Shown here: positions 1-52,042 of the stretch, piece by piece
How the letters are laid out: each line of letters opens with the position of its first letter
Position numbering within the stretch: the first letter of the stretch is position 1
Source: an uncultured Spirochaetota bacterium
GTDB taxonomy: Bacteria > Spirochaetota > Spirochaetia > Treponematales > Rectinemataceae
Assembly (NCBI GenBank): GCA_903821875.1
Contig: CAIJMU010000178.1
Coordinates: 1 to 52,042, forward strand
Reading direction: 5' to 3'
Length of the DNA: 52,042 nucleotides
The notes under the pieces: generated by a model
Databases searched by the model: none
What the model saw: the letters and a program-made list of their open reading frames with translations, nothing else
What the model was told of the DNA's origin: nothing
Translations under genes and position numbers: made by a program

Positions 1-2
1 CG

Positions 3-149
3 GAATATGTCCGTCAGGAAGATGTCGCTGTACTCAGTGAGGAAACGGCCAATTTCAAGCTCTTCAAGAAGCTCATCGACAAATGGGTTGAACTCGAACT
101 CGCCGCATCAAAGCTTCGCATAAAGAGCGGACGGGAAAAAAATACCTAA
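3..149 (+). CDS. C-terminal end of an unknown protein (partial)
   Basis: An open frame enters from the left edge and stops at TAA 147-149, giving the last 48 residues of a protein. The tail is charged and probably helical, with Lys/Glu-rich stretches (for example FKLFKKLIDKWVELELA) and a basic end. I do not recognise a family and no start is inside the window. The next ORF (201-575) is in the same frame with only this one stop between them, so the two could once have been one gene. A real coding end is more likely than chance because the composition is protein-like, but no function can be given. Confidence 0.45.
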   Translation, partial: EYVRQEDVAVLSEETANFKLFKKLIDKWVELELAASKLRIKSGREKNT

Positions 150-200
150 AAGGGCTACAGAACTCGGTACTCTCAAGAACTATACTGTCCTGTTTTTTTT

Positions 201-575
201 ATGCTTGGAAATTCGTTTGGCTCGGAAGAAAATTACTCACGGCTCTTCGTGTATGATTGGGCTTCCAAAGCCCTAGTCAATAATGACTACGTGTCGCAAG
301 AACCAAAGGTTCTCATGGAAGTCTATCGGGTGGGTGACTATATAGCACTAATTGGTGCGATCAAGGGAGGAAGCTTCATTCTTATCGATTCAGAATATAG
401 GGAAATTTATAGATGCTCTGATTGTGTTTGGGCTCAGGTATCCAAGTTTGGCTTCACAGGTCACCTCATCAGACTCATAGACTACGCCGAGGAAGGAAAG
501 TACGACATCTTCGATGTAAGCCAGCTACCTGATGTTACTCGCCTGGTTTCCAAGGGAAAGATACCTGAGAACTAA
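201..575 (+). CDS. Hypothetical protein, AT-richer than surroundings
   Basis: A 124-residue ORF starting at ATG 201 after a run of eight T. There is no Shine-Dalgarno sequence before this ATG, and the frame is open back to the stop at 147, so the start is uncertain. The protein has alternating hydrophobic and charged segments (GDYIALIGAIKGGSFILID), two Cys (SDC near residue 73), no signal peptide and no membrane helix. I recognise no family. Codon and base composition are clearly less GC-rich than the genes from 1339 on, which suits an acquired or decaying region. A hairpin at 603-641 follows it. It may be an intact small gene or the tail of a broken longer one. Confidence 0.4.
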   Translation: MLGNSFGSEENYSRLFVYDWASKALVNNDYVSQEPKVLMEVYRVGDYIALIGAIKGGSFILIDSEYREIYRCSDCVWAQVSKFGFTGHLIRLIDYAEEGKYDIFDVSQLPDVTRLVSKGKIPEN

Positions 576-602
576 GGCAAATCTAGCGTTTCCATTTCTG
601 CT

Positions 603-641
603 CCCCAAGCTCACCGACGGCGAACTCCCGTCGGCTTGGGG
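603..641. terminator. Strong hairpin after the unknown ORF
   Basis: The arms are CCCCAAG (603-609) with CTTGGGG (635-641) and CCGACGG (614-620) with CCGTCGG (628-634), separated by a 7-nt loop and a 4-nt bulge on the 5' side. No T-tract follows on the plus strand, so it may be a factor-dependent terminator, an RNA-stabilising element, or part of a dispersed repeat. Confidence 0.4.
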
Positions 642-939
642 ACAAAAACATGTTTATGCCCTGGTTTCTTTTTGCAGAGCTCCGACAATGCGAGTTCTGT
701 CCGATGATAGCAAGCCTGCCCTTTGCGTTGGGCTGAAGGCCGCATCGCCTCGACAGAGATTCTATAATCGCCACGGCGCCCGTCAATTCGGCGGGGGATC
801 TGAATCGTTTTCTTCTGTGGTGCTCTCGTTTTTGTGTGGAGAAGTTTCCCGCCATGAGGATCCCCGTTCTGGAGACAGCGAAGTCGAAGCAGTAGATCCG
901 TCATGGGTGAGGAGATTATGCGCGAAAGGAACCCCGATT
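642..939. other. Stretch with no recognisable gene
   Basis: Open frames exist on both strands but none has a convincing start, composition or family resemblance. The region between 576 and 1338 looks decayed: the only family signal in it is the MazF-like segment that begins at 940. Confidence 0.4.
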
Positions 940-1206
940 ATGAAAACCGGTGACATTGTCATCGGCGTGCTGCCGCAATCAGATAAGGCCTTGAAGCTTC
1001 GGCCCATTCTTCTGCTTCGCGAATTGCCTGGATTTGGGGATTGGCTCGATCATGGCTACAAGAGCTATCGTGGCTCCTCTTCATTCTTTTCCGACTCATT
1101 TGCGTCAGAAAGAACGTCTATAAGGAAAAGTGCGAGGCATAGCGCAGGTGGGATAGTCCGGATTCGCCCAGGCAGAATGTGCGCTTTTGCCGTTCGTGTC
1201 ACCTGA
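940..1206 (+). pseudogene. Remnant of a MazF/PemK-family toxin gene
   Basis: From ATG 940 the first 37 residues read like the N-terminus of a PemK/MazF endoribonuclease toxin: MKTGDIVIGVLPQ followed by LKLRPILLLRELPGFGDWL. This matches the family's GDIV start and the RP(V/I)LLL strand. After about position 1050 the expected continuation (a CGIST-like strand and the IRLG core) is lost; the frame runs on as low-complexity Ser/Arg-rich sequence to TGA 1204-1206. The weak echo RIRPGRMCAF near residue 72 may be the displaced IRLG region. I see no intact antitoxin upstream. The simplest reading is a toxin gene broken by frameshifts; an unusual intact protein is less likely. Confidence 0.4.
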
Positions 1207-1338
1207 TAAAACACCTTTTCACCAGGCAAACCGCCAAGAAGCTGCCAGCAGCGCACTGTCTCCTAAGTTACTATTTTCCTTGACCAATTCCACTTTTCCA
1301 TGCTGTCACGCCCCATGGAGCATAGCTACAGTTTCTGT

Positions 1339-2511
1339 ATGCGTATCGACGTTGGAATCCTTGGCGCCACCGGCATGGTGGGCCAGCGTTACATCTCCCT
1401 CCTTGCGAACCACCCTTGGTATCGCGTGGCCTTTGTCGCAGCCTCCCCCGCCAGCGCAGGCAAGCGCTATGGTGACGCGGTGACGGGGCGATGGCGCATG
1501 CATGACACACTCTCCCCAGAGGTGGCCAATCTCGTCATCACTGACGCCGCCGACGTAGGAGCAGGCAGGGGTCGCTGCAGTCTCGTTTTTTCCTGCCTCG
1601 AAATGGGCAAGGACGAGGTGGCAGCCCTTGAACTCGCCTGGGCTGCGGCGGGGCATCCCGTAGTCAGCAATTCCTCAGCCCACCGCTGGACCGAGGATGT
1701 GCCGATGATCATTCCCGAGATCAACCACGCCCACGCCGCCCTCATCGAGACGCAGCGCCGGAATCGCGGTTTTGGCAGCGGACTCGTCGCGGTCAAGCCC
1801 AACTGCTCCCTGCAGAGCTGGATCACCCCGGTGGAAGCCCTTCGCGAGGCTGGCTTTCCGGTGAACCGTATCATGGTGACAACCTTCCAGGCCGCTTCCG
1901 GGGCCGGATTTCCCGGGGTCCCCTCCCTCGACCTTATCGACAACATCATCCCCCTCATCGGCGGCGAGGAAGAGAAGACCGAGCGTGAGCCGCTCCGGAT
2001 TCTCGGCCGCCTCCAGGGTGAGGGCATCAGCCTGGAAGCGAATCTTGTTATCTCTGCCAGCTGCAACAGGGTGCCAGTGACCGATGGGCATGGAGCCGCA
2101 GTGTCACTGGGCTTTTCCGGGCCCAAGCCATCCATCGAGGAGGCAAAGCGGATTTTCCGGAACTTCCGGGCCCTCCCCCAGGAAATGGGCCTCCCCTCTG
2201 CTCCGGCCCAGCCCATCGTCGTCCGCGAGGAAATCGACCGACCCCAGCCGGCCCGCGACCGTGATGCAGGAGGCGGCATGGCGGTATCCGTCGGGCGCAT
2301 CCGCGAATGCCCCCTCCTCGACCTGCGCTTTTTCGGAATGTCGCACAACACCATCCGCGGAGCTGCTGGCGGTGGTATCCTCACCGCAGAGCTCCTCACC
2401 CGGCTGGGCTACATCGCCGAGAGCGGAGCGACCTGGACCGCTGAACTCAGCCTCCCTGCCAGCGCCATTGCATCGATGGCCCGGGCCCGTGAACTCGTGG
2501 GCTGCTCCTGA
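1339..2511 (+). CDS. asd: Aspartate-semialdehyde dehydrogenase, archaeal/fungal type
   Basis: Reduces aspartyl phosphate to aspartate semialdehyde with NADPH, the shared step to lysine/DAP, threonine and methionine. The N-terminus has the Rossmann glycine motif (GILGATGMVGQRY, residues 6-18). The catalytic Cys is C156 in VAVKPNCSLQS, and a C-terminal GMSHNTIRGAAGG segment matches the class that lacks the long bacterial insertions. The start chosen is ATG 1339, directly before the conserved RIDVGILGATG; in-frame ATGs at 1300 and 1315 would add residues not expected in the family. Length (390 aa) is slightly above the usual 350-360. Cysteine synthase follows after 65 bp and MetA lies further on at 20746, so methionine/cysteine supply may be a shared theme, though not one operon. 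Confidence 0.93.
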   Translation: MRIDVGILGATGMVGQRYISLLANHPWYRVAFVAASPASAGKRYGDAVTGRWRMHDTLSPEVANLVITDAADVGAGRGRCSLVFSCLEMGKDEVAALELAWAAAGHPVVSNSSAHRWTEDVPMIIPEINHAHAALIETQRRNRGFGSGLVAVKPNCSLQSWITPVEALREAGFPVNRIMVTTFQAASGAGFPGVPSLDLIDNIIPLIGGEEEKTEREPLRILGRLQGEGISLEANLVISASCNRVPVTDGHGAAVSLGFSGPKPSIEEAKRIFRNFRALPQEMGLPSAPAQPIVVREEIDRPQPARDRDAGGGMAVSVGRIRECPLLDLRFFGMSHNTIRGAAGGGILTAELLTRLGYIAESGATWTAELSLPASAIASMARARELVGCS

Positions 2512-2576
2512 TTCAGGCAGGCGAGTGTACAATCTCGATCCAGGGTCCCTGATCACTACGCGCCCTGGAGGCATCC

Positions 2577-3509
2577 ATGAAGTACTCGGAGAGCGTCTGC
2601 GACCTTGTCGGTGATACACCGCTGGTCAAGCTGCGCTTTGGTTCGCCAACACACTCGGCCACCATCCTGGCCAAGCTCGAGGGCCGGAACGCCTTCGGTA
2701 GCGTCAAGGACCGCATCGCTTTAGCCATGATCGCCGACGCCGAGTCCCGCAGCCTCCTCAAGCGGGGCTCGGTTATCATCGAGCCCACGAGCGGGAACTC
2801 AGGCGTTGCGCTGGCGGGCGCAGCAGCGGCAAAGCGCTACCGACTCATCCTGACCATGCCCGATACCATGAGCGTCGAAAGGCGCAGGCTCCTTGAAGCT
2901 TACGGAGCCGAGCTCGTCCTCACTGAGGGATCTAGTGGCATGCAGGGGGCGATCGACAAGGCTCGGGCGATAGCTGCCGCCACGCCGGGATCCTTCATGC
3001 CCCTGCAGTTCGAAAATCCAGCCAACCCGGCAGCGCACAGAAGTGGCAGCGCAGAGGAGATCTGGCGCGACACCGACGGGACAGTCGATATCCTCGTGGC
3101 CGGCGTCGGCACGGGAGGCACTATCACCGGCATCGCCGGAGCCCTGAAGCCCAGGAAGCCCAGCCTTCTGGCGGTCGCCGTAGAGCCCGCGGGATCGGCC
3201 GTGCTTTCGGGGGGCCCTCCGGGACCGCACAGGATCCAGGGCATCGGAGCGGGTTTTGTGCCCGCTGTGTTCGACAAGAGCCTGATCGACGACATCGTCA
3301 GGGTGCGCGAAGAGGAGGCCGCCTCCACTGCCCGCGCCGTCGCCCGGGGTGAGGGTCTCCTGGTGGGCATTTCCGGCGGCGCAGCCCTCTGGGCAGCCCT
3401 CGAAGTCGCCCGCCGCCCCGCAAGCGCGGGCACGCTCATTGTGGTAATCCTCCCCGACAACGGCGAGCGCTACCTCTCGACCTGGCTCTTTGGGGAGAGG
3501 GAGGGCTGA
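2577..3509 (+). CDS. cysK: Cysteine synthase (O-acetylserine sulfhydrylase)
   Basis: PLP enzyme that makes cysteine from O-acetylserine and sulfide in the cytosol. The Schiff-base lysine is K44 in GSVKDR; the substrate loop TSGNSG is at 71-76; the phosphate-binding loop is [10 protein letters not shown] near 176-185. At 310 aa it has normal length for CysK/CysM, and a C-terminal [10 protein letters not shown] segment is typical. CysM, or a cystathionine beta-synthase-like enzyme without extra domains, cannot be excluded by eye. It starts at ATG 2577, 65 bp after asd, same strand, and the two are probably cotranscribed. Confidence 0.93.
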
Positions 3510-3543
3510 AAGAATCACCTTGGGTAGAAGGAAGAAGCTACCA

Positions 3544-3572
3544 TTGTTTCCCTGTATACAAGGACATAATGT
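3544..3572 (+). promoter_or_regulatory. Weak sigma70-like promoter before the DUF4143 ATPase
   Basis: TTGTTT (3544-3549), 17-bp spacer, TAATGT (3567-3572). This is the AT-richest intergenic stretch nearby. It also contains two small perfect palindromes, TGTATACA (3553-3560) and TAATATTA (3572-3579). Confidence 0.25.
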
Positions 3573-3586
3573 AATATTATTTCCTT

Positions 3587-4789
3587 ATGGACAGTGATAA
3601 AATCAAGCGCGCTATTCGTGATGGCCAGGAGCGACTTGCATCCAAGTCCGGGATCAGGCGAGAGCTCAGGATAGACCACGCCTTTCTCGAGGCCAGCGGC
3701 AAGGCTGTTGCCATCATCGGTCCCCGTCGCGCGGGGAAAACTTTCAGCTTATTCCAGGTCAGGGAAGAGCTTGCTCTGCCTCCAGAGCGCTGTGTCCTCC
3801 TCGATTTCTCCGACCTGAGCCTTCAGGCCTTCAAGGCCGAGGACTTCGAAAAGTTGGCAGTGGCTGCATCGGAACTCGATCCGAGGGCTGACAGCCTCTA
3901 CCTCCTCGATGAGATCCAGGAAGTCCCCGGTTTCGAAGCGGGTATCCGGCACCTGCAAAACAAGGGCCATCGTGTCTACGTAACCGGCTCCAATGCCTCG
4001 GTGTTTGCAGAGAACCTTGCGACTTCCCTGCGAGGAAAAATCCTGGGTTATACACTTTTCCCCCTCTCCTTTTCAGAGTTCCTTCGTTTCAAGGACGCGA
4101 ACTTCCGGGCGGACCCATCCTCGGAGGAGCGTGCGCTGCGACGGCGCCTCCTCGATGAATACCTGGTCTGGGGGGGCTTTCCCGAAGTCGTCCTTGCGGC
4201 GGGCAGCGAAACAAAACGCGCCATCCTCGACTCCTATAGAGATGTCATGGTGTTCCGCGACGTTGTCGAACGCCATGGTCTCCGTGATGCCGCGATGGTC
4301 GAGCGTGTGCTCGCGCGCCTGGTTGCATCCTTTACCAAGGAATACTCGGTCAACCGCTGGTTCAACGACTTCAAGAGTCAGGGACTCCGTGCCGGCAAAG
4401 ACGGCCTCTATGCCATCGTCCACCACCTCGAGGACGCCTACGTGATCCGTACCCTTACCAATGCTGCCAGCCCCGCAGGGACGAAAAAAGCCTACCTCAT
4501 CGACCCCGGCTACTACCGGAGCTTCCTCCAGCGCGACCGGGACTACGGCAAGCTCTGGGAGAACGCCCTCCTGGTCGGCCTCCTCCGCCAAGGCATCAAT
4601 CCTCAGTATTGGTCCGGTCCCGCGGGCGAGATTGATTTTGTTACACCGGACGCCTACATCCAGGCTACTTCGGAGCTTTCGGAGGGCAACCGGGAGCGGG
4701 AAACACGGCCCTTCGATGCAGTGGCGAAGCATCTCGGAGAACGCCAACGGCAGATCCTGACCCCGGACGAGCCACCACCCTGGCTGTAG
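3587..4789 (+). CDS. AAA-type ATPase with DUF4143 C-terminal domain
   Basis: A 400-residue protein of the widespread AAA_14/DUF4143 group. The P-loop is GPRRAGKT at residues 45-52, Walker B is LYLLDE ending at D108-E109, and a sensor-1-like VTGSNAS follows near 132. The second half (from about residue 200) has the DUF4143 pattern RDVVERHGLRD, an LxxSFTKEYSVN-like helix and a C-terminal restriction-endonuclease-like fold (VGLLRQG, YWSGPAGEIDFV). Cellular role is not established for this family; members are patchily distributed and often sit alone, as here. No good ribosome-binding site precedes ATG 3587, but the promoter-like AT-rich segment and conserved N-terminus support it. Some DUF4143 proteins are suspected accessory or defence-linked genes; nothing nearby supports that directly. 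Confidence 0.8.
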   Translation: MDSDKIKRAIRDGQERLASKSGIRRELRIDHAFLEASGKAVAIIGPRRAGKTFSLFQVREELALPPERCVLLDFSDLSLQAFKAEDFEKLAVAASELDPRADSLYLLDEIQEVPGFEAGIRHLQNKGHRVYVTGSNASVFAENLATSLRGKILGYTLFPLSFSEFLRFKDANFRADPSSEERALRRRLLDEYLVWGGFPEVVLAAGSETKRAILDSYRDVMVFRDVVERHGLRDAAMVERVLARLVASFTKEYSVNRWFNDFKSQGLRAGKDGLYAIVHHLEDAYVIRTLTNAASPAGTKKAYLIDPGYYRSFLQRDRDYGKLWENALLVGLLRQGINPQYWSGPAGEIDFVTPDAYIQATSELSEGNRERETRPFDAVAKHLGERQRQILTPDEPPPWL

Positions 4790-4801
4790 GCCCCCGCGCA
4801 C

Positions 4802-4828
4802 GCCGCCCCCGAAGCCAGGGGCAGCGGC
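4802..4828. terminator. GC-rich hairpin between ATPase and sigma factor genes
   Basis: GCCGC-CCCC (4802-4810) can pair with GGGG-ca-GCGGC (4818-4828) around a 7-nt loop. Only two T follow, so it is at best a weak intrinsic terminator separating the ATPase from the ECF sigma operon. Confidence 0.3.
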
Positions 4829-4865
4829 TTGGATAAGCTTCCGCCTATCGCGTACAGTGCCCTCG

Positions 4866-5447
4866 ATGGGTGCTGAAGTTACCGTTGAACAAGCCATAGA
4901 CCGGGTCCTCGCCGGCGATGCCGGCGCCTTTCGCCACATTGTCGCTGCCTACGAGGGTCGACTCCTCTCCTTTTGCCGGTCCAGGCTCGGGTCGGAGGAT
5001 GAGGCTCGCGACGCAGCCCAGGACGTCCTGGTCAGGGCCTGGTCAGCCCTTCCGGGTTTCCAGAGGGGCAAAAGCTTCTCGGCCTGGCTCTTTGCGATCG
5101 CGGCAAACAGGGTTCGCAGCGAGTTCCGCTTCCAGAGCTTTGCCCGGCGAAAGACCGAAGCCGCTGGCAAGGAACTGGCGGCCCTCCCTCCCGCTGACCC
5201 CGCAGAAGAGGTGGCCGACCGCCTTCGCTTCGAGGAGCTGCGCCAGGCTGTCGCCACACTCAAGGGCGAACTCCGCTCGACTGTCGAGCTGTTCTACTTC
5301 GGCGGCCTCTCCGTATCGGAAACCTCCACCGCCCTCGGAATCGGGGAGGAGGCCGTCAAGTCGCGGCTTTTCCGTGCGCGCAAACAGCTTCGGGAAATGC
5401 TCGAAAAGACGCAACCCAAGGGCCTCTCGAGGAGTAACCTATCATGA
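4866..5447 (+). CDS. ECF-family RNA polymerase sigma factor
   Basis: A 193-aa sigma-70 factor of the extracytoplasmic-function type, with only regions 2 and 4. Region 2 (residues about 10-80) has the DEARDAAQDVLVRAW and FSAWLFAIAANRVRSEFR signatures; region 4 (about 115-180) has LSVSETSTALGIGEEAVKSR, the helix-turn-helix for the -35 element. ATG 4866 was preferred; a GTG at 4857 is in frame three codons earlier and neither has a clear ribosome-binding site. The stop overlaps the ATG of the next gene (ATGA at 5444-5447), the translational coupling usual for sigma/anti-sigma pairs. It probably drives its own operon; no ECF promoter could be assigned by eye. Confidence 0.9.
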   Translation: MGAEVTVEQAIDRVLAGDAGAFRHIVAAYEGRLLSFCRSRLGSEDEARDAAQDVLVRAWSALPGFQRGKSFSAWLFAIAANRVRSEFRFQSFARRKTEAAGKELAALPPADPAEEVADRLRFEELRQAVATLKGELRSTVELFYFGGLSVSETSTALGIGEEAVKSRLFRARKQLREMLEKTQPKGLSRSNLS

Positions 5448-6094
5448 TGGATTGCGCTGGCACGGCATCGCTCGTCGATGCCTGGGAATCCGAAGGGGAG
5501 GTCGCTTCCTCCAGCTTCGAGACCTTCAGGGAACACCTGGCTTCCTGCGAAGACTGCTCCCGGCGTTTCGGGACCATCCTGCCCTTCATGGCACGGGACG
5601 CAGGGGCTGTAGAGTTCATCGGCGCCGAGCGGGTTTCCGCCACGGGCGGCGGGGTTTCCGCCACGGGCGACAGGGTTTCCGCGGATCAGGACCTGGCCTT
5701 CGCAGTGCTCTCTTCGCGCAGGGGTGGCGGTCGGGGGAGACTCCTCCGTGTGGTCTCTGCAGCAGCCATTCTTGTCGTCGGCCTTGGACTCGGCATCACA
5801 CTCGGCCGGAACAGCGGAAGCTCCAGCGACAGAGTGAGCGTGCAGTTCACCCTCGCCTATCCCGAAGCCACAGCCGTGTCCCTCGTCGGAGACTTCAATG
5901 GATGGAAGCCCGGCCAGGCGGTGATGACGCGATCCGCGGCTGACCAGCCCTGGGAAATCAAGATCACCCTCCCCCAGGGCCATATGTACAGCTACAATTT
6001 CCTTGTTGACGGCAAGTACTGGGTATCCGATCCCCAGGCCTCCGAGGCAGTAAACGACGGCTTCGGCGGGACAAACAGCCTGCTCAGGCTGTGA
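5444..6094 (+). CDS. Membrane anti-sigma factor with C-terminal glycogen-binding (CBM48-like) domain
   Basis: 216 aa. The cytosolic part carries a zinc-finger anti-sigma signature H31-x3-C35-x2-C38 (HLASCEDC), followed by a linker with a near-perfect heptad repeat (VSATGGG, VSATGDR, VSA). One transmembrane helix lies at about 99-120 (VSAAAILVVGLGLGITL). The exported part (about 128-216) is an immunoglobulin-like fold of the isoamylase-N/AMPK glycogen-binding class: VSLVGDFNGWKP, then YSYNFLVDGKYWVSDP. It overlaps the sigma gene by 4 bp. I infer that it holds the sigma factor at the membrane and that the outer domain senses a glucan or other polysaccharide, or a partner protein. The domains are visible in sequence; the ligand is not. 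Confidence 0.8.
   Translation: MMDCAGTASLVDAWESEGEVASSSFETFREHLASCEDCSRRFGTILPFMARDAGAVEFIGAERVSATGGGVSATGDRVSADQDLAFAVLSSRRGGGRGRLLRVVSAAAILVVGLGLGITLGRNSGSSSDRVSVQFTLAYPEATAVSLVGDFNGWKPGQAVMTRSAADQPWEIKITLPQGHMYSYNFLVDGKYWVSDPQASEAVNDGFGGTNSLLRL
5631..5684 (+). repeat. 21-bp tandem repeat in the anti-sigma linker
   Basis: Two full copies and a partial third of a 21-bp unit beginning GGGTTTCCGCCACGGGCG at 5631, 5652 and 5673. It is in frame and encodes a seven-residue unit starting VSATG. Copy number could vary by slippage without breaking the gene. Confidence 0.8.
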
Positions 6095-6104
6095 AGGTGC
6101 ACCT

Positions 6105-6989
6105 ATGATCACAGTACGCTGCGCGACGCTCCTGGCTGCCGCCCTCTCGGTCGCCCTCCCCGCTGGCCTTGCCGCCCAGGACGTGGAAGCCTGGTTCGCC
6201 CGCGCCCCCGAGGCCTCAGCCTACTCATCGGTGCGCCCAGGACTCCTCGCGCTCGCCACTGCAGCACGCTCGGAAATCCTCACCGACCACCCCCTCGCTA
6301 GCCGCCTCGCCGAGGGCGCGCGCAAGGGCGTGCCCGCTGACAGGCTCCTTTCCATCCTGACGGAAGAAGCCAAGGGACTGTCCCAGGCAGCGACCCTTCT
6401 CAGGGAGCGGGGGCTTCTCCCGAGCTCAGGCGAGGCTTCGGCCAAGCTCTTCTCGCAGCTCGACATCGCGCTCCGCTCGGGGTTTTCTGTCGAGGATTTC
6501 GGAGTGGCCCTCGATGGGGCCCTTTCGAGGAAGGGAAAGAAGGCAGAGGTACCTGGCCGCGCGGTGGCAGTCCTCTCCGCGCTCCTCGGAGTCAATTTCG
6601 AAGGCCAGTCGCGGCGCACCCTCATCGGGGCAATGGCTGCAGGTCCCATTGCTGACTCCAGGCTCTCCTCCGTCAAGAGCTCCTGGGCCAACCTTGTGTC
6701 GCGCAACGCGACTCCGGAGCAGATCCTGAGCAGCCTCATCGACTCCGTGGGACCCAGGCCCAAGGCCAAGGTGGCGGACAAGGACGGAGAAGCGAGCCCG
6801 ACCGAGGGAAAGGCATCAGCAGGTCAGGCTGCAGAGGGGCCGGTGGAGAATGGCAAGGTTCCGCCTGGTGAAAGGCCCCGGCCTGGGAAGCAGCCCGGCG
6901 GCATGCCCCCGCAGGGCATGCCCGCCGGAGGAATGCCAGGAATGCCAGGCAATGCCCCCCACCCTGGCAATGCCCCCGGACGCCCATAA
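6105..6989 (+). CDS. Secreted protein with Gly/Pro/Met-rich tail, third gene of the sigma operon
   Basis: 294 aa with a clear signal peptide (LLAAALSVALPAGLAAQ, cleavage after about residue 24). The body (about 25-215) is Ala/Leu/Ser-rich and probably helical, with two similar segments containing SRLAEGARKG and SRKGKKAEVPG. The tail (about 220-294) is low complexity, rich in Gly, Pro and Met (GGMPPQGMPAGGMPGMPG). I recognise no family. It starts 10 bp after the anti-sigma gene behind a good ribosome-binding site (AAGGTG, 6092-6097), so it is cotranscribed and may be the surface-side partner or main output of the pathway. Confidence 0.75.
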   Translation: MITVRCATLLAAALSVALPAGLAAQDVEAWFARAPEASAYSSVRPGLLALATAARSEILTDHPLASRLAEGARKGVPADRLLSILTEEAKGLSQAATLLRERGLLPSSGEASAKLFSQLDIALRSGFSVEDFGVALDGALSRKGKKAEVPGRAVAVLSALLGVNFEGQSRRTLIGAMAAGPIADSRLSSVKSSWANLVSRNATPEQILSSLIDSVGPRPKAKVADKDGEASPTEGKASAGQAAEGPVENGKVPPGERPRPGKQPGGMPPQGMPAGGMPGMPGNAPHPGNAPGRP

Positions 6990-7031
6990 AAGCCTTCCCT
7001 CCCGCGCTGTCCGCAGGCGAGGCCGAGCGCG

Positions 7032-8906
7032 CTATTTGGTGAGCTGTCTTTCGACGAGATCCCAGGAATCCGGAGGGGGCGAATCCTGGAATTTCCTGCA
7101 ACGCTCGAAATACATGCCGCTGATCGGATCGTCGGGTTTCGTCCTGAGCACTTCGCCGAAGTAGTCAGTCGCCGTCTTCCAGTTACGGAGCCGGTACATT
7201 GAAAGCCCCTTCTTGTACAGGCTGGCTTCGTTCTCATCGAAGAGCCGCTCCTGGTCATCCGTGACCGAATACAGCAGGGTGGGCTTTGCCTTGCCCATGA
7301 CCACGACCTCTTCGATCTCCCTGAACTCGATGCCCTCTGCGTCCTGCCTCTGGGCCCTGATCTCGCGCAAGACGCTTTCGGAGGCGATGATCCTCGTCCG
7401 GTAGTGTTTGGTCAATCCTTCGAGGCGCGAAGCCAGGTTGACCGTATCGCCGATGACAGTGTAGTCGAATTTCGTCGAGGAACCGATCGTACCGACTATG
7501 GCCTCTCCGAGATGGATGCCGATGCCTATCTCGAAGCCGCCTGGCGGCAGGTTGATGTTCTTGGTGTCGAAGGTCTTGAGGGCCCTGGACATCGCAAGGG
7601 CGGTCCGGATTGCACGGAGGGCATTGTCGGGCCAGCTTGTCGGTGCGCCGAATACAGCGAGCACGGCATCCCCGATGAATTTGTCCACCGTACCTCCATG
7701 CCTGGCGATATGCTCGCACATGGTCTCGAGATAGCGGTTGAGGAAGGAAACGACGTCCTCGGGCGGGTTGGACTCCGAAAGGGTCGTAAAGGAGCGGATG
7801 TCGGAAAAGAGGATCGCCAGCTCGCGTTTCTGGCCAGCCAGCATCGAGGTACGCGACTTGCGGGCGACGAGGTCATTTATGATCTCCCGGGGGACGAACT
7901 TGGAGAACACGCTCCTGATCTCCTCCTCCATCGTGGCAACCTGCCCATATAACAATGAATTGTGAATAATGATGCCGGCCGTTGCCGCGAAATGCGCCAC
8001 GTCCTCCTCGATGGATGCCGAGAAATGGTTGTTCTGGAAGTGAGCGAGGTGAAGACTTCCGATGACCTCGCCGGAGGCTCCTGCCAGCGGGGTCTTGAGG
8101 TAGGAACTAAGCCTGTCCTTCTCGAGGCTGACCTTGGTCCAGTCGGCTCGTGAATCGATGTTGAAATAGACGGTGTCGGCTACGGTGAGGCTCTCGCGCG
8201 GAAAAAGATTCTGGAAATCCGCCATGGCGACGGCGAGGAAATCTTCTGCCATCTCCTTGTTCACGCGCGCTGAAGGAAAGACAAAGGAAAGGATTTCGCG
8301 GCCGGACTTGATCACGATGGCTGCAACCTGTCTTTCAGAGGCAAGGTCGGAAAGTTCCAGGACACGCCGAGCCGTACCCGCGAGGGATGCGATGCTTTTG
8401 CCGGCGTCAGAAAGCTGGTTGATGACGGTGGAACGGAAAAGGGCCTTGTCGAGGTGCTCCGCCAGCGCGGAGGCGATGGTCTCGCGGGTGAGGCCCCTGG
8501 CGTCCTCGGCAATGGCCTTCAGGTCCGGCTCATCGTGGGCGATGTGCTTTCGTACTGTCTCTATGAGGGGGCCGATATTCTCGAAGTCCTTGACCACGAA
8601 GGCGCAGGCCCCCGAGTTGTAGGACCAGAAGCGGTCCTTGTCGTCGGAATTTGATGTATGCATTATGATGGGTATGTCGCGGACGCCGCGCCGCGTCTTC
8701 AGGAGCCGGCTGGCCTGGTAGCCCTTCAGGAGGGGCATGTCGATGTCCATGACCACGATGTCGGGCAGCAGCCGGTAGCAGGCCTCGATCGCCTCGTAGC
8801 CGTCTCCGGCCAGCAGAAGCTCGAAACCAGCTTCCTGGAGGGCTTCTCCGACCATGCCCGAGATCAGCTTCGAGTCATCGACGAGAAGGACCGTGTTCCC
8901 GTTCAC
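7032..8906 (-). CDS. Receiver-GAF-class III adenylate cyclase with C-terminal TPR-like segment
   Basis: 624 aa, last gene of the chemosensory operon; its ATG overlaps the cheA stop by 4 bp. Domains: CheY-like receiver at 1-120 with phospho-acceptor D54 (VVMDIDMP); GAF-like domain about 160-325; class III nucleotidyl cyclase about 345-545; a TPR-like helical end about 555-605 (YKKGLSMYRLRNWKTA). In the cyclase the metal ligands are D369 (LFSDIRSF) and D413 (KFIGDAV), the adenine-specifying pair is K409 and D481 (FDYTVIGD), and the transition-state residues are N490 and R494 (NLASRLE). All catalytic residues are present and the K/D pair predicts ATP, not GTP, as substrate. I infer that CheA phosphorylates D54 and so adjusts cAMP. 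Confidence 0.92.
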   Translation of the reverse strand: MNGNTVLLVDDSKLISGMVGEALQEAGFELLLAGDGYEAIEACYRLLPDIVVMDIDMPLLKGYQASRLLKTRRGVRDIPIIMHTSNSDDKDRFWSYNSGACAFVVKDFENIGPLIETVRKHIAHDEPDLKAIAEDARGLTRETIASALAEHLDKALFRSTVINQLSDAGKSIASLAGTARRVLELSDLASERQVAAIVIKSGREILSFVFPSARVNKEMAEDFLAVAMADFQNLFPRESLTVADTVYFNIDSRADWTKVSLEKDRLSSYLKTPLAGASGEVIGSLHLAHFQNNHFSASIEEDVAHFAATAGIIIHNSLLYGQVATMEEEIRSVFSKFVPREIINDLVARKSRTSMLAGQKRELAILFSDIRSFTTLSESNPPEDVVSFLNRYLETMCEHIARHGGTVDKFIGDAVLAVFGAPTSWPDNALRAIRTALAMSRALKTFDTKNINLPPGGFEIGIGIHLGEAIVGTIGSSTKFDYTVIGDTVNLASRLEGLTKHYRTRIIASESVLREIRAQRQDAEGIEFREIEEVVVMGKAKPTLLYSVTDDQERLFDENEASLYKKGLSMYRLRNWKTATDYFGEVLRTKPDDPISGMYFERCRKFQDSPPPDSWDLVERQLTK

Positions 8907-11173
8907 GGGGACTCCCCTGCGTGGACGGACTCTTCCCGCGTCGCCCCTTCGCGGTCCACGAGCTCCTTCACCGCAGCGATCAGGTCGTCCTGGGCGAAGC
9001 TCGACTTGAGGATGTAGCGGCTCGCCCCGAGGGCCTTCGCCCGCTTCCTGGTCTCCGGCTCGTCGACTGTCGTAACTATGATGACTGGCAGCTCATGGTG
9101 TTCCGGGTCAGCCCTGACGTTCTCGAGAAGCTTGAGGCCGTCCATGCGCGGCATGTTCAGGTCGGAAACGATGAGGTTGAACTTCCCGCCCTGCAGTCGC
9201 TTGAGGGCGTCCACGCCGTCGACCGCGCCGGTCACATCGTAGCCTTCCAGCTCGAGCATCGATACGAGTATCTCGCGGGTGCTCGTCGAGTCGTCGGCGA
9301 CGAGGATCGAGGCTTTCCGCTGCAGGTTCGAGGTCGAGAACCTGCGATGCGTATCCATGGAGCGGACGGAGCGGAGGGCATCGAGGACGGCTCCCATGTT
9401 CAGTATCGGTACTATATTGAATGAATCGTCGAAGACCAGCCCGAGAAGCATCCTGTTGCCGCGCAGCCCGGTCGGCAGGCCCTGGTAGACGAGGGAATCA
9501 TAGCCGAGGATACGGTCCACCACGATGCCGACGGTCTCCGCGGGCCCCCGCACGAGGAGGAGGGGCAGCTTCCGCGATCGGCGTTCCACTCGCTCGGTCT
9601 GGATGCCGACGGAGAGGTCCGTGACGGTGATGTTGGCGCTGTCGACCGTGAGCATTTCCTTTTCCCGCACGAGGAAGAGGTCCTCGGTGTCGGCCAGCAT
9701 TGTCCGTGCGATGGAAGAGGCTGGCACAAAGTACTTCCTTCCCGAACACAGGACGAACATCCCGTCCATGGTCGAGGCCGACACTGGCACAAGGAGGGTG
9801 AATACGCATCCTGAACCCGGGATCGACTCGAGGAGGACCTGCCCGCGCGCAGACTCTATGTTCGTCTTGACTATGTCGAGTCCGACGCCTCGCCCCGAGA
9901 GCGCGGTCGCCGTGGATTTCGTGGTGAAGCCTGGCCGGAACAGGAGGCGCACAAGATCCTCGTTGCCCATGTGCTCGATGGCCTGGCTGTCCTCTGGCCA
10001 GACCCTGAGTGCCTTGGCCCTGATGGCGGAGTAGTCGAGCCCCGAACCGTCGTCGGAGACCGTCACCGATATGCGCGAGCCCTCGGTCCTGCATTCGATG
10101 CGCACAGTGCCGCGCGCCGGCTTGCCCACCCGGGTCCGATCCTCGGCCCCTTCGATGCCATGGTCGATGGCATTGCGGACCAGGTGGATCAGGGGATCGG
10201 AGAGCTTGGCGAGAACGGTCCTGTCCACACGGACCGAATCGCCACCGATGGAAATTCCGACGTCCTTTCCGAGGGACGAGGCTGTCTCCTCGACCATGCG
10301 CGGAAAGCGCTCGAGGATGGTGGAGAGGGGAAGCATCCGCATGCCCATGACCGAGTCCCGGAGCTCCTGGGTCCCCTGTTCGATCTCAAAGACCTGCTCG
10401 GCGATCTGGCTTCGATAGCCACGGACCGAACGGGTAACCTGGGCCAGTTCCTTGCGCAGGGATTTGAGGTCCCCGCTGGAGCGATAAGCCAGCGTCAGGC
10501 GCTTTTCAAGGGACTCGAGGATTCCCGATGTCGACCGCATCCTGAGCTGGCGTATCGTGAGGGTATTCACGAGATTGATGGAACGATCGATGGTGCCGGA
10601 GTCGACCCGGATCGAAGCTTCTAATTGCGCCGACCTGGGCTCCGGCTCGATGGCGCCTTCCCGGCTCTTCGACTGCGCTTCAGGGGCTGCGGAGGGCGAG
10701 GCCCTCGCTTCGCCGGAAGGATCGGGGGGAGCCGGCTCAGGCGCTGAGGAGCTGTCCATGGATACGAGGGAAAGATCAAATGCCTCATTCGCGCCAAGCC
10801 TCTCGCAGGCCTCGAGGAGAAGCTCGAGATCGGCGATCGAGCCCTCTCCCCCTCCTTCCACGGAATCGGCCGCCGATCTCAGGCGGTCCGCGACGAGGAA
10901 AAAGAAACGTGCGATGCGGGCATCAATAGAGTAGCGCCCGTCCCTGACTCCCTTGCAGACAGTCTCCGCGCCGTGGACGAGGCTCTCCATCTCCTTGAAC
11001 TGAAGCATCCGCGTGGAGCCTTTGATGGTGTGAAGCATACGCAATAATTCCGAGAGGGCATCGACATTGCCTGGATCGTTCTTGAGCAGGATTACCTGGT
11101 TCTCCGCCGAGAGGAGGTTCTCGCGGAGTTCATCGAGAAAGGCCCTGAGGAATTTTTCCTTCGAGATTGCCAT
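8903..11173 (-). CDS. cheA: Hybrid chemotaxis histidine kinase CheA with C-terminal receiver
   Basis: 756 aa from ATG 11173, which sits 19 bp after cheR behind AAGGA; the open frame runs further upstream but only over cheR in another frame. Order: HPt domain with H48 (LHTIKGS); a linker rich in Pro/Ala/Ser; dimerisation helices; HATPase with N box HLVRNAIDHGIE, G1 DDGSGLD and G2 GRGVGLDIV; CheW-like domain; and a receiver from about residue 625 (ILVADDS, phospho-acceptor in IVSDLNMP). No CheY/CheB-binding P2 domain is obvious. The fused receiver, as in Frz and Wsp-type systems, likely acts as a phosphate sink or as a route to the downstream cyclase. Kinase of a non-classical chemosensory pathway. 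Confidence 0.95.
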   Translation of the reverse strand: MAISKEKFLRAFLDELRENLLSAENQVILLKNDPGNVDALSELLRMLHTIKGSTRMLQFKEMESLVHGAETVCKGVRDGRYSIDARIARFFFLVADRLRSAADSVEGGGEGSIADLELLLEACERLGANEAFDLSLVSMDSSSAPEPAPPDPSGEARASPSAAPEAQSKSREGAIEPEPRSAQLEASIRVDSGTIDRSINLVNTLTIRQLRMRSTSGILESLEKRLTLAYRSSGDLKSLRKELAQVTRSVRGYRSQIAEQVFEIEQGTQELRDSVMGMRMLPLSTILERFPRMVEETASSLGKDVGISIGGDSVRVDRTVLAKLSDPLIHLVRNAIDHGIEGAEDRTRVGKPARGTVRIECRTEGSRISVTVSDDGSGLDYSAIRAKALRVWPEDSQAIEHMGNEDLVRLLFRPGFTTKSTATALSGRGVGLDIVKTNIESARGQVLLESIPGSGCVFTLLVPVSASTMDGMFVLCSGRKYFVPASSIARTMLADTEDLFLVREKEMLTVDSANITVTDLSVGIQTERVERRSRKLPLLLVRGPAETVGIVVDRILGYDSLVYQGLPTGLRGNRMLLGLVFDDSFNIVPILNMGAVLDALRSVRSMDTHRRFSTSNLQRKASILVADDSTSTREILVSMLELEGYDVTGAVDGVDALKRLQGGKFNLIVSDLNMPRMDGLKLLENVRADPEHHELPVIIVTTVDEPETRKRAKALGASRYILKSSFAQDDLIAAVKELVDREGATREESVHAGESP

Positions 11174-11192
11174 GCGGTTTCCTTGGGTCCTT

Positions 11193-12686
11193 TCAGTCCT
11201 GGCCAAGACGCGAGAGGAGCCTCGCGGCCATGCGCCGGTAGTACTGGGCGTCAAAACCCTCAAGAAGAATGGTGAAGGCATCCCCGGCGGGGTCGGAATC
11301 CATGGCTGCCAGGCACTCCCGGAGCAGCGAGCCGGCTCGGTCAGGCCACTCCCCGCTGTAGGCGAGGCCTGCATGGAAGAGGGCGGGCCAGAACTTAGGA
11401 TCGAAGAGCCTGGCGCGTTCCCAGAGCTCGATGGCCGCAGCGAGGTCGCCTCGGTGCTTGGCGCAAAGAGCCCTGAGATACTGGCTGACGTGATTCTCTG
11501 TCGCGAACTCATCGAAGTCCCCGAGAAGGGCCTCGGCCCTGTCGAAGCTATTGGCATGGATTGCGGCCACGATGGACCTGATCATGACTGCAACCCGCAG
11601 TGAGGGCTCCTCTGCCTCCACGCCCTGAGCTGTCCCTGGCCCGGACTGGGAGCCCAAACCCCGCGATGAGGCAAGGGCCAGGCCCCTTCCGATATCGACA
11701 AGGCCAGGAGGCCGCGCGGCGCTCCTGTCGCGTGACCGAAGTGGATCGGAGAGCGGCTTGATGGGCGCCTGACGATGCCGGGCGCCCCTCTCGGCAGAGG
11801 CGAGGGATGCCGGCCGCGAAGGCATCCGGCCAGGGCGCACGAGGCCGCGATCCTTCGCACTCGGCGGACTGCATAGCTTCCGGAAAAAAAAACCACCGCC
11901 GCACTCGATCGTCTCCAAGCCCGGATGCCGTATCATCGGAACCTCAGGCGAGGCGAGAAAAAGAAAGCCTCCAGGCCTGAGGGTCGAGACCAGCCTGTCG
12001 AGCGCCTGCTGCTTCCTGTCCGCCTTCATGTAGAGAAGGGTATTCCTGCAAAAGATCACATCCATCGAATCGGGAGGCGGGAGCGCTCCGGACAGGAGAT
12101 TGAGCCTGCGTGTCGTGATGCGCTCGAGGCAGGAGGGAGAGGCTTGCCACTCCTCTCCGACCCACTTCCCCAGGGCTTCGAGCAAGAGCTGGTGCTCCCT
12201 GCCATCCTCGCGGAAGGAACCCATGCCGTAGCTGCCGGCCCGAAGGAGGGAGAGGGAACCCTCGTTGATGTCGGTGGCCAGCACACGGTAGTCAAGCGGC
12301 TCAGGATAATCCTTCCGTGCACCCTCAACGGCGGCGACCAGGGAGATGGCTTCCTCGCCGGAAGCACAGGTCGCCGACCAAAGCTGGAGGGGGCGCCGCT
12401 CGGCCATGAGGGCGGGAAGGACAAAGGACATAAGTATGCTGAACTGTCGCGAATCGCGGAAGAAATAGGTCTCGCCGATCATGACGCCATCGAGGAAGCC
12501 CTTCCGGACTTCCTCATCGGAGGCAAGACGGCTGCGGAGTTCCGCATGATCCACACCGAGCTCCCGACAGCGGGTCTCGGCCGCCTTGAGTATTGTTCCG
12601 CCATGGGTCTCCGGGAAACGGTTGCCCGTCTCGTCCTCTATCCAGCCGGCGAGTTCCGCGATGACGCTGTGGTCGGAGTTGCTCAT
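11193..12686 (-). CDS. cheR: Chemoreceptor methyltransferase CheR with C-terminal TPR region
   Basis: 497 aa. Residues about 1-270 are the CheR methyltransferase: SAM-binding LQLWSATCASGEE, the DINEGSL motif after strand 2, and MDVIFCRNTLLYM. A Pro/Arg/Ser-rich linker (about 275-365) follows, then helical repeats (about 370-490: AIHANSFDRAEALLGDF, LAAAIELWERARLFDP) resembling tetratricopeptide repeats. CheR-TPR fusions such as WspC and FrzF are typical of alternative-function chemosensory systems. The start overlaps cheB by 4 bp (ATGA). It methylates glutamates on the receptors encoded beside it, countered by CheB. Confidence 0.93.
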   Translation of the reverse strand: MSNSDHSVIAELAGWIEDETGNRFPETHGGTILKAAETRCRELGVDHAELRSRLASDEEVRKGFLDGVMIGETYFFRDSRQFSILMSFVLPALMAERRPLQLWSATCASGEEAISLVAAVEGARKDYPEPLDYRVLATDINEGSLSLLRAGSYGMGSFREDGREHQLLLEALGKWVGEEWQASPSCLERITTRRLNLLSGALPPPDSMDVIFCRNTLLYMKADRKQQALDRLVSTLRPGGFLFLASPEVPMIRHPGLETIECGGGFFFRKLCSPPSAKDRGLVRPGRMPSRPASLASAERGARHRQAPIKPLSDPLRSRDRSAARPPGLVDIGRGLALASSRGLGSQSGPGTAQGVEAEEPSLRVAVMIRSIVAAIHANSFDRAEALLGDFDEFATENHVSQYLRALCAKHRGDLAAAIELWERARLFDPKFWPALFHAGLAYSGEWPDRAGSLLRECLAAMDSDPAGDAFTILLEGFDAQYYRRMAARLLSRLGQD

Positions 12687-13771
12687 GGGACCTGTCCCGC
12701 GACTGTCGCGACGAAGAGGCCGATCCTGTCCAGGGAAAGAACGATGGAAGCCGCGCCACGGGCGATAGCAGCGCGCGGCATGCCGAAGATGAGCGAGCTC
12801 GATTCGTCCTGGACGACCGTGAAGCCGCCGCGGGAACGGACTTCGACGCAGCCCTCCGCGCCGTCGGCTCCCATGCCCGTGAGCAGCACCGCCAGGACGC
12901 CCCTCCCGCGACAGGCTGCCGCGGAGCGGAACAGGACATCGACCGAGGGTTTCTGGTTCTGTACCTTGACATCATCGTTCAGTGTTATGCCCTTTTCAGT
13001 TATAAGCATATGGAAATCCGTCGGGCCGACATGGACGGTGCCGGGCCGGAGGCTATCCCCGTCCCGGGCGAGGACGACCGGATGCCCGGTTTCCTCGGCG
13101 AGCCAGTCGGCATAGCCTCCATCGAAACCGGTCTCGATGTGCTGCACCAGGGCGATTGGAAGGGGAAAGGGCTTCGGCAGCGAGGACAGGAATGCCGATA
13201 CGGCCTGGGGCCCTCCCGTGGAAGCGCCAACTACGACAATCGATGATCGGGGAAGGATGGCCGGGAATTCCGTCTGCATCACCGCCTGTGAAGGCGCCGC
13301 CTGCGAAGGCGCCGCCTGCCGCGATGGAGCCGGCGGTTTCATCCCGACCTTCCCGCCCGTCCCGCCCGACGTGACGCGCCGTCTTTGATGCTTCGACGAG
13401 AGGGCCTTGAGCCGTGCAATGAAACCGCTCACGTAATCCGGCCGGTTGAGGGCCGCAAAGTCGGGCTTGAGGAGAAAATCCACTGCCCCCTTTTCGATGG
13501 CACGAAAAGGCAGGCCAGGATCGGTGTTGTGGGTAAATACGATGATCGGGATGGGGGAGGATGCGATGATCCTCGCGGTCGCCTCCAGCCCGTCCATGAT
13601 GGGCATGTCGATGTCCATGATGACGATATCGGGATCGAGGGAGAGGGCGCGGTCGACAGCCTCCTCTCCGTTGGTCGCAATGCCCACCAGGGTGATGGAA
13701 GAGTCAGTTGCCAGGATCTCCTGTACGACATTGCGTATCAGGATGGAGTCGTCCGCTATGAGCACCCTCAA
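12683..13771 (-). CDS. cheB: Chemoreceptor methylesterase/deamidase CheB
   Basis: 362 aa. N-terminal receiver with D53 (VIMDIDMP), then a flexible Ala/Pro/Ser/Gln linker (about 133-170) that contains a repeated AAPSQ, then the methylesterase with triad S184 (VGASTGGP), H211 (LVQHIE) and D303 (LTGMGADGA). All catalytic residues are present. It overlaps the upstream CheW-like gene by 4 bp (ATG 13771, upstream stop at 13768) and cheR downstream by 4 bp. CheA phosphorylation of D53 would activate demethylation, giving adaptation. Confidence 0.96.
   Translation of the reverse strand: MRVLIADDSILIRNVVQEILATDSSITLVGIATNGEEAVDRALSLDPDIVIMDIDMPIMDGLEATARIIASSPIPIIVFTHNTDPGLPFRAIEKGAVDFLLKPDFAALNRPDYVSGFIARLKALSSKHQRRRVTSGGTGGKVGMKPPAPSRQAAPSQAAPSQAVMQTEFPAILPRSSIVVVGASTGGPQAVSAFLSSLPKPFPLPIALVQHIETGFDGGYADWLAEETGHPVVLARDGDSLRPGTVHVGPTDFHMLITEKGITLNDDVKVQNQKPSVDVLFRSAAACRGRGVLAVLLTGMGADGAEGCVEVRSRGGFTVVQDESSSLIFGMPRAAIARGAASIVLSLDRIGLFVATVAGQVP
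13284..13319 (-). repeat. 15-bp tandem repeat in the CheB linker
   Basis: Two copies of a 15-bp unit (13284-13298 and 13299-13313, one mismatch) and a 6-bp partial third copy, in frame. They encode repeated APSQA in the interdomain linker, so length changes would be tolerated. Confidence 0.8.
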
Positions 13772-14193
13772 GGTCCCGCCCCCTTCTCCCCTCTCAGGCC
13801 GGATGCGAGCGCTCCGGGATCGAGAAGGATCTGGAATCTCTGGCCCGTGGCGAAGCGAAAGGCCATGAGCCCGCGACGCGCGAGGCTCGCCTTGATACCC
13901 CTCGGTGGCAGCCGGAAATCCCGGAGCGGAACAGCCCCTATCTCGAAGGCCCGACGCGACACGAAGGCCCGTGGAGACTCGTCCCGCCCGGCAGCCAGGA
14001 AGGCTACAGCCTCCGATCCCGCCGTGCAGGGCTCAAGTCCGAAGAGCCCCTCCAGCGCAGGATCAAGAAGCAGCAATTCATACTTCCTGCCCTTGAAGTC
14101 ACCTCTGGCAGGGATGTCCCCGGAGCCAGGCAGGACGGCCAGTCCGCAGAAATCGGAGGCGGGAAGGAGGAGGTCGAAGGTACCCAGGTCCAT
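13768..14193 (-). CDS. Divergent CheW-like protein of the chemosensory operon
   Basis: 141 aa, read between cheW and cheB, with a 19-bp gap to cheW and a 4-bp overlap with cheB. The start is ATG 14193 (MDLGTFDLLLP). It lacks a close textbook match, but its shape follows a CheW fold: a first strand with FDLLLPASDFCGLAVLPG, a middle segment KYELLLLDP, and a closing RRGLMAFRFATGQ then FQILLDPGAL, which resembles the final strands of CheW where LLD is conserved. It is shorter and lacks the usual NLRG motif. I infer a degenerate coupling protein that could tune array assembly or link the cyclase. The gene is real by context; its class is tentative. Confidence 0.7.
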   Translation of the reverse strand: MDLGTFDLLLPASDFCGLAVLPGSGDIPARGDFKGRKYELLLLDPALEGLFGLEPCTAGSEAVAFLAAGRDESPRAFVSRRAFEIGAVPLRDFRLPPRGIKASLARRGLMAFRFATGQRFQILLDPGALASGLRGEKGAGP

Positions 14194-14212
14194 CCGGAAA
14201 ACCGCTGCTACG

Positions 14213-14710
14213 TCACCCAAGATCGAGCTCCAGCTGCCGGAGGATCTCGGGCACCGAAAGGACGGGAACGCGCTGGCCGCTGAATGGAAAGAGACCAGTG
14301 AAGTGCCTGGAACCGGCGTCACCCTCGGGGAAGGTCGAAATCGACGCTGCGGGTATCGTCGCGATCTCGATCGCCTCGGTGCAACCGAAAGCCACATGGT
14401 CGTCCGGGAGGTTGAGGACGAGGAACTGTGCGGGCGTATCGCGCTCGTTCCTGAACAGGACCATAAGGGAGAAGACGGTATGGGGTGTACCATGACAATT
14501 GATAAGGCCTGGTATGTACGGCGGGCATGCCGGAAGGGGGAAGATCTCGAGATCCGAAACGATCTCCCGCACACTCTCGGGAGGCAAGGCGAAATAGGCG
14601 TCGCCCACCGAGAAGATGAAAAAACGCAGGGATTCTCCAGCTGCCGATTCCTCCTGGACTTCCTGTCCGGGCATCCCCTCGATGGCCCTGACGATATCCT
14701 CAGCCGACAT
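14213..14710 (-). CDS. cheW: Chemotaxis coupling protein CheW
   Basis: 165 aa from ATG 14710; an in-frame ATG at 14737 would extend deep into the receptor gene. The CheW core runs from about residue 28: FFIFSVGDAYFALPPESVREI, then PYIPGLINCHGTPHTVFSL (the family's GLINLRG region with NCHG here), a third strand VAFGCTEAIEIATIP and final RVPVLSVPEIL. It starts inside the end of the receptor gene (11-bp overlap). It bridges receptor tips and CheA. The N-terminal 25 residues are acidic and variable. Confidence 0.92.
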   Translation of the reverse strand: MSAEDIVRAIEGMPGQEVQEESAAGESLRFFIFSVGDAYFALPPESVREIVSDLEIFPLPACPPYIPGLINCHGTPHTVFSLMVLFRNERDTPAQFLVLNLPDDHVAFGCTEAIEIATIPAASISTFPEGDAGSRHFTGLFPFSGQRVPVLSVPEILRQLELDLG

Positions 14711-16493
14711 GGCCGACTCCTTCGCCGATCTGGTCATCCTTCTGCCCGGGACCCGCTCCGACCGCGAACTGGCTGGCCTGGGACCTGAGCTTTCCCGCCA
14801 TGCTGTTGAGGGCTTCGGCGGTCCGCGATGTCTGCTGCTGGGTCAGGACAAGGTTGTCGATGCCCCTGGATATTTCCTTCAGTGTCAGGAGGGTCTGCTC
14901 GAAGGCTCCCGCCTGCTGTCGGATGGAATGGCCGATGGATTCGGAGGATGTCGCCGAAACCTCCGCAGAATCGAGGATCTCCGAAAAGATCGAGCTCAGG
15001 TTGTCTGATAACTCGTAGCCCTGGCGGATCCGCTCCGTGCCTTCTTCCGAAACGACGATGAGGCTGTTGGCCGCCTTCTGGATCTCCGTGATCCGCGACT
15101 GGATCTCGGTTGTGGACTGGTTGGTGGAATCGGCAAGCAGCTTGATCTCCCCAGCCACTATCCGGAAATTCTTCCCGGCCTCTCCGGCGGTCGACGCCTC
15201 AAGGGCGGCATTGAAGGCAATTATGCGGGTCTGCTCGACGATGGCGTTGATGATATCCACGATCTCCCAGATCGCACGGATCTTGTCGGTGAGGGAGCGG
15301 ATTCCAGAAATCGTATCCGTGTTCTTCTTGCGGATCTCGTTCATCTTCCCCGCCATCTCGGTGACCATGCCCTGACCGGTGTCGACGTTCTCGCGCGTTT
15401 TCACTGCGATGCGCGCTACCTCCGGTATGGACTTGCCTATCGACTGGGTGATGGTATTCGAATCCTCCATCGTCGAGACCACTTCCTTCACGGCGGCAGC
15501 CTGCATGTTGGAGGTAGACGAAACCTCCTTCATGCTGGTCGAGAGGTCCTGGACCGCGTCGGAAAGGACCAGCGCCGAGGCGACGATCTCGTCGATGAGG
15601 GCGCGGAACTTGTCCATGAAGCGGTTGAAGAGGGCGGCGAACTCGCCGACATCGTCGAAGTACAGGAGCTGGACACGCTCGTCCCCCCCCTCCCCGAGCC
15701 TTGCGTCGAGAAGCCTGGAGATATGTCCTTTGAGGAATCGCATCTGCGTGTCGTGCTCGAAGCGGGAGGCGAGGCCAAGTCCGAGGGAGAGCAGGGTGAA
15801 CCACAAGAACCAGGCGATGAGCTGCGGATAGGGAGCGGCAGCGGAGGATGCCGGATGATTGATGAAATAAAAGCATAGATATACGCAATGTGTCGCGAAA
15901 AGCCAGGCCGATGCGAATATGATCAGGAGGCTCTTAAGGCGGGCGAACTGGTCGCTCTCTCCCTGGCGGATGTCGACGATCGCCAGTGCCCGCTTGGCCG
16001 GCAGGAGATGGATGTTGGCGATGACGCAGATGAACAGCGCGCCGATCAGGCCTGTCCCGAGCTTGAGCGCGATGCTGATCGAGTAGGGAATGCCGCTTTC
16101 GGTATGCCATCCCAGCATCGCGAAATAGCCGGTCGTGCCGATGATCCAGACGCTGGTCTGGATGAGGACGATGCGCCAGGGCAGCTTGACGGCAGCCCCT
16201 CTCGCCGCGTCGTAGCCCTGGCCCTTCTTGAGGTATTCGAACATCGGCCTGAGTGTGATCAGCATCACGGCAAGCTGGAGGACATAGGCGGCCAGGAATA
16301 CAAAAAAGACCGTGGGCTTGAAGACCATCGGCAGGCGTCCGACAAGATCAAGGCCGAGCGAATCGTACCGATTATTAAAGACACTGTTGAAGAATTCGCT
16401 GGAATAGAGGGAGGCCGCCTGTATCAGGAACGACGTTATCGCCAGCTTGATCGTGATTCGCCTGACGAGGGCGGGGTCGGGAGATTCTGTCAT
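14700..16493 (-). CDS. Methyl-accepting chemotaxis receptor with multi-pass membrane module (first gene of operon)
   Basis: 597 aa. The N-terminal half (about 10-250) holds about six predicted membrane helices (for example FVFLAAYVLQLAVML, IGALFICVIANIHLL, SLLIIFASAWLFATHCVYL) and no large periplasmic domain. The cytosolic half is a long coiled coil with the receptor signalling tip EQTRIIAFNAALEASTAGEAGKNF split over residues near 430; canonical receptors have QTNLLALNAAIEAARAGE. A ribosome-binding site GGAGG (16499-16503 on the complement) precedes ATG 16493, with a good promoter (16513-16541) just upstream. It probably senses a membrane-embedded or cytosolic cue, or a partner protein, and controls the CheA encoded downstream. 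Confidence 0.92.
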   Translation of the reverse strand: MTESPDPALVRRITIKLAITSFLIQAASLYSSEFFNSVFNNRYDSLGLDLVGRLPMVFKPTVFFVFLAAYVLQLAVMLITLRPMFEYLKKGQGYDAARGAAVKLPWRIVLIQTSVWIIGTTGYFAMLGWHTESGIPYSISIALKLGTGLIGALFICVIANIHLLPAKRALAIVDIRQGESDQFARLKSLLIIFASAWLFATHCVYLCFYFINHPASSAAAPYPQLIAWFLWFTLLSLGLGLASRFEHDTQMRFLKGHISRLLDARLGEGGDERVQLLYFDDVGEFAALFNRFMDKFRALIDEIVASALVLSDAVQDLSTSMKEVSSTSNMQAAAVKEVVSTMEDSNTITQSIGKSIPEVARIAVKTRENVDTGQGMVTEMAGKMNEIRKKNTDTISGIRSLTDKIRAIWEIVDIINAIVEQTRIIAFNAALEASTAGEAGKNFRIVAGEIKLLADSTNQSTTEIQSRITEIQKAANSLIVVSEEGTERIRQGYELSDNLSSIFSEILDSAEVSATSSESIGHSIRQQAGAFEQTLLTLKEISRGIDNLVLTQQQTSRTAEALNSMAGKLRSQASQFAVGAGPGQKDDQIGEGVGHVG

Positions 16494-16512
16494 GCTGTCC
16501 TCCAGCTATTTT

Positions 16513-16541
16513 ATAGTAGACGAGGCGATATCGCTTCTCAA
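16513..16541 (-). promoter_or_regulatory. Promoter of the chemosensory operon
   Basis: On the minus strand TTGAGA (16541-16536), 17-bp spacer, TACTAT (16518-16513), placing the start near 16506, just before the GGAGG ribosome-binding site of the receptor gene. The resulting leader would be very short. Confidence 0.45.
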
Positions 16542-16583
16542 TGGGGAAGCAGGATCTTTTTCACTTTGTACAGCCCGTATCCC

Positions 16584-16611
16584 TTGCTACCATGGAAGCC
16601 ACCACTATACT
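16584..16611 (+). promoter_or_regulatory. Promoter of the divergent receptor pair
   Basis: TTGCTA (16584-16589), 16-bp spacer, TATACT (16606-16611). The start would fall near 16618, downstream of two in-frame ATGs at 16541 and 16592. This favours the internal ATG at 16700 as the translation start of the receptor gene. Confidence 0.45.
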
Positions 16612-16699
16612 TGCCCGAGAAAGCTTTTTCCGGTTGCAGGACGATATACAGTCACGTCCGGTACCGATTCCCAAGATCCTTCGGCCAAGGTGGACGTGG

Positions 16700-18502
16700 A
16701 TGGGCAAGACCCCGAGACGAAGCGATGCGGTTCTCCAGAGGCGCTTCTATCTCACCGAACTCTTCGCGAATGTCGTTGGTGCACCGATAGCCACGGCATA
16801 CGGCGGGCTCATGGTCGACTTCTCGCGTGTGTCGCCGGTCGATTTCCTGCTCAAGATCGCCCTCCTCATGGCGATCAACCAGGTCTTCCTCGCCCTTCCC
16901 CTCAACTTATATCTGGGAAGCAAGACAAAGCGCGGCCTGGCCGCATGGCGGGAAGGAAGGCTGGACGAGCGGAAAAAGGCGCGCTTCTTCTCCTTTCTCA
17001 CCAAGCTGCCCTTCATCCAGGCCTGCCTCGTGCTCGCGCGCATGTTCTTCTGCGCCGCCGGCGCCCTCGTCCTCCTGGCCGCTCAGTTCGAGGTCTTCTG
17101 GCACATAGCCGCCACCTTCACCTTTGGATTCTACGCGAGCTTCATAACGGGGCTTTTCATCTATTACTACCTGCGCTCCGCAACGACGAGGTTCGCCGAG
17201 GAGATCTCCGATGGCCCGCTCGCGGATCTTCTGGCGAAGTCCACTGTCGGCGCGAGGAGGCTTGGGAAGGCCATGAACTACCTCCCTCTCATCATGCCCA
17301 CTGCGATCACGAGCCTGGGTATCTTCTTTCTCATCGTGGCCATCCAGATCGATCCAGCCCACTTTTCCTTCTTCGCCCCTCGCATGATCGCGACCCTCGC
17401 GATGAACCTGGCCACCATCAGCCCCATCCTGATCTACGGCCAGCGTTTCCAGCGGAAGCGCCTTGAAGCCATCCAGTTTGCCCTCATCGACATGATCGAC
17501 AGGGGCGACACCTCGCGGCGCCTCCCCTCCGACCTCAGCGACGGCTACGCCCTCACGGCGCTGAGCATCAACCGTGCCTTTGACCTTTTCCGGCTCGTGC
17601 TTTCGCAGATGGAATCGGCCTCCAACAAGCTCTCGAGCGCGGTCATGAGCTTCTCCTCACAGGTCCGGGAAACGGTCGCCTCCACCACCCAGCAGGCCTC
17701 GGCCGTCAAGGAGGTGGTGAGCACGATGGAGGATTCCAACCGCATCAACGAAGAGATCCGAGACCGCGCGAGCGACCTGACAGGAAGCGCACGCGACAGC
17801 CAGGACTCGGTCGATGCCGGTTTCGGAAAAGTCCAGGAGACCATCCTCAAGATGGACGAGATCAAGGACGCGAACCAGAGGACCCTCGGGGAAATCGACG
17901 GCCTCACGGAGGAGATATCCTCCATCGGGGAGATCATCGAGATCATCAACGGCATCGCCAACCAGACCCGCATAATTGCCTTCAATGCCGAACTGGAAGC
18001 CTCCTCGGCGGGATCGGGAGCTTCGGCGGGCATGAGTTTCCGTATCGTCGCGGCGGAGATCCGGAGGCTCGCCAATGGCACCGTCGAATCCCTGATCAGC
18101 GTCAGGGACAGGATCGCCCAGATCCAGCAGGGTTCAGACCGGCTGCTGGCGAGCTCGGAGGAAGGTACCACCAAGATCGAGGAGGGGCTGCGTCACACCG
18201 CCGACCTCAACAGCATATTCAAGCGCATCAGGGCACAGGCGGAAAGCAACTTCGGCCTGGCGAGCGGCATAGGCGAAATCCTCGTGGCCCAGGGCCAGGC
18301 CTTCGACCAGATATTCATGACCCTCAAGCAGATCTCTGAAGGTGCCGAGCAGGTCCTCGCAAGCGCGCGGATCTCGGGCGGGGAGGTCGGAAAGCTCCAG
18401 GGCCTGATCGAGGAACTCAAGGGCCTGCTCACGCGCTTCGACTATGGCGCTTCGAGGACCGGTCCCGATCCTCGCGCGGAACGCCGGGAGGAATCGAAAT
18501 GA
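16700..18502 (+). CDS. Methyl-accepting chemotaxis receptor with multi-pass membrane module
   Basis: 600 aa from ATG 16700, chosen because AAGGTGG (16687-16693) lies 6 bp upstream, because a promoter maps after the earlier in-frame ATGs (16541, 16592), and because the length then matches the neighbouring receptor (597 aa). About six membrane helices occupy residues 20-250 (FLLKIALLMAINQVFLAL, CAAGALVLLAAQF, FGFYASFITGLFIYYYL, LGIFFLIVAIQI). The signalling region includes QTRIIAFNAELEASS followed by AGSGASAGMSFRIVA: compared with the sister receptors it carries about four extra residues in the hairpin tip. The stop overlaps the next receptor's ATG by 4 bp. It pairs by layout and architecture with the receptor of the minus-strand operon. 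Confidence 0.9.
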   Translation: MGKTPRRSDAVLQRRFYLTELFANVVGAPIATAYGGLMVDFSRVSPVDFLLKIALLMAINQVFLALPLNLYLGSKTKRGLAAWREGRLDERKKARFFSFLTKLPFIQACLVLARMFFCAAGALVLLAAQFEVFWHIAATFTFGFYASFITGLFIYYYLRSATTRFAEEISDGPLADLLAKSTVGARRLGKAMNYLPLIMPTAITSLGIFFLIVAIQIDPAHFSFFAPRMIATLAMNLATISPILIYGQRFQRKRLEAIQFALIDMIDRGDTSRRLPSDLSDGYALTALSINRAFDLFRLVLSQMESASNKLSSAVMSFSSQVRETVASTTQQASAVKEVVSTMEDSNRINEEIRDRASDLTGSARDSQDSVDAGFGKVQETILKMDEIKDANQRTLGEIDGLTEEISSIGEIIEIINGIANQTRIIAFNAELEASSAGSGASAGMSFRIVAAEIRRLANGTVESLISVRDRIAQIQQGSDRLLASSEEGTTKIEEGLRHTADLNSIFKRIRAQAESNFGLASGIGEILVAQGQAFDQIFMTLKQISEGAEQVLASARISGGEVGKLQGLIEELKGLLTRFDYGASRTGPDPRAERREESK

Positions 18503-20586
18503 GCAAGCACTGCATACTCGTCCTCGCCTGTGCTTCCGCGCTCGTCCTCGCGACAGCCTGCGGTCCGCCTCTGGCTGAACTCGATCGCGTTACCTTCGAC
18601 ACGAGGACCCTGGACATGTCCGACGGGAGCGGTCCCCAACCCTACGATGGGGGCAGACTCCCGAAGGATCCCGGGGTCGGTCCGACGACCTGGCGCTTTA
18701 CGCTCACCTTCGCCCCGCCATCCAGAGGCTTTGCAACTGTCCCCGTCCTCGTGATCGGCCCCAGCTCCTGGCCCTATCGACTTTCGCTCAACGGCAGGAT
18801 CCTCAGGACCTATGGAAGCAAGAATGATACCGACCACGCCCGTGCCTTCACTTCGACGGCCATAGAGCTGCCCGAGGGTTCCCTTCTTGCCATGAACACC
18901 CTGGTTGTCGATGCCTTCCTCGGTTCCTCGGTCCGTTCCCCCCTGCCCGACCTGCACATCGCCGATACGCCGGAGTCCGCTTCCTACGTATTCTGGCGCA
19001 ATGCCTTCATGTCGCAGTTCGTGGCCGGAGGCTTCACGATCGCCCTCGTCCTCCTTGCCTATTTCCTGTTCATCTTCACGCTCAGCGGCTTCAGGGACTG
19101 GCGCTTCCTCTGGTTTGCCCTGTTCTGCGGCTTCTTCGCCCTGTCCTCCGTCAACATCGTATTCAACCACCTCGCCTCCTCCGACACGCTCCTGACCAAG
19201 GCCAGCAGGCTCGGATTCCTGGCTTCAGTCACAATGCTGTCCTTCTATGTCATGGAAGCCACCGCCATCCTTTCGGACAGGCGCTGGGTCAAGGCCCTTG
19301 CCCTCTGCGCCGCAACCGCGGGAACCGCGTGGATATTCCTGCAACGGGGCTTCTACGCCACCAATGAAGCCTTCCATGCCCTCATCAATTTCATCATCAC
19401 GCCCAACCTGCTGTTCTGCCTGGTCCTCATAGTACTGGCGATCCTGAAGCGCGGAATCGCCCCCTTCGCCATCCTCGGCGCCGGCTTCGTGGGCGTGGTC
19501 ATTACGAGCCTCTACGACATGGGCTTCGAAACGAGCGGGGTCATGCCCTACGCCTGGACCCTCTCCTATGGCTACGTGTGGCTTGTCCTTTGCATATTTC
19601 TCGAGCTTGCCTGGAGGCAGGAGCTTTCGGCGCGCCAGGAGCTCCGGCAGGCTGCCGACCTCGGCGAGAAAAACGCCATCCTCGGTCGCGTCTTCGGACA
19701 GCTTTCCAGCGACTCGGACAGCCTCGCCCGTTCCTCCGAGGAACTGGCCGTATCCACCAAGGCAATCGGCAGGACGGGGAGCCAGCAGGCAGTGGCCGTC
19801 CGCGAGATCGTCGCTACAATGGAGGAGGCAAAGAGCCTGCTGGCCCGCATCTCGGAGCGCTCCTCGCTCGTGCACAAGGACTCAAGGGCCACGGCCCTCA
19901 AGGCGGGCGAAGGCGCCACCGGAGCTGCCGAGGCCCTGGAAAAGCTCGAGGCCGTCATCGCGAAGAGCTCTGAGTCGATCTCCCTCATCGCTGATTTCAA
20001 CGAACACCTCGGCTCGATCAAGGACATCGTCAAGCTCATCGAGGGCATCGCCTCGCAGATCCGCATAATTGCCTTCAATGCCTCCCTCGAGGCGGTCGCC
20101 GCCGGCGAGGCGGGAAGGAACTTCGGCATCGTCGCCGAGGAGGTCAAGCGCCTGTCCGACTCGACCATGTCGAGCATCAAGAACATACGGCTGAAGGTAA
20201 GTTCGCTCATCTCCATGTCGGACAACGTGGTGAAGGTGTCGCGGGACGGCTATGTATCGCTCGAAAAGAGCTGGGACATCGCCTCCGGCATGGGCGAATC
20301 CTTTGCCGGCATCGCCAAGGCGGCGGAGTCATCGGCCGAGGCCACTGCCGACATCGACCTGTCGCTTCGCGAGGAAGCAGAGGCCTTCGAGCAGATAGTC
20401 CAGACCCTTCGCGAGATATCGGCGGGGATCAACAACTTTGTCGACGCAGCTTCTCATACCTCCGAAACCACGGCGCGGCTGGGCGACATAACCGAGCGGC
20501 TTCACGCCCTCATCGCCAGCCACGCTGGAAGGGGCCTCGGTGCAGAAATGGGCGTGATGCCTCCACCACCTTCTGCTGGAACGTGA
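18499..20586 (+). CDS. Lipoprotein-signal 7TM receptor fused to a methyl-accepting signalling domain
   Basis: 695 aa, coupled to the previous receptor by ATGA. The N-terminus looks like a lipoprotein signal (LVLATAC, Cys about 21). An exported beta-rich domain (about 25-165: TWRFTLTF, SWPYRLSLNGRIL) precedes about seven membrane helices (about 175-380), the layout of 7TMR-DISM sensors. The end is a coiled-coil receptor domain with SQIRIIAFNASLEAVAAG then EAGRNFGIVAEEVKRLS. Unlike the first two receptors it has a possible ligand-binding exported domain, with a carbohydrate-binding-like jelly-roll the usual fold in DISM proteins. Both the lipid anchor and the 7TM call are by eye. Confidence 0.85.
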   Translation: MSKHCILVLACASALVLATACGPPLAELDRVTFDTRTLDMSDGSGPQPYDGGRLPKDPGVGPTTWRFTLTFAPPSRGFATVPVLVIGPSSWPYRLSLNGRILRTYGSKNDTDHARAFTSTAIELPEGSLLAMNTLVVDAFLGSSVRSPLPDLHIADTPESASYVFWRNAFMSQFVAGGFTIALVLLAYFLFIFTLSGFRDWRFLWFALFCGFFALSSVNIVFNHLASSDTLLTKASRLGFLASVTMLSFYVMEATAILSDRRWVKALALCAATAGTAWIFLQRGFYATNEAFHALINFIITPNLLFCLVLIVLAILKRGIAPFAILGAGFVGVVITSLYDMGFETSGVMPYAWTLSYGYVWLVLCIFLELAWRQELSARQELRQAADLGEKNAILGRVFGQLSSDSDSLARSSEELAVSTKAIGRTGSQQAVAVREIVATMEEAKSLLARISERSSLVHKDSRATALKAGEGATGAAEALEKLEAVIAKSSESISLIADFNEHLGSIKDIVKLIEGIASQIRIIAFNASLEAVAAGEAGRNFGIVAEEVKRLSDSTMSSIKNIRLKVSSLISMSDNVVKVSRDGYVSLEKSWDIASGMGESFAGIAKAAESSAEATADIDLSLREEAEAFEQIVQTLREISAGINNFVDAASHTSETTARLGDITERLHALIASHAGRGLGAEMGVMPPPPSAGT

Positions 20587-20745
20587 AGTCAGAGACAGCG
20601 TCTGGCAGCCGGCAACCCGGGTGGATGCAGGCGCTGGCACGGGCACTACATCCTGCCTGCCAGTCCTCCCAAGGGACTTGCATCGCCTGCGGCTCCCTGA
20701 AATGATGCAGGCGCGGCCCAGTACCCTGCGCCCAAGGAGCGACCC
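20587..20745 (+). promoter_or_regulatory. Structured metA leader, possibly a SAM-sensing riboswitch
   Basis: Helices visible: CTGGCAG (20602-20608) with CTGCCAG (20657-20663) enclosing CCGG-caac-CCGG (20609-20620) and GGATG (20623-20627) with CATCC (20649-20653). The direct repeat GATGCAGGCG occurs at 20624 and 20704; CGCCTGC (20684-20690) can pair with either copy, giving mutually exclusive folds. GGCGC (20710-20714) can also pair with GCGCC (20728-20732) next to the ribosome-binding site AAGGAG (20734-20739). The GCAACC and GGCACTACATCC segments recall the SAM-I core, but the first conserved block (GAGGGA...GGCCC) is missing. Regulation of metA by SAM or a related metabolite is inferred. 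Confidence 0.4.
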
Positions 20746-21684
20746 ATGCCCGTGAACATCCCCGATGACCTGCCCGCTCGGAAGATCCTCGCCGAAGAGA
20801 ACATCTTCACCATGACACCCGAGCGCGCAGTCCACCAGGACATCAGGCCCCTCCGCATCGCGGTCCTCAACCTAATGCCGACCAAGATCGTCACGGAGAC
20901 GCAGCTCCTCAGGCTCCTGGGCAACACGCCGATCCAGATCAATGTGACCCTCATCCGCATGGGCAGCCACGAGTCCCAGAACACCTCGGTAGAGCACCTC
21001 GAAGCCTTCTACGAGTCCCTCGACGAGGTGCTGCACGAGCGCTTCGACGGCCTGGTCATCACTGGCGCCCCTGTGGAAACCCTGCCCTTCGAGGAGGTCG
21101 ACTACTGGCCCGAGCTCACCCGCCTGATGGACTGGTCCAAGGACCATGTCTGGTCGACCCTCCATGTCTGCTGGGGAGCACAAGCAGGGCTCTGGCATCA
21201 CTACGGGATTGGCAAGCACCCCCTGCCCGCCAAGATGTTCGGACTCTTTCATCACAAGTCCCTCGATCTTTCCGAGCCGATACTCCGGGGCTTCGACGAG
21301 GAATTCCTCGCCCCCCACTCGCGCCACACCGGCGTATCCGAGGCCGACATCGCGGCCGACCCGCGGCTCAAGCTCCTCGCGGTCTCGGAGATCGCGGGGG
21401 TGTACATGGCCATCTCCCGCAACGGGCGCCACATTTTCGTGACAGGGCACCCCGAGTACGACCGCCTCACGCTGAAGGCCGAGTACGACCGCGATGTGGC
21501 CAAGGGCCTGCCCATCGGGGTTCCCGCGAACTACTTCCCCGGCGACGACCCCAGCCGCCCACCCATCATGACCTGGAGGGGCCACGCGCACCTCCTGTAC
21601 TCCAATTGGCTCAATTATTCGGTCTACCAGTCGACGCCCTTCAAGCTCGAAAATATCCCGCCCCTCGACACAGGGAGTCCCTGA
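20746..21684 (+). CDS. metA: Homoserine O-acyltransferase, predicted acetyl-CoA type
   Basis: Acylates homoserine, the first committed step to methionine. 312 aa, colinear with E. coli MetA: catalytic C142 (HVCWGAQAG) and H235/E237 (TGHPEYD) fall at the same residue numbers. At position 111, where E. coli has Gly and uses succinyl-CoA, this protein has Glu (TGAPVE); Glu111 is known from Bacillus-type enzymes to favour acetyl-CoA, so O-acetylhomoserine is the likely product. ATG 20746 has AAGGAG 6 bp upstream and a structured leader before it. Confidence 0.95.
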
Positions 21685-21695
21685 ATATACCAGAT

Positions 21696-22727
21696 ATGAA
21701 GAACATCCCCGCCTACCTCGCCGCAGACCGCGAGCCGCCCCCCGCAGCCCGGTCGGGGGACCTCGAGTCCGGCATGGTCATCCACCACCTCCACCGCGAC
21801 TTCGTCAGCCTCGACGGCAACCTGACCGTGGGGCGCGCTGTCGAGGCCCTGCACCGGCGCCACGATGACGGCCGCATCCTCTATTTCTATGTCGTGGACG
21901 AGGTCGATGCCCTCATCGGCGTCATGCCCGCGCGCTTCTTCATCACCAAGGATCCCCAGGGACTCCTCCGCGAGGTCTGCATCCGGGACCTCATCACCGT
22001 GCCCGCCGACGCCAGCCTCGCCGAGGCAGCCCGCCTCTTCGACAACCACCGCTTCCTCGCCCTCCCCGTGGTCGACCGTCGGAGGCACCTGGTGGGCGTC
22101 CTGGACCTCCACGTCTTTGCCGAACGCAAGGGCGACCTCTCCGTCACGGCGGTCCGGGATGAGGTGTTCCAGACCATCGGCATCAGGCTCGGCGGCCTCG
22201 TCGGAGCCGGACCCCTCAAGGCCTGGCGCCTGCGCTTCCCCTGGCTGCTGTCGACTGTCGCAGGTGGCCTTCTCTGCGTCCTGGTCTCCTCCGCCTTCGA
22301 GGACATGCTCGCCTCCCGGGTAGTGATCGCGATCTTCCTGGCGCCCATCCTCGCCCTCGGCGAGAGTACGGCAATCCAGTCCATGACTATCGCCTTGCAG
22401 GTCATGGGAGTCGGTACAGTGGGCATCATGAAGGCCTTGGCCGGCATGGCCAGGGAACTGGTCACCGGACTCCTTCTGGGCCTGGCCGCAGGGCTCATCA
22501 TCTTTTCGATCGAGGGCTCGTGGAAGGGCTTCGGACGCGACGGCCTGGCCATCCTCGGCAGCGTGGTAGCGGCGATGGGATCGGCAGCCCTTGTTGGTTT
22601 CAGCCTCCCCCTCGCGCTCCGTGCCCTCAAGGTCAACCTCAAGGTGGCGGCAGGCCCGATCGTCCTCGCGGTCGCCGATGTGGCAACGGTGCTGATCTAC
22701 CTGGGCCTGGCCAGCAGGCTGGGCTGA
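21696..22727 (+). CDS. MgtE-like divalent cation transporter, short form
   Basis: 343 aa from ATG 21696, 11 bp after metA. Residues about 20-150 form a pair of CBS domains (LHRDFVSLDGNLTVGRAV; VCIRDLITVPADASLAEAARLF). The rest has about five membrane helices. The helix LAPILALGESTAIQSMTIAL corresponds to the MgtE segment that normally reads GGNxGxQS, and AVADVATVLIYLGLA matches the helix with the pore Asp of MgtE. The usual N-terminal helical N domain (about 130 residues) is missing, so gating must differ. Mg2+ or Co2+ uptake is the family role. Cotranscription with metA is likely from the spacing. Confidence 0.85.
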   Translation: MKNIPAYLAADREPPPAARSGDLESGMVIHHLHRDFVSLDGNLTVGRAVEALHRRHDDGRILYFYVVDEVDALIGVMPARFFITKDPQGLLREVCIRDLITVPADASLAEAARLFDNHRFLALPVVDRRRHLVGVLDLHVFAERKGDLSVTAVRDEVFQTIGIRLGGLVGAGPLKAWRLRFPWLLSTVAGGLLCVLVSSAFEDMLASRVVIAIFLAPILALGESTAIQSMTIALQVMGVGTVGIMKALAGMARELVTGLLLGLAAGLIIFSIEGSWKGFGRDGLAILGSVVAAMGSAALVGFSLPLALRALKVNLKVAAGPIVLAVADVATVLIYLGLASRLG

Positions 22728-22859
22728 GGGTGGCATCGCAACCCTGCGATTCCCCGGATTATCTTCCCGGATTCACCTCAGGTTCACATTGCCCCAGTAT
22801 TCTCGATGTCGACGAGGGAAGGCCCGACCCGATGGGTTCCCTACGCGAGGAGCTTCAGA

Positions 22860-24833
22860 GTGGCTGCAATCGAAACGACAGTCCATGTCGATGGCATGAC
22901 CTGCGGAGCCTGCGAGCGACGCGTCGAAAAGGCCCTGATGGCTCTCGGAGGGGTAACATCGACCAGGGCCAGCCAGACCCGCGCCCGGGTCCTGGTCCAG
23001 CATGAAGACTCGGTTTCGCTGGCATCGCTCAAGGCGGCAGTCGAAAAAGCGGGGTATGCACCCCGCGACCGACCCAGCCGCGCCACAGCGATAGCCCTTG
23101 GCATCGGCCTCAGCCTGGCTGCCATCTATCTCATTGCCAACTCCTTCGGAGCCTTCAACAATTTCCCGATGGCCGAGAGCGGCATCGGCTATGGCATGCT
23201 CCTCGTCATCGGACTCCTGACCTCGGTGCACTGCGTAGCGATGTGCGGAGGGCTGGCCCTTTCGCAGAGCGTGAGGGGAAGGCCGATGGCTGAGGCCCGG
23301 GAGGGAGGCTTCCTGGCGAAGCTTTCGCCCGGCCTCCAGTACAATGGCGGGCGCGTGGTCGCCTACACCCTCGTCGGAGCGGCGGTCGGCGGACTCGGTT
23401 CGGCCATGGACTTTTCGTCCACTGCCCAGGGCGCCATCACTGCCCTCGCGGGACTCTTCATGCTCTGGCTCGGCCTCAAGATGATGGGCATCATCCCATC
23501 CCTCCCGCGCGGCACCCTCCCCCTGCCCGCGCCCCTCCGGCGGCTCGGTGACCGTCTGGCAGCCTTCGGCGCCGGCCGAGGCCCCTTCGCCGTCGGCATC
23601 CTCGGAGGGCTCATGCCCTGCGGCCCCCTCCAGACCATGCAGCTCTACGCCCTCGGAACGGGCTCGGCGGCAGCAGGAGCCCTATCCATGTTCTTGTTCT
23701 CAATTGGTACCGTCCCCCTCATGCTCGCCTTCGGAGCGACAGCAGCCCTCCTCCCCAGGAAGTTCATGCCCATGATGATCAAGGCCTCCTCGATACTCGT
23801 CCTCCTCCTCGGAACCCTTACCCTCGGCCGGGCCGCCGCCCTCGCCGGCGTGCAGCTTCCGTCCATGGGCGGGACCCCGATCGTCCTCCCCACCGGAAAT
23901 TCTTCGGTGTTCAAGGCCTCGCTCGAGCTACCCCAGGCTCCGGCCGCATCCGCCGGGGTTCCCGGCGGGCCCGCGGGCAGCGGCCTCGCCTTCGATGTCG
24001 CAGGCAATGCGATGCAGCCTGCGGTCGCCCAGATCAAGGACGGGATACAGACAGTAGTGACGATCTTCAATGCAAACAGCTACCAGCCCTTCTACGTACA
24101 GGCCGGCATCCCCGTCCGCTGGATAATCCGTATCAAGAAAGAAGACATAAATGGATGCAACCACAGTTTCGTGGTTCCCTCCTACGGCATCCGGCGGGAC
24201 CTGAAACCCGGCGACAATATCGTCGAGTTCACGCCCAAGGCCACTGGAGTCGTTCCCTATTCTTGCTGGATGGGCATGATCAGGAGCGGTTTCGGCGTCG
24301 TACCCGACCTCGGTGCGGTCGCCGGAAAGACCAACTCCAGCTACGATCCCGCCAGCGGTCCAGGCGCCCTGGCCATCCCCCGGAAGGTCGAGGCCGACAC
24401 CGGCCAGGCAATGGGCACGCCGGCTTCCTTCGAAGGTGGCAGGCTTCCCCTCGACACCATCGGGGTCGCCAGGCTGAAGGGCGGCATCCAGGTCGTGACG
24501 GTCAGGGTCGATGGCTCTGGCTACACACCGGCCGCCGTCGTCGTCCAGCGCGGCGTTAAGACGGTCATCCGCTTCGAGGCCTCCGCCCTCGATGGCTGCA
24601 ATTCCATCGTTTTCTTCCCTGAATACAACGGCACCCTCGACCTCTCCAAGGGCGAGTTCCAGACGCCTGAGATTCCGGCAGAGGGCGACTTCACCTTCCA
24701 GTGCGGCATGAACATGCTCCACGGCTATGTCAAGGCCGTCGATGACATCGCAAAGGTCGATCTCGCGGCCGTGCGCAGGGAGCTGGCGGACTACCGTGTG
24801 CCAGCTTCCGGCTGCTCCTGCTGCGGGAATTGA
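22860..24833 (+). CDS. HMA-TauE/SafE-cupredoxin fusion, copper handling membrane protein
   Basis: 657 aa from GTG 22860, chosen because GAGGAG (22847-22852) lies 7 bp upstream; an ATG at 22806 has no such site. Domains: heavy-metal-associated domain at about 4-68 with C15-x2-C18 (GMTCGAC); a TauE/SafE or DsbD-like six-helix module (about 75-340; [17 protein letters not shown] and [16 protein letters not shown], each with a helix-embedded Cys); then two exported cupredoxin-like domains. The first has NGCNHSF and later [12 protein letters not shown], a C/H...C...M set; the second has DGCNSIVFF and [12 protein letters not shown]. The C-terminus ends in a further Cys cluster (SGCSCCGN). It probably moves Cu+ or reductant across the membrane and binds copper outside. 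CopA follows after 7 bp. Confidence 0.88.
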
Positions 24834-24840
24834 GGACGAC

Positions 24841-27306
24841 ATGATCCAGGCAACACGACTCAGGATAGGCGGCATGACCTGCACGGCCTGCGCTGCGGCC
24901 TCCGAACGCGCAGTGCGCAGGCTTGTAGGCGTCGAGGAAGCCTCGGTGAATTTCTCGACCGAGAAGATGACCCTCCGCTTCGATGATGGAAAAGTCACAA
25001 TTAGCTCAATCAAGGCCGCCGTGGCGAAGGCGGGCTACGAGGCCAGCGACGACCGCGTCGAAAAAGAGCTTGTGATACCGGTCGGCGGCATGACCTGCGC
25101 CGCCTGTAGCCGTGCGGTGGAACGCGCAGTGGGCAGGCTTCCGGGCGTCGTCGCGGCTTCGGTCAACCTCGCCACGGAGAAGGCCACCATCCGATACGAT
25201 ACAGAGGCGCTCCGCATCTCGGAGATCAAGCAAGCCATCACAAAGGCAGGTTATACACCCCTTGCCATCGAAGACGGGACCTCCGATCCTGCCTCCCGGG
25301 CTGACGTCCACCGCGAGGGCAAGGCCAGGGAGATCCGCAGCATGTGGACCAGGCTGGCGGTTTCTGCGGCCTTCTCCGCCCCCCTCCTCTACCTGGCCAT
25401 GGGAGGCATGCTCGGATGGCCCTTGCCCGAAGCCCTCGACCCCATGGGCCATCCCCTGAGCTATGGACTCCTCGAGCTTCTCCTGGTGATCCCTGTCGTT
25501 ATCGCCGGGAACCGCTTCTACAGGGTCGGCCTCAAGACCCTCCTCCACGGCTCCCCGAACATGGACTCCCTCATCGCCATGGGCACCTCGGCCGCCATGG
25601 CCTACAGCCTCATGTCCCTGGTCCAGGTCGCCAGGGGAGACATGGGAGCCGTCGACCGTCTCTGGTTCGAGACCGTAGGTATAATCATAACACTGATCAT
25701 GCTCGGAAAGACCCTCGAAGCCGTCTCGAAGGGACGAACCTCCGATTCCATCAAGAAGCTCATGGGCCTCAGGCCAAAGACCGCAACAGTCGTACAGGAT
25801 GGCAAGGACCTCGAGCTGCCGGTCGAGGAAGTCGAAATAGGCGACATCCTCCGCGTGCGCCCGGGCCAGCGCATCCCCGTGGACGGCGAGGTCGTCGAGG
25901 GATACACTTCCATCGACGAGTCGATGCTCACAGGCGAGTCCATGCCCGTCGACAAGGCAGAAGGATCCGGGGTCATCGGCGCCTCGATCAACACAACTGG
26001 TTCGATACTTTTCCGGGCCACCAAGGTCGGCGCCGATACCGTGCTCGCCCGCATAATCAGGCTCGTCGAGGATGCGCAGGGCTCCAAGGCGCCGATCGCG
26101 GAACTCGCGGATACCGTGTCGGGCGTCTTTGTCCCCGTGGTCCTCGGCATCGCCCTCCTGGCCGCCCTGGTCTGGCTCCTGGCTGGACAGGACCTGCCCT
26201 TCGCGCTCACCGTCTTCGTCGCAGTACTGACAATCGCCTGCCCCTGCGCCCTCGGCCTGGCAACGCCGACAGCCATCATGGTCGGCACGGGACGCGGCGC
26301 GGAGCTGGGGGTCCTGGTCAAGTCCGGCGTCGCCCTGGAAACAGCCCACCGCATCGACACGATCGTGTTCGACAAGACCGGAACCATCACAGTCGGCAAA
26401 CCCTCGCTGACGGACCTGGTCCCCTCCTCCGGCTTCGGTGATGACGAGCTTCTGGGCCTTGCCGCGGCAGCAGAGCGGGGTTCCGAACATCCACTGGGTG
26501 CCGCCATAGTGGCCGCAGCCGAGGCGAGGGGCCTGGTCCTCCTTCAGGCTTCGGACTTTTCCGCACAGCCCGGGCACGGCATATCAGCTAACGTGGGTGG
26601 CCGCGCAGTCCTCTTGGGCAACGAGAGGCATCTTGCCGAAAAAGGCATAGCCGTCGATAGCGGCTCAGCCGACAGGCTCGCATCAGCCGGCAAGACTCCC
26701 ATGTTTGTCGCAGTCGACGGGCGCTACGCGGGTCTGGTCGCCGTGGCAGATGTGGTCAAGCCCTCGAGCGCCGCCGCCATCGCAAAGCTCCGCGCCATGG
26801 GCATCGAGGTGATCATGATCACCGGCGACTCCGCACGGACTGCAGCGTCCATAGCCCGCGAGGTAGGCATCGACCGGGTTCTCGCCGAAGTACTCCCCGG
26901 AGACAAGGCCGCGGAAGTCAGGAAGCTGCAGGCAGGGGGCCGGAAGGTTGCCATGGTCGGCGACGGCATCAACGACGCGCCAGCCCTCGCCCAGGCCGAC
27001 ATAGGCATTGCCATAGGGTCGGGCACCGATGTCGCCATGGAAAGCGCAGACATCGTCCTCATGCGGAGCGACCTCGGCGAGGTGCCGACAGCCCTGCAGC
27101 TTTCCCGGCGCGTCATGCGAAACATCAAGCAGAACCTCTTCTGGGCCTTCGGCTACAACATCCTCGGGATTCCCGTGGCTGCGGGCATCCTCTACGCCTT
27201 CGGCGGTCCCCTCCTCAATCCCATGTTCGCGGCTGCGGCCATGTCGCTCAGTTCGGTCTCCGTACTCACCAACGCGCTGAGACTCAGGCGTTTCAAACCG
27301 GCATAA
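24841..27306 (+). CDS. copA: Cu+-exporting P-type ATPase
   Basis: 821 aa from ATG 24841 (GAGGAC 4 bp upstream, overlapping the previous stop). Two N-terminal metal-binding domains with C14-x2-C17 and C86-x2-C89 (GMTCTAC, GMTCAAC). Eight membrane helices with the Cu+ signature C467-P-C469 ([11 protein letters not shown]). Actuator loop TGES at about 364; phosphorylation D511 in DKTGT; hinge [15 protein letters not shown]-terminal helix pair with [13 protein letters not shown] and [18 protein letters not shown] (M/S-rich copper signature). Exports Cu+ (and Ag+) from the cytosol; partners are the adjacent CopZ and the cupredoxin fusion. Confidence 0.97.
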
Positions 27307-27318
27307 GGAGCAATTACA

Positions 27319-27525
27319 ATGAAGAAGACACTTTCGGTCGAGGGCATGAGCTGCAACCACTGCGTGAACCACGTCAAGAACGCGCTGGCGGACCTCTCGG
27401 GCATCGCCTCCGTGATGGTCGACCTCGCCACAAAGACGGCCGTCGTCGAGGGCGAATCCCTGGACGACGCGGCGATGAGGGCAGCCGTCATTGACGCTGG
27501 TTACGAGGTGGTGTCGATCGCCTGA
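27319..27525 (+). CDS. copZ: Copper chaperone CopZ
   Basis: 68 aa, a single heavy-metal-associated domain with the Cu+-binding C12-x2-C15 motif (EGMSCNHCVNHV). It starts 12 bp after copA behind AAGGAG. It carries Cu+ to the N-terminal domains of CopA. Its Cys-x-x-Cys site has NH between the cysteines, like chaperones, in contrast to TA or AA in the CopA domains. Confidence 0.95.
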   Translation: MKKTLSVEGMSCNHCVNHVKNALADLSGIASVMVDLATKTAVVEGESLDDAAMRAAVIDAGYEVVSIA

Positions 27526-27529
27526 GGGG

Positions 27530-27587
27530 CTGCGGCGATGGCTTCGGGCTCCTTCAGGTCATGGCCATCGTGCGGGCCCGCCGCAGC
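27530..27587. terminator. Long hairpin between convergent copZ and lipase genes
   Basis: GCTGCGGCG (27530-27538) pairs with CGCCGCAGC (27579-27587), and inside it GATGGC (27537-27542) with GCCATC (27564-27569). It lies between the two convergent stops and could act in both directions, though neither side has a T-tract. Confidence 0.45.
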
Positions 27588-27615
27588 GGGGTCCGCATCG
27601 TGTCCAAAGCTGCCC

Positions 27616-28914
27616 TCAGTCCGCCAGCGAGGCCAGGAGCCTCATGTTGTAGCGGTACCAGTCAGCGGAGGAATCGAAGCCGGGAGGTGCGTACCAGGGC
27701 GGAGTGGGCATGACCAGGAGGTCGATGTGGTCGGTCGAAGCCAGGCATCCCATGTGGTTCCACGCCCCGCGCAGGGGCGTCCCCTCATACTTTACAATGA
27801 GGTCTTTCGAGCCGTTCTTGGGGCCATCCATCGAGACGGTGTTCACCACCCCGTCATTGGCCGCCCACTCGGGTCCCAGGCGCAGGTTGCCATCGACCTG
27901 GCCGGGAGCTGCCATGAGGAGGGCAGTGGGGAGGAGGAGGGTGTTCAGGTCCAGGTCCCCGAGTTCGAGCCCCGCCACACGAATGGTCGAGCGGTCAGCC
28001 CAGGAGAAGTAGTAGATGTCGGGGCAGGCAGGAACTCTCGCATTGAAAGCTGATGCCCCTGCGGGATGAAGTTCCCTGTAACAGCCATCTTCTCCGCGGT
28101 ACCAGGAGTCATTGGCCATGAGCCTCGAGGCGTAGGCAGCTACCGACTCGCCGCCCCTCCGGTCAAGGCCCCAGTGGTCGAGGATGGGATCGTAGGGCGG
28201 ACTCGAAGCTGCGATAATGAGGGCGACCGAGCGCGTAAAGGCTTCTCCCGCCCTGTCGGCCACGAGGGCGAGGGTCGATCCGTCGTGCGGCGAGGCCAGG
28301 GTAACGATGCCGAGGATCCAATGGTGGCCGCCCCTGAAGAGCTCGCTCACGTCACCTGGCGAGGCAGCGCACTCCTCCGCAACCCCCTCCTCGAGGAGGA
28401 GCGCCAGCAGCCTCCCTGTCTGGCCGCCCATGCTGTGGCACAGGAGGTTGACCTTGTGCGCTTCATCCCAATTATCAAGGACTCCGGGCTGCTCGCGTCC
28501 GAAGCGCGCATGGCCGCAGCGGGCGCTGTGGGCGGCCCCGTAGTCCACGCGCCCGCCCCTGATGTAGGCGAAAAGCTCGCAGGCCCTGTCCCAGTTGCTC
28601 GAAAGCGGCCCGAGACTCGCCGAATGGACATTCCAGCCCTCGCGCACGAGGAGGGCCCGGTAATCCGCCATCCCGCCCCAGGCGGAGATAGGGATCCGTG
28701 CGTCCTGCCCATAGCCGACGATGCCATGCACGAGGATCACCGGACAGTCGTTGAGCTTCGGGCCGGGAATCGGGTAGGCAGAAAGCGTGGCCAGCTCCGA
28801 CTCCCCCTCCTCGATGGACCCCGGGACCAGCTCCGCCCACGACGGAAGCGCGAGGGCGAGGATAAGGGAAACCACATATGCTGCTTGTTTCCCAAGTCTG
28901 GGCGGCTTAATCAC
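27616..28914 (-). CDS. Secreted lipase of the thermoalkalophilic family I.5 type
   Basis: 432 aa with a signal peptide (AAYVVSLILALALPSWA). It tracks Geobacillus L1/staphylococcal lipases along its length: VDYGAAHSARCGHARFGR, GGHHWILGIVTLASPHDG, NDGVVNTVSMDGPKNGS. Catalytic residues: S161 (CHSMGGQT, where I.5 enzymes usually have HSQGG), D354 and H396 (STDHIDLL). The zinc ligands of the family are also kept: D109, H129, H135 and D246. It would hydrolyse triacylglycerols outside the cytoplasm. The start is a GTG at 28914 with no clear ribosome-binding site; a TATAAT on the minus strand (28928-28923) lies only 9 bp upstream, so the message may be nearly leaderless or the true start may be an internal codon. 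Confidence 0.9.
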   Translation of the reverse strand: MIKPPRLGKQAAYVVSLILALALPSWAELVPGSIEEGESELATLSAYPIPGPKLNDCPVILVHGIVGYGQDARIPISAWGGMADYRALLVREGWNVHSASLGPLSSNWDRACELFAYIRGGRVDYGAAHSARCGHARFGREQPGVLDNWDEAHKVNLLCHSMGGQTGRLLALLLEEGVAEECAASPGDVSELFRGGHHWILGIVTLASPHDGSTLALVADRAGEAFTRSVALIIAASSPPYDPILDHWGLDRRGGESVAAYASRLMANDSWYRGEDGCYRELHPAGASAFNARVPACPDIYYFSWADRSTIRVAGLELGDLDLNTLLLPTALLMAAPGQVDGNLRLGPEWAANDGVVNTVSMDGPKNGSKDLIVKYEGTPLRGAWNHMGCLASTDHIDLLVMPTPPWYAPPGFDSSADWYRYNMRLLASLAD

Positions 28915-29230
28915 GATAGGCGATTATACCAGATATCAATGGTACATTCGACAGCGTGCGACAGCTCAATGCCCGCCAATCGCTGCAGCGGAGACCGCAA
29001 CCTCGGCACCAGATACCGTAAAAGCCCGCGCCGAGCGGTCAATTTCATCAGCGACATTCCCCAGGGCTCGAAGAGCCTTACGCGGGATTTCTTGGGCTGT
29101 TCCTCAGAGAGTCCCTCCTTGGTCGGCTTGGGCCAGAGCTATTTCACATTGCCCTCGCCATCGCGGGCGCGACGCGGAAGGAACCGATGGCCCTGCCACT
29201 TCCGGCGACGATACCGGGAATGTCGAATAC
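28915..29230. other. Intergenic stretch with a possible decayed reading frame
   Basis: No intact gene. On the minus strand a protein-like frame ends at TGA 28968-28966 and includes ALGNVADEIDRSARAFTVSG, but it is cut by a stop at 29106-29104 and has no ATG, GTG or TTG start after that stop. The segment next to the lipase start has the TATAAT mentioned there. No RNA gene seen. Confidence 0.35.
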
Positions 29231-30253
29231 CTACATGGGTGGGGAAGCCCTGTCCCGCAGACTCCTGAACGACAGGAGCTTCCCCGACTTCTCGTCCCAG
29301 AGCTTCATCGAAATGGTCCCGAGACTCTTGATAATGCCGATCTTTTCCTTCCTGCCCAGCTCTGGGATGGACCTCAGGCATTCTTCAAGGCGGTAATTCG
29401 GGATCCTCGGGCTGAGGTGGTGGACATGATGGAAGCCAATGTTGCCTGTGAACCACTGGAGCGGAGGGGGCAAGCTGTACCAGGAGCTGCCGACCAGGGC
29501 CGCATCGAGAAAGGACCATTGCGCGCCGCGCGCCCAGTAGGTCGAGTCGAACTGGTGCTGGACATAGAACATCCAGATTCCTGCAAACCCGCCGAAGAAG
29601 AGGGCCGAAAGCTGGGCGAGGAAGAAGGGACCAGGACCGAAGAGCAGGCACAATGTGAACCCGATGGCCACGAGAAGCACATTGTGCATGGCAAGGTCCC
29701 GGAGCTGCCTTTTCCCCGCGCCCTTTGAAGGCAGGCGGTTGACCAGGAGGAAGATGAAAAAAGGACCTAGTACAAACAGGGTTACAGGGTTCCGGTAGAA
29801 TCGATAGATGAAGCGCATTGCGGACGGTGCAGCCTGGAACTCCTCTACTGTCATGGTCCAGACATCGCCCATTCCGCGGTCATCGAGCAGCCCCGTAGTC
29901 CGGTGATGGATGCCATGGCTGCGGCGCCAATCCGCGAAGGGCGTAAAGCACAGGAGGCCCAGGACAAACCCCAGTGCCTCATTGGCCTTCCGATTGGGGA
30001 GGAAGGACCCGTGGCAACAGTCGTGGAAGAGTATGAAGGTCCGCACGAGGAAGCCGCCCGTGGGGATGCCGCCGAGAATGACGATCCACCAAGGAAGGCC
30101 CGCTTTGGCTCCATATAGCAGGAGGGTGAGACAGGCAAGGTAGGGAAGGAGGGTATCCGCGATCTGGATGAGGGCTGGCTGCCAGGCTCCGCCCTCGAAA
30201 TCCTTCACGCGGTCCATCCATGGAAGCCTGTCCGCTTCATGTATAAGGGACAT
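29231..30253 (-). CDS. Membrane fatty acid desaturase
   Basis: 340 aa from ATG 30253 with GGTGGAAAG directly upstream. The three histidine boxes of acyl-lipid/acyl-CoA desaturases are present: HDCCH (77-81), HGIHH (113-117) and HHVHH near residue 280. Hydrophobic stretches around 35-75, 95-108 and 170-240 give four membrane helices. It introduces double bonds into membrane acyl chains using O2 and an electron donor, implying the organism meets oxygen. Its layout (HDCCHGSF, HRTTGLLDD) resembles the Delta12/omega-type group often called DesA-like. It follows the sugar operon on the same strand, beyond a hairpin, so it is probably a separate unit. Confidence 0.9.
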   Translation of the reverse strand: MSLIHEADRLPWMDRVKDFEGGAWQPALIQIADTLLPYLACLTLLLYGAKAGLPWWIVILGGIPTGGFLVRTFILFHDCCHGSFLPNRKANEALGFVLGLLCFTPFADWRRSHGIHHRTTGLLDDRGMGDVWTMTVEEFQAAPSAMRFIYRFYRNPVTLFVLGPFFIFLLVNRLPSKGAGKRQLRDLAMHNVLLVAIGFTLCLLFGPGPFFLAQLSALFFGGFAGIWMFYVQHQFDSTYWARGAQWSFLDAALVGSSWYSLPPPLQWFTGNIGFHHVHHLSPRIPNYRLEECLRSIPELGRKEKIGIIKSLGTISMKLWDEKSGKLLSFRSLRDRASPPM

Positions 30254-30430
30254 CTTTCCACCTCTGCTGATTGGACAAGGCAGGAAGAGGGACGGTTGCG
30301 AACCCGGGATGGGAAAAGCCTGGCATCTCAAGGCCGGTGAAAGTTCGCTCCCGCCCCCAGGAGGCAAATACGGCAAGAGTAGTTAGTGATCCCTGCACTT
30401 TGCTCGTAATGATCGAGACGCTGATCAGAG

Positions 30431-30453
30431 GCTGCACCCCCGGAGGGGGCAGC
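30431..30453. terminator. Hairpin at the 3' end of the glycoside operon
   Basis: GCTG-c-a-CCCCC (30431-30441), loop gga, GGGGG-CAGC (30445-30453). It lies 34 bp beyond the stop of the symporter gene and before the desaturase start, with no U-run on the minus strand. A factor-dependent or stabilising 3' end is plausible. Confidence 0.45.
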
Positions 30454-30486
30454 ATTACCATAATTGAAGCGGCGCTGGTGGCAAGC

Positions 30487-31935
30487 TCAGCGCGGAGGCT
30501 TCCACCAGTCCGCCTTTGCCTGACCCGTAAGAAGCGTGCAGACCGCCTCTGTTTCAGGTGTCGCATCCTCCTTCCTTCCGCCCGCGCGAAGCCTGGCAAG
30601 CTCTGCCTTGAGGACTCCGTGGCTTTTCGGCGTTATGCGGAATCGGGTCGCCACGATGATGCCGGCAATGAGGAGCAGTGCTGGCGTCCCGATGAAGAAG
30701 GCGAAGAACCTCTGGAGCGTCTCCGGGGCCTGCACTGCGTTGGGAACGAAACCGATGCCCTGCAGCATGAAGCCGATCGCTGGCAGCGCGAAGAGGCCCT
30801 GGACAAGCTTGCGGAGGAGGGTCATTGCGCCGGCGTAGATTCCTGAACGCTGCTCGCCGGTGATGAGCTCATCGACATCGATGACAAAGGGCAGTATGGC
30901 GTAGGGCATGAGGACGCCGGCTGAGGTGCCCATTCCGATGACGGCGCAGATCAGGGCGAGCGACAAGGTCGACGACTGCGGACCGAGGCCCAGGGTGAGG
31001 AACATGCCCAGCACCCAGACAGCGAGTCCGATGGAATAGGAAAGGCCCTGGCTCTTGCGGTTGGCAATGAAGGAATAGACAGGCATCATGGCAAGCTGGA
31101 CGATCATCAGGGTACCCATGGCTATCGAATAGAGGCCGGGCTTGCCCAGCGAATAGGTCAGGTAATAGGTGAACAGGGCCATCAGGATGTCCATGGCCGT
31201 GTAGGCGCAGACATACATGCCGAAGTGGATCCTGAACGAGCGGTTGCGGAAGATCGTACCGAATTCCTTGAAGAGGTTGTCGCCCACCTCGGACTCCCTC
31301 CTGGCCACATTCTCCCAGGTGCTCCTATATACGATGACCCAGGGCAGGGCGAAGATGATGCCGAAGACAATGCCCATCACGAGGTGACCCTGGCCGGGGT
31401 CGCTGGGGTAGGCGTCGATGATCATCTTGGGGATGACGGCGGCGACGAGGGAGGAGAGCCCCGAAAACAAGAGGCGGGAAGTGGAAAGCCGGTTCCGGGT
31501 CTTCCAGTCCGAGCTCATCTCCGCGGGCAGGGCCGAGTAGGGGGTCATCACCATGGTGAGGGCCGCGTCGAGGAGGATGTAGGCAAAGAGATAATAGGCG
31601 AAAAGCAGGAATTGGCTGTCTGTCCGGATGGGCACCCAGAGGAGGGCAAAGGTGATCGCGATCGGGACAATGCCCCAGAGGAAGTAGACGCGGCGTCGTC
31701 CGGCCTTTGACTTTGTCCTATCACTGATGAAACCCATGAGGGGATCGGATATCCCGTCCCATACCTTGCCCACTCCGAACATGAGGCCGGCGAGCGCAGG
31801 CTTCATGCCCACCACTTCGGTGAGGAAAAACATGAACAGCATTCCCACGATCAGGAAGGCTCCTCCACCGTAGATGTCCCCGATGCCGAATCCTATGATG
31901 TTCCGGAGTTTGACCGGTCGCTCGACCTGTTCCAT
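30487..31935 (-). CDS. GPH-family glycoside:cation symporter
   Basis: 482 aa from ATG 31935 (AGGCAGGGA upstream). Twelve membrane helices of the MFS type, with glycoside-pentoside-hexuronide landmarks: GDIYGGGAFLIVGMLFMFFL in helix 1 and GVGKVWDGISDPLMGFISDR after helix 2. Relatives include MelB, xyloside and glucuronide symporters, and YihO/YihP that import sulfoquinovose and its glyceride. It is the last gene of the run that begins with the GntR-type regulator and sits 19 bp after the GH31 gene, so it likely imports that enzyme's glycoside substrate with Na+ or H+. It is a second uptake route beside the ABC importer of the same operon. Confidence 0.92.
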   Translation of the reverse strand: MEQVERPVKLRNIIGFGIGDIYGGGAFLIVGMLFMFFLTEVVGMKPALAGLMFGVGKVWDGISDPLMGFISDRTKSKAGRRRVYFLWGIVPIAITFALLWVPIRTDSQFLLFAYYLFAYILLDAALTMVMTPYSALPAEMSSDWKTRNRLSTSRLLFSGLSSLVAAVIPKMIIDAYPSDPGQGHLVMGIVFGIIFALPWVIVYRSTWENVARRESEVGDNLFKEFGTIFRNRSFRIHFGMYVCAYTAMDILMALFTYYLTYSLGKPGLYSIAMGTLMIVQLAMMPVYSFIANRKSQGLSYSIGLAVWVLGMFLTLGLGPQSSTLSLALICAVIGMGTSAGVLMPYAILPFVIDVDELITGEQRSGIYAGAMTLLRKLVQGLFALPAIGFMLQGIGFVPNAVQAPETLQRFFAFFIGTPALLLIAGIIVATRFRITPKSHGVLKAELARLRAGGRKEDATPETEAVCTLLTGQAKADWWKPPR

Positions 31936-31954
31936 TCCCTGCCTCGCTTTACTT

Positions 31955-34024
31955 TTATCGATGCGTGCCGTCCGAGGCGGCCGCCCGTACTCGCTCGAAT
32001 AGCTCGCCATGGAGTGAATCTTCCCGCCAGAACACCGGGGGCTCGCCGATCGGCGCCTCAACCGTGGTCCTGCCAGCGCCCAGGCGCTGGCCCGTCCAGA
32101 GGTGGACCCAGCGGTCTTCAGGCAGGTCCACACGCCAGCTCCGCGCCCCCGCCCTGAGGACCGGGGCGACCAGGAGATCCCGTCCGTAGAGGTAGCTCGC
32201 CGGTCGGCCGCGTTGGGCGAAATCGTCAGGATAATGCAGGCTGGGCGAGCGGATGGGGGGCAACCCCGTCGCTGCGTATTCCGCTGCGACCGCGCGGTGG
32301 TAGTCTCCGAGGGCCGCGTACACCCCTGTCATCCGCGCGAAGTGAGCCAGGATGCCGGGGTCGGAGTCGAACTGGGCGTTGACCGGGGGATCGATTCCTT
32401 CATGGGTTCGCATGACCTGCGTGAAGGCCGCGAATTCAGCCGAGCGCAGGAGGAGTTCCCTGCTCCGCCGGATCCAGGCGACGGAGAGGAAACCGCCGAT
32501 ATCGAAGTGCCAGTTCCCCACCCCCGACATGCCGGCGGAGATGCCGGCCGAGAGGACAGAGGGCAGGCCTGCGTCGCGCATGAAATTGACCATCTGGTCG
32601 CCGGCCCAGAAAAGGGGAGCCTCTTTGGTCGAACCTGCCCAGCCGGAGCGGCTGAAGAAGACGGCGCGCTCCGAGGTCCCCGCCACGCCTGTCGCTGCAG
32701 CCGCTCCTGTATCCGCTCCCGCTTCCAGAGCCGCTTCTTCGATGGCCTCACGGTTGAGGCGGGCCCATTCCAGGGGGTAGCGGTTGTGGACCAGTGCAGG
32801 ATCCTCGCCGGAAAAGATCTGTCCGTCGGGTGGCAGGAATTCCCCGAAGTCCGACATCCAGCCATCGAGGCCGATGCCGATCATGTTATTTTTAATTATG
32901 CCCTTCATCCAGGTCCTGGTGCCGGGGTTCGAAAGGTCGAGGAGGGACACCGGGAAGGTAGTGGTCGTGGAAACCCAGTCGGATCCGGATTTGTCCTTCA
33001 CAAGGAAGCCCCTGGCCGATGCTTCGGCCCACTGTGGCGCATCGGTCGCGAGGAATGGATTGTTGTAGCCCAGGAAGCGGATGCCGCGTGCGTGCAGTCT
33101 CCTTATGAGTCCAGGAAGGTCGGGGTAGAGTTTCCTGTCGTAGTCCCAGTTCCAGAACAGCTGCTTGCCATAGGGGGTCATCCTGATGCCCTGCCAGTCC
33201 TGGCACCACAGTGCTGCGACCTTGATGCCCGTAGCCAGGGCCCGCTCGAGCTTTTCCTCGACGACGGCACTACCCCCCTGGACGCCCAGCCACAGGCCCC
33301 CATAGGCCCAGTCCGGCAGGCCCGGCTGCCGCCCCAGGAGGGCGGTCATGCCACCCATCGTCGCAATGCTGTCCTTTTCGAAGCCCAGCACGAGGGCTGC
33401 GGGAACCTCATGGAAGGAAAGCTCGCAGCGGTCCTTGCGACGGAAATCGAAGACCGAGTAGGCTGTCGTCTCGGCAAGGCAGTAGAGATTGCCCGAGGTC
33501 ACGAAGGAAGGCTGGGGAAAATAGGTATGCTCGGTCGTACCCCCGCGTCCCGAGTGGATATTGGCGATAAACTTGACATAATTAGGACCACGTCCTACCC
33601 CGGACTCGGAAACCCACAGCGGGAAGCGCCGTCCACGGAGGTCGGCGCCGGAAAACTGCTCGCCGCAGCCATGGATCGCCTCACCTGGCACGAGGGCGAG
33701 CCTGATCGATACTCTGTTGCACCCTGCCTTAAGCGCACGGGGAACGATGCGAAGGCGCTCCTCGTCGATGGTGAACTCCAGGGTGGCGAGACCGGGAAAC
33801 TCCAGGAGGGCGCGGTCCGGCGCCTCGACGGCGACACGCAGGGATGATGCCTCGCTCCAATCATGCCTGCGCTCGCTGCGGAGCCAGTACATGCCGTGCC
33901 TCATCTCGATTCTTCCGCTTCCCAGCCCCAGGCCCATGCAGGGCCTGCTTGGACTATGTCGGAGGATGACGCGCCCCTTGAACGACAGGGTCAGGCCATC
34001 GCCTTCGCGATCAACGACGATCAT
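31955..34024 (-). CDS. GH31 alpha-glycosidase, sulfoquinovosidase (YihQ)-like with an altered binding site
   Basis: 689 aa from ATG 34024 (AAGGGGG 6 bp upstream); an ATG at 34048 lacks a ribosome-binding site. It aligns by eye with E. coli YihQ throughout: HGCGEQFSGADLRGRRFPLW, the nucleophile D392 in GWMSDFGEFLP, acid/base D476 in FWAGDQ, then MRTHEG and LPEDRWVHLWTG. YihQ binds the sulfonate with Q262, Q288, R301 and W304. Here the matching residues are Q249 (LGVQGG), Q275 (WCQDW), Q288 (GKQLFW) and W291: the Arg is Gln. No signal peptide, so it works in the cytosol on an imported glycoside. It is certainly a retaining alpha-glycosidase of this clade; substrate (sulfoquinovoside or another 6-substituted glucoside) is open. 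Confidence 0.9.
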   Translation of the reverse strand: MIVVDREGDGLTLSFKGRVILRHSPSRPCMGLGLGSGRIEMRHGMYWLRSERRHDWSEASSLRVAVEAPDRALLEFPGLATLEFTIDEERLRIVPRALKAGCNRVSIRLALVPGEAIHGCGEQFSGADLRGRRFPLWVSESGVGRGPNYVKFIANIHSGRGGTTEHTYFPQPSFVTSGNLYCLAETTAYSVFDFRRKDRCELSFHEVPAALVLGFEKDSIATMGGMTALLGRQPGLPDWAYGGLWLGVQGGSAVVEEKLERALATGIKVAALWCQDWQGIRMTPYGKQLFWNWDYDRKLYPDLPGLIRRLHARGIRFLGYNNPFLATDAPQWAEASARGFLVKDKSGSDWVSTTTTFPVSLLDLSNPGTRTWMKGIIKNNMIGIGLDGWMSDFGEFLPPDGQIFSGEDPALVHNRYPLEWARLNREAIEEAALEAGADTGAAAATGVAGTSERAVFFSRSGWAGSTKEAPLFWAGDQMVNFMRDAGLPSVLSAGISAGMSGVGNWHFDIGGFLSVAWIRRSRELLLRSAEFAAFTQVMRTHEGIDPPVNAQFDSDPGILAHFARMTGVYAALGDYHRAVAAEYAATGLPPIRSPSLHYPDDFAQRGRPASYLYGRDLLVAPVLRAGARSWRVDLPEDRWVHLWTGQRLGAGRTTVEAPIGEPPVFWREDSLHGELFERVRAAASDGTHR

Positions 34025-34171
34025 CTCCATCCCCCTTCGCAACGCCATCCACGGGCAGACTACCCCCAGTGGTCCTTGCCGTCAACAACACCAGCAGGGG
34101 AAGGATAGACGAAACGTGGAAGCTAATTCAAAGGCAGGAAGCTTTCATGGTACTGCTTTGGTCTGCCCCCC

Positions 34172-35158
34172 TCAGTAAAGGAAGCTCCCCTCCTGCGTGA
34201 GGGCACGGGGCTTTTTCCCGCTCGTGAGATTGATCGACAACTCCCACTCCTGTACCGACCGGGCTTTCAGCACGCTGCCCATTCCCCAAAGTCTGGAAAG
34301 GTCGATGCGATCCATGGCCGCGCTCGCAGGTTCGGGGGCTATGTTGTATTGGCCGTTCCAGCCAGAAGCGTTCAGCCACATTCCGAGGAAGGGCACCCTG
34401 TCCTTAGGCCAGGCCATTCCGATGGTCAGTCCAGAGCCCGGATCATGCAACATGCACCAGCCCTCGGGAACCCTTTCCGCAAACCAGTATTTCTGGTAGC
34501 ACGAAGCTTCCCTGGCTGGCATGCGGTCCAGGCGAAGAGCCGTGCACCCCCGTGGCTCCGCTTCCGGAAAGGCGAGGCTTTCACCGTAGTTCGGCAAGTT
34601 TGCGCCGGGGACGGCATTGATGATCCTGTCCATCCCGGAGGGGACCACGAATTCCATGCCCTCCGTCGCGTTGAAGAGGGGATGGGCAGCCCAGATGTAA
34701 TCGAGGGGATAGTCGGAGCCGCTGCTTAGCCGATAGCGCGACCGGAGACAGGAACCCTCGAGCACGACTTCCTTTTCAAGGAGGTAGGGAAAGCGCAGGC
34801 CTGCCACGCGCATCTTCAGCGAAGACCCAACTATGTCATGCTGCCATGGAAGGCTCCAGACCTCCCCGTGATCCGGGACCTCGACCCCGGACCACGGCGC
34901 CGTTTCGTACCGGCATGTCGAGATGCTGGGAAACATCTCGTCCATGCCCGAGAATTCGGCCTTGCCGTAGGCGTCGTCGTACGATGTCCTGCGATAGGAT
35001 GGCTCCGGGTTCTGCCACAGGGTCTCGGCGCCCGTGGGCTTGTAGACAAAGGAAGCGAGCTTGGCTCCCCACTGGGGGAGGATGACGGCGCGCGCCACTT
35101 CGTTCTCGAGCACCACCGCGTCCTGGTCCTTGTATTTTCCCATCTCTGGACCCGCCAT
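34172..35158 (-). CDS. Aldose 1-epimerase-like protein (mutarotase fold)
   Basis: 328 aa from ATG 35158 with a strong AAGGAGGTGG upstream. It is a galactose-mutarotase-like beta-sandwich: ARAVILPQWGAKLASFVYKP and TLWQNP at the start, GMDEMFPSISTCRY, YIWAAHPLFNATEG carrying the conserved His of the HP[YL]F motif, and GMWLNASGWNGQYNIAPEPA with the Glu that acts as general base. Position right before the GH31 gene mirrors YihR beside YihQ; it probably interconverts the anomers of the released sugar. A DUF4432-like lyase-associated epimerase is an alternative. Confidence 0.85.
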   Translation of the reverse strand: MAGPEMGKYKDQDAVVLENEVARAVILPQWGAKLASFVYKPTGAETLWQNPEPSYRRTSYDDAYGKAEFSGMDEMFPSISTCRYETAPWSGVEVPDHGEVWSLPWQHDIVGSSLKMRVAGLRFPYLLEKEVVLEGSCLRSRYRLSSGSDYPLDYIWAAHPLFNATEGMEFVVPSGMDRIINAVPGANLPNYGESLAFPEAEPRGCTALRLDRMPAREASCYQKYWFAERVPEGWCMLHDPGSGLTIGMAWPKDRVPFLGMWLNASGWNGQYNIAPEPASAAMDRIDLSRLWGMGSVLKARSVQEWELSINLTSGKKPRALTQEGSFLY

Positions 35159-35198
35159 TCCACCACCTCCTTCAGCCGCCTTCCGGCAGCCACCTATA

Positions 35199-36236
35199 TC
35201 ACAATTGTGCCTTTGCAGTATCGATGAACGCAAGCATGTTCTCGAGCGCTACGTCGCCTTCGACGTCGTGGGCTGGAGAGAATATGTAGCCTCCGTCATG
35301 GCCCGCATCCAGCAGGCGTCGGGACTCGGTCCTCACCTCTTGCGGGCTTCCGTAGGGCAGAAGCCTCTGCGTTGACAGCCCTCCGTGGAAGGCCAACCTT
35401 CCCCGATGCTGGCGCATGAGGGCGTGGACGTCCATGACCTCAGGCTGGAAGGGATTGAAGCAATTAAGACCTATTGAAACCAGGTCGTCGAAGAGTTCGT
35501 CGACATCGCCGCAGGAATGGATCATCACCATCTTGCCCGCTTCGCGGACGACCGAGTACATCCTGCGCAGTTGCGGTAAAATGTACTCCCGCCATTTTTC
35601 GGGACCCATCTGCAGGCCGATCTGGGCACCCCAGTCATCGCCGAAGTAGACTGCGTCGATGTCGTAACCGAGGGCCTTCCTCACCTGCGAGATGTTGTAG
35701 TCGGCTATTGTCCCAAGGAGCTCCTTGACGAAGCCCGGGTCGTCATAGAAGTCCATCATGAGGTTTTCCATGCCACGGAGGGTCCAGGCCCTCTCCCAGA
35801 GCGAAAAGCCTATCTGGAAGACCCTGAAGCGATCTCCGTAGCGGAGAAGCTTACCCGGGATGTCGCGGAAAAAACGCTCGTCCAGGGGGTCGGGAAAACG
35901 GTAGCCCCCGAGGCTCGGCTTGTCGAGCACGCAACCGACGACCATGCCGATGTCCTTGTCGACAGAGCGATCCCACTCGACACCGAAGACATCTCGCAGG
36001 CGGTCTTTCCCCACTTCCTCGAAAAAGCCGATGTCGCTTCCGAGCTTGAGGAGATGGTTGCCCACAGCCTCGTTCAGGTCCTCAGCATCGCGCTTCGGAC
36101 TTCCGGCCGGGACCGACTCGGGAAAGTAGTGCCCTTCGAGTTTTTCCCTGGCCTCCTGCGTAAAGCCGAAGGACCAGGGAACGTAGGGCGGTCTTTGATG
36201 GGAGAGCGCGAGCCTGACCACATCCCTTCGTGTCAT
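35199..36236 (-). CDS. URO-D superfamily protein (methyltransferase-like), copy 1
   Basis: 345 aa from ATG 36236; an alternative ATG at 36272 overlaps the upstream stop region and lacks a better ribosome-binding site. TIM-barrel of the uroporphyrinogen decarboxylase/MtaA superfamily. It has FGDDWGAQ (199-206), the metal-type H240-x-C242 (MIHSCGD), [24 protein letters not shown], and a C-terminal [13 protein letters not shown] with H323 where corrinoid methyltransferases of this family carry Cys. It is not HemE: the N-terminal substrate arginine motifs are absent and there are no haem genes around. Reaction unknown. It lies 40 bp before the epimerase gene, in the same operon. Confidence 0.85.
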
Positions 36237-36265
36237 TTCATCCCACCCCTCGGAATCCCACTGCC

Positions 36266-37381
36266 TCAACATCCATAGTATTCATCCATCGCTTCGTACA
36301 TGGCGATTGCGTTCTCGGGAGGCGTTCCGAACTGGATGTTGTGCGCGGGACCGGGAATAAAGCCCCCCCCGGCACCGAGCGAATCGAGGACGTATTTGAC
36401 CTCGTCCTTGACCTGCTGGACGGTGGACCTCGGAAGGACCTGCTGGACGTCGATGCCGCCGGAAAAACAGAGGTCCTTCCCGAACTCGGCCTTGATCTCG
36501 TGGGGCACCATGCCCTTGGCGCTGGTCTGGACCGGATTCATTATATCTACACCCAATTCGGCGAATTCCCTGTAGAGCGCCCGCGCTGCCCCGCAGCTGT
36601 GGAACTCGACCTTGAGGCCGTAGGAATGGGCCAGGTCTGTGAAGCGACGGTACTGGGCAGCATAGAAATTCCGGAAGACCTCGGGGCTTGCCAGCAGGCC
36701 CTCCTGCATGCCCCAGTCGTCGGCTATATGGATTGCGACGACATTTTTCCCTATGTAGGGCTTGACCGTCTCGAGGAGGCGCGTGAAGTACTCGTAGCCG
36801 AAATCCGCGATGTTCCTGATGATGGCCTCGCCTACCTTGGGGTTCAGGGAAAAATCGGTGAGGACGTTCTCCATCCCCCGGACTTCCCAGGAGAACCAGC
36901 CAATGGCCAGATAGCCGACCATGAAGGGATAGTCCGGATAGGCCTTGATCCCCGGCAGGACACTCTCGTAGTCGAACCATTCGGCCTTGGGCCAGGGGTG
37001 GCGGTCGACCTCCGCCACGGTCTCTGCATCGGCCAGGGGATAACCGATCGTTTCCGTGTAGGACCCCCCACCATTGCGATAGTACATGAGCCTCTGCCTC
37101 GAACCCCACATGTTCTCGAAGCTGCCATCGTCGTATTTCTTTGGTTCGGGACCGATGTACTCGGGTTCCCAGGACTTCCCTTCCATGCCCGAACCCTGGA
37201 AGCGGTAGTCGATGTCGAATTTCCCGTAGAGGACCTCGTCCAGTCCCATTCCAAGCTGGTCGGTCAGGCTTTTCGTGAACTCTCCCGTCCCGAGGTAGAA
37301 CCTCGGAAGCCGGTCATAGCTCCTGCGGGCCATGGCCGCCTTCCACCGCTCGAGGTGGGTCATCTTCGCTTTGACTTCCAT
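36266..37381 (-). CDS. URO-D superfamily protein (methyltransferase-like), copy 2
   Basis: 371 aa. Same fold as the neighbours with [10 protein letters not shown] (218-227), H261-x-C263 (FHSCGA), [13 protein letters not shown], a [10 protein letters not shown] loop (308-317) and [17 protein letters not shown] with H347. The DDWG plus HxC plus late His pattern is the same as in copy 1 and the late part is very like the divergent copy at 43936 (NPVQ, GGxDxQQxLP). An acidic, aromatic N-terminal 100 residues probably shape a substrate pocket. It ends with Cys. The stop is 30 bp from the next gene. Substrate not predictable from sequence. Confidence 0.85.
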
Positions 37382-37397
37382 CGTTATCCACTCCCCT

Positions 37398-38570
37398 TTA
37401 GTACGCTGCGAGCCGCATGGCGGTCTTCACGTAGGCTTCGACGTTCTTTTCAGGAGTGCCGTACTCGAGGAAGTCGGCCGGCTGCATGATGAACCTGCCG
37501 CCGGGCTTGCCTGCAAGCATCACCGCCTCGGTGGCCTTGATGACATCGTCCACGCTGCCGTTCTGGAGCACGTTCACCTGGTCGATGCCGGCAAGCATCG
37601 TATAGGCACCGCCCGAGCGCCGCTTGGCTTCGGCAAGGTTCGCGTCTCCGAGCGGTGCCGGGGAGAAGGGTTCAACTATCTTGACCCCGAGATCCTTGTA
37701 GGACTCCACGAGGTTCATGATCTGACCGCAGTTGTGGTACATCGCCGGCGTACCGTTCTTCTGGACGAAATCGATGTACTTCTTCTCGTAGGGCAGGATG
37801 TACTGGTCGTAGGAGGGCTTTCCGAGGAAGCCGCCGGGGACATTGCCGCCGACGCAATGCACGTCGACGCCCGCGTCGTCGAGGGCCTGGGCGTAGGGCA
37901 GGCTCCGCTCGTAGGCGAAGGTGATGAGCTCGTGGTAGTACTCGGGCTCGGTGAGGAACATCGAGTAAAGCTGGGTGTGCTCGGTGATCAGCGAGCAGTT
38001 GTTGAAGGGCCCGTGGGGGCTCCAGGTGCCGACGATGCCGTCGTCGCCGACCGCCTTCTTCATCCGCTGCACGCGGGCCCTGACCATCGCGGGCCAGGTT
38101 GCCGGCATCTTGGGCTCGTACTTCCGTGCGATCTCGAGGTCCTTGGGGCCGTTGATGGGGTGCCGGGTGCAGGCGTACATGAAAGTGCCCTTGCGGTTCT
38201 CATTGATCGAGAAGTCCTGGGTCAGCGTGCCGTCCGGCGTCCGGATCGTCGCCCGCTCGATCATCGTGTTGCCATTCTCGACCTTCTCCATGCTGACCTG
38301 CCAGGTGTCGGTGCTCTGCGACACGTCCAGTCCGCCGTAGATGATGTTGAGAGGGTCGTTGATGCCATACAGGAGCCGCACGAAGACGTCCAAGCCGAAC
38401 TTCTTCTGGGCCTCGAGCACCTTCATGTGGAGGGTGTCGAAGTCCCAGGGATCAACCTCGGGATAGAGCTGGTTCAGGAAGTGGCCCTGGTCGGCGATGA
38501 AGAGGGTCACGGGCACGCGGTCGGGCATCTCTCCCTTGAAGACCTTCAGGAAACGTTCTCTCGATGTCAT
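37398..38570 (-). CDS. URO-D superfamily protein (methyltransferase-like), most divergent copy
   Basis: 390 aa from ATG 38570 with AAGGAG upstream. It shares the barrel and the H279-x-C281 site (MYHNCGQ) but differs from its neighbours: the DDWG loop is replaced by VGGNVPGG (240-247), the NPVQ segment by VEPFSPAPLGD, and the late His by Asp (QPADFLEYGTPEKN, D366). An ISxxLTEHT-like region and RTPDGTLTQDF in the N-half are its own. This looks like a different enzyme from copies 1 and 2 rather than a duplicate, perhaps acting on another intermediate. It is first of the three after a 106-bp gap from the ABC permease gene. Confidence 0.85.
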   Translation of the reverse strand: MTSRERFLKVFKGEMPDRVPVTLFIADQGHFLNQLYPEVDPWDFDTLHMKVLEAQKKFGLDVFVRLLYGINDPLNIIYGGLDVSQSTDTWQVSMEKVENGNTMIERATIRTPDGTLTQDFSINENRKGTFMYACTRHPINGPKDLEIARKYEPKMPATWPAMVRARVQRMKKAVGDDGIVGTWSPHGPFNNCSLITEHTQLYSMFLTEPEYYHELITFAYERSLPYAQALDDAGVDVHCVGGNVPGGFLGKPSYDQYILPYEKKYIDFVQKNGTPAMYHNCGQIMNLVESYKDLGVKIVEPFSPAPLGDANLAEAKRRSGGAYTMLAGIDQVNVLQNGSVDDVIKATEAVMLAGKPGGRFIMQPADFLEYGTPEKNVEAYVKTAMRLAAY

Positions 38571-38676
38571 GCATAACTCCTTGCTTCGTGGTTTTGGTGG
38601 TGGGGCCGCGCCATGGCGAACCTTGTCTGATGCCTGGCCTTGGGTCTGCCCTGTCGCGCGGACCCTTACGGACAGC

Positions 38677-39639
38677 TCAGCGCCGCCTCCTCGTGTCGAG
38701 GTAGACTGCGAGTATCAGTACTATGCCGTTCGCCACCCATTGGTAGTAGGACGGCATGTTGATCATGATCAGACCCGACTTGAGGACCCCGATGATCGCG
38801 ACGCCGATCAGGGCTCCGAAGAGGTTGCCCACTCCTCCGGTGATGGCGATTCCTCCGAGTACGCAGGCGCCGATGGAGTTGAGTGGATACATGTTGCCGG
38901 CCGTGGTCTGGGCGGAACCGAGCCTCGACGCCAGGAGGCAGCCACCGAAGGCAGCCAGGGCGCCGATTATGACGAACACAAGTATGCGGATCCTGTCGAC
39001 GTTGATGCCCGAAAGCCGGGCCGCCTCGGGGTTGCCTCCGATGCTGTAGACATAGCGGCCGAAGACCGTAAAGCGGAGGATCAGGTAGAAGACTACATAC
39101 AGGAAAACCAGGATGAGGATGGGAAGCGGCACACCGAAAACATGGGTCGTTCCGAGAAAGCGGAACTCGGGCGTGTTGACCCCTACGGCAAAGCCCCTGC
39201 TCGCCAGGAAGGTCCCTCCCTCGAAGATGGTCATCATCCCGAGCGTAGTGATCAGGGCGTTCACCTTGGCCTTGGCGATGAGGAGGCCGTTCAGCAATCC
39301 GATGAAGGCGCCGATGGCTATGCCAAGGACGAGGACGAGGGGATACATGCCGTAGGCCCTGGTCAGCTGTGCCACGACAATGCCGCTGAAGCCCGCTATG
39401 GATCCGACCGAGAGATCGAAGGAACCGGTCAGGAGGGCGAGGCTCTGGCCGATGCACACAATACCTATCACAGAGATCGTGAGGCCGATCGCGGAAAAAT
39501 TGCCCGCGTTGAGGAAGTGGGGGGACAGGAGACTGAAGACAGCCACCAGGCCAATCAGGACCAGCAGCATCCGGACCTGGTTGAGGACCTTCGTGAACAT
39601 GGACTTCGAGTCCTTCACCGTTTCGATCATAGGTAACAT
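38677..39639 (-). CDS. Ribose-type ABC transporter permease
   Basis: 320 aa, about ten membrane helices, of the RbsC/XylH/YtfT class. The signature LLTGSFDLSVGSIAGFSGIV (near 68-87) and INVDRIRILVFVIIGALAAF (near 205) are typical. It starts 15 bp after the ATPase gene. Forms a homodimeric channel with the double-ATPase below and the binding protein at 41267. The family moves pentoses, hexoses, autoinducer-2 or polyols; the substrate cannot be read from sequence. Confidence 0.94.
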   Translation of the reverse strand: MLPMIETVKDSKSMFTKVLNQVRMLLVLIGLVAVFSLLSPHFLNAGNFSAIGLTISVIGIVCIGQSLALLTGSFDLSVGSIAGFSGIVVAQLTRAYGMYPLVLVLGIAIGAFIGLLNGLLIAKAKVNALITTLGMMTIFEGGTFLASRGFAVGVNTPEFRFLGTTHVFGVPLPILILVFLYVVFYLILRFTVFGRYVYSIGGNPEAARLSGINVDRIRILVFVIIGALAAFGGCLLASRLGSAQTTAGNMYPLNSIGACVLGGIAITGGVGNLFGALIGVAIIGVLKSGLIMINMPSYYQWVANGIVLILAVYLDTRRRR

Positions 39640-39654
39640 CCTTGCATGGCTGGT

Positions 39655-41151
39655 TTAGCCCAGGGCGAAGCGAACGACTTCCGCCTCGTTGAGACCCCGG
39701 TTCTCCGTGAATTCATGGACGATCTTTCCGTCGCGGAAGACCAGGATCCGATCGCAGACATTGAGCACCTCGGGCAGTTCGGAGGATACCAGGATGATGC
39801 CCTTGCCCTCATCCGACAGTTCCCTGAGGAGCCGGTAGATGTCCGCCTTCGCTCCGACATCGATACCGTGTGTGGGTTCGTCGAAAATGATGACATCGCT
39901 ACGGGTCGCGAGCCACTTCGCTATGGATACCTTCTGCTGGTTGCCGCCCGAGAGATCCGATACCTGGGTGTCCTCATCGGGGGTCTTGAGGTTGAGGGCT
40001 TTGATGTATTGGCGTGCGATCGCCCTTTCCTTCCTGAGGTCCAGGAAACCGCCCCGCTTCCGCGCCAGTTTCCCGACAAAAGGCAGTGTTATGTTGTTCT
40101 TTACCGGCGCTATGAGTATGACGCCCTGGGCAATGCGGTTTTCCGGCACCAGACCCAGGCCCATCCGTACCGCATGGAAGGGCGATTTTATCTTCACGGA
40201 TCGGCCCTTGAGCAAGACCTCTCCACCATGCAAGGGGCTGTCGCCGAAGATGGCCATCATCGTTTCGGTGCGGCCAGATCCCACCATGCCGAAGCAGCCG
40301 ACGATCTCGCCCTTGTGGACGGAGAAGCTGACCCCGTGTACCCCCGTAGCCTTGAGATCCCTCACCTCGAGCGCGACCTCATCGGTCTTGCCCCGCTTCC
40401 TGCTGTCCTCGCCGTAGAGGTTGAGGTCCCTGCCGACCATGAGGGACACGATGTCATCCTTGGTGACCGCCGCGATGTCCCTCGTACCCATCACCCTGCC
40501 GTCCTTCAGCACCGTGATGCGGTCTGCTATTTCGAAGAGCTCGTCGAGGCGATGGCTCACGTAGATGATCGAGATGCCCTTGGCCTTGAGCTTCCTTATG
40601 AGCTCGAAAAGCCTGCGCGTCTCGTCTTCGGAGAGGGCCGCCGTGGGTTCGTCGAAGGCTATGATCCTGGTGTCGTAGGTCAGGGCCTTGAGGATCTCGA
40701 CCAGCTGGCGATAGCCCGCCCCGAGTTTCCCCACGGGCTCCCGGACCAGGGCTTCCATTCCGAAGATCGAGGCGGTCTCCTCGGCCTTGCGGTAGAGTTC
40801 CTTCCAATTGACAATTCCGTTTTTCGCGGAGGGGTAGCCGCCCATGTAGATGTTCTCGGCGACCGTCAGCATCGGTGCCAGTTCGATTATCTGGGGAACC
40901 ATGCCGATGCCGGCCTTGCGGGCCTCGATGGTGGTCCGGAAGTCCACGTTCGCGCCATTGTAGGCATTGCTGCCCGAATCCTTGTGGTATACCCCACTCA
41001 GGATCTTGATGTAGGTCGATTTGCCGGCACCGTTCTCGCCCACGAGGGCGTGGACTTCGCCCGATCGCAGCTCGAAGCCCATGTCGGTCAGGGCGTGCAC
41101 CCCGCCAAAGCTCTTGTTTATCCCTTGGGATTTCAGGACTAGATCTTGCAT
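39655..41151 (-). CDS. Ribose-type ABC transporter double ATPase
   Basis: 498 aa with two nucleotide-binding domains. First: Walker A GENGAGKST, signature LGAGYRQLVEI, Walker B IIAFDEPTAAL. Second: degenerate Walker A GMVGSGRTE, signature LSGGNQQKV, Walker B VIIFDEPTHGIDVG. This is the RbsA/MglA/XylG layout, with the typical weak second P-loop. It is cotranscribed with permease and binding protein genes; a hairpin at 41226-41253 separates it from the binding-protein gene. Confidence 0.95.
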   Translation of the reverse strand: MQDLVLKSQGINKSFGGVHALTDMGFELRSGEVHALVGENGAGKSTYIKILSGVYHKDSGSNAYNGANVDFRTTIEARKAGIGMVPQIIELAPMLTVAENIYMGGYPSAKNGIVNWKELYRKAEETASIFGMEALVREPVGKLGAGYRQLVEILKALTYDTRIIAFDEPTAALSEDETRRLFELIRKLKAKGISIIYVSHRLDELFEIADRITVLKDGRVMGTRDIAAVTKDDIVSLMVGRDLNLYGEDSRKRGKTDEVALEVRDLKATGVHGVSFSVHKGEIVGCFGMVGSGRTETMMAIFGDSPLHGGEVLLKGRSVKIKSPFHAVRMGLGLVPENRIAQGVILIAPVKNNITLPFVGKLARKRGGFLDLRKERAIARQYIKALNLKTPDEDTQVSDLSGGNQQKVSIAKWLATRSDVIIFDEPTHGIDVGAKADIYRLLRELSDEGKGIILVSSELPEVLNVCDRILVFRDGKIVHEFTENRGLNEAEVVRFALG

Positions 41152-41225
41152 ATCACCCGCTTCGCGTAATTCTGGTTTTCACGGCATCGATCCGGGACCG
41201 GAGCACTCGTGGCATCCGGTCGCCG

Positions 41226-41253
41226 GCGGACCGGAGCCTAGGCCCCGGTCCGC
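41226..41253. terminator. Hairpin between binding-protein and ATPase genes
   Basis: Perfect arms GCGGACCGG (41226-41234) and CCGGTCCGC (41245-41253) around GCC-TA-GGC, 13 bp after the binding-protein stop. Such a stem in the first intercistronic gap of ABC sugar operons usually lowers downstream transcription or protects the upstream message, so the binding protein is made in excess. Confidence 0.55.
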
Positions 41254-41266
41254 ATTCGCCTTGTCC

Positions 41267-42253
41267 TCAGTCCCAGGTGTACTTGGTCCAGGTGTCGAAG
41301 CCTACGATGGCTCCCGACGTGGGGATGAAGCCCTTAATGGGCGTCTTCTTGGTGATGAACTCGTAGAGGGCGCGAACGGCTTCGCTGCCATGTGTCTCGG
41401 GCTGGAGCTTGATGGTGATGTAGTTCTTGTTGCCGTTACGGAACTCGTCGGAGGAGAGGCTGTAGCCACCAAGGCCGCAGGAGATCACGTTGTCCATGTT
41501 GAAGCCAGCTTCTTCGAGGGCGCGAAGGGGGGCGACGCCTGAGTCGTCGTTAAGGCCGGTGATGATCCAGTGCGTGACCTCGGGGTGCGAGTGGATGATG
41601 GCCTGGGAGACAGGGAGGACCTGCTCGAACATGCCGGTCTCGTTGTCCTGGGCGACGATGTCGGCCTTCGTGAGGAAGCCGCCGGAGTTCTTGATGATCC
41701 CGTCCTGGTATCCGACGGTCCGCTCGTGGAGGAAGGACTTGAAGGAGACGTCGACGCTCATGATCTTGACGACATTGCCCTTCTTGAAGAAGCCGCGCTT
41801 CGTGGCGAGCTCCGCCATGGCCTTGCCGCCGGCAAAGCAGGAACCGTAGGTGTCGATGCCGACGTTCGGGACGTCCTTGCCGGCGCTGTCCTTCACGTTG
41901 TCATTGATGGTGACGTAGGGGATCTTCGCTGCCTTGAGCTTGTCGGTGACCGCCGGTCCCATCGCCACGTCGGTGATGCAGAATGCTACGCCGGTCGCCT
42001 TCTGGGCAATGGCGCTGTCGATGCCCTGCATGAAGGCCTCGTCGTCGAGGTTGGCGTCGATGCCGATATAGGTGATTCCGTACTTCTTGGCCAATTCCAT
42101 GGCACCCTTCTGCTCGGCCTGGAACCAGGGGTGGGTCAGCATCTTGCACACGTAGACGATCTTGAGATCCTTGCCCTTGGGCTGTGCGGACAGGGGCGCG
42201 GCAACCATCACCGCAACCGCAACCGCCATGAGAACGACGAATGCTTTCCTCAT
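41267..42253 (-). CDS. Periplasmic sugar-binding protein of the ribose/galactose type
   Basis: 328 aa from ATG 42253 with GGAGGG 5 bp upstream. Signal peptide MRKAFVVLMAVAVAVMVAAP ending at SAQ. Mature protein is a type I periplasmic binding fold (Peripla_BP_4): IVYVCKMLTHPWFQAEQKGA at the first strand, GIDSAIAQKATGVAFC, IPYVTINDNV, and WIITGLNDDSGVAPLRALEE where the Asn-Asp pair usually contacts sugar hydroxyls. It delivers ligand to the ABC permease of the operon. A free Cys pair exists but no lipobox. Confidence 0.94.
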   Translation of the reverse strand: MRKAFVVLMAVAVAVMVAAPLSAQPKGKDLKIVYVCKMLTHPWFQAEQKGAMELAKKYGITYIGIDANLDDEAFMQGIDSAIAQKATGVAFCITDVAMGPAVTDKLKAAKIPYVTINDNVKDSAGKDVPNVGIDTYGSCFAGGKAMAELATKRGFFKKGNVVKIMSVDVSFKSFLHERTVGYQDGIIKNSGGFLTKADIVAQDNETGMFEQVLPVSQAIIHSHPEVTHWIITGLNDDSGVAPLRALEEAGFNMDNVISCGLGGYSLSSDEFRNGNKNYITIKLQPETHGSEAVRALYEFITKKTPIKGFIPTSGAIVGFDTWTKYTWD

Positions 42254-42348
42254 AACTCCCTCCATACTTCCGAATCCGAAATGCTGTCGGCCACCAGGGG
42301 CCGATGCCGGCCAGTCACGGCCCATCGCTCTTCAAACCTTGTCGAAAA

Positions 42349-43764
42349 TCAACCGTAATACAACATGTTCAGGTAATATTCCTTTTCATTCAGTTCCTTT
42401 TCGATGTCCGCGTCCTCAAAGAGGATTTTCTTGACCGCATCCATGGCGAGCACCATCGCCTTCTCGAACATCGCGTTCTGGGCATTTATGCACTTTGCGT
42501 TGGCCAGCTGCCTCTTGAAGGCCTGGAAGTACTCGCTGTCATAGGGCGCCGCGCAGAGTCGGTTGCGGTTGCTGGGAAGATGGCCAGTCGAGGAAAAGTA
42601 GAAGTCGCTCAGTTCAGGATCATTCGTTATCGCGTCAATGAAGATCCCGGCATGGTACTTGTTCCGGCTCTGGGAGCAGATAGCCAGGGCGTGGTTGTAG
42701 TTCCAGGTGACCGAAGGGCGTCCCTTCCAGGTGGGATTCAGGATCACCATGAAATTCTTCTCGAAAGGCTCGCCGGTCAGCTCCTCGAGGATATACTTGA
42801 TCCAGGCTCCGTCCGTGAGAAAGGCGATCTCGTTGCGGGCGAAGCGCTCGCGGAGCGCGTAGAGGTCGTCCGCGCAGGTCCGCGTATCCTTGAGGAACCT
42901 GCGTACCCAGGCGAAGCCTTCTATGTTTTCGGGGCAATTGAACACAACACGGCCGGCATCGTCCACGAATTCCCCGCCGAAGGCCAGGAGAAAGGAATAC
43001 AGGGACAGGAGGAAGTCGGTTTCGTCGTTGCGCACGTTGATGCCATAGGCGAAGCGCCTGGAATCCGCGCAGCAGTTGCCGATCTTCCGGCATATGTCCG
43101 AGAACTCGCCGAGGCTGAGCGGTGAGCTGCCGATCTCGATGCCAGCATCGCGAAGGACATTCCTGTTCGCTATCAGGGAGAGGGGCGAAAGTCCCCAGGC
43201 TACAGAGTAGATCTTTCCGTTCCAGGTGCCGCCCTGAAGGTCCTTGTCGGTGTACCTCGACGCAAGGTTCTCCGCGCTCAGGAAGCCCTCGACCTGGGCG
43301 AGGGCGCCCATCGAAGCGAAGTAGGCTGTCCAGGGGGACACGATGTGGGCAATGTCAGGCGCGTTTCCCCCGCTGATGAGCCGGAGCAGGTCCTCCCTGG
43401 TATGGGGGAAGGTCGTCGGGATGATCTTGATGAGGATGTTCGGATGCGTGGCCTCGAAGCGATCGACCAATTCGAGCAGCAATGCCTGTCCCCGTGGCGC
43501 TTCGCCGATCCAGCTCAGAAAGGTAAGTTCTGTCTTTCTTTCGGCCATGAAGGTGCCCTTGCCCTGCTTCTTGGAGAGGACTCCATCGGCGACCAGGAGG
43601 GTGATGGCCTGGCGGATAGTGGAAAGGCTCGTGCCATAGGTCTTGGCCAGGTTTTGTTCGGTTGGTATGGCCATTCCCGGTCCATATTTTTCATCTACGA
43701 TTTTTTTGAGGATGAGATCCTTTACCTGGAGATAGAGGGGGGCATAACGCACCATATCGTCCAT
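42349..43764 (-). CDS. GntR-type DNA-binding domain fused to an extracellular-solute-binding-protein fold
   Basis: 471 aa from ATG 43764 with GGAGGG 4 bp upstream. Residues about 8-75 are a GntR winged helix: PLYLQVKDLILKKIV, IPTEQNLAKTYGTSLSTIRQ, LVADGVLSKKQGKGTFMA. The remainder (about 80-471) resembles ABC solute-binding proteins of the SBP_bac_1/MalE type: ELVDRFEATHPNILIKIIP, APDIAHIVSPWTAYFASMGA, TWNGKIYSVAWGLSPLSLIANR, and AFLTDGAWIKYILEEL. It has no signal peptide, so this binding fold works in the cytosol as the effector domain. First gene of the minus-strand operon, facing the divergent URO-D gene; it most likely binds the inverted repeat at 43784-43815 and responds to the imported sugar. 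Confidence 0.9.
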   Translation of the reverse strand: MDDMVRYAPLYLQVKDLILKKIVDEKYGPGMAIPTEQNLAKTYGTSLSTIRQAITLLVADGVLSKKQGKGTFMAERKTELTFLSWIGEAPRGQALLLELVDRFEATHPNILIKIIPTTFPHTREDLLRLISGGNAPDIAHIVSPWTAYFASMGALAQVEGFLSAENLASRYTDKDLQGGTWNGKIYSVAWGLSPLSLIANRNVLRDAGIEIGSSPLSLGEFSDICRKIGNCCADSRRFAYGINVRNDETDFLLSLYSFLLAFGGEFVDDAGRVVFNCPENIEGFAWVRRFLKDTRTCADDLYALRERFARNEIAFLTDGAWIKYILEELTGEPFEKNFMVILNPTWKGRPSVTWNYNHALAICSQSRNKYHAGIFIDAITNDPELSDFYFSSTGHLPSNRNRLCAAPYDSEYFQAFKRQLANAKCINAQNAMFEKAMVLAMDAVKKILFEDADIEKELNEKEYYLNMLYYG

Positions 43765-43783
43765 ACAGCCCTCCTTATATATT

Positions 43784-43815
43784 GCGTCAACAGTCATCCG
43801 AATGACTGTTGACGC
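43784..43815. promoter_or_regulatory. Perfect 14-bp inverted repeat, predicted operator
   Basis: GCGTCAACAGTCAT (43784-43797) and ATGACTGTTGACGC (43802-43815) around 4 bp (CCGA). It holds the -35 hexamer of the plus promoter and abuts the predicted start of the minus promoter. The likely binder is the GntR-type protein encoded 20 bp away, which could shut both units with one site. Confidence 0.75.
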
Positions 43816-43837
43816 TCCGTGAATCCTATAGTAATAT
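43809..43837 (+). promoter_or_regulatory. Promoter of the divergent URO-D gene
   Basis: TTGACG (43809-43814), 17-bp spacer, TAATAT (43832-43837). The -35 lies inside the right arm of the inverted repeat, so a bound repressor would block polymerase. The start would be near 43844, about 90 bp before the ATG. Confidence 0.6.
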
Positions 43838-43850
43838 TTTGATCTGTCAA
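43823..43850 (-). promoter_or_regulatory. Promoter of the regulator-ABC-glycosidase operon
   Basis: On the minus strand TTGACA (43850-43845), 16-bp spacer, TAGGAT (43828-43823), start near 43816. The inverted repeat begins right downstream of the start, a roadblock position. Confidence 0.6.
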
Positions 43851-43935
43851 GCATTATTTTATGTAATCTTCAATCGTGAACGGGCTAAAGCCAAGACTCG
43901 TTGCTCATCTTCAATCTTTTTCGGAGGATGTTGTC

Positions 43936-45204
43936 ATGAATTCTCGAGAGCGACTGTCCCGAACCCTTGATCATAGAGAGCCGGACCGCGTGGTCCTCGA
44001 CCTCGGTGCGACCTCCCAGACAGGTATCTCGGCCAGTGCCTTGTATGGCCTCCGTAAGGCCCTGGGCCTTGCGGAAAAGCCCATCACCATCCAGGAGCCT
44101 GCCCAGATCCTTGGCCAGGTCGACGAAGACCTCAGACAGGCGCTAGGTGTGGACGTAGTTGGACTCTGGAATCCCGGCAACACCCTCGGGGTACCCAACC
44201 GGGACTGGAAGCCCTGGTCGATGCCAGACGGGACTCCGACGCTAATGGCAGGGGGCATGGCCTTCTCCAGGGACGAGGACGGTGCTACCTATACCTACCC
44301 CCAGGGGGACCCGAACCTTGCCCCTAGCATGAAAATGCCCTCGGGGGGATACTTTTTCGACAACATCGATCGCGGCGGCAGCTATGACGAGGATCACCTC
44401 GACGCACGAGCGGACTTCGCCGGTGATTTCGGGATCTTCGACGACGAAACTGCCCTTCATCTCGAGACCGAATCAAAACGGCTCTTCGAAGAGACAAACT
44501 ATGGCATTGTCGGAATGTGTGGCGGTGGCGGCTTTGGGGATGTCTTCGCCCTTCCGGCTTGCTGGGTAAAAGGGCAGCCACAGGGCATCAGAAGGATGGA
44601 AGACTGGCTCATGGCGCACATCCTCTATCCCGACTACATCCTCGAGCTATTCGAGATGCAATGCGACATCGCGCTCAAGAACCTCGAGATATACAGACAG
44701 GCGGTCGGAAACCGGATCCAGGTGGTCTGGCTGAGCGGCACCGATTTCGGCACGCAGAACGGGCCCTTCGCCTCGGTCGAAAACTACAGGCAGCTCTACA
44801 AGCCCTTCCACAGCAGGCTCAACGACTGGGTCCACGCCAACACCGGCTGGAAAACCTTCTACCATTGCTGCGGATCCATCGTGCCCTTGCTGGACGACTT
44901 TGCCGAGTCCGGCATCGACATACTCAATCCAGTGCAGTGCTCGGCGGCAGGCATGGACCCTGGCTTCCTGAAAGAGCGCTATGGAGACAGGTTCGTCTTC
45001 TGGGGCGGCGGCGTGGATACCCAGCAGACGCTTCCCTTCGGTACTCCGGCCGAGGTCAGGGAGCAGGTCAGGGAGCGGCTGGCGACCTTCGCTCCTGGTG
45101 GGGGCTACGTGTTCAACAGCATACACAACATCGTGGGGAAGACGCCGGTCGAGAACATCGTGGCCTTCTTCGAGGCCTTCAGGGAATACAACGAGGGGAT
45201 GTAG
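43936..45204 (+). CDS. URO-D superfamily protein (methyltransferase-like), divergent copy
   Basis: 422 aa from ATG 43936 (GGAGG at 43922-43926). An in-frame ATG at 43876 is possible but has no ribosome-binding site. It has SRTLDHREPDRVVLDLGATS at the N-terminus, LSGTDFGTQNG (D270) in place of DDWG, H310-x-C312 (YHCCGS), DILNPVQCSAAGMD, GGGVDTQQTLP and FNSIHNIVGKTPVENI with H397. It is the longest of the four and has an inserted Gly-rich MCGGGGFGD segment (194-202). The late half is closest to the gene at 36266. It shares the bidirectional control region with the regulator and so belongs to the same regulon. Confidence 0.87.
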   Translation: MNSRERLSRTLDHREPDRVVLDLGATSQTGISASALYGLRKALGLAEKPITIQEPAQILGQVDEDLRQALGVDVVGLWNPGNTLGVPNRDWKPWSMPDGTPTLMAGGMAFSRDEDGATYTYPQGDPNLAPSMKMPSGGYFFDNIDRGGSYDEDHLDARADFAGDFGIFDDETALHLETESKRLFEETNYGIVGMCGGGGFGDVFALPACWVKGQPQGIRRMEDWLMAHILYPDYILELFEMQCDIALKNLEIYRQAVGNRIQVVWLSGTDFGTQNGPFASVENYRQLYKPFHSRLNDWVHANTGWKTFYHCCGSIVPLLDDFAESGIDILNPVQCSAAGMDPGFLKERYGDRFVFWGGGVDTQQTLPFGTPAEVREQVRERLATFAPGGGYVFNSIHNIVGKTPVENIVAFFEAFREYNEGM

Positions 45205-45287
45205 GGCAAGGAAGTCGCAGGCTTTTCCGATAAAGCCATGGGCTCCGTTGGCGCAGTCCGACCCATCATGCTAGTCTGCTGCCTCCA

Positions 45288-46517
45288 ATGAATGATGATG
45301 CCAGCAGGGTGAAGCGCAGCCCCTTTTTTCTCCTCCTCATTCTTTCATTCTGCCTCTACGCCGAGGCCGAATCCGGCTCCGTTCCGCAGCTCTCCGCCGA
45401 GGCGACGGTGTCCCTTGTCACCATGTGGCCCGGCGCGGAGATCTACAGCGCCTTCGGCCACAGTGGCTTCAGGGTGACGGATCCCCGGTCGGGGATCGAC
45501 CTCCTGTTCAACTACGGCACCTTCGATTTCGAAGATCCGCTCTTTGTCCCCCGCTTCGTGAAGGGCGAGCTCAATTACTGTCTGAGCGTCTACCCCTACA
45601 AAGCCTACTATGACTTCAACGTATCCACGGAAAAGCGTCGCTGGAACGAGCAGATCCTCGACCTCGATCGGGGGCAGGTCGATGCCCTGTACCGCTTCCT
45701 CATGAAGAATGCCCTTCCCGAGAACCGCTACTACCGCTACGACTTCATCAAGGACAACTGCGCAACCAGGATCGACGATGCCCTCGTAAAGGCCCTCGGT
45801 CCATCCTATGCCTTGGGAAAGGATCCGGTCGCGAAGCCAGGGGCCAGCTACCGCGACCTCATCGACGAATACGTGGCGGGCAGGCCCCTTTACCTCTTCC
45901 TTTTCTCCTTCGTCCTCGGGCGTGCCTCGGACCACGTCGTAACAACGAGGGAGGCCTCCTTCGCGCCCATCCACCTCATGAAGGCCCTCGATTCGGCCAC
46001 GCTGGAAGCGGGAGGCTCGACCCGACCGCTCGTGCGCTCGTCTTCGCGCCTCTATGAGCCCCAGGCCTTTTCGGATTTCTCCACAGCCTGGATCGACCCC
46101 GGCTTCCTGCTCTGGCCCCTCGCCCTCGTGGTCCTCATCCTGACCGGCTCTTCGATCCTGGCCTGGCGCAAGGGCCGGACGGCGCGGCGCAGGCTGGTCC
46201 TCGCCGACTTAGTCCTATTTATGATGATCGGCCTGGCCGGCGCCATCTGCTTCTACCTGGAATTCCTGTCGGTCCATTCTGCGACCAAGGGCAACCTCAA
46301 CCTCATCTGGCTCTGGCCCTTCCATTTCCTCGCGGCCTGGTGGTGCCTCTCGAGGAGACCCTCCCGCCTGCGGACCGCCTACTTCGGCCTCGCTGCCATC
46401 GCCGCGCTGCTTCCCCTCCTCGCCTGGCCGCTCTGGCCCCAGGGCATGGATAGCCGCCTGATCCCCCTCCTCCTCATCGTCTCTGCCCGTTCCCTCCGCC
46501 TGGCCCTGCCCTTTTGA
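45288..46517 (+). CDS. DUF4105 (Lnb N-terminal-like) exported/membrane protein
   Basis: 409 aa. An N-terminal signal segment ([15 protein letters not shown]) precedes the DUF4105 domain, about residues 35-220, with H58 in [12 protein letters not shown] and C158 in [14 protein letters not shown]. In related proteins this His/Cys pair marks a papain-like (NlpC/P60-type) active site. About four to five membrane helices follow ([62 protein letters not shown]). The domain is linked to lipoprotein N-acylation in some bacteria; here that is only a possibility. No clear ribosome-binding site at ATG 45288. Confidence 0.8.
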
Positions 46518-46570
46518 CGCTAGATCAGAAATTCGCTACTATGGCCAATCCTTTCATCCAGAGGTCCTAC

Positions 46571-48037
46571 ATGGCAGACAAGATCACCCCCCGCGCCACT
46601 GATTATTCGCAGTGGTATATCGATATAGTCCTTAATGCGAAGCTCGCGGACTACAGCCCTGTCAAGGGTTCCATGGTCATCCGCCCTCGCGGTTACGCCA
46701 TCTGGGAGCGCATCCAGGCAGAGATGGATCGCCGCTTCAAGGAAACCGGGCACGAGAACGCCTACTTTCCCCTCCTGATTCCCATGAGCTTCCTGCAAAA
46801 GGAAGCCGACCACGTGAAGGGCTTCAAACCCGAACTGGCTGTCGTCACGCACGCAGGGGGCGAGGAGCTCGAGGAGCCCTACTGCATCCGGCCGACCTCC
46901 GAAACCATCATCTGGGCGATGTACAAGAACTGGATCCAGAGCTGGCGCGACCTCCCCCTGTTGTACAACCAGTGGGCCAATGTCATGCGCTGGGAAAAGC
47001 GCACGCGCCTCTTCCTCCGTACCTCGGAGTTCCTCTGGCAGGAGGGTCATACCGCCCACGAAACGCAGAAGGAGGCCGAGGAAGAGGCCCTGCGCATGGT
47101 GGAGGTCTACCGCGATGTGGTCGAACGCCACCTCTGCGTGCCTGTACTGATGGGCATGAAGAGCGAGGCTGAAAAGTTCGCCGGCGCCGTGCACACGCTG
47201 TCCATCGAGGCGATGATGCAGGACAAGAAGGCCCTCCAGGCGGGCACCTCACACTACCTCGGGCAGAACTTCGCCAAGGCCTTCGATGTCCAGTTCCAGA
47301 ACCGCGAGGGCAAGCTCGAGCACGTCTACGCGACGAGCTGGGGCACCTCTACGCGCCTCGTAGGTGCGGTCATCATGACGCACTCCGATGACAAGGGCCT
47401 GGTGCTTCCACCCTCGCTCGCGGTGGACCAGGTCGTTATCGTACCAATACTGAGGAATGACTCCAAGGTTGCGGTGATCGCGCACGCGGAGGGGCTCCTG
47501 GCCACGCTCAAGGCCGCTGGCGTGCGCGCGAGGCTCGACTCCGACGACAGCCAGTCGCCCGGCTGGAAATTCGCGGAGTGGGAGATGCGCGGGGTGCCCG
47601 TCCGTGTCGAGGTGGGACCCAAGGACATGGCCGCCGGCCATGTGATGTTCGCCCGCCGCGACACGGGAGAGAAATTCACCGTACCGGCTGGCGAGATCGG
47701 GACGAAGGCGGTCGAGGTCCTCGAGGCCATCCAGAAGAACCTCTTCGAGCGCGCGAAGAAGTTCCGCGACGACAACACGCACGTAATAACCAACTATGAT
47801 GACATGAAGGCCTTTTTCGGGCTTGCGGGCGAGGATGCTGCCGGTACGGCCAACGCAAAAGGTGGTTTCGCCGACGCCCTGTGGTGCGGGGATGCCGTCT
47901 GCGAGACCCGGCTCAAGGCCGAGACGAAGGCCACCATCCGCTGCCTGCCGCACGACAGGCAGGAGGGGATCCACGGCAGCTGCGCGTTATGCGGCGCACC
48001 CGCCCGCCACAGGGCGGTCTTCGCGCGGGCCTACTAG
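46571..48037 (+). CDS. proS: Prolyl-tRNA synthetase, archaeal/eukaryotic-type short form
   Basis: 488 aa from ATG 46571 (AGAGG 7 bp upstream, after two weaker in-frame ATGs). Class II core: motif 2 [20 protein letters not shown] is split by no insertion, so the bacterial editing domain is missing; motif 3 is [16 protein letters not shown]. Anticodon-binding domain from about 285. The C-terminal extension carries a zinc-type Cys set ([13 protein letters not shown], then [11 protein letters not shown]), typical of the archaeal-type enzymes also found in Borrelia, Deinococcus and some clostridia. It charges tRNA-Pro. Ends with the usual terminal Tyr. Confidence 0.96.
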
Positions 48038-48045
48038 GCGACCGA

Positions 48046-49197
48046 ATGCGCCAGAAGCGCGCATCGACGACGACAGGCATCCTGGCACTGGCTGCGGTGC
48101 TTGTCCTTTTTTCCTGTGCCAGGCAGGCCTCAGCAGTCCCGGAGGCTGTGGCCCCTCCCCCGGCTCCCGACCTTTCGTGGCCTGCAGAGGAGACACGGAC
48201 CTTCGTGGCGGGGCCGGATGGAATATCCACACTGCTGCCTGCCGTCGTGGACGGAGACCCTGCCGAGGGTCCCGCGCACCGGGTCGCTGCCCTTGCCGCG
48301 AGCGACGCCACGGCCTCGCACGCAGCGGAAGCAGCTGCCCTTGTGGAGGGCTGGGGAACAGCTTTCATCCGTTCCAGTGGCGGAGAAGGGCGCATCATCC
48401 TCGATGCGGTTTTCCAGACGGAGCTCAGGGCACTCCGCGTGGGCGGCATGTGGCCCTCGGGCGAGGGCTTCCTCATCCACCTCTTCCACGATCCCTTCAC
48501 CGAGGACGAGGCGCCGGCAGGCCAGAGTCCAGCCTCGAGCCTCTTCATGCTCACGGATGGGGGGCTCGTCTCACGCGCCCTCCCCGACTCAGGTGCCGAG
48601 CCCGGCAGCACCTGGAATCTCTTTGCCTTCCTGCCCGATCCGAACCACAAGGATGGCTGGCTAGCCCAGTTCCGCAACTCGGAGGGAGAGCAGGCCAGGA
48701 GCAGCTATCTCCGCTACGCGAGCCTCGGCAACGGCCACGCAGGAGTGCTCACGCGGGTGCAGTTCGAGCGCGCCCTTACACCGGTGCCCCTCCGTGACGC
48801 ACCGAAGGAACTCAGGCTTGCGGTGCTGAGCCTCGGGGAGGAGGCAGGAAACTCTGCGATCATCCGGATGGCCGACTCCGGAGCTGCTGCCTCCTGGTAT
48901 TCCTTCGGGACCGACCCCTCGAGCGGGAGGGAGATCCACGCGTGGAGGGATGGCTACGGCACCGTCATAGCCCTCGTCCAGACCGGAAAATACGCAATTG
49001 CGATGGATGGAGTGGCGCGCGTCGCTGAGCTCCAGATCCCGCGCGAGGGGGCCTTCTGGACGGGCCTCGCCTTTTTCGGAATCCCGCAGCTGGCTGAGGG
49101 AGAGGCGCAAGCCAGGCCGTCGACACTCCTTCTCGTGGCATCCTGGGAAAGCGCCCTGGAATCAGGTCTTGTGACCTCGGCTGCGGCGCGGCCCTGA
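48046..49197 (+). CDS. Predicted lipoprotein of unknown function
   Basis: 383 aa from ATG 48046, 8 bp after proS. Lipoprotein signal: LAAVLVLFSC with Cys at about residue 24. The mature chain begins Pro/Ala-rich, then is mostly beta (GEGRIILDAVFQTELRALRV, GEGFLIHLFHDPF, LAVLSLGEEAGNSAIIRM, YGTVIALVQTGKYAIAMDGV). No catalytic motif or known family recognised. Spirochaetes carry many such lineage-specific lipoproteins. It is followed after 21 bp by an exported protein on the same strand. Confidence 0.8.
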   Translation: MRQKRASTTTGILALAAVLVLFSCARQASAVPEAVAPPPAPDLSWPAEETRTFVAGPDGISTLLPAVVDGDPAEGPAHRVAALAASDATASHAAEAAALVEGWGTAFIRSSGGEGRIILDAVFQTELRALRVGGMWPSGEGFLIHLFHDPFTEDEAPAGQSPASSLFMLTDGGLVSRALPDSGAEPGSTWNLFAFLPDPNHKDGWLAQFRNSEGEQARSSYLRYASLGNGHAGVLTRVQFERALTPVPLRDAPKELRLAVLSLGEEAGNSAIIRMADSGAAASWYSFGTDPSSGREIHAWRDGYGTVIALVQTGKYAIAMDGVARVAELQIPREGAFWTGLAFFGIPQLAEGEAQARPSTLLLVASWESALESGLVTSAAARP

Positions 49198-49218
49198 GGC
49201 ACGCGCTACAATGATGGC

Positions 49219-49905
49219 ATGAGTACGCAGCGACACCGCGCCTCCGCAGTCATCCTTGCCCTCGTCCTAGGATGCAGCACGGCCTTCAGCGCCGGATTCA
49301 CGAGCGTCGATCCGGGAATGGGCGTCATCTACATCCCCACCCCCGACCTCCTCGACGCCAAGGGCTACCTGTCGGGCGGCCCCCAGCAACTCACGAATTT
49401 CCTCGCGGTCGGATCGACCTTCACCTTCGACGGGATCCTCTCCTGGGAGCCGGGACTCATCTTCTACTACGGCTACGACCTCTGGGACGAATTCAACGGA
49501 AGGGTCCTGCCCACCGAGCAATCCTGGCGCACGAGCTTCACCTTGGCCTTCCTCGTCCGGGCCCCCGTGGTGGGGACACTCCGCTTCGCGAAGGTCTGGA
49601 ACCTTGCCCTGGGGCTGGGGCCGGCCTTCAACCTCCGCTACGGCATCCTCGCCTCGATGTCCGAGGCCGACGCCGCCACGGCGAAAGCGGAGATCCCTAA
49701 AACAAACAATTGGTTCTATGCCAGCCAGCGCTGGTTCCAGCCGGAGACCTTCCTGCGCCTTGGGTACAGACTCACCGACCGCGTCGACTTCTATTTCACG
49801 GCCCTCGCCTACTGGCCGGCCTACAACCTCTGGCTCAAGCCCGCAATGATGCTCGACGGCGCCATCTTCGGCGGCGAAATATCCGTCAAGTCGCGCTTCG
49901 AGTAA
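49219..49905 (+). CDS. Exported beta-rich protein, probable outer-membrane barrel
   Basis: 228 aa with a signal peptide (ILALVLGCSTAFSAGF). The mature part alternates hydrophobic and polar residues in strands (TSFTLAFLVRAPVVG, WNLALGLGPAFNLRYGI, DRVDFYFTALAYWPAYNLW), with many Trp/Tyr/Phe, and ends in VKSRFE with a penultimate aromatic residue. This suits a small outer-membrane beta-barrel. No family recognised. The Cys near residue 19 is inside the signal peptide and is not a convincing lipobox. Function unknown. Confidence 0.72.
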   Translation: MSTQRHRASAVILALVLGCSTAFSAGFTSVDPGMGVIYIPTPDLLDAKGYLSGGPQQLTNFLAVGSTFTFDGILSWEPGLIFYYGYDLWDEFNGRVLPTEQSWRTSFTLAFLVRAPVVGTLRFAKVWNLALGLGPAFNLRYGILASMSEADAATAKAEIPKTNNWFYASQRWFQPETFLRLGYRLTDRVDFYFTALAYWPAYNLWLKPAMMLDGAIFGGEISVKSRFE

Positions 49906-49938
49906 GGCCCGCCTCCCCGACCTGGCATCTTTTCCATC

Positions 49939-49967
49939 TTGACAGACTCTCTTGCTGACCCTAACTT
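49939..49967 (+). promoter_or_regulatory. Promoter of acetyl-CoA synthetase gene
   Basis: TTGACA (49939-49944), 17-bp spacer, TAACTT (49962-49967). The -35 is perfect and the -10 weak, so an activator may help, as is common for acs genes. Start near 49974, about 67 bp before ATG 50041. Confidence 0.45.
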
Positions 49968-50040
49968 GCGGGGGCACGAGTATGGTGGAACTTCCTCATA
50001 ATTCGTGCTTTATTTATCGTACGCCGGAAGGAGAGCGCAT

Positions 50041-51942
<1,902 letters not shown>

Positions 51943-51953
51943 CAGGGAAGGTA

Positions 51954-51981
51954 CCGCGTGCGGGGCATGCCCCGCACGCGG
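51954..51981. terminator. 28-bp perfect palindrome after acsA
   Basis: CCGCGTGCGGGGCA directly followed by its reverse complement TGCCCCGCACGCGG, 12 bp beyond the acsA stop. No T-run. A very stable stem that likely ends or protects the acsA message. Confidence 0.55.
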
Positions 51982-52042
51982 CCGTGGCGGCCCGAAGGCC
52001 ATGGCGGCCCGAAGGCCGTGGCGGCCCGAAGGCCGTGGCGGC
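51980..52042 (+). repeat. 17-bp GC-rich tandem repeat, cut by the window edge
   Basis: Unit GGCCGTGGCGGCCCGAA starts at 51980, 51997, 52014 and 52031 (last one partial); the second copy has one G-to-A change. Each unit contains GGCC twice. The array continues beyond the window, so its length is unknown. Confidence 0.85.

Follow-up and report, generated by a model that had tools for sequence, protein, structure and literature searches.

The window, by which we mean the whole stretch of 52,042 nucleotides that was analysed, comes from an uncultured Spirochaetota bacterium of the family Rectinemataceae and carries a GH31 alpha-glycosidase gene within a string of genes that all lie on the minus strand:

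30487 to 31935, minus strand: GPH-family cation:glycoside symporter, starting 19 bp past the GH31 stop
31955 to 34024, minus strand: YihQ-family GH31 alpha-glycosidase, 689 aa when read from the preferred start (the reading frame opens at 34048)
34172 to 35233, minus strand: aldose-1-epimerase-like protein (weak match, below the Pfam cut-off), upstream of GH31
35199 to 38570, minus strand: three URO-D/MtaA-like proteins (35199-36272, 36266-37381 and 37398-38570)
38677 to 42325, minus strand: ribose-type ABC importer (permease, double ATPase and substrate-binding protein)
42349 to 43854, minus strand: fusion of a GntR DNA-binding domain with a solute-binding domain of extracellular type (SBP_bac_8)

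The GntR-SBP_bac_8 fusion is an unusual architecture, and it is possible that this protein senses a sugar directly for the gene string. A further URO-D-family match lies at 43876-45204. Elsewhere in the window (22806-27306), a sulfite-exporter-like/cupredoxin-type protein precedes a P-type metal ATPase that has two metal-binding domains, a pair that reads as probable copper handling.

The full GH31 open reading frame occupies 31955-34048 on the minus strand and encodes 697 aa. The earlier note on this DNA had placed the start at 34024, and this choice is borne out: it is preferable to 34048 because homologues begin at the position of Met9 of the longer frame and because a good ribosome-binding site, GAAGGGGG, lies just upstream. 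Residue numbers here count from 34024, so that numbers based on the full frame are 8 higher. The assignment to YihQ-like GH31 enzymes also holds. The best PDB match is YihQ (5aed), with a full-length alignment and E=3.9e-168, and the NCBIfam model of the YihQ subfamily (NF007746) scores 728.5 bits against a cut-off of 553 across residues 7-689 of the 697-aa frame, which excludes a chance match; the runner-up model, of the alpha-xylosidase (PRK10658) type, scores 173 bits. The protein keeps the insertion that marks YihQ-type enzymes and precedes the WNW segment (QDWxGxRxT..GK..xWNW), unlike GH31 enzymes of the YicI/MalA type, and it is nested among YihQ-family sequences in a tree of 102 proteins that contains only members of this family. 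By sequence it belongs to the YihQ subfamily of GH31, and filing it as a sulfoquinovosidase would be unwarranted without an assay.

Alignment to YihQ places the following residues:

33161 to 33163, minus strand: Gln288 codon (CAG), counterpart of YihQ Arg301
32957 to 32959, minus strand: Thr356 codon, counterpart of YihQ Glu369, the companion residue of Arg301
32849 to 32851, minus strand: Asp392, predicted catalytic nucleophile by alignment to YihQ D405
32597 to 32599, minus strand: Asp476, predicted catalytic acid/base by alignment to YihQ D472
32489 to 32491, minus strand: Phe512 codon (TTC), counterpart of YihQ Tyr508

The residue map previously drawn by eye proved correct: Q249, Q275 and W291 correspond to YihQ Q262, Q288 and W304, the catalytic pair is kept, and YihQ R301 is indeed replaced by Gln288. 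That map had overlooked a second change on the sulfonate side, from Y508 to F512 (motif HFDIGGF). In YihQ, R301, W304 and Y508 are the residues that we take to grip the sulfonate, and the window protein keeps one of the three (Gln288, Trp291, Phe512). Three other GH31 paralogues of related spirochaetes (L215-L217, with HDIGGF, HDVPGF and SDIGGF) also have Phe at the 508 position, and F512 is therefore the ordinary GH31 state, part of the [HS]D[IV]xGF motif of the YicI/MalA type. YihQ itself is nearly inactive on alpha-glucosides owing to its sulfonate-binding residues (PMC5902678).

We collected homologues from named genome contigs and from two overlapping genome samples, one drawn from the phylum (393 genomes) and the other from the class (395 genomes). 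This collection is mostly Spirochaetota, Bacillota and Enterobacterales; because it is skewed and was assembled from sequences that resemble the window protein, its frequencies differ from those of the whole family. In the tree of 102 sequences, the Gln301 forms group within the Arg forms as a single large lineage made up mainly of spirochaetes (SH-aLRT 99), and position 301 changes at least five times, including reversions to Arg. Glu is present at YihQ position 369 in 69 of 78 Arg301 forms and in 0 of 54 Gln301 forms, most of which have Thr. Treating Arg301 and Glu369 as a pair with many independent co-changes would overstate the case, since the tree traces the change from Arg to Gln mainly to a single node. 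As reconstructed, the linkage is essentially a single historical event, and the reversions to Arg did not regain Glu. The replacement of Arg301 by Gln thus appears to be more than a bare loss of charge, given that its Glu369 partner is absent from the Gln forms. If the two side chains are in contact, the Gln/Thr swap would keep the local net charge, which undercuts any argument built on a neutral Gln.

We scored gene context at loci of at least 10 kb, counting those with at least two sulfoglycolysis markers. Such loci comprised 58 of the 65 that encode enzymes with Arg301 and Tyr508, 20 of 29 with Gln/Tyr and 2 of 11 with Gln/Phe. Several Gln301 neighbourhoods contain a split transketolase (SqwG/H type), an RpiB-like isomerase (SqwI type) and an ADP-forming CoA ligase pair (SqwKL type), with DUF4867 and TauE or DASS transporters as further neighbours. 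One neighbour matches the sulfoquinovose isomerase model NF048012 and an acylating sulfoacetaldehyde dehydrogenase match lies near Gln301 genes, both below the model cut-offs. This gene set corresponds to the sulfo-transketolase pathway described for spirochaetes and other anaerobes (PMC12890257). Gln301 enzymes are also found within sulfo-transaldolase clusters, and the members of the lineage that lie in sulfoglycolysis clusters span spirochaetes, Thermotogales, clostridia and others.

The complete, single-contig genome G130 has a Gln form as its sole YihQ-family protein, inside a sulfo-transketolase cluster; G343, G374, G453, G476, G433, G377 and G425 have one match each above the family cut-off. 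Among sequence pairs on separate tree paths, we found no association of Gln versus Arg at 301 with sulfoglycolysis context. Because of these clusters, the single family member of G130 and this lack of association, the Gln301 enzymes in sulfoglycolysis clusters are probably working sulfoquinovosidases. The earlier note had argued that a neutral Gln at this position would by itself predict weaker sulfoquinovose binding or another substrate. The clusters, G130, the independent pairs and the Glu369 companion leave that argument unsupported, and on the first three of these grounds we rejected the Arg-to-Gln change alone as a specificity switch.

The counts for Gln/Phe against Gln/Tyr loci show a trend only, and we did not retain Tyr508-to-Phe as a real switch: the independent pairs are too few, and the association of Phe508 with context is not significant once relatedness is corrected for. 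Two Gln/Phe enzymes outside the window clade, at L036 and L171, lie close to sulfoglycolysis genes.

The candidate for a new sugar specificity looks like only a four-member side branch of the family, and not the loss of Arg, which is common in enzymes that are likely to be working. In the 102-sequence tree, the window protein forms a clade (SH-aLRT 100) with homologues at L113 (genome G357), L158 (genome G530) and L033 (a Spirochaetales MAG). Across this clade Y285, Q288, N321, V359, F507, F512, S528 and I544 replace YihQ F298, R301, I334, G372, S503, Y508, W524 and N540, respectively. The window codons of three of these residues, and of a clade-specific basic residue, are as follows:

32504 to 32506, minus strand: Phe507 codon, counterpart of YihQ Ser503, clade-typical
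32441 to 32443, minus strand: Ser528 codon, counterpart of YihQ Trp524
32393 to 32395, minus strand: Ile544 codon, counterpart of YihQ Asn540, beside the RTHEG motif
33545 to 33547, minus strand: Arg160 codon, clade-specific basic residue in the GRGG loop (YihQ Ala173)

Y285, V359 and S528 are absent or almost absent among the 128 other aligned sequences, of which 99% keep Trp524 and 94% keep Asn540. N321 also occurs in the sister pair L060/L048, Phe at the Ser503 position in the divergent relatives L040 and L023, and Ile at the Asn540 position in the Lokiarchaeota relatives L040 and L043. Phe507, Ser528 and Ile544 never occur together in any sampled SQ-cluster enzyme. Sulfoglycolysis clusters surround the genes of the nearest sister of the clade, L060/L048 (SH-aLRT 92, not starred). 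Because S503 and Y508 share a motif and N540 sits three residues past H537 (R-x-H motif), the active site of the clade enzymes is likely to have been remodelled. The clade also has K151 and R160, which are present in almost no relative, and E165 and H205 are likewise clade features; as basic residues, K151 and R160 could supply a new anion site.

Several relatives outside the clade also depart from the YihQ pattern. The Lokiarchaeota enzymes L040 and L043 combine Arg301, Phe508 and Ile540 beside SQ-isomerase-like genes, a Phe/Tyr507-Phe512-Ile544 pattern that resembles that of the clade. In L121 (G322) and L096 (Lokiarchaeota) the pocket residues are altered further, with ERRWD and IERWE instead of QQRWY. 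The acid/base Asp aligns to Val in L023 (G342:C9:195040-197031), where several pocket residues differ, perhaps reflecting an inactive enzyme or an alignment error. Two Gln/Phe homologues in a Bacillota MAG (L038:10004-12013 and 16389-18398) flank ABC sugar transporter genes, with no sulfoglycolysis markers nearby.

The gene context of the clade has features of its own. We found no sulfoglycolysis markers near the GH31 gene in the window, L113, L158 or L033 (the L033 locus being only 9 kb). GPH symporters about 60% identical adjoin the GH31 gene in all three of the other clade members, and symporters related to that of the window occur in the SQ clusters L129, L039 and L060. L113, L158 and L033 share a third gene, encoding a GH38/GH57-like protein of 733-738 aa with no Pfam match:

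L113, 10708 to 12924, minus strand: GH38/GH57-like protein
L158, 10388 to 12589, minus strand: GH38/GH57-like protein
L033, 158 to 2359, plus strand: GH38/GH57-like protein

The window genome (G000) has a homologue elsewhere, at C16:57576-59933 (L185:9588-11957, plus strand). An AlphaFold model of this protein built with 10 sequences reached a mean pLDDT of 77.6 and a pTM of 0.82 (a 3-sequence version had a pLDDT of 33). Foldseek matched the model to Bl_Man38A (E=3e-17), and VIA-align gave Z=24.5 over 465 residues at an rmsd of 13.7 against a GH57 glucanotransferase and Z of about 21 over about 315 residues at an rmsd of 3 against a GH57 amylopullulanase. In L206, L207, L208 and L210 the same protein is paired with a GPH symporter although GH31 is absent. 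These arrangements suggest a glycoside-use cassette. With their predicted fold and lack of a Pfam match, these proteins of 730-790 aa, which neighbour a GPH symporter in several spirochaetes, are possibly an undescribed glycoside hydrolase family.

The window genome carries a near-complete sulfo-transketolase cluster on another contig (C187:40614-56807), with DUF4867, a split transketolase, SqwI-, SqwD- and SqwKL-type genes and a DASS exporter; no sulfoquinovose isomerase was detected in it with the seeds used. Its YihQ homologue is of the Arg301/Tyr508 type, and the window enzyme is therefore an additional paralogue. In G357, too, a transketolase cluster includes an Arg-type enzyme (L130), and G530 has a second YihQ-family member.

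That the pathway is present elsewhere in the genome favours the main rival to a change of specificity, namely that the window enzyme has remained a sulfoquinovosidase but prefers a different aglycone or depends on a different route of uptake, such that the symporter imports a sulfoquinovoside and the C187 cluster degrades the released sulfoquinovose. The Gln301 enzyme of G130, the Gln/Phe forms of L036 and L171 and the related symporters in SQ clusters fit this explanation, as does the retention of Q249, Q275 and W291 together with new basic residues. However, the C187 cluster already has its own Arg-type enzyme, the window, L113 and L158 have no pathway linkage, and the Ser528, Phe507 and Ile544 combination sets the clade apart from the sampled SQ-cluster enzymes. 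We consider continued sulfoquinovosidase function a serious but rather unlikely alternative.

The genes upstream of GH31 bring to mind the catabolism of O-methylated sugars. Here the clade would descend from sulfoquinovosidases and have been adapted to a C6 substituent that is uncharged or hydrophobic: the enzyme would free, for example, 6-O-methyl-glucose (or 6-deoxy glucose), the three co-linear URO-D/MtaA-like proteins would carry out demethylation via a corrinoid, and the string as a whole would be an anaerobic methyl-sugar salvage operon. The genes do form a same-strand string that includes a sugar ABC importer, with URO-D overlaps of 7 and 35 bp, and the pocket gains Phe and Ile. The genome has 38 URO-D-family (MtaA-like) matches, several of which adjoin ribose-type sugar ABC transporters (e.g., on contig C176), yet this same abundance makes a chance neighbourhood likely. 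Between the epimerase-like gene and GH31 there is a gap of about 120-150 bp, and URO-D genes were found beside GH31 in no other locus examined. For this last reason we rejected them as part of a conserved GH31 cassette, and together with the 38 matches it makes a joint role speculative. We regard methyl-sugar salvage as highly improbable.

Relaxed selection, leaving a weak or decaying enzyme, would account for altered pocket positions that are otherwise conserved and for an insertion of about 17-21 residues after the EAIEEA segment, absent from aligned relatives. The changes are nevertheless common to four proteins down to about 52% identity, and every catalytic residue is kept. Decay therefore seems very unlikely to us.

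Our preferred reading, to which we assign a rough probability of 0.5, is that the window GH31 is a YihQ paralogue shifted to another alpha-glycoside, perhaps one with a neutral C6 group. By parsimony, the change from Arg301 to Gln would have occurred at the base of the Gln301 lineage, with the loss of Glu369, and many members of the lineage would probably have remained sulfoquinovosidases. The window clade would then have replaced Tyr508, Ser503, Trp524 and Asn540 and left sulfoglycolysis clusters, with sulfoquinovose being handled by the separate Arg-type enzyme of the genome. A small alpha-glycoside is probably taken up by the neighbouring GPH symporter. The window enzyme would cleave it by double displacement using D392 and D476, as a retaining enzyme, to release a glucose-type sugar that probably has a neutral C6 group. 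Evidence against this reading comes from the Gln/Phe enzymes L036 and L171 near sulfoglycolysis genes, the similar Lokiarchaeota enzymes, the sister pair L060/L048, the non-significant Phe508 trend and the anion site that K151 and R160 could supply. The new specificity proposed in the earlier note is thus plausible for the four-member clade, given Y508F, the clade-specific changes, the non-sulfoglycolytic context and the separate Arg-type enzyme; it does not follow from the loss of Arg.

Annotation at the family level would label the window enzyme a sulfoquinovosidase despite the absence of two of the three sulfonate contacts. Conversely, at least one published survey built its sulfoquinovosidase profile from GH31 hits pre-screened by a motif of YihQ signature residues (PMC8397734), and if that motif demands R301, the Gln301 lineage would be missed. 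The occurrence of Arg-type and remodelled Gln-type paralogues in single genomes makes the determinants of C6 specificity in this family directly testable.

The window enzyme shares with E. coli YihQ (PDB 5aed, 5oht) full-length homology, the catalytic Asp pair, counterparts of Q262, Q288 and W304 and the family insertion. Relative to YihQ it carries the changes R301Q, Y508F, E369T, S503F, W524S and N540I, and it has no sulfoglycolysis neighbours. E. rectale SftG (PDB 6pnr) and the A. tumefaciens SQase (5ohs/5ohy) belong to the same subfamily by sequence; their kinetics and structures are known, and the sulfonate-binding residues are called highly conserved in SftG (PMC11968277), unlike the window enzyme, which lacks the conserved set. 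An unrelated NAD-dependent family offers a published precedent, in which sequence groups with one altered sulfonate-site residue occur in distinct gene clusters, although the altered residue there binds via its backbone. Also related are the Gln301 homologues of sulfo-transketolase and sulfo-transaldolase clusters (L115, L163, L067, L060 and others), which have Gln301, a residue other than Glu at 369 (Thr or another) and the Q249/Q275/W291 set, as in the window enzyme. In contrast to the window enzyme, however, these homologues retain Tyr508, Ser503, Trp524 and Asn540.
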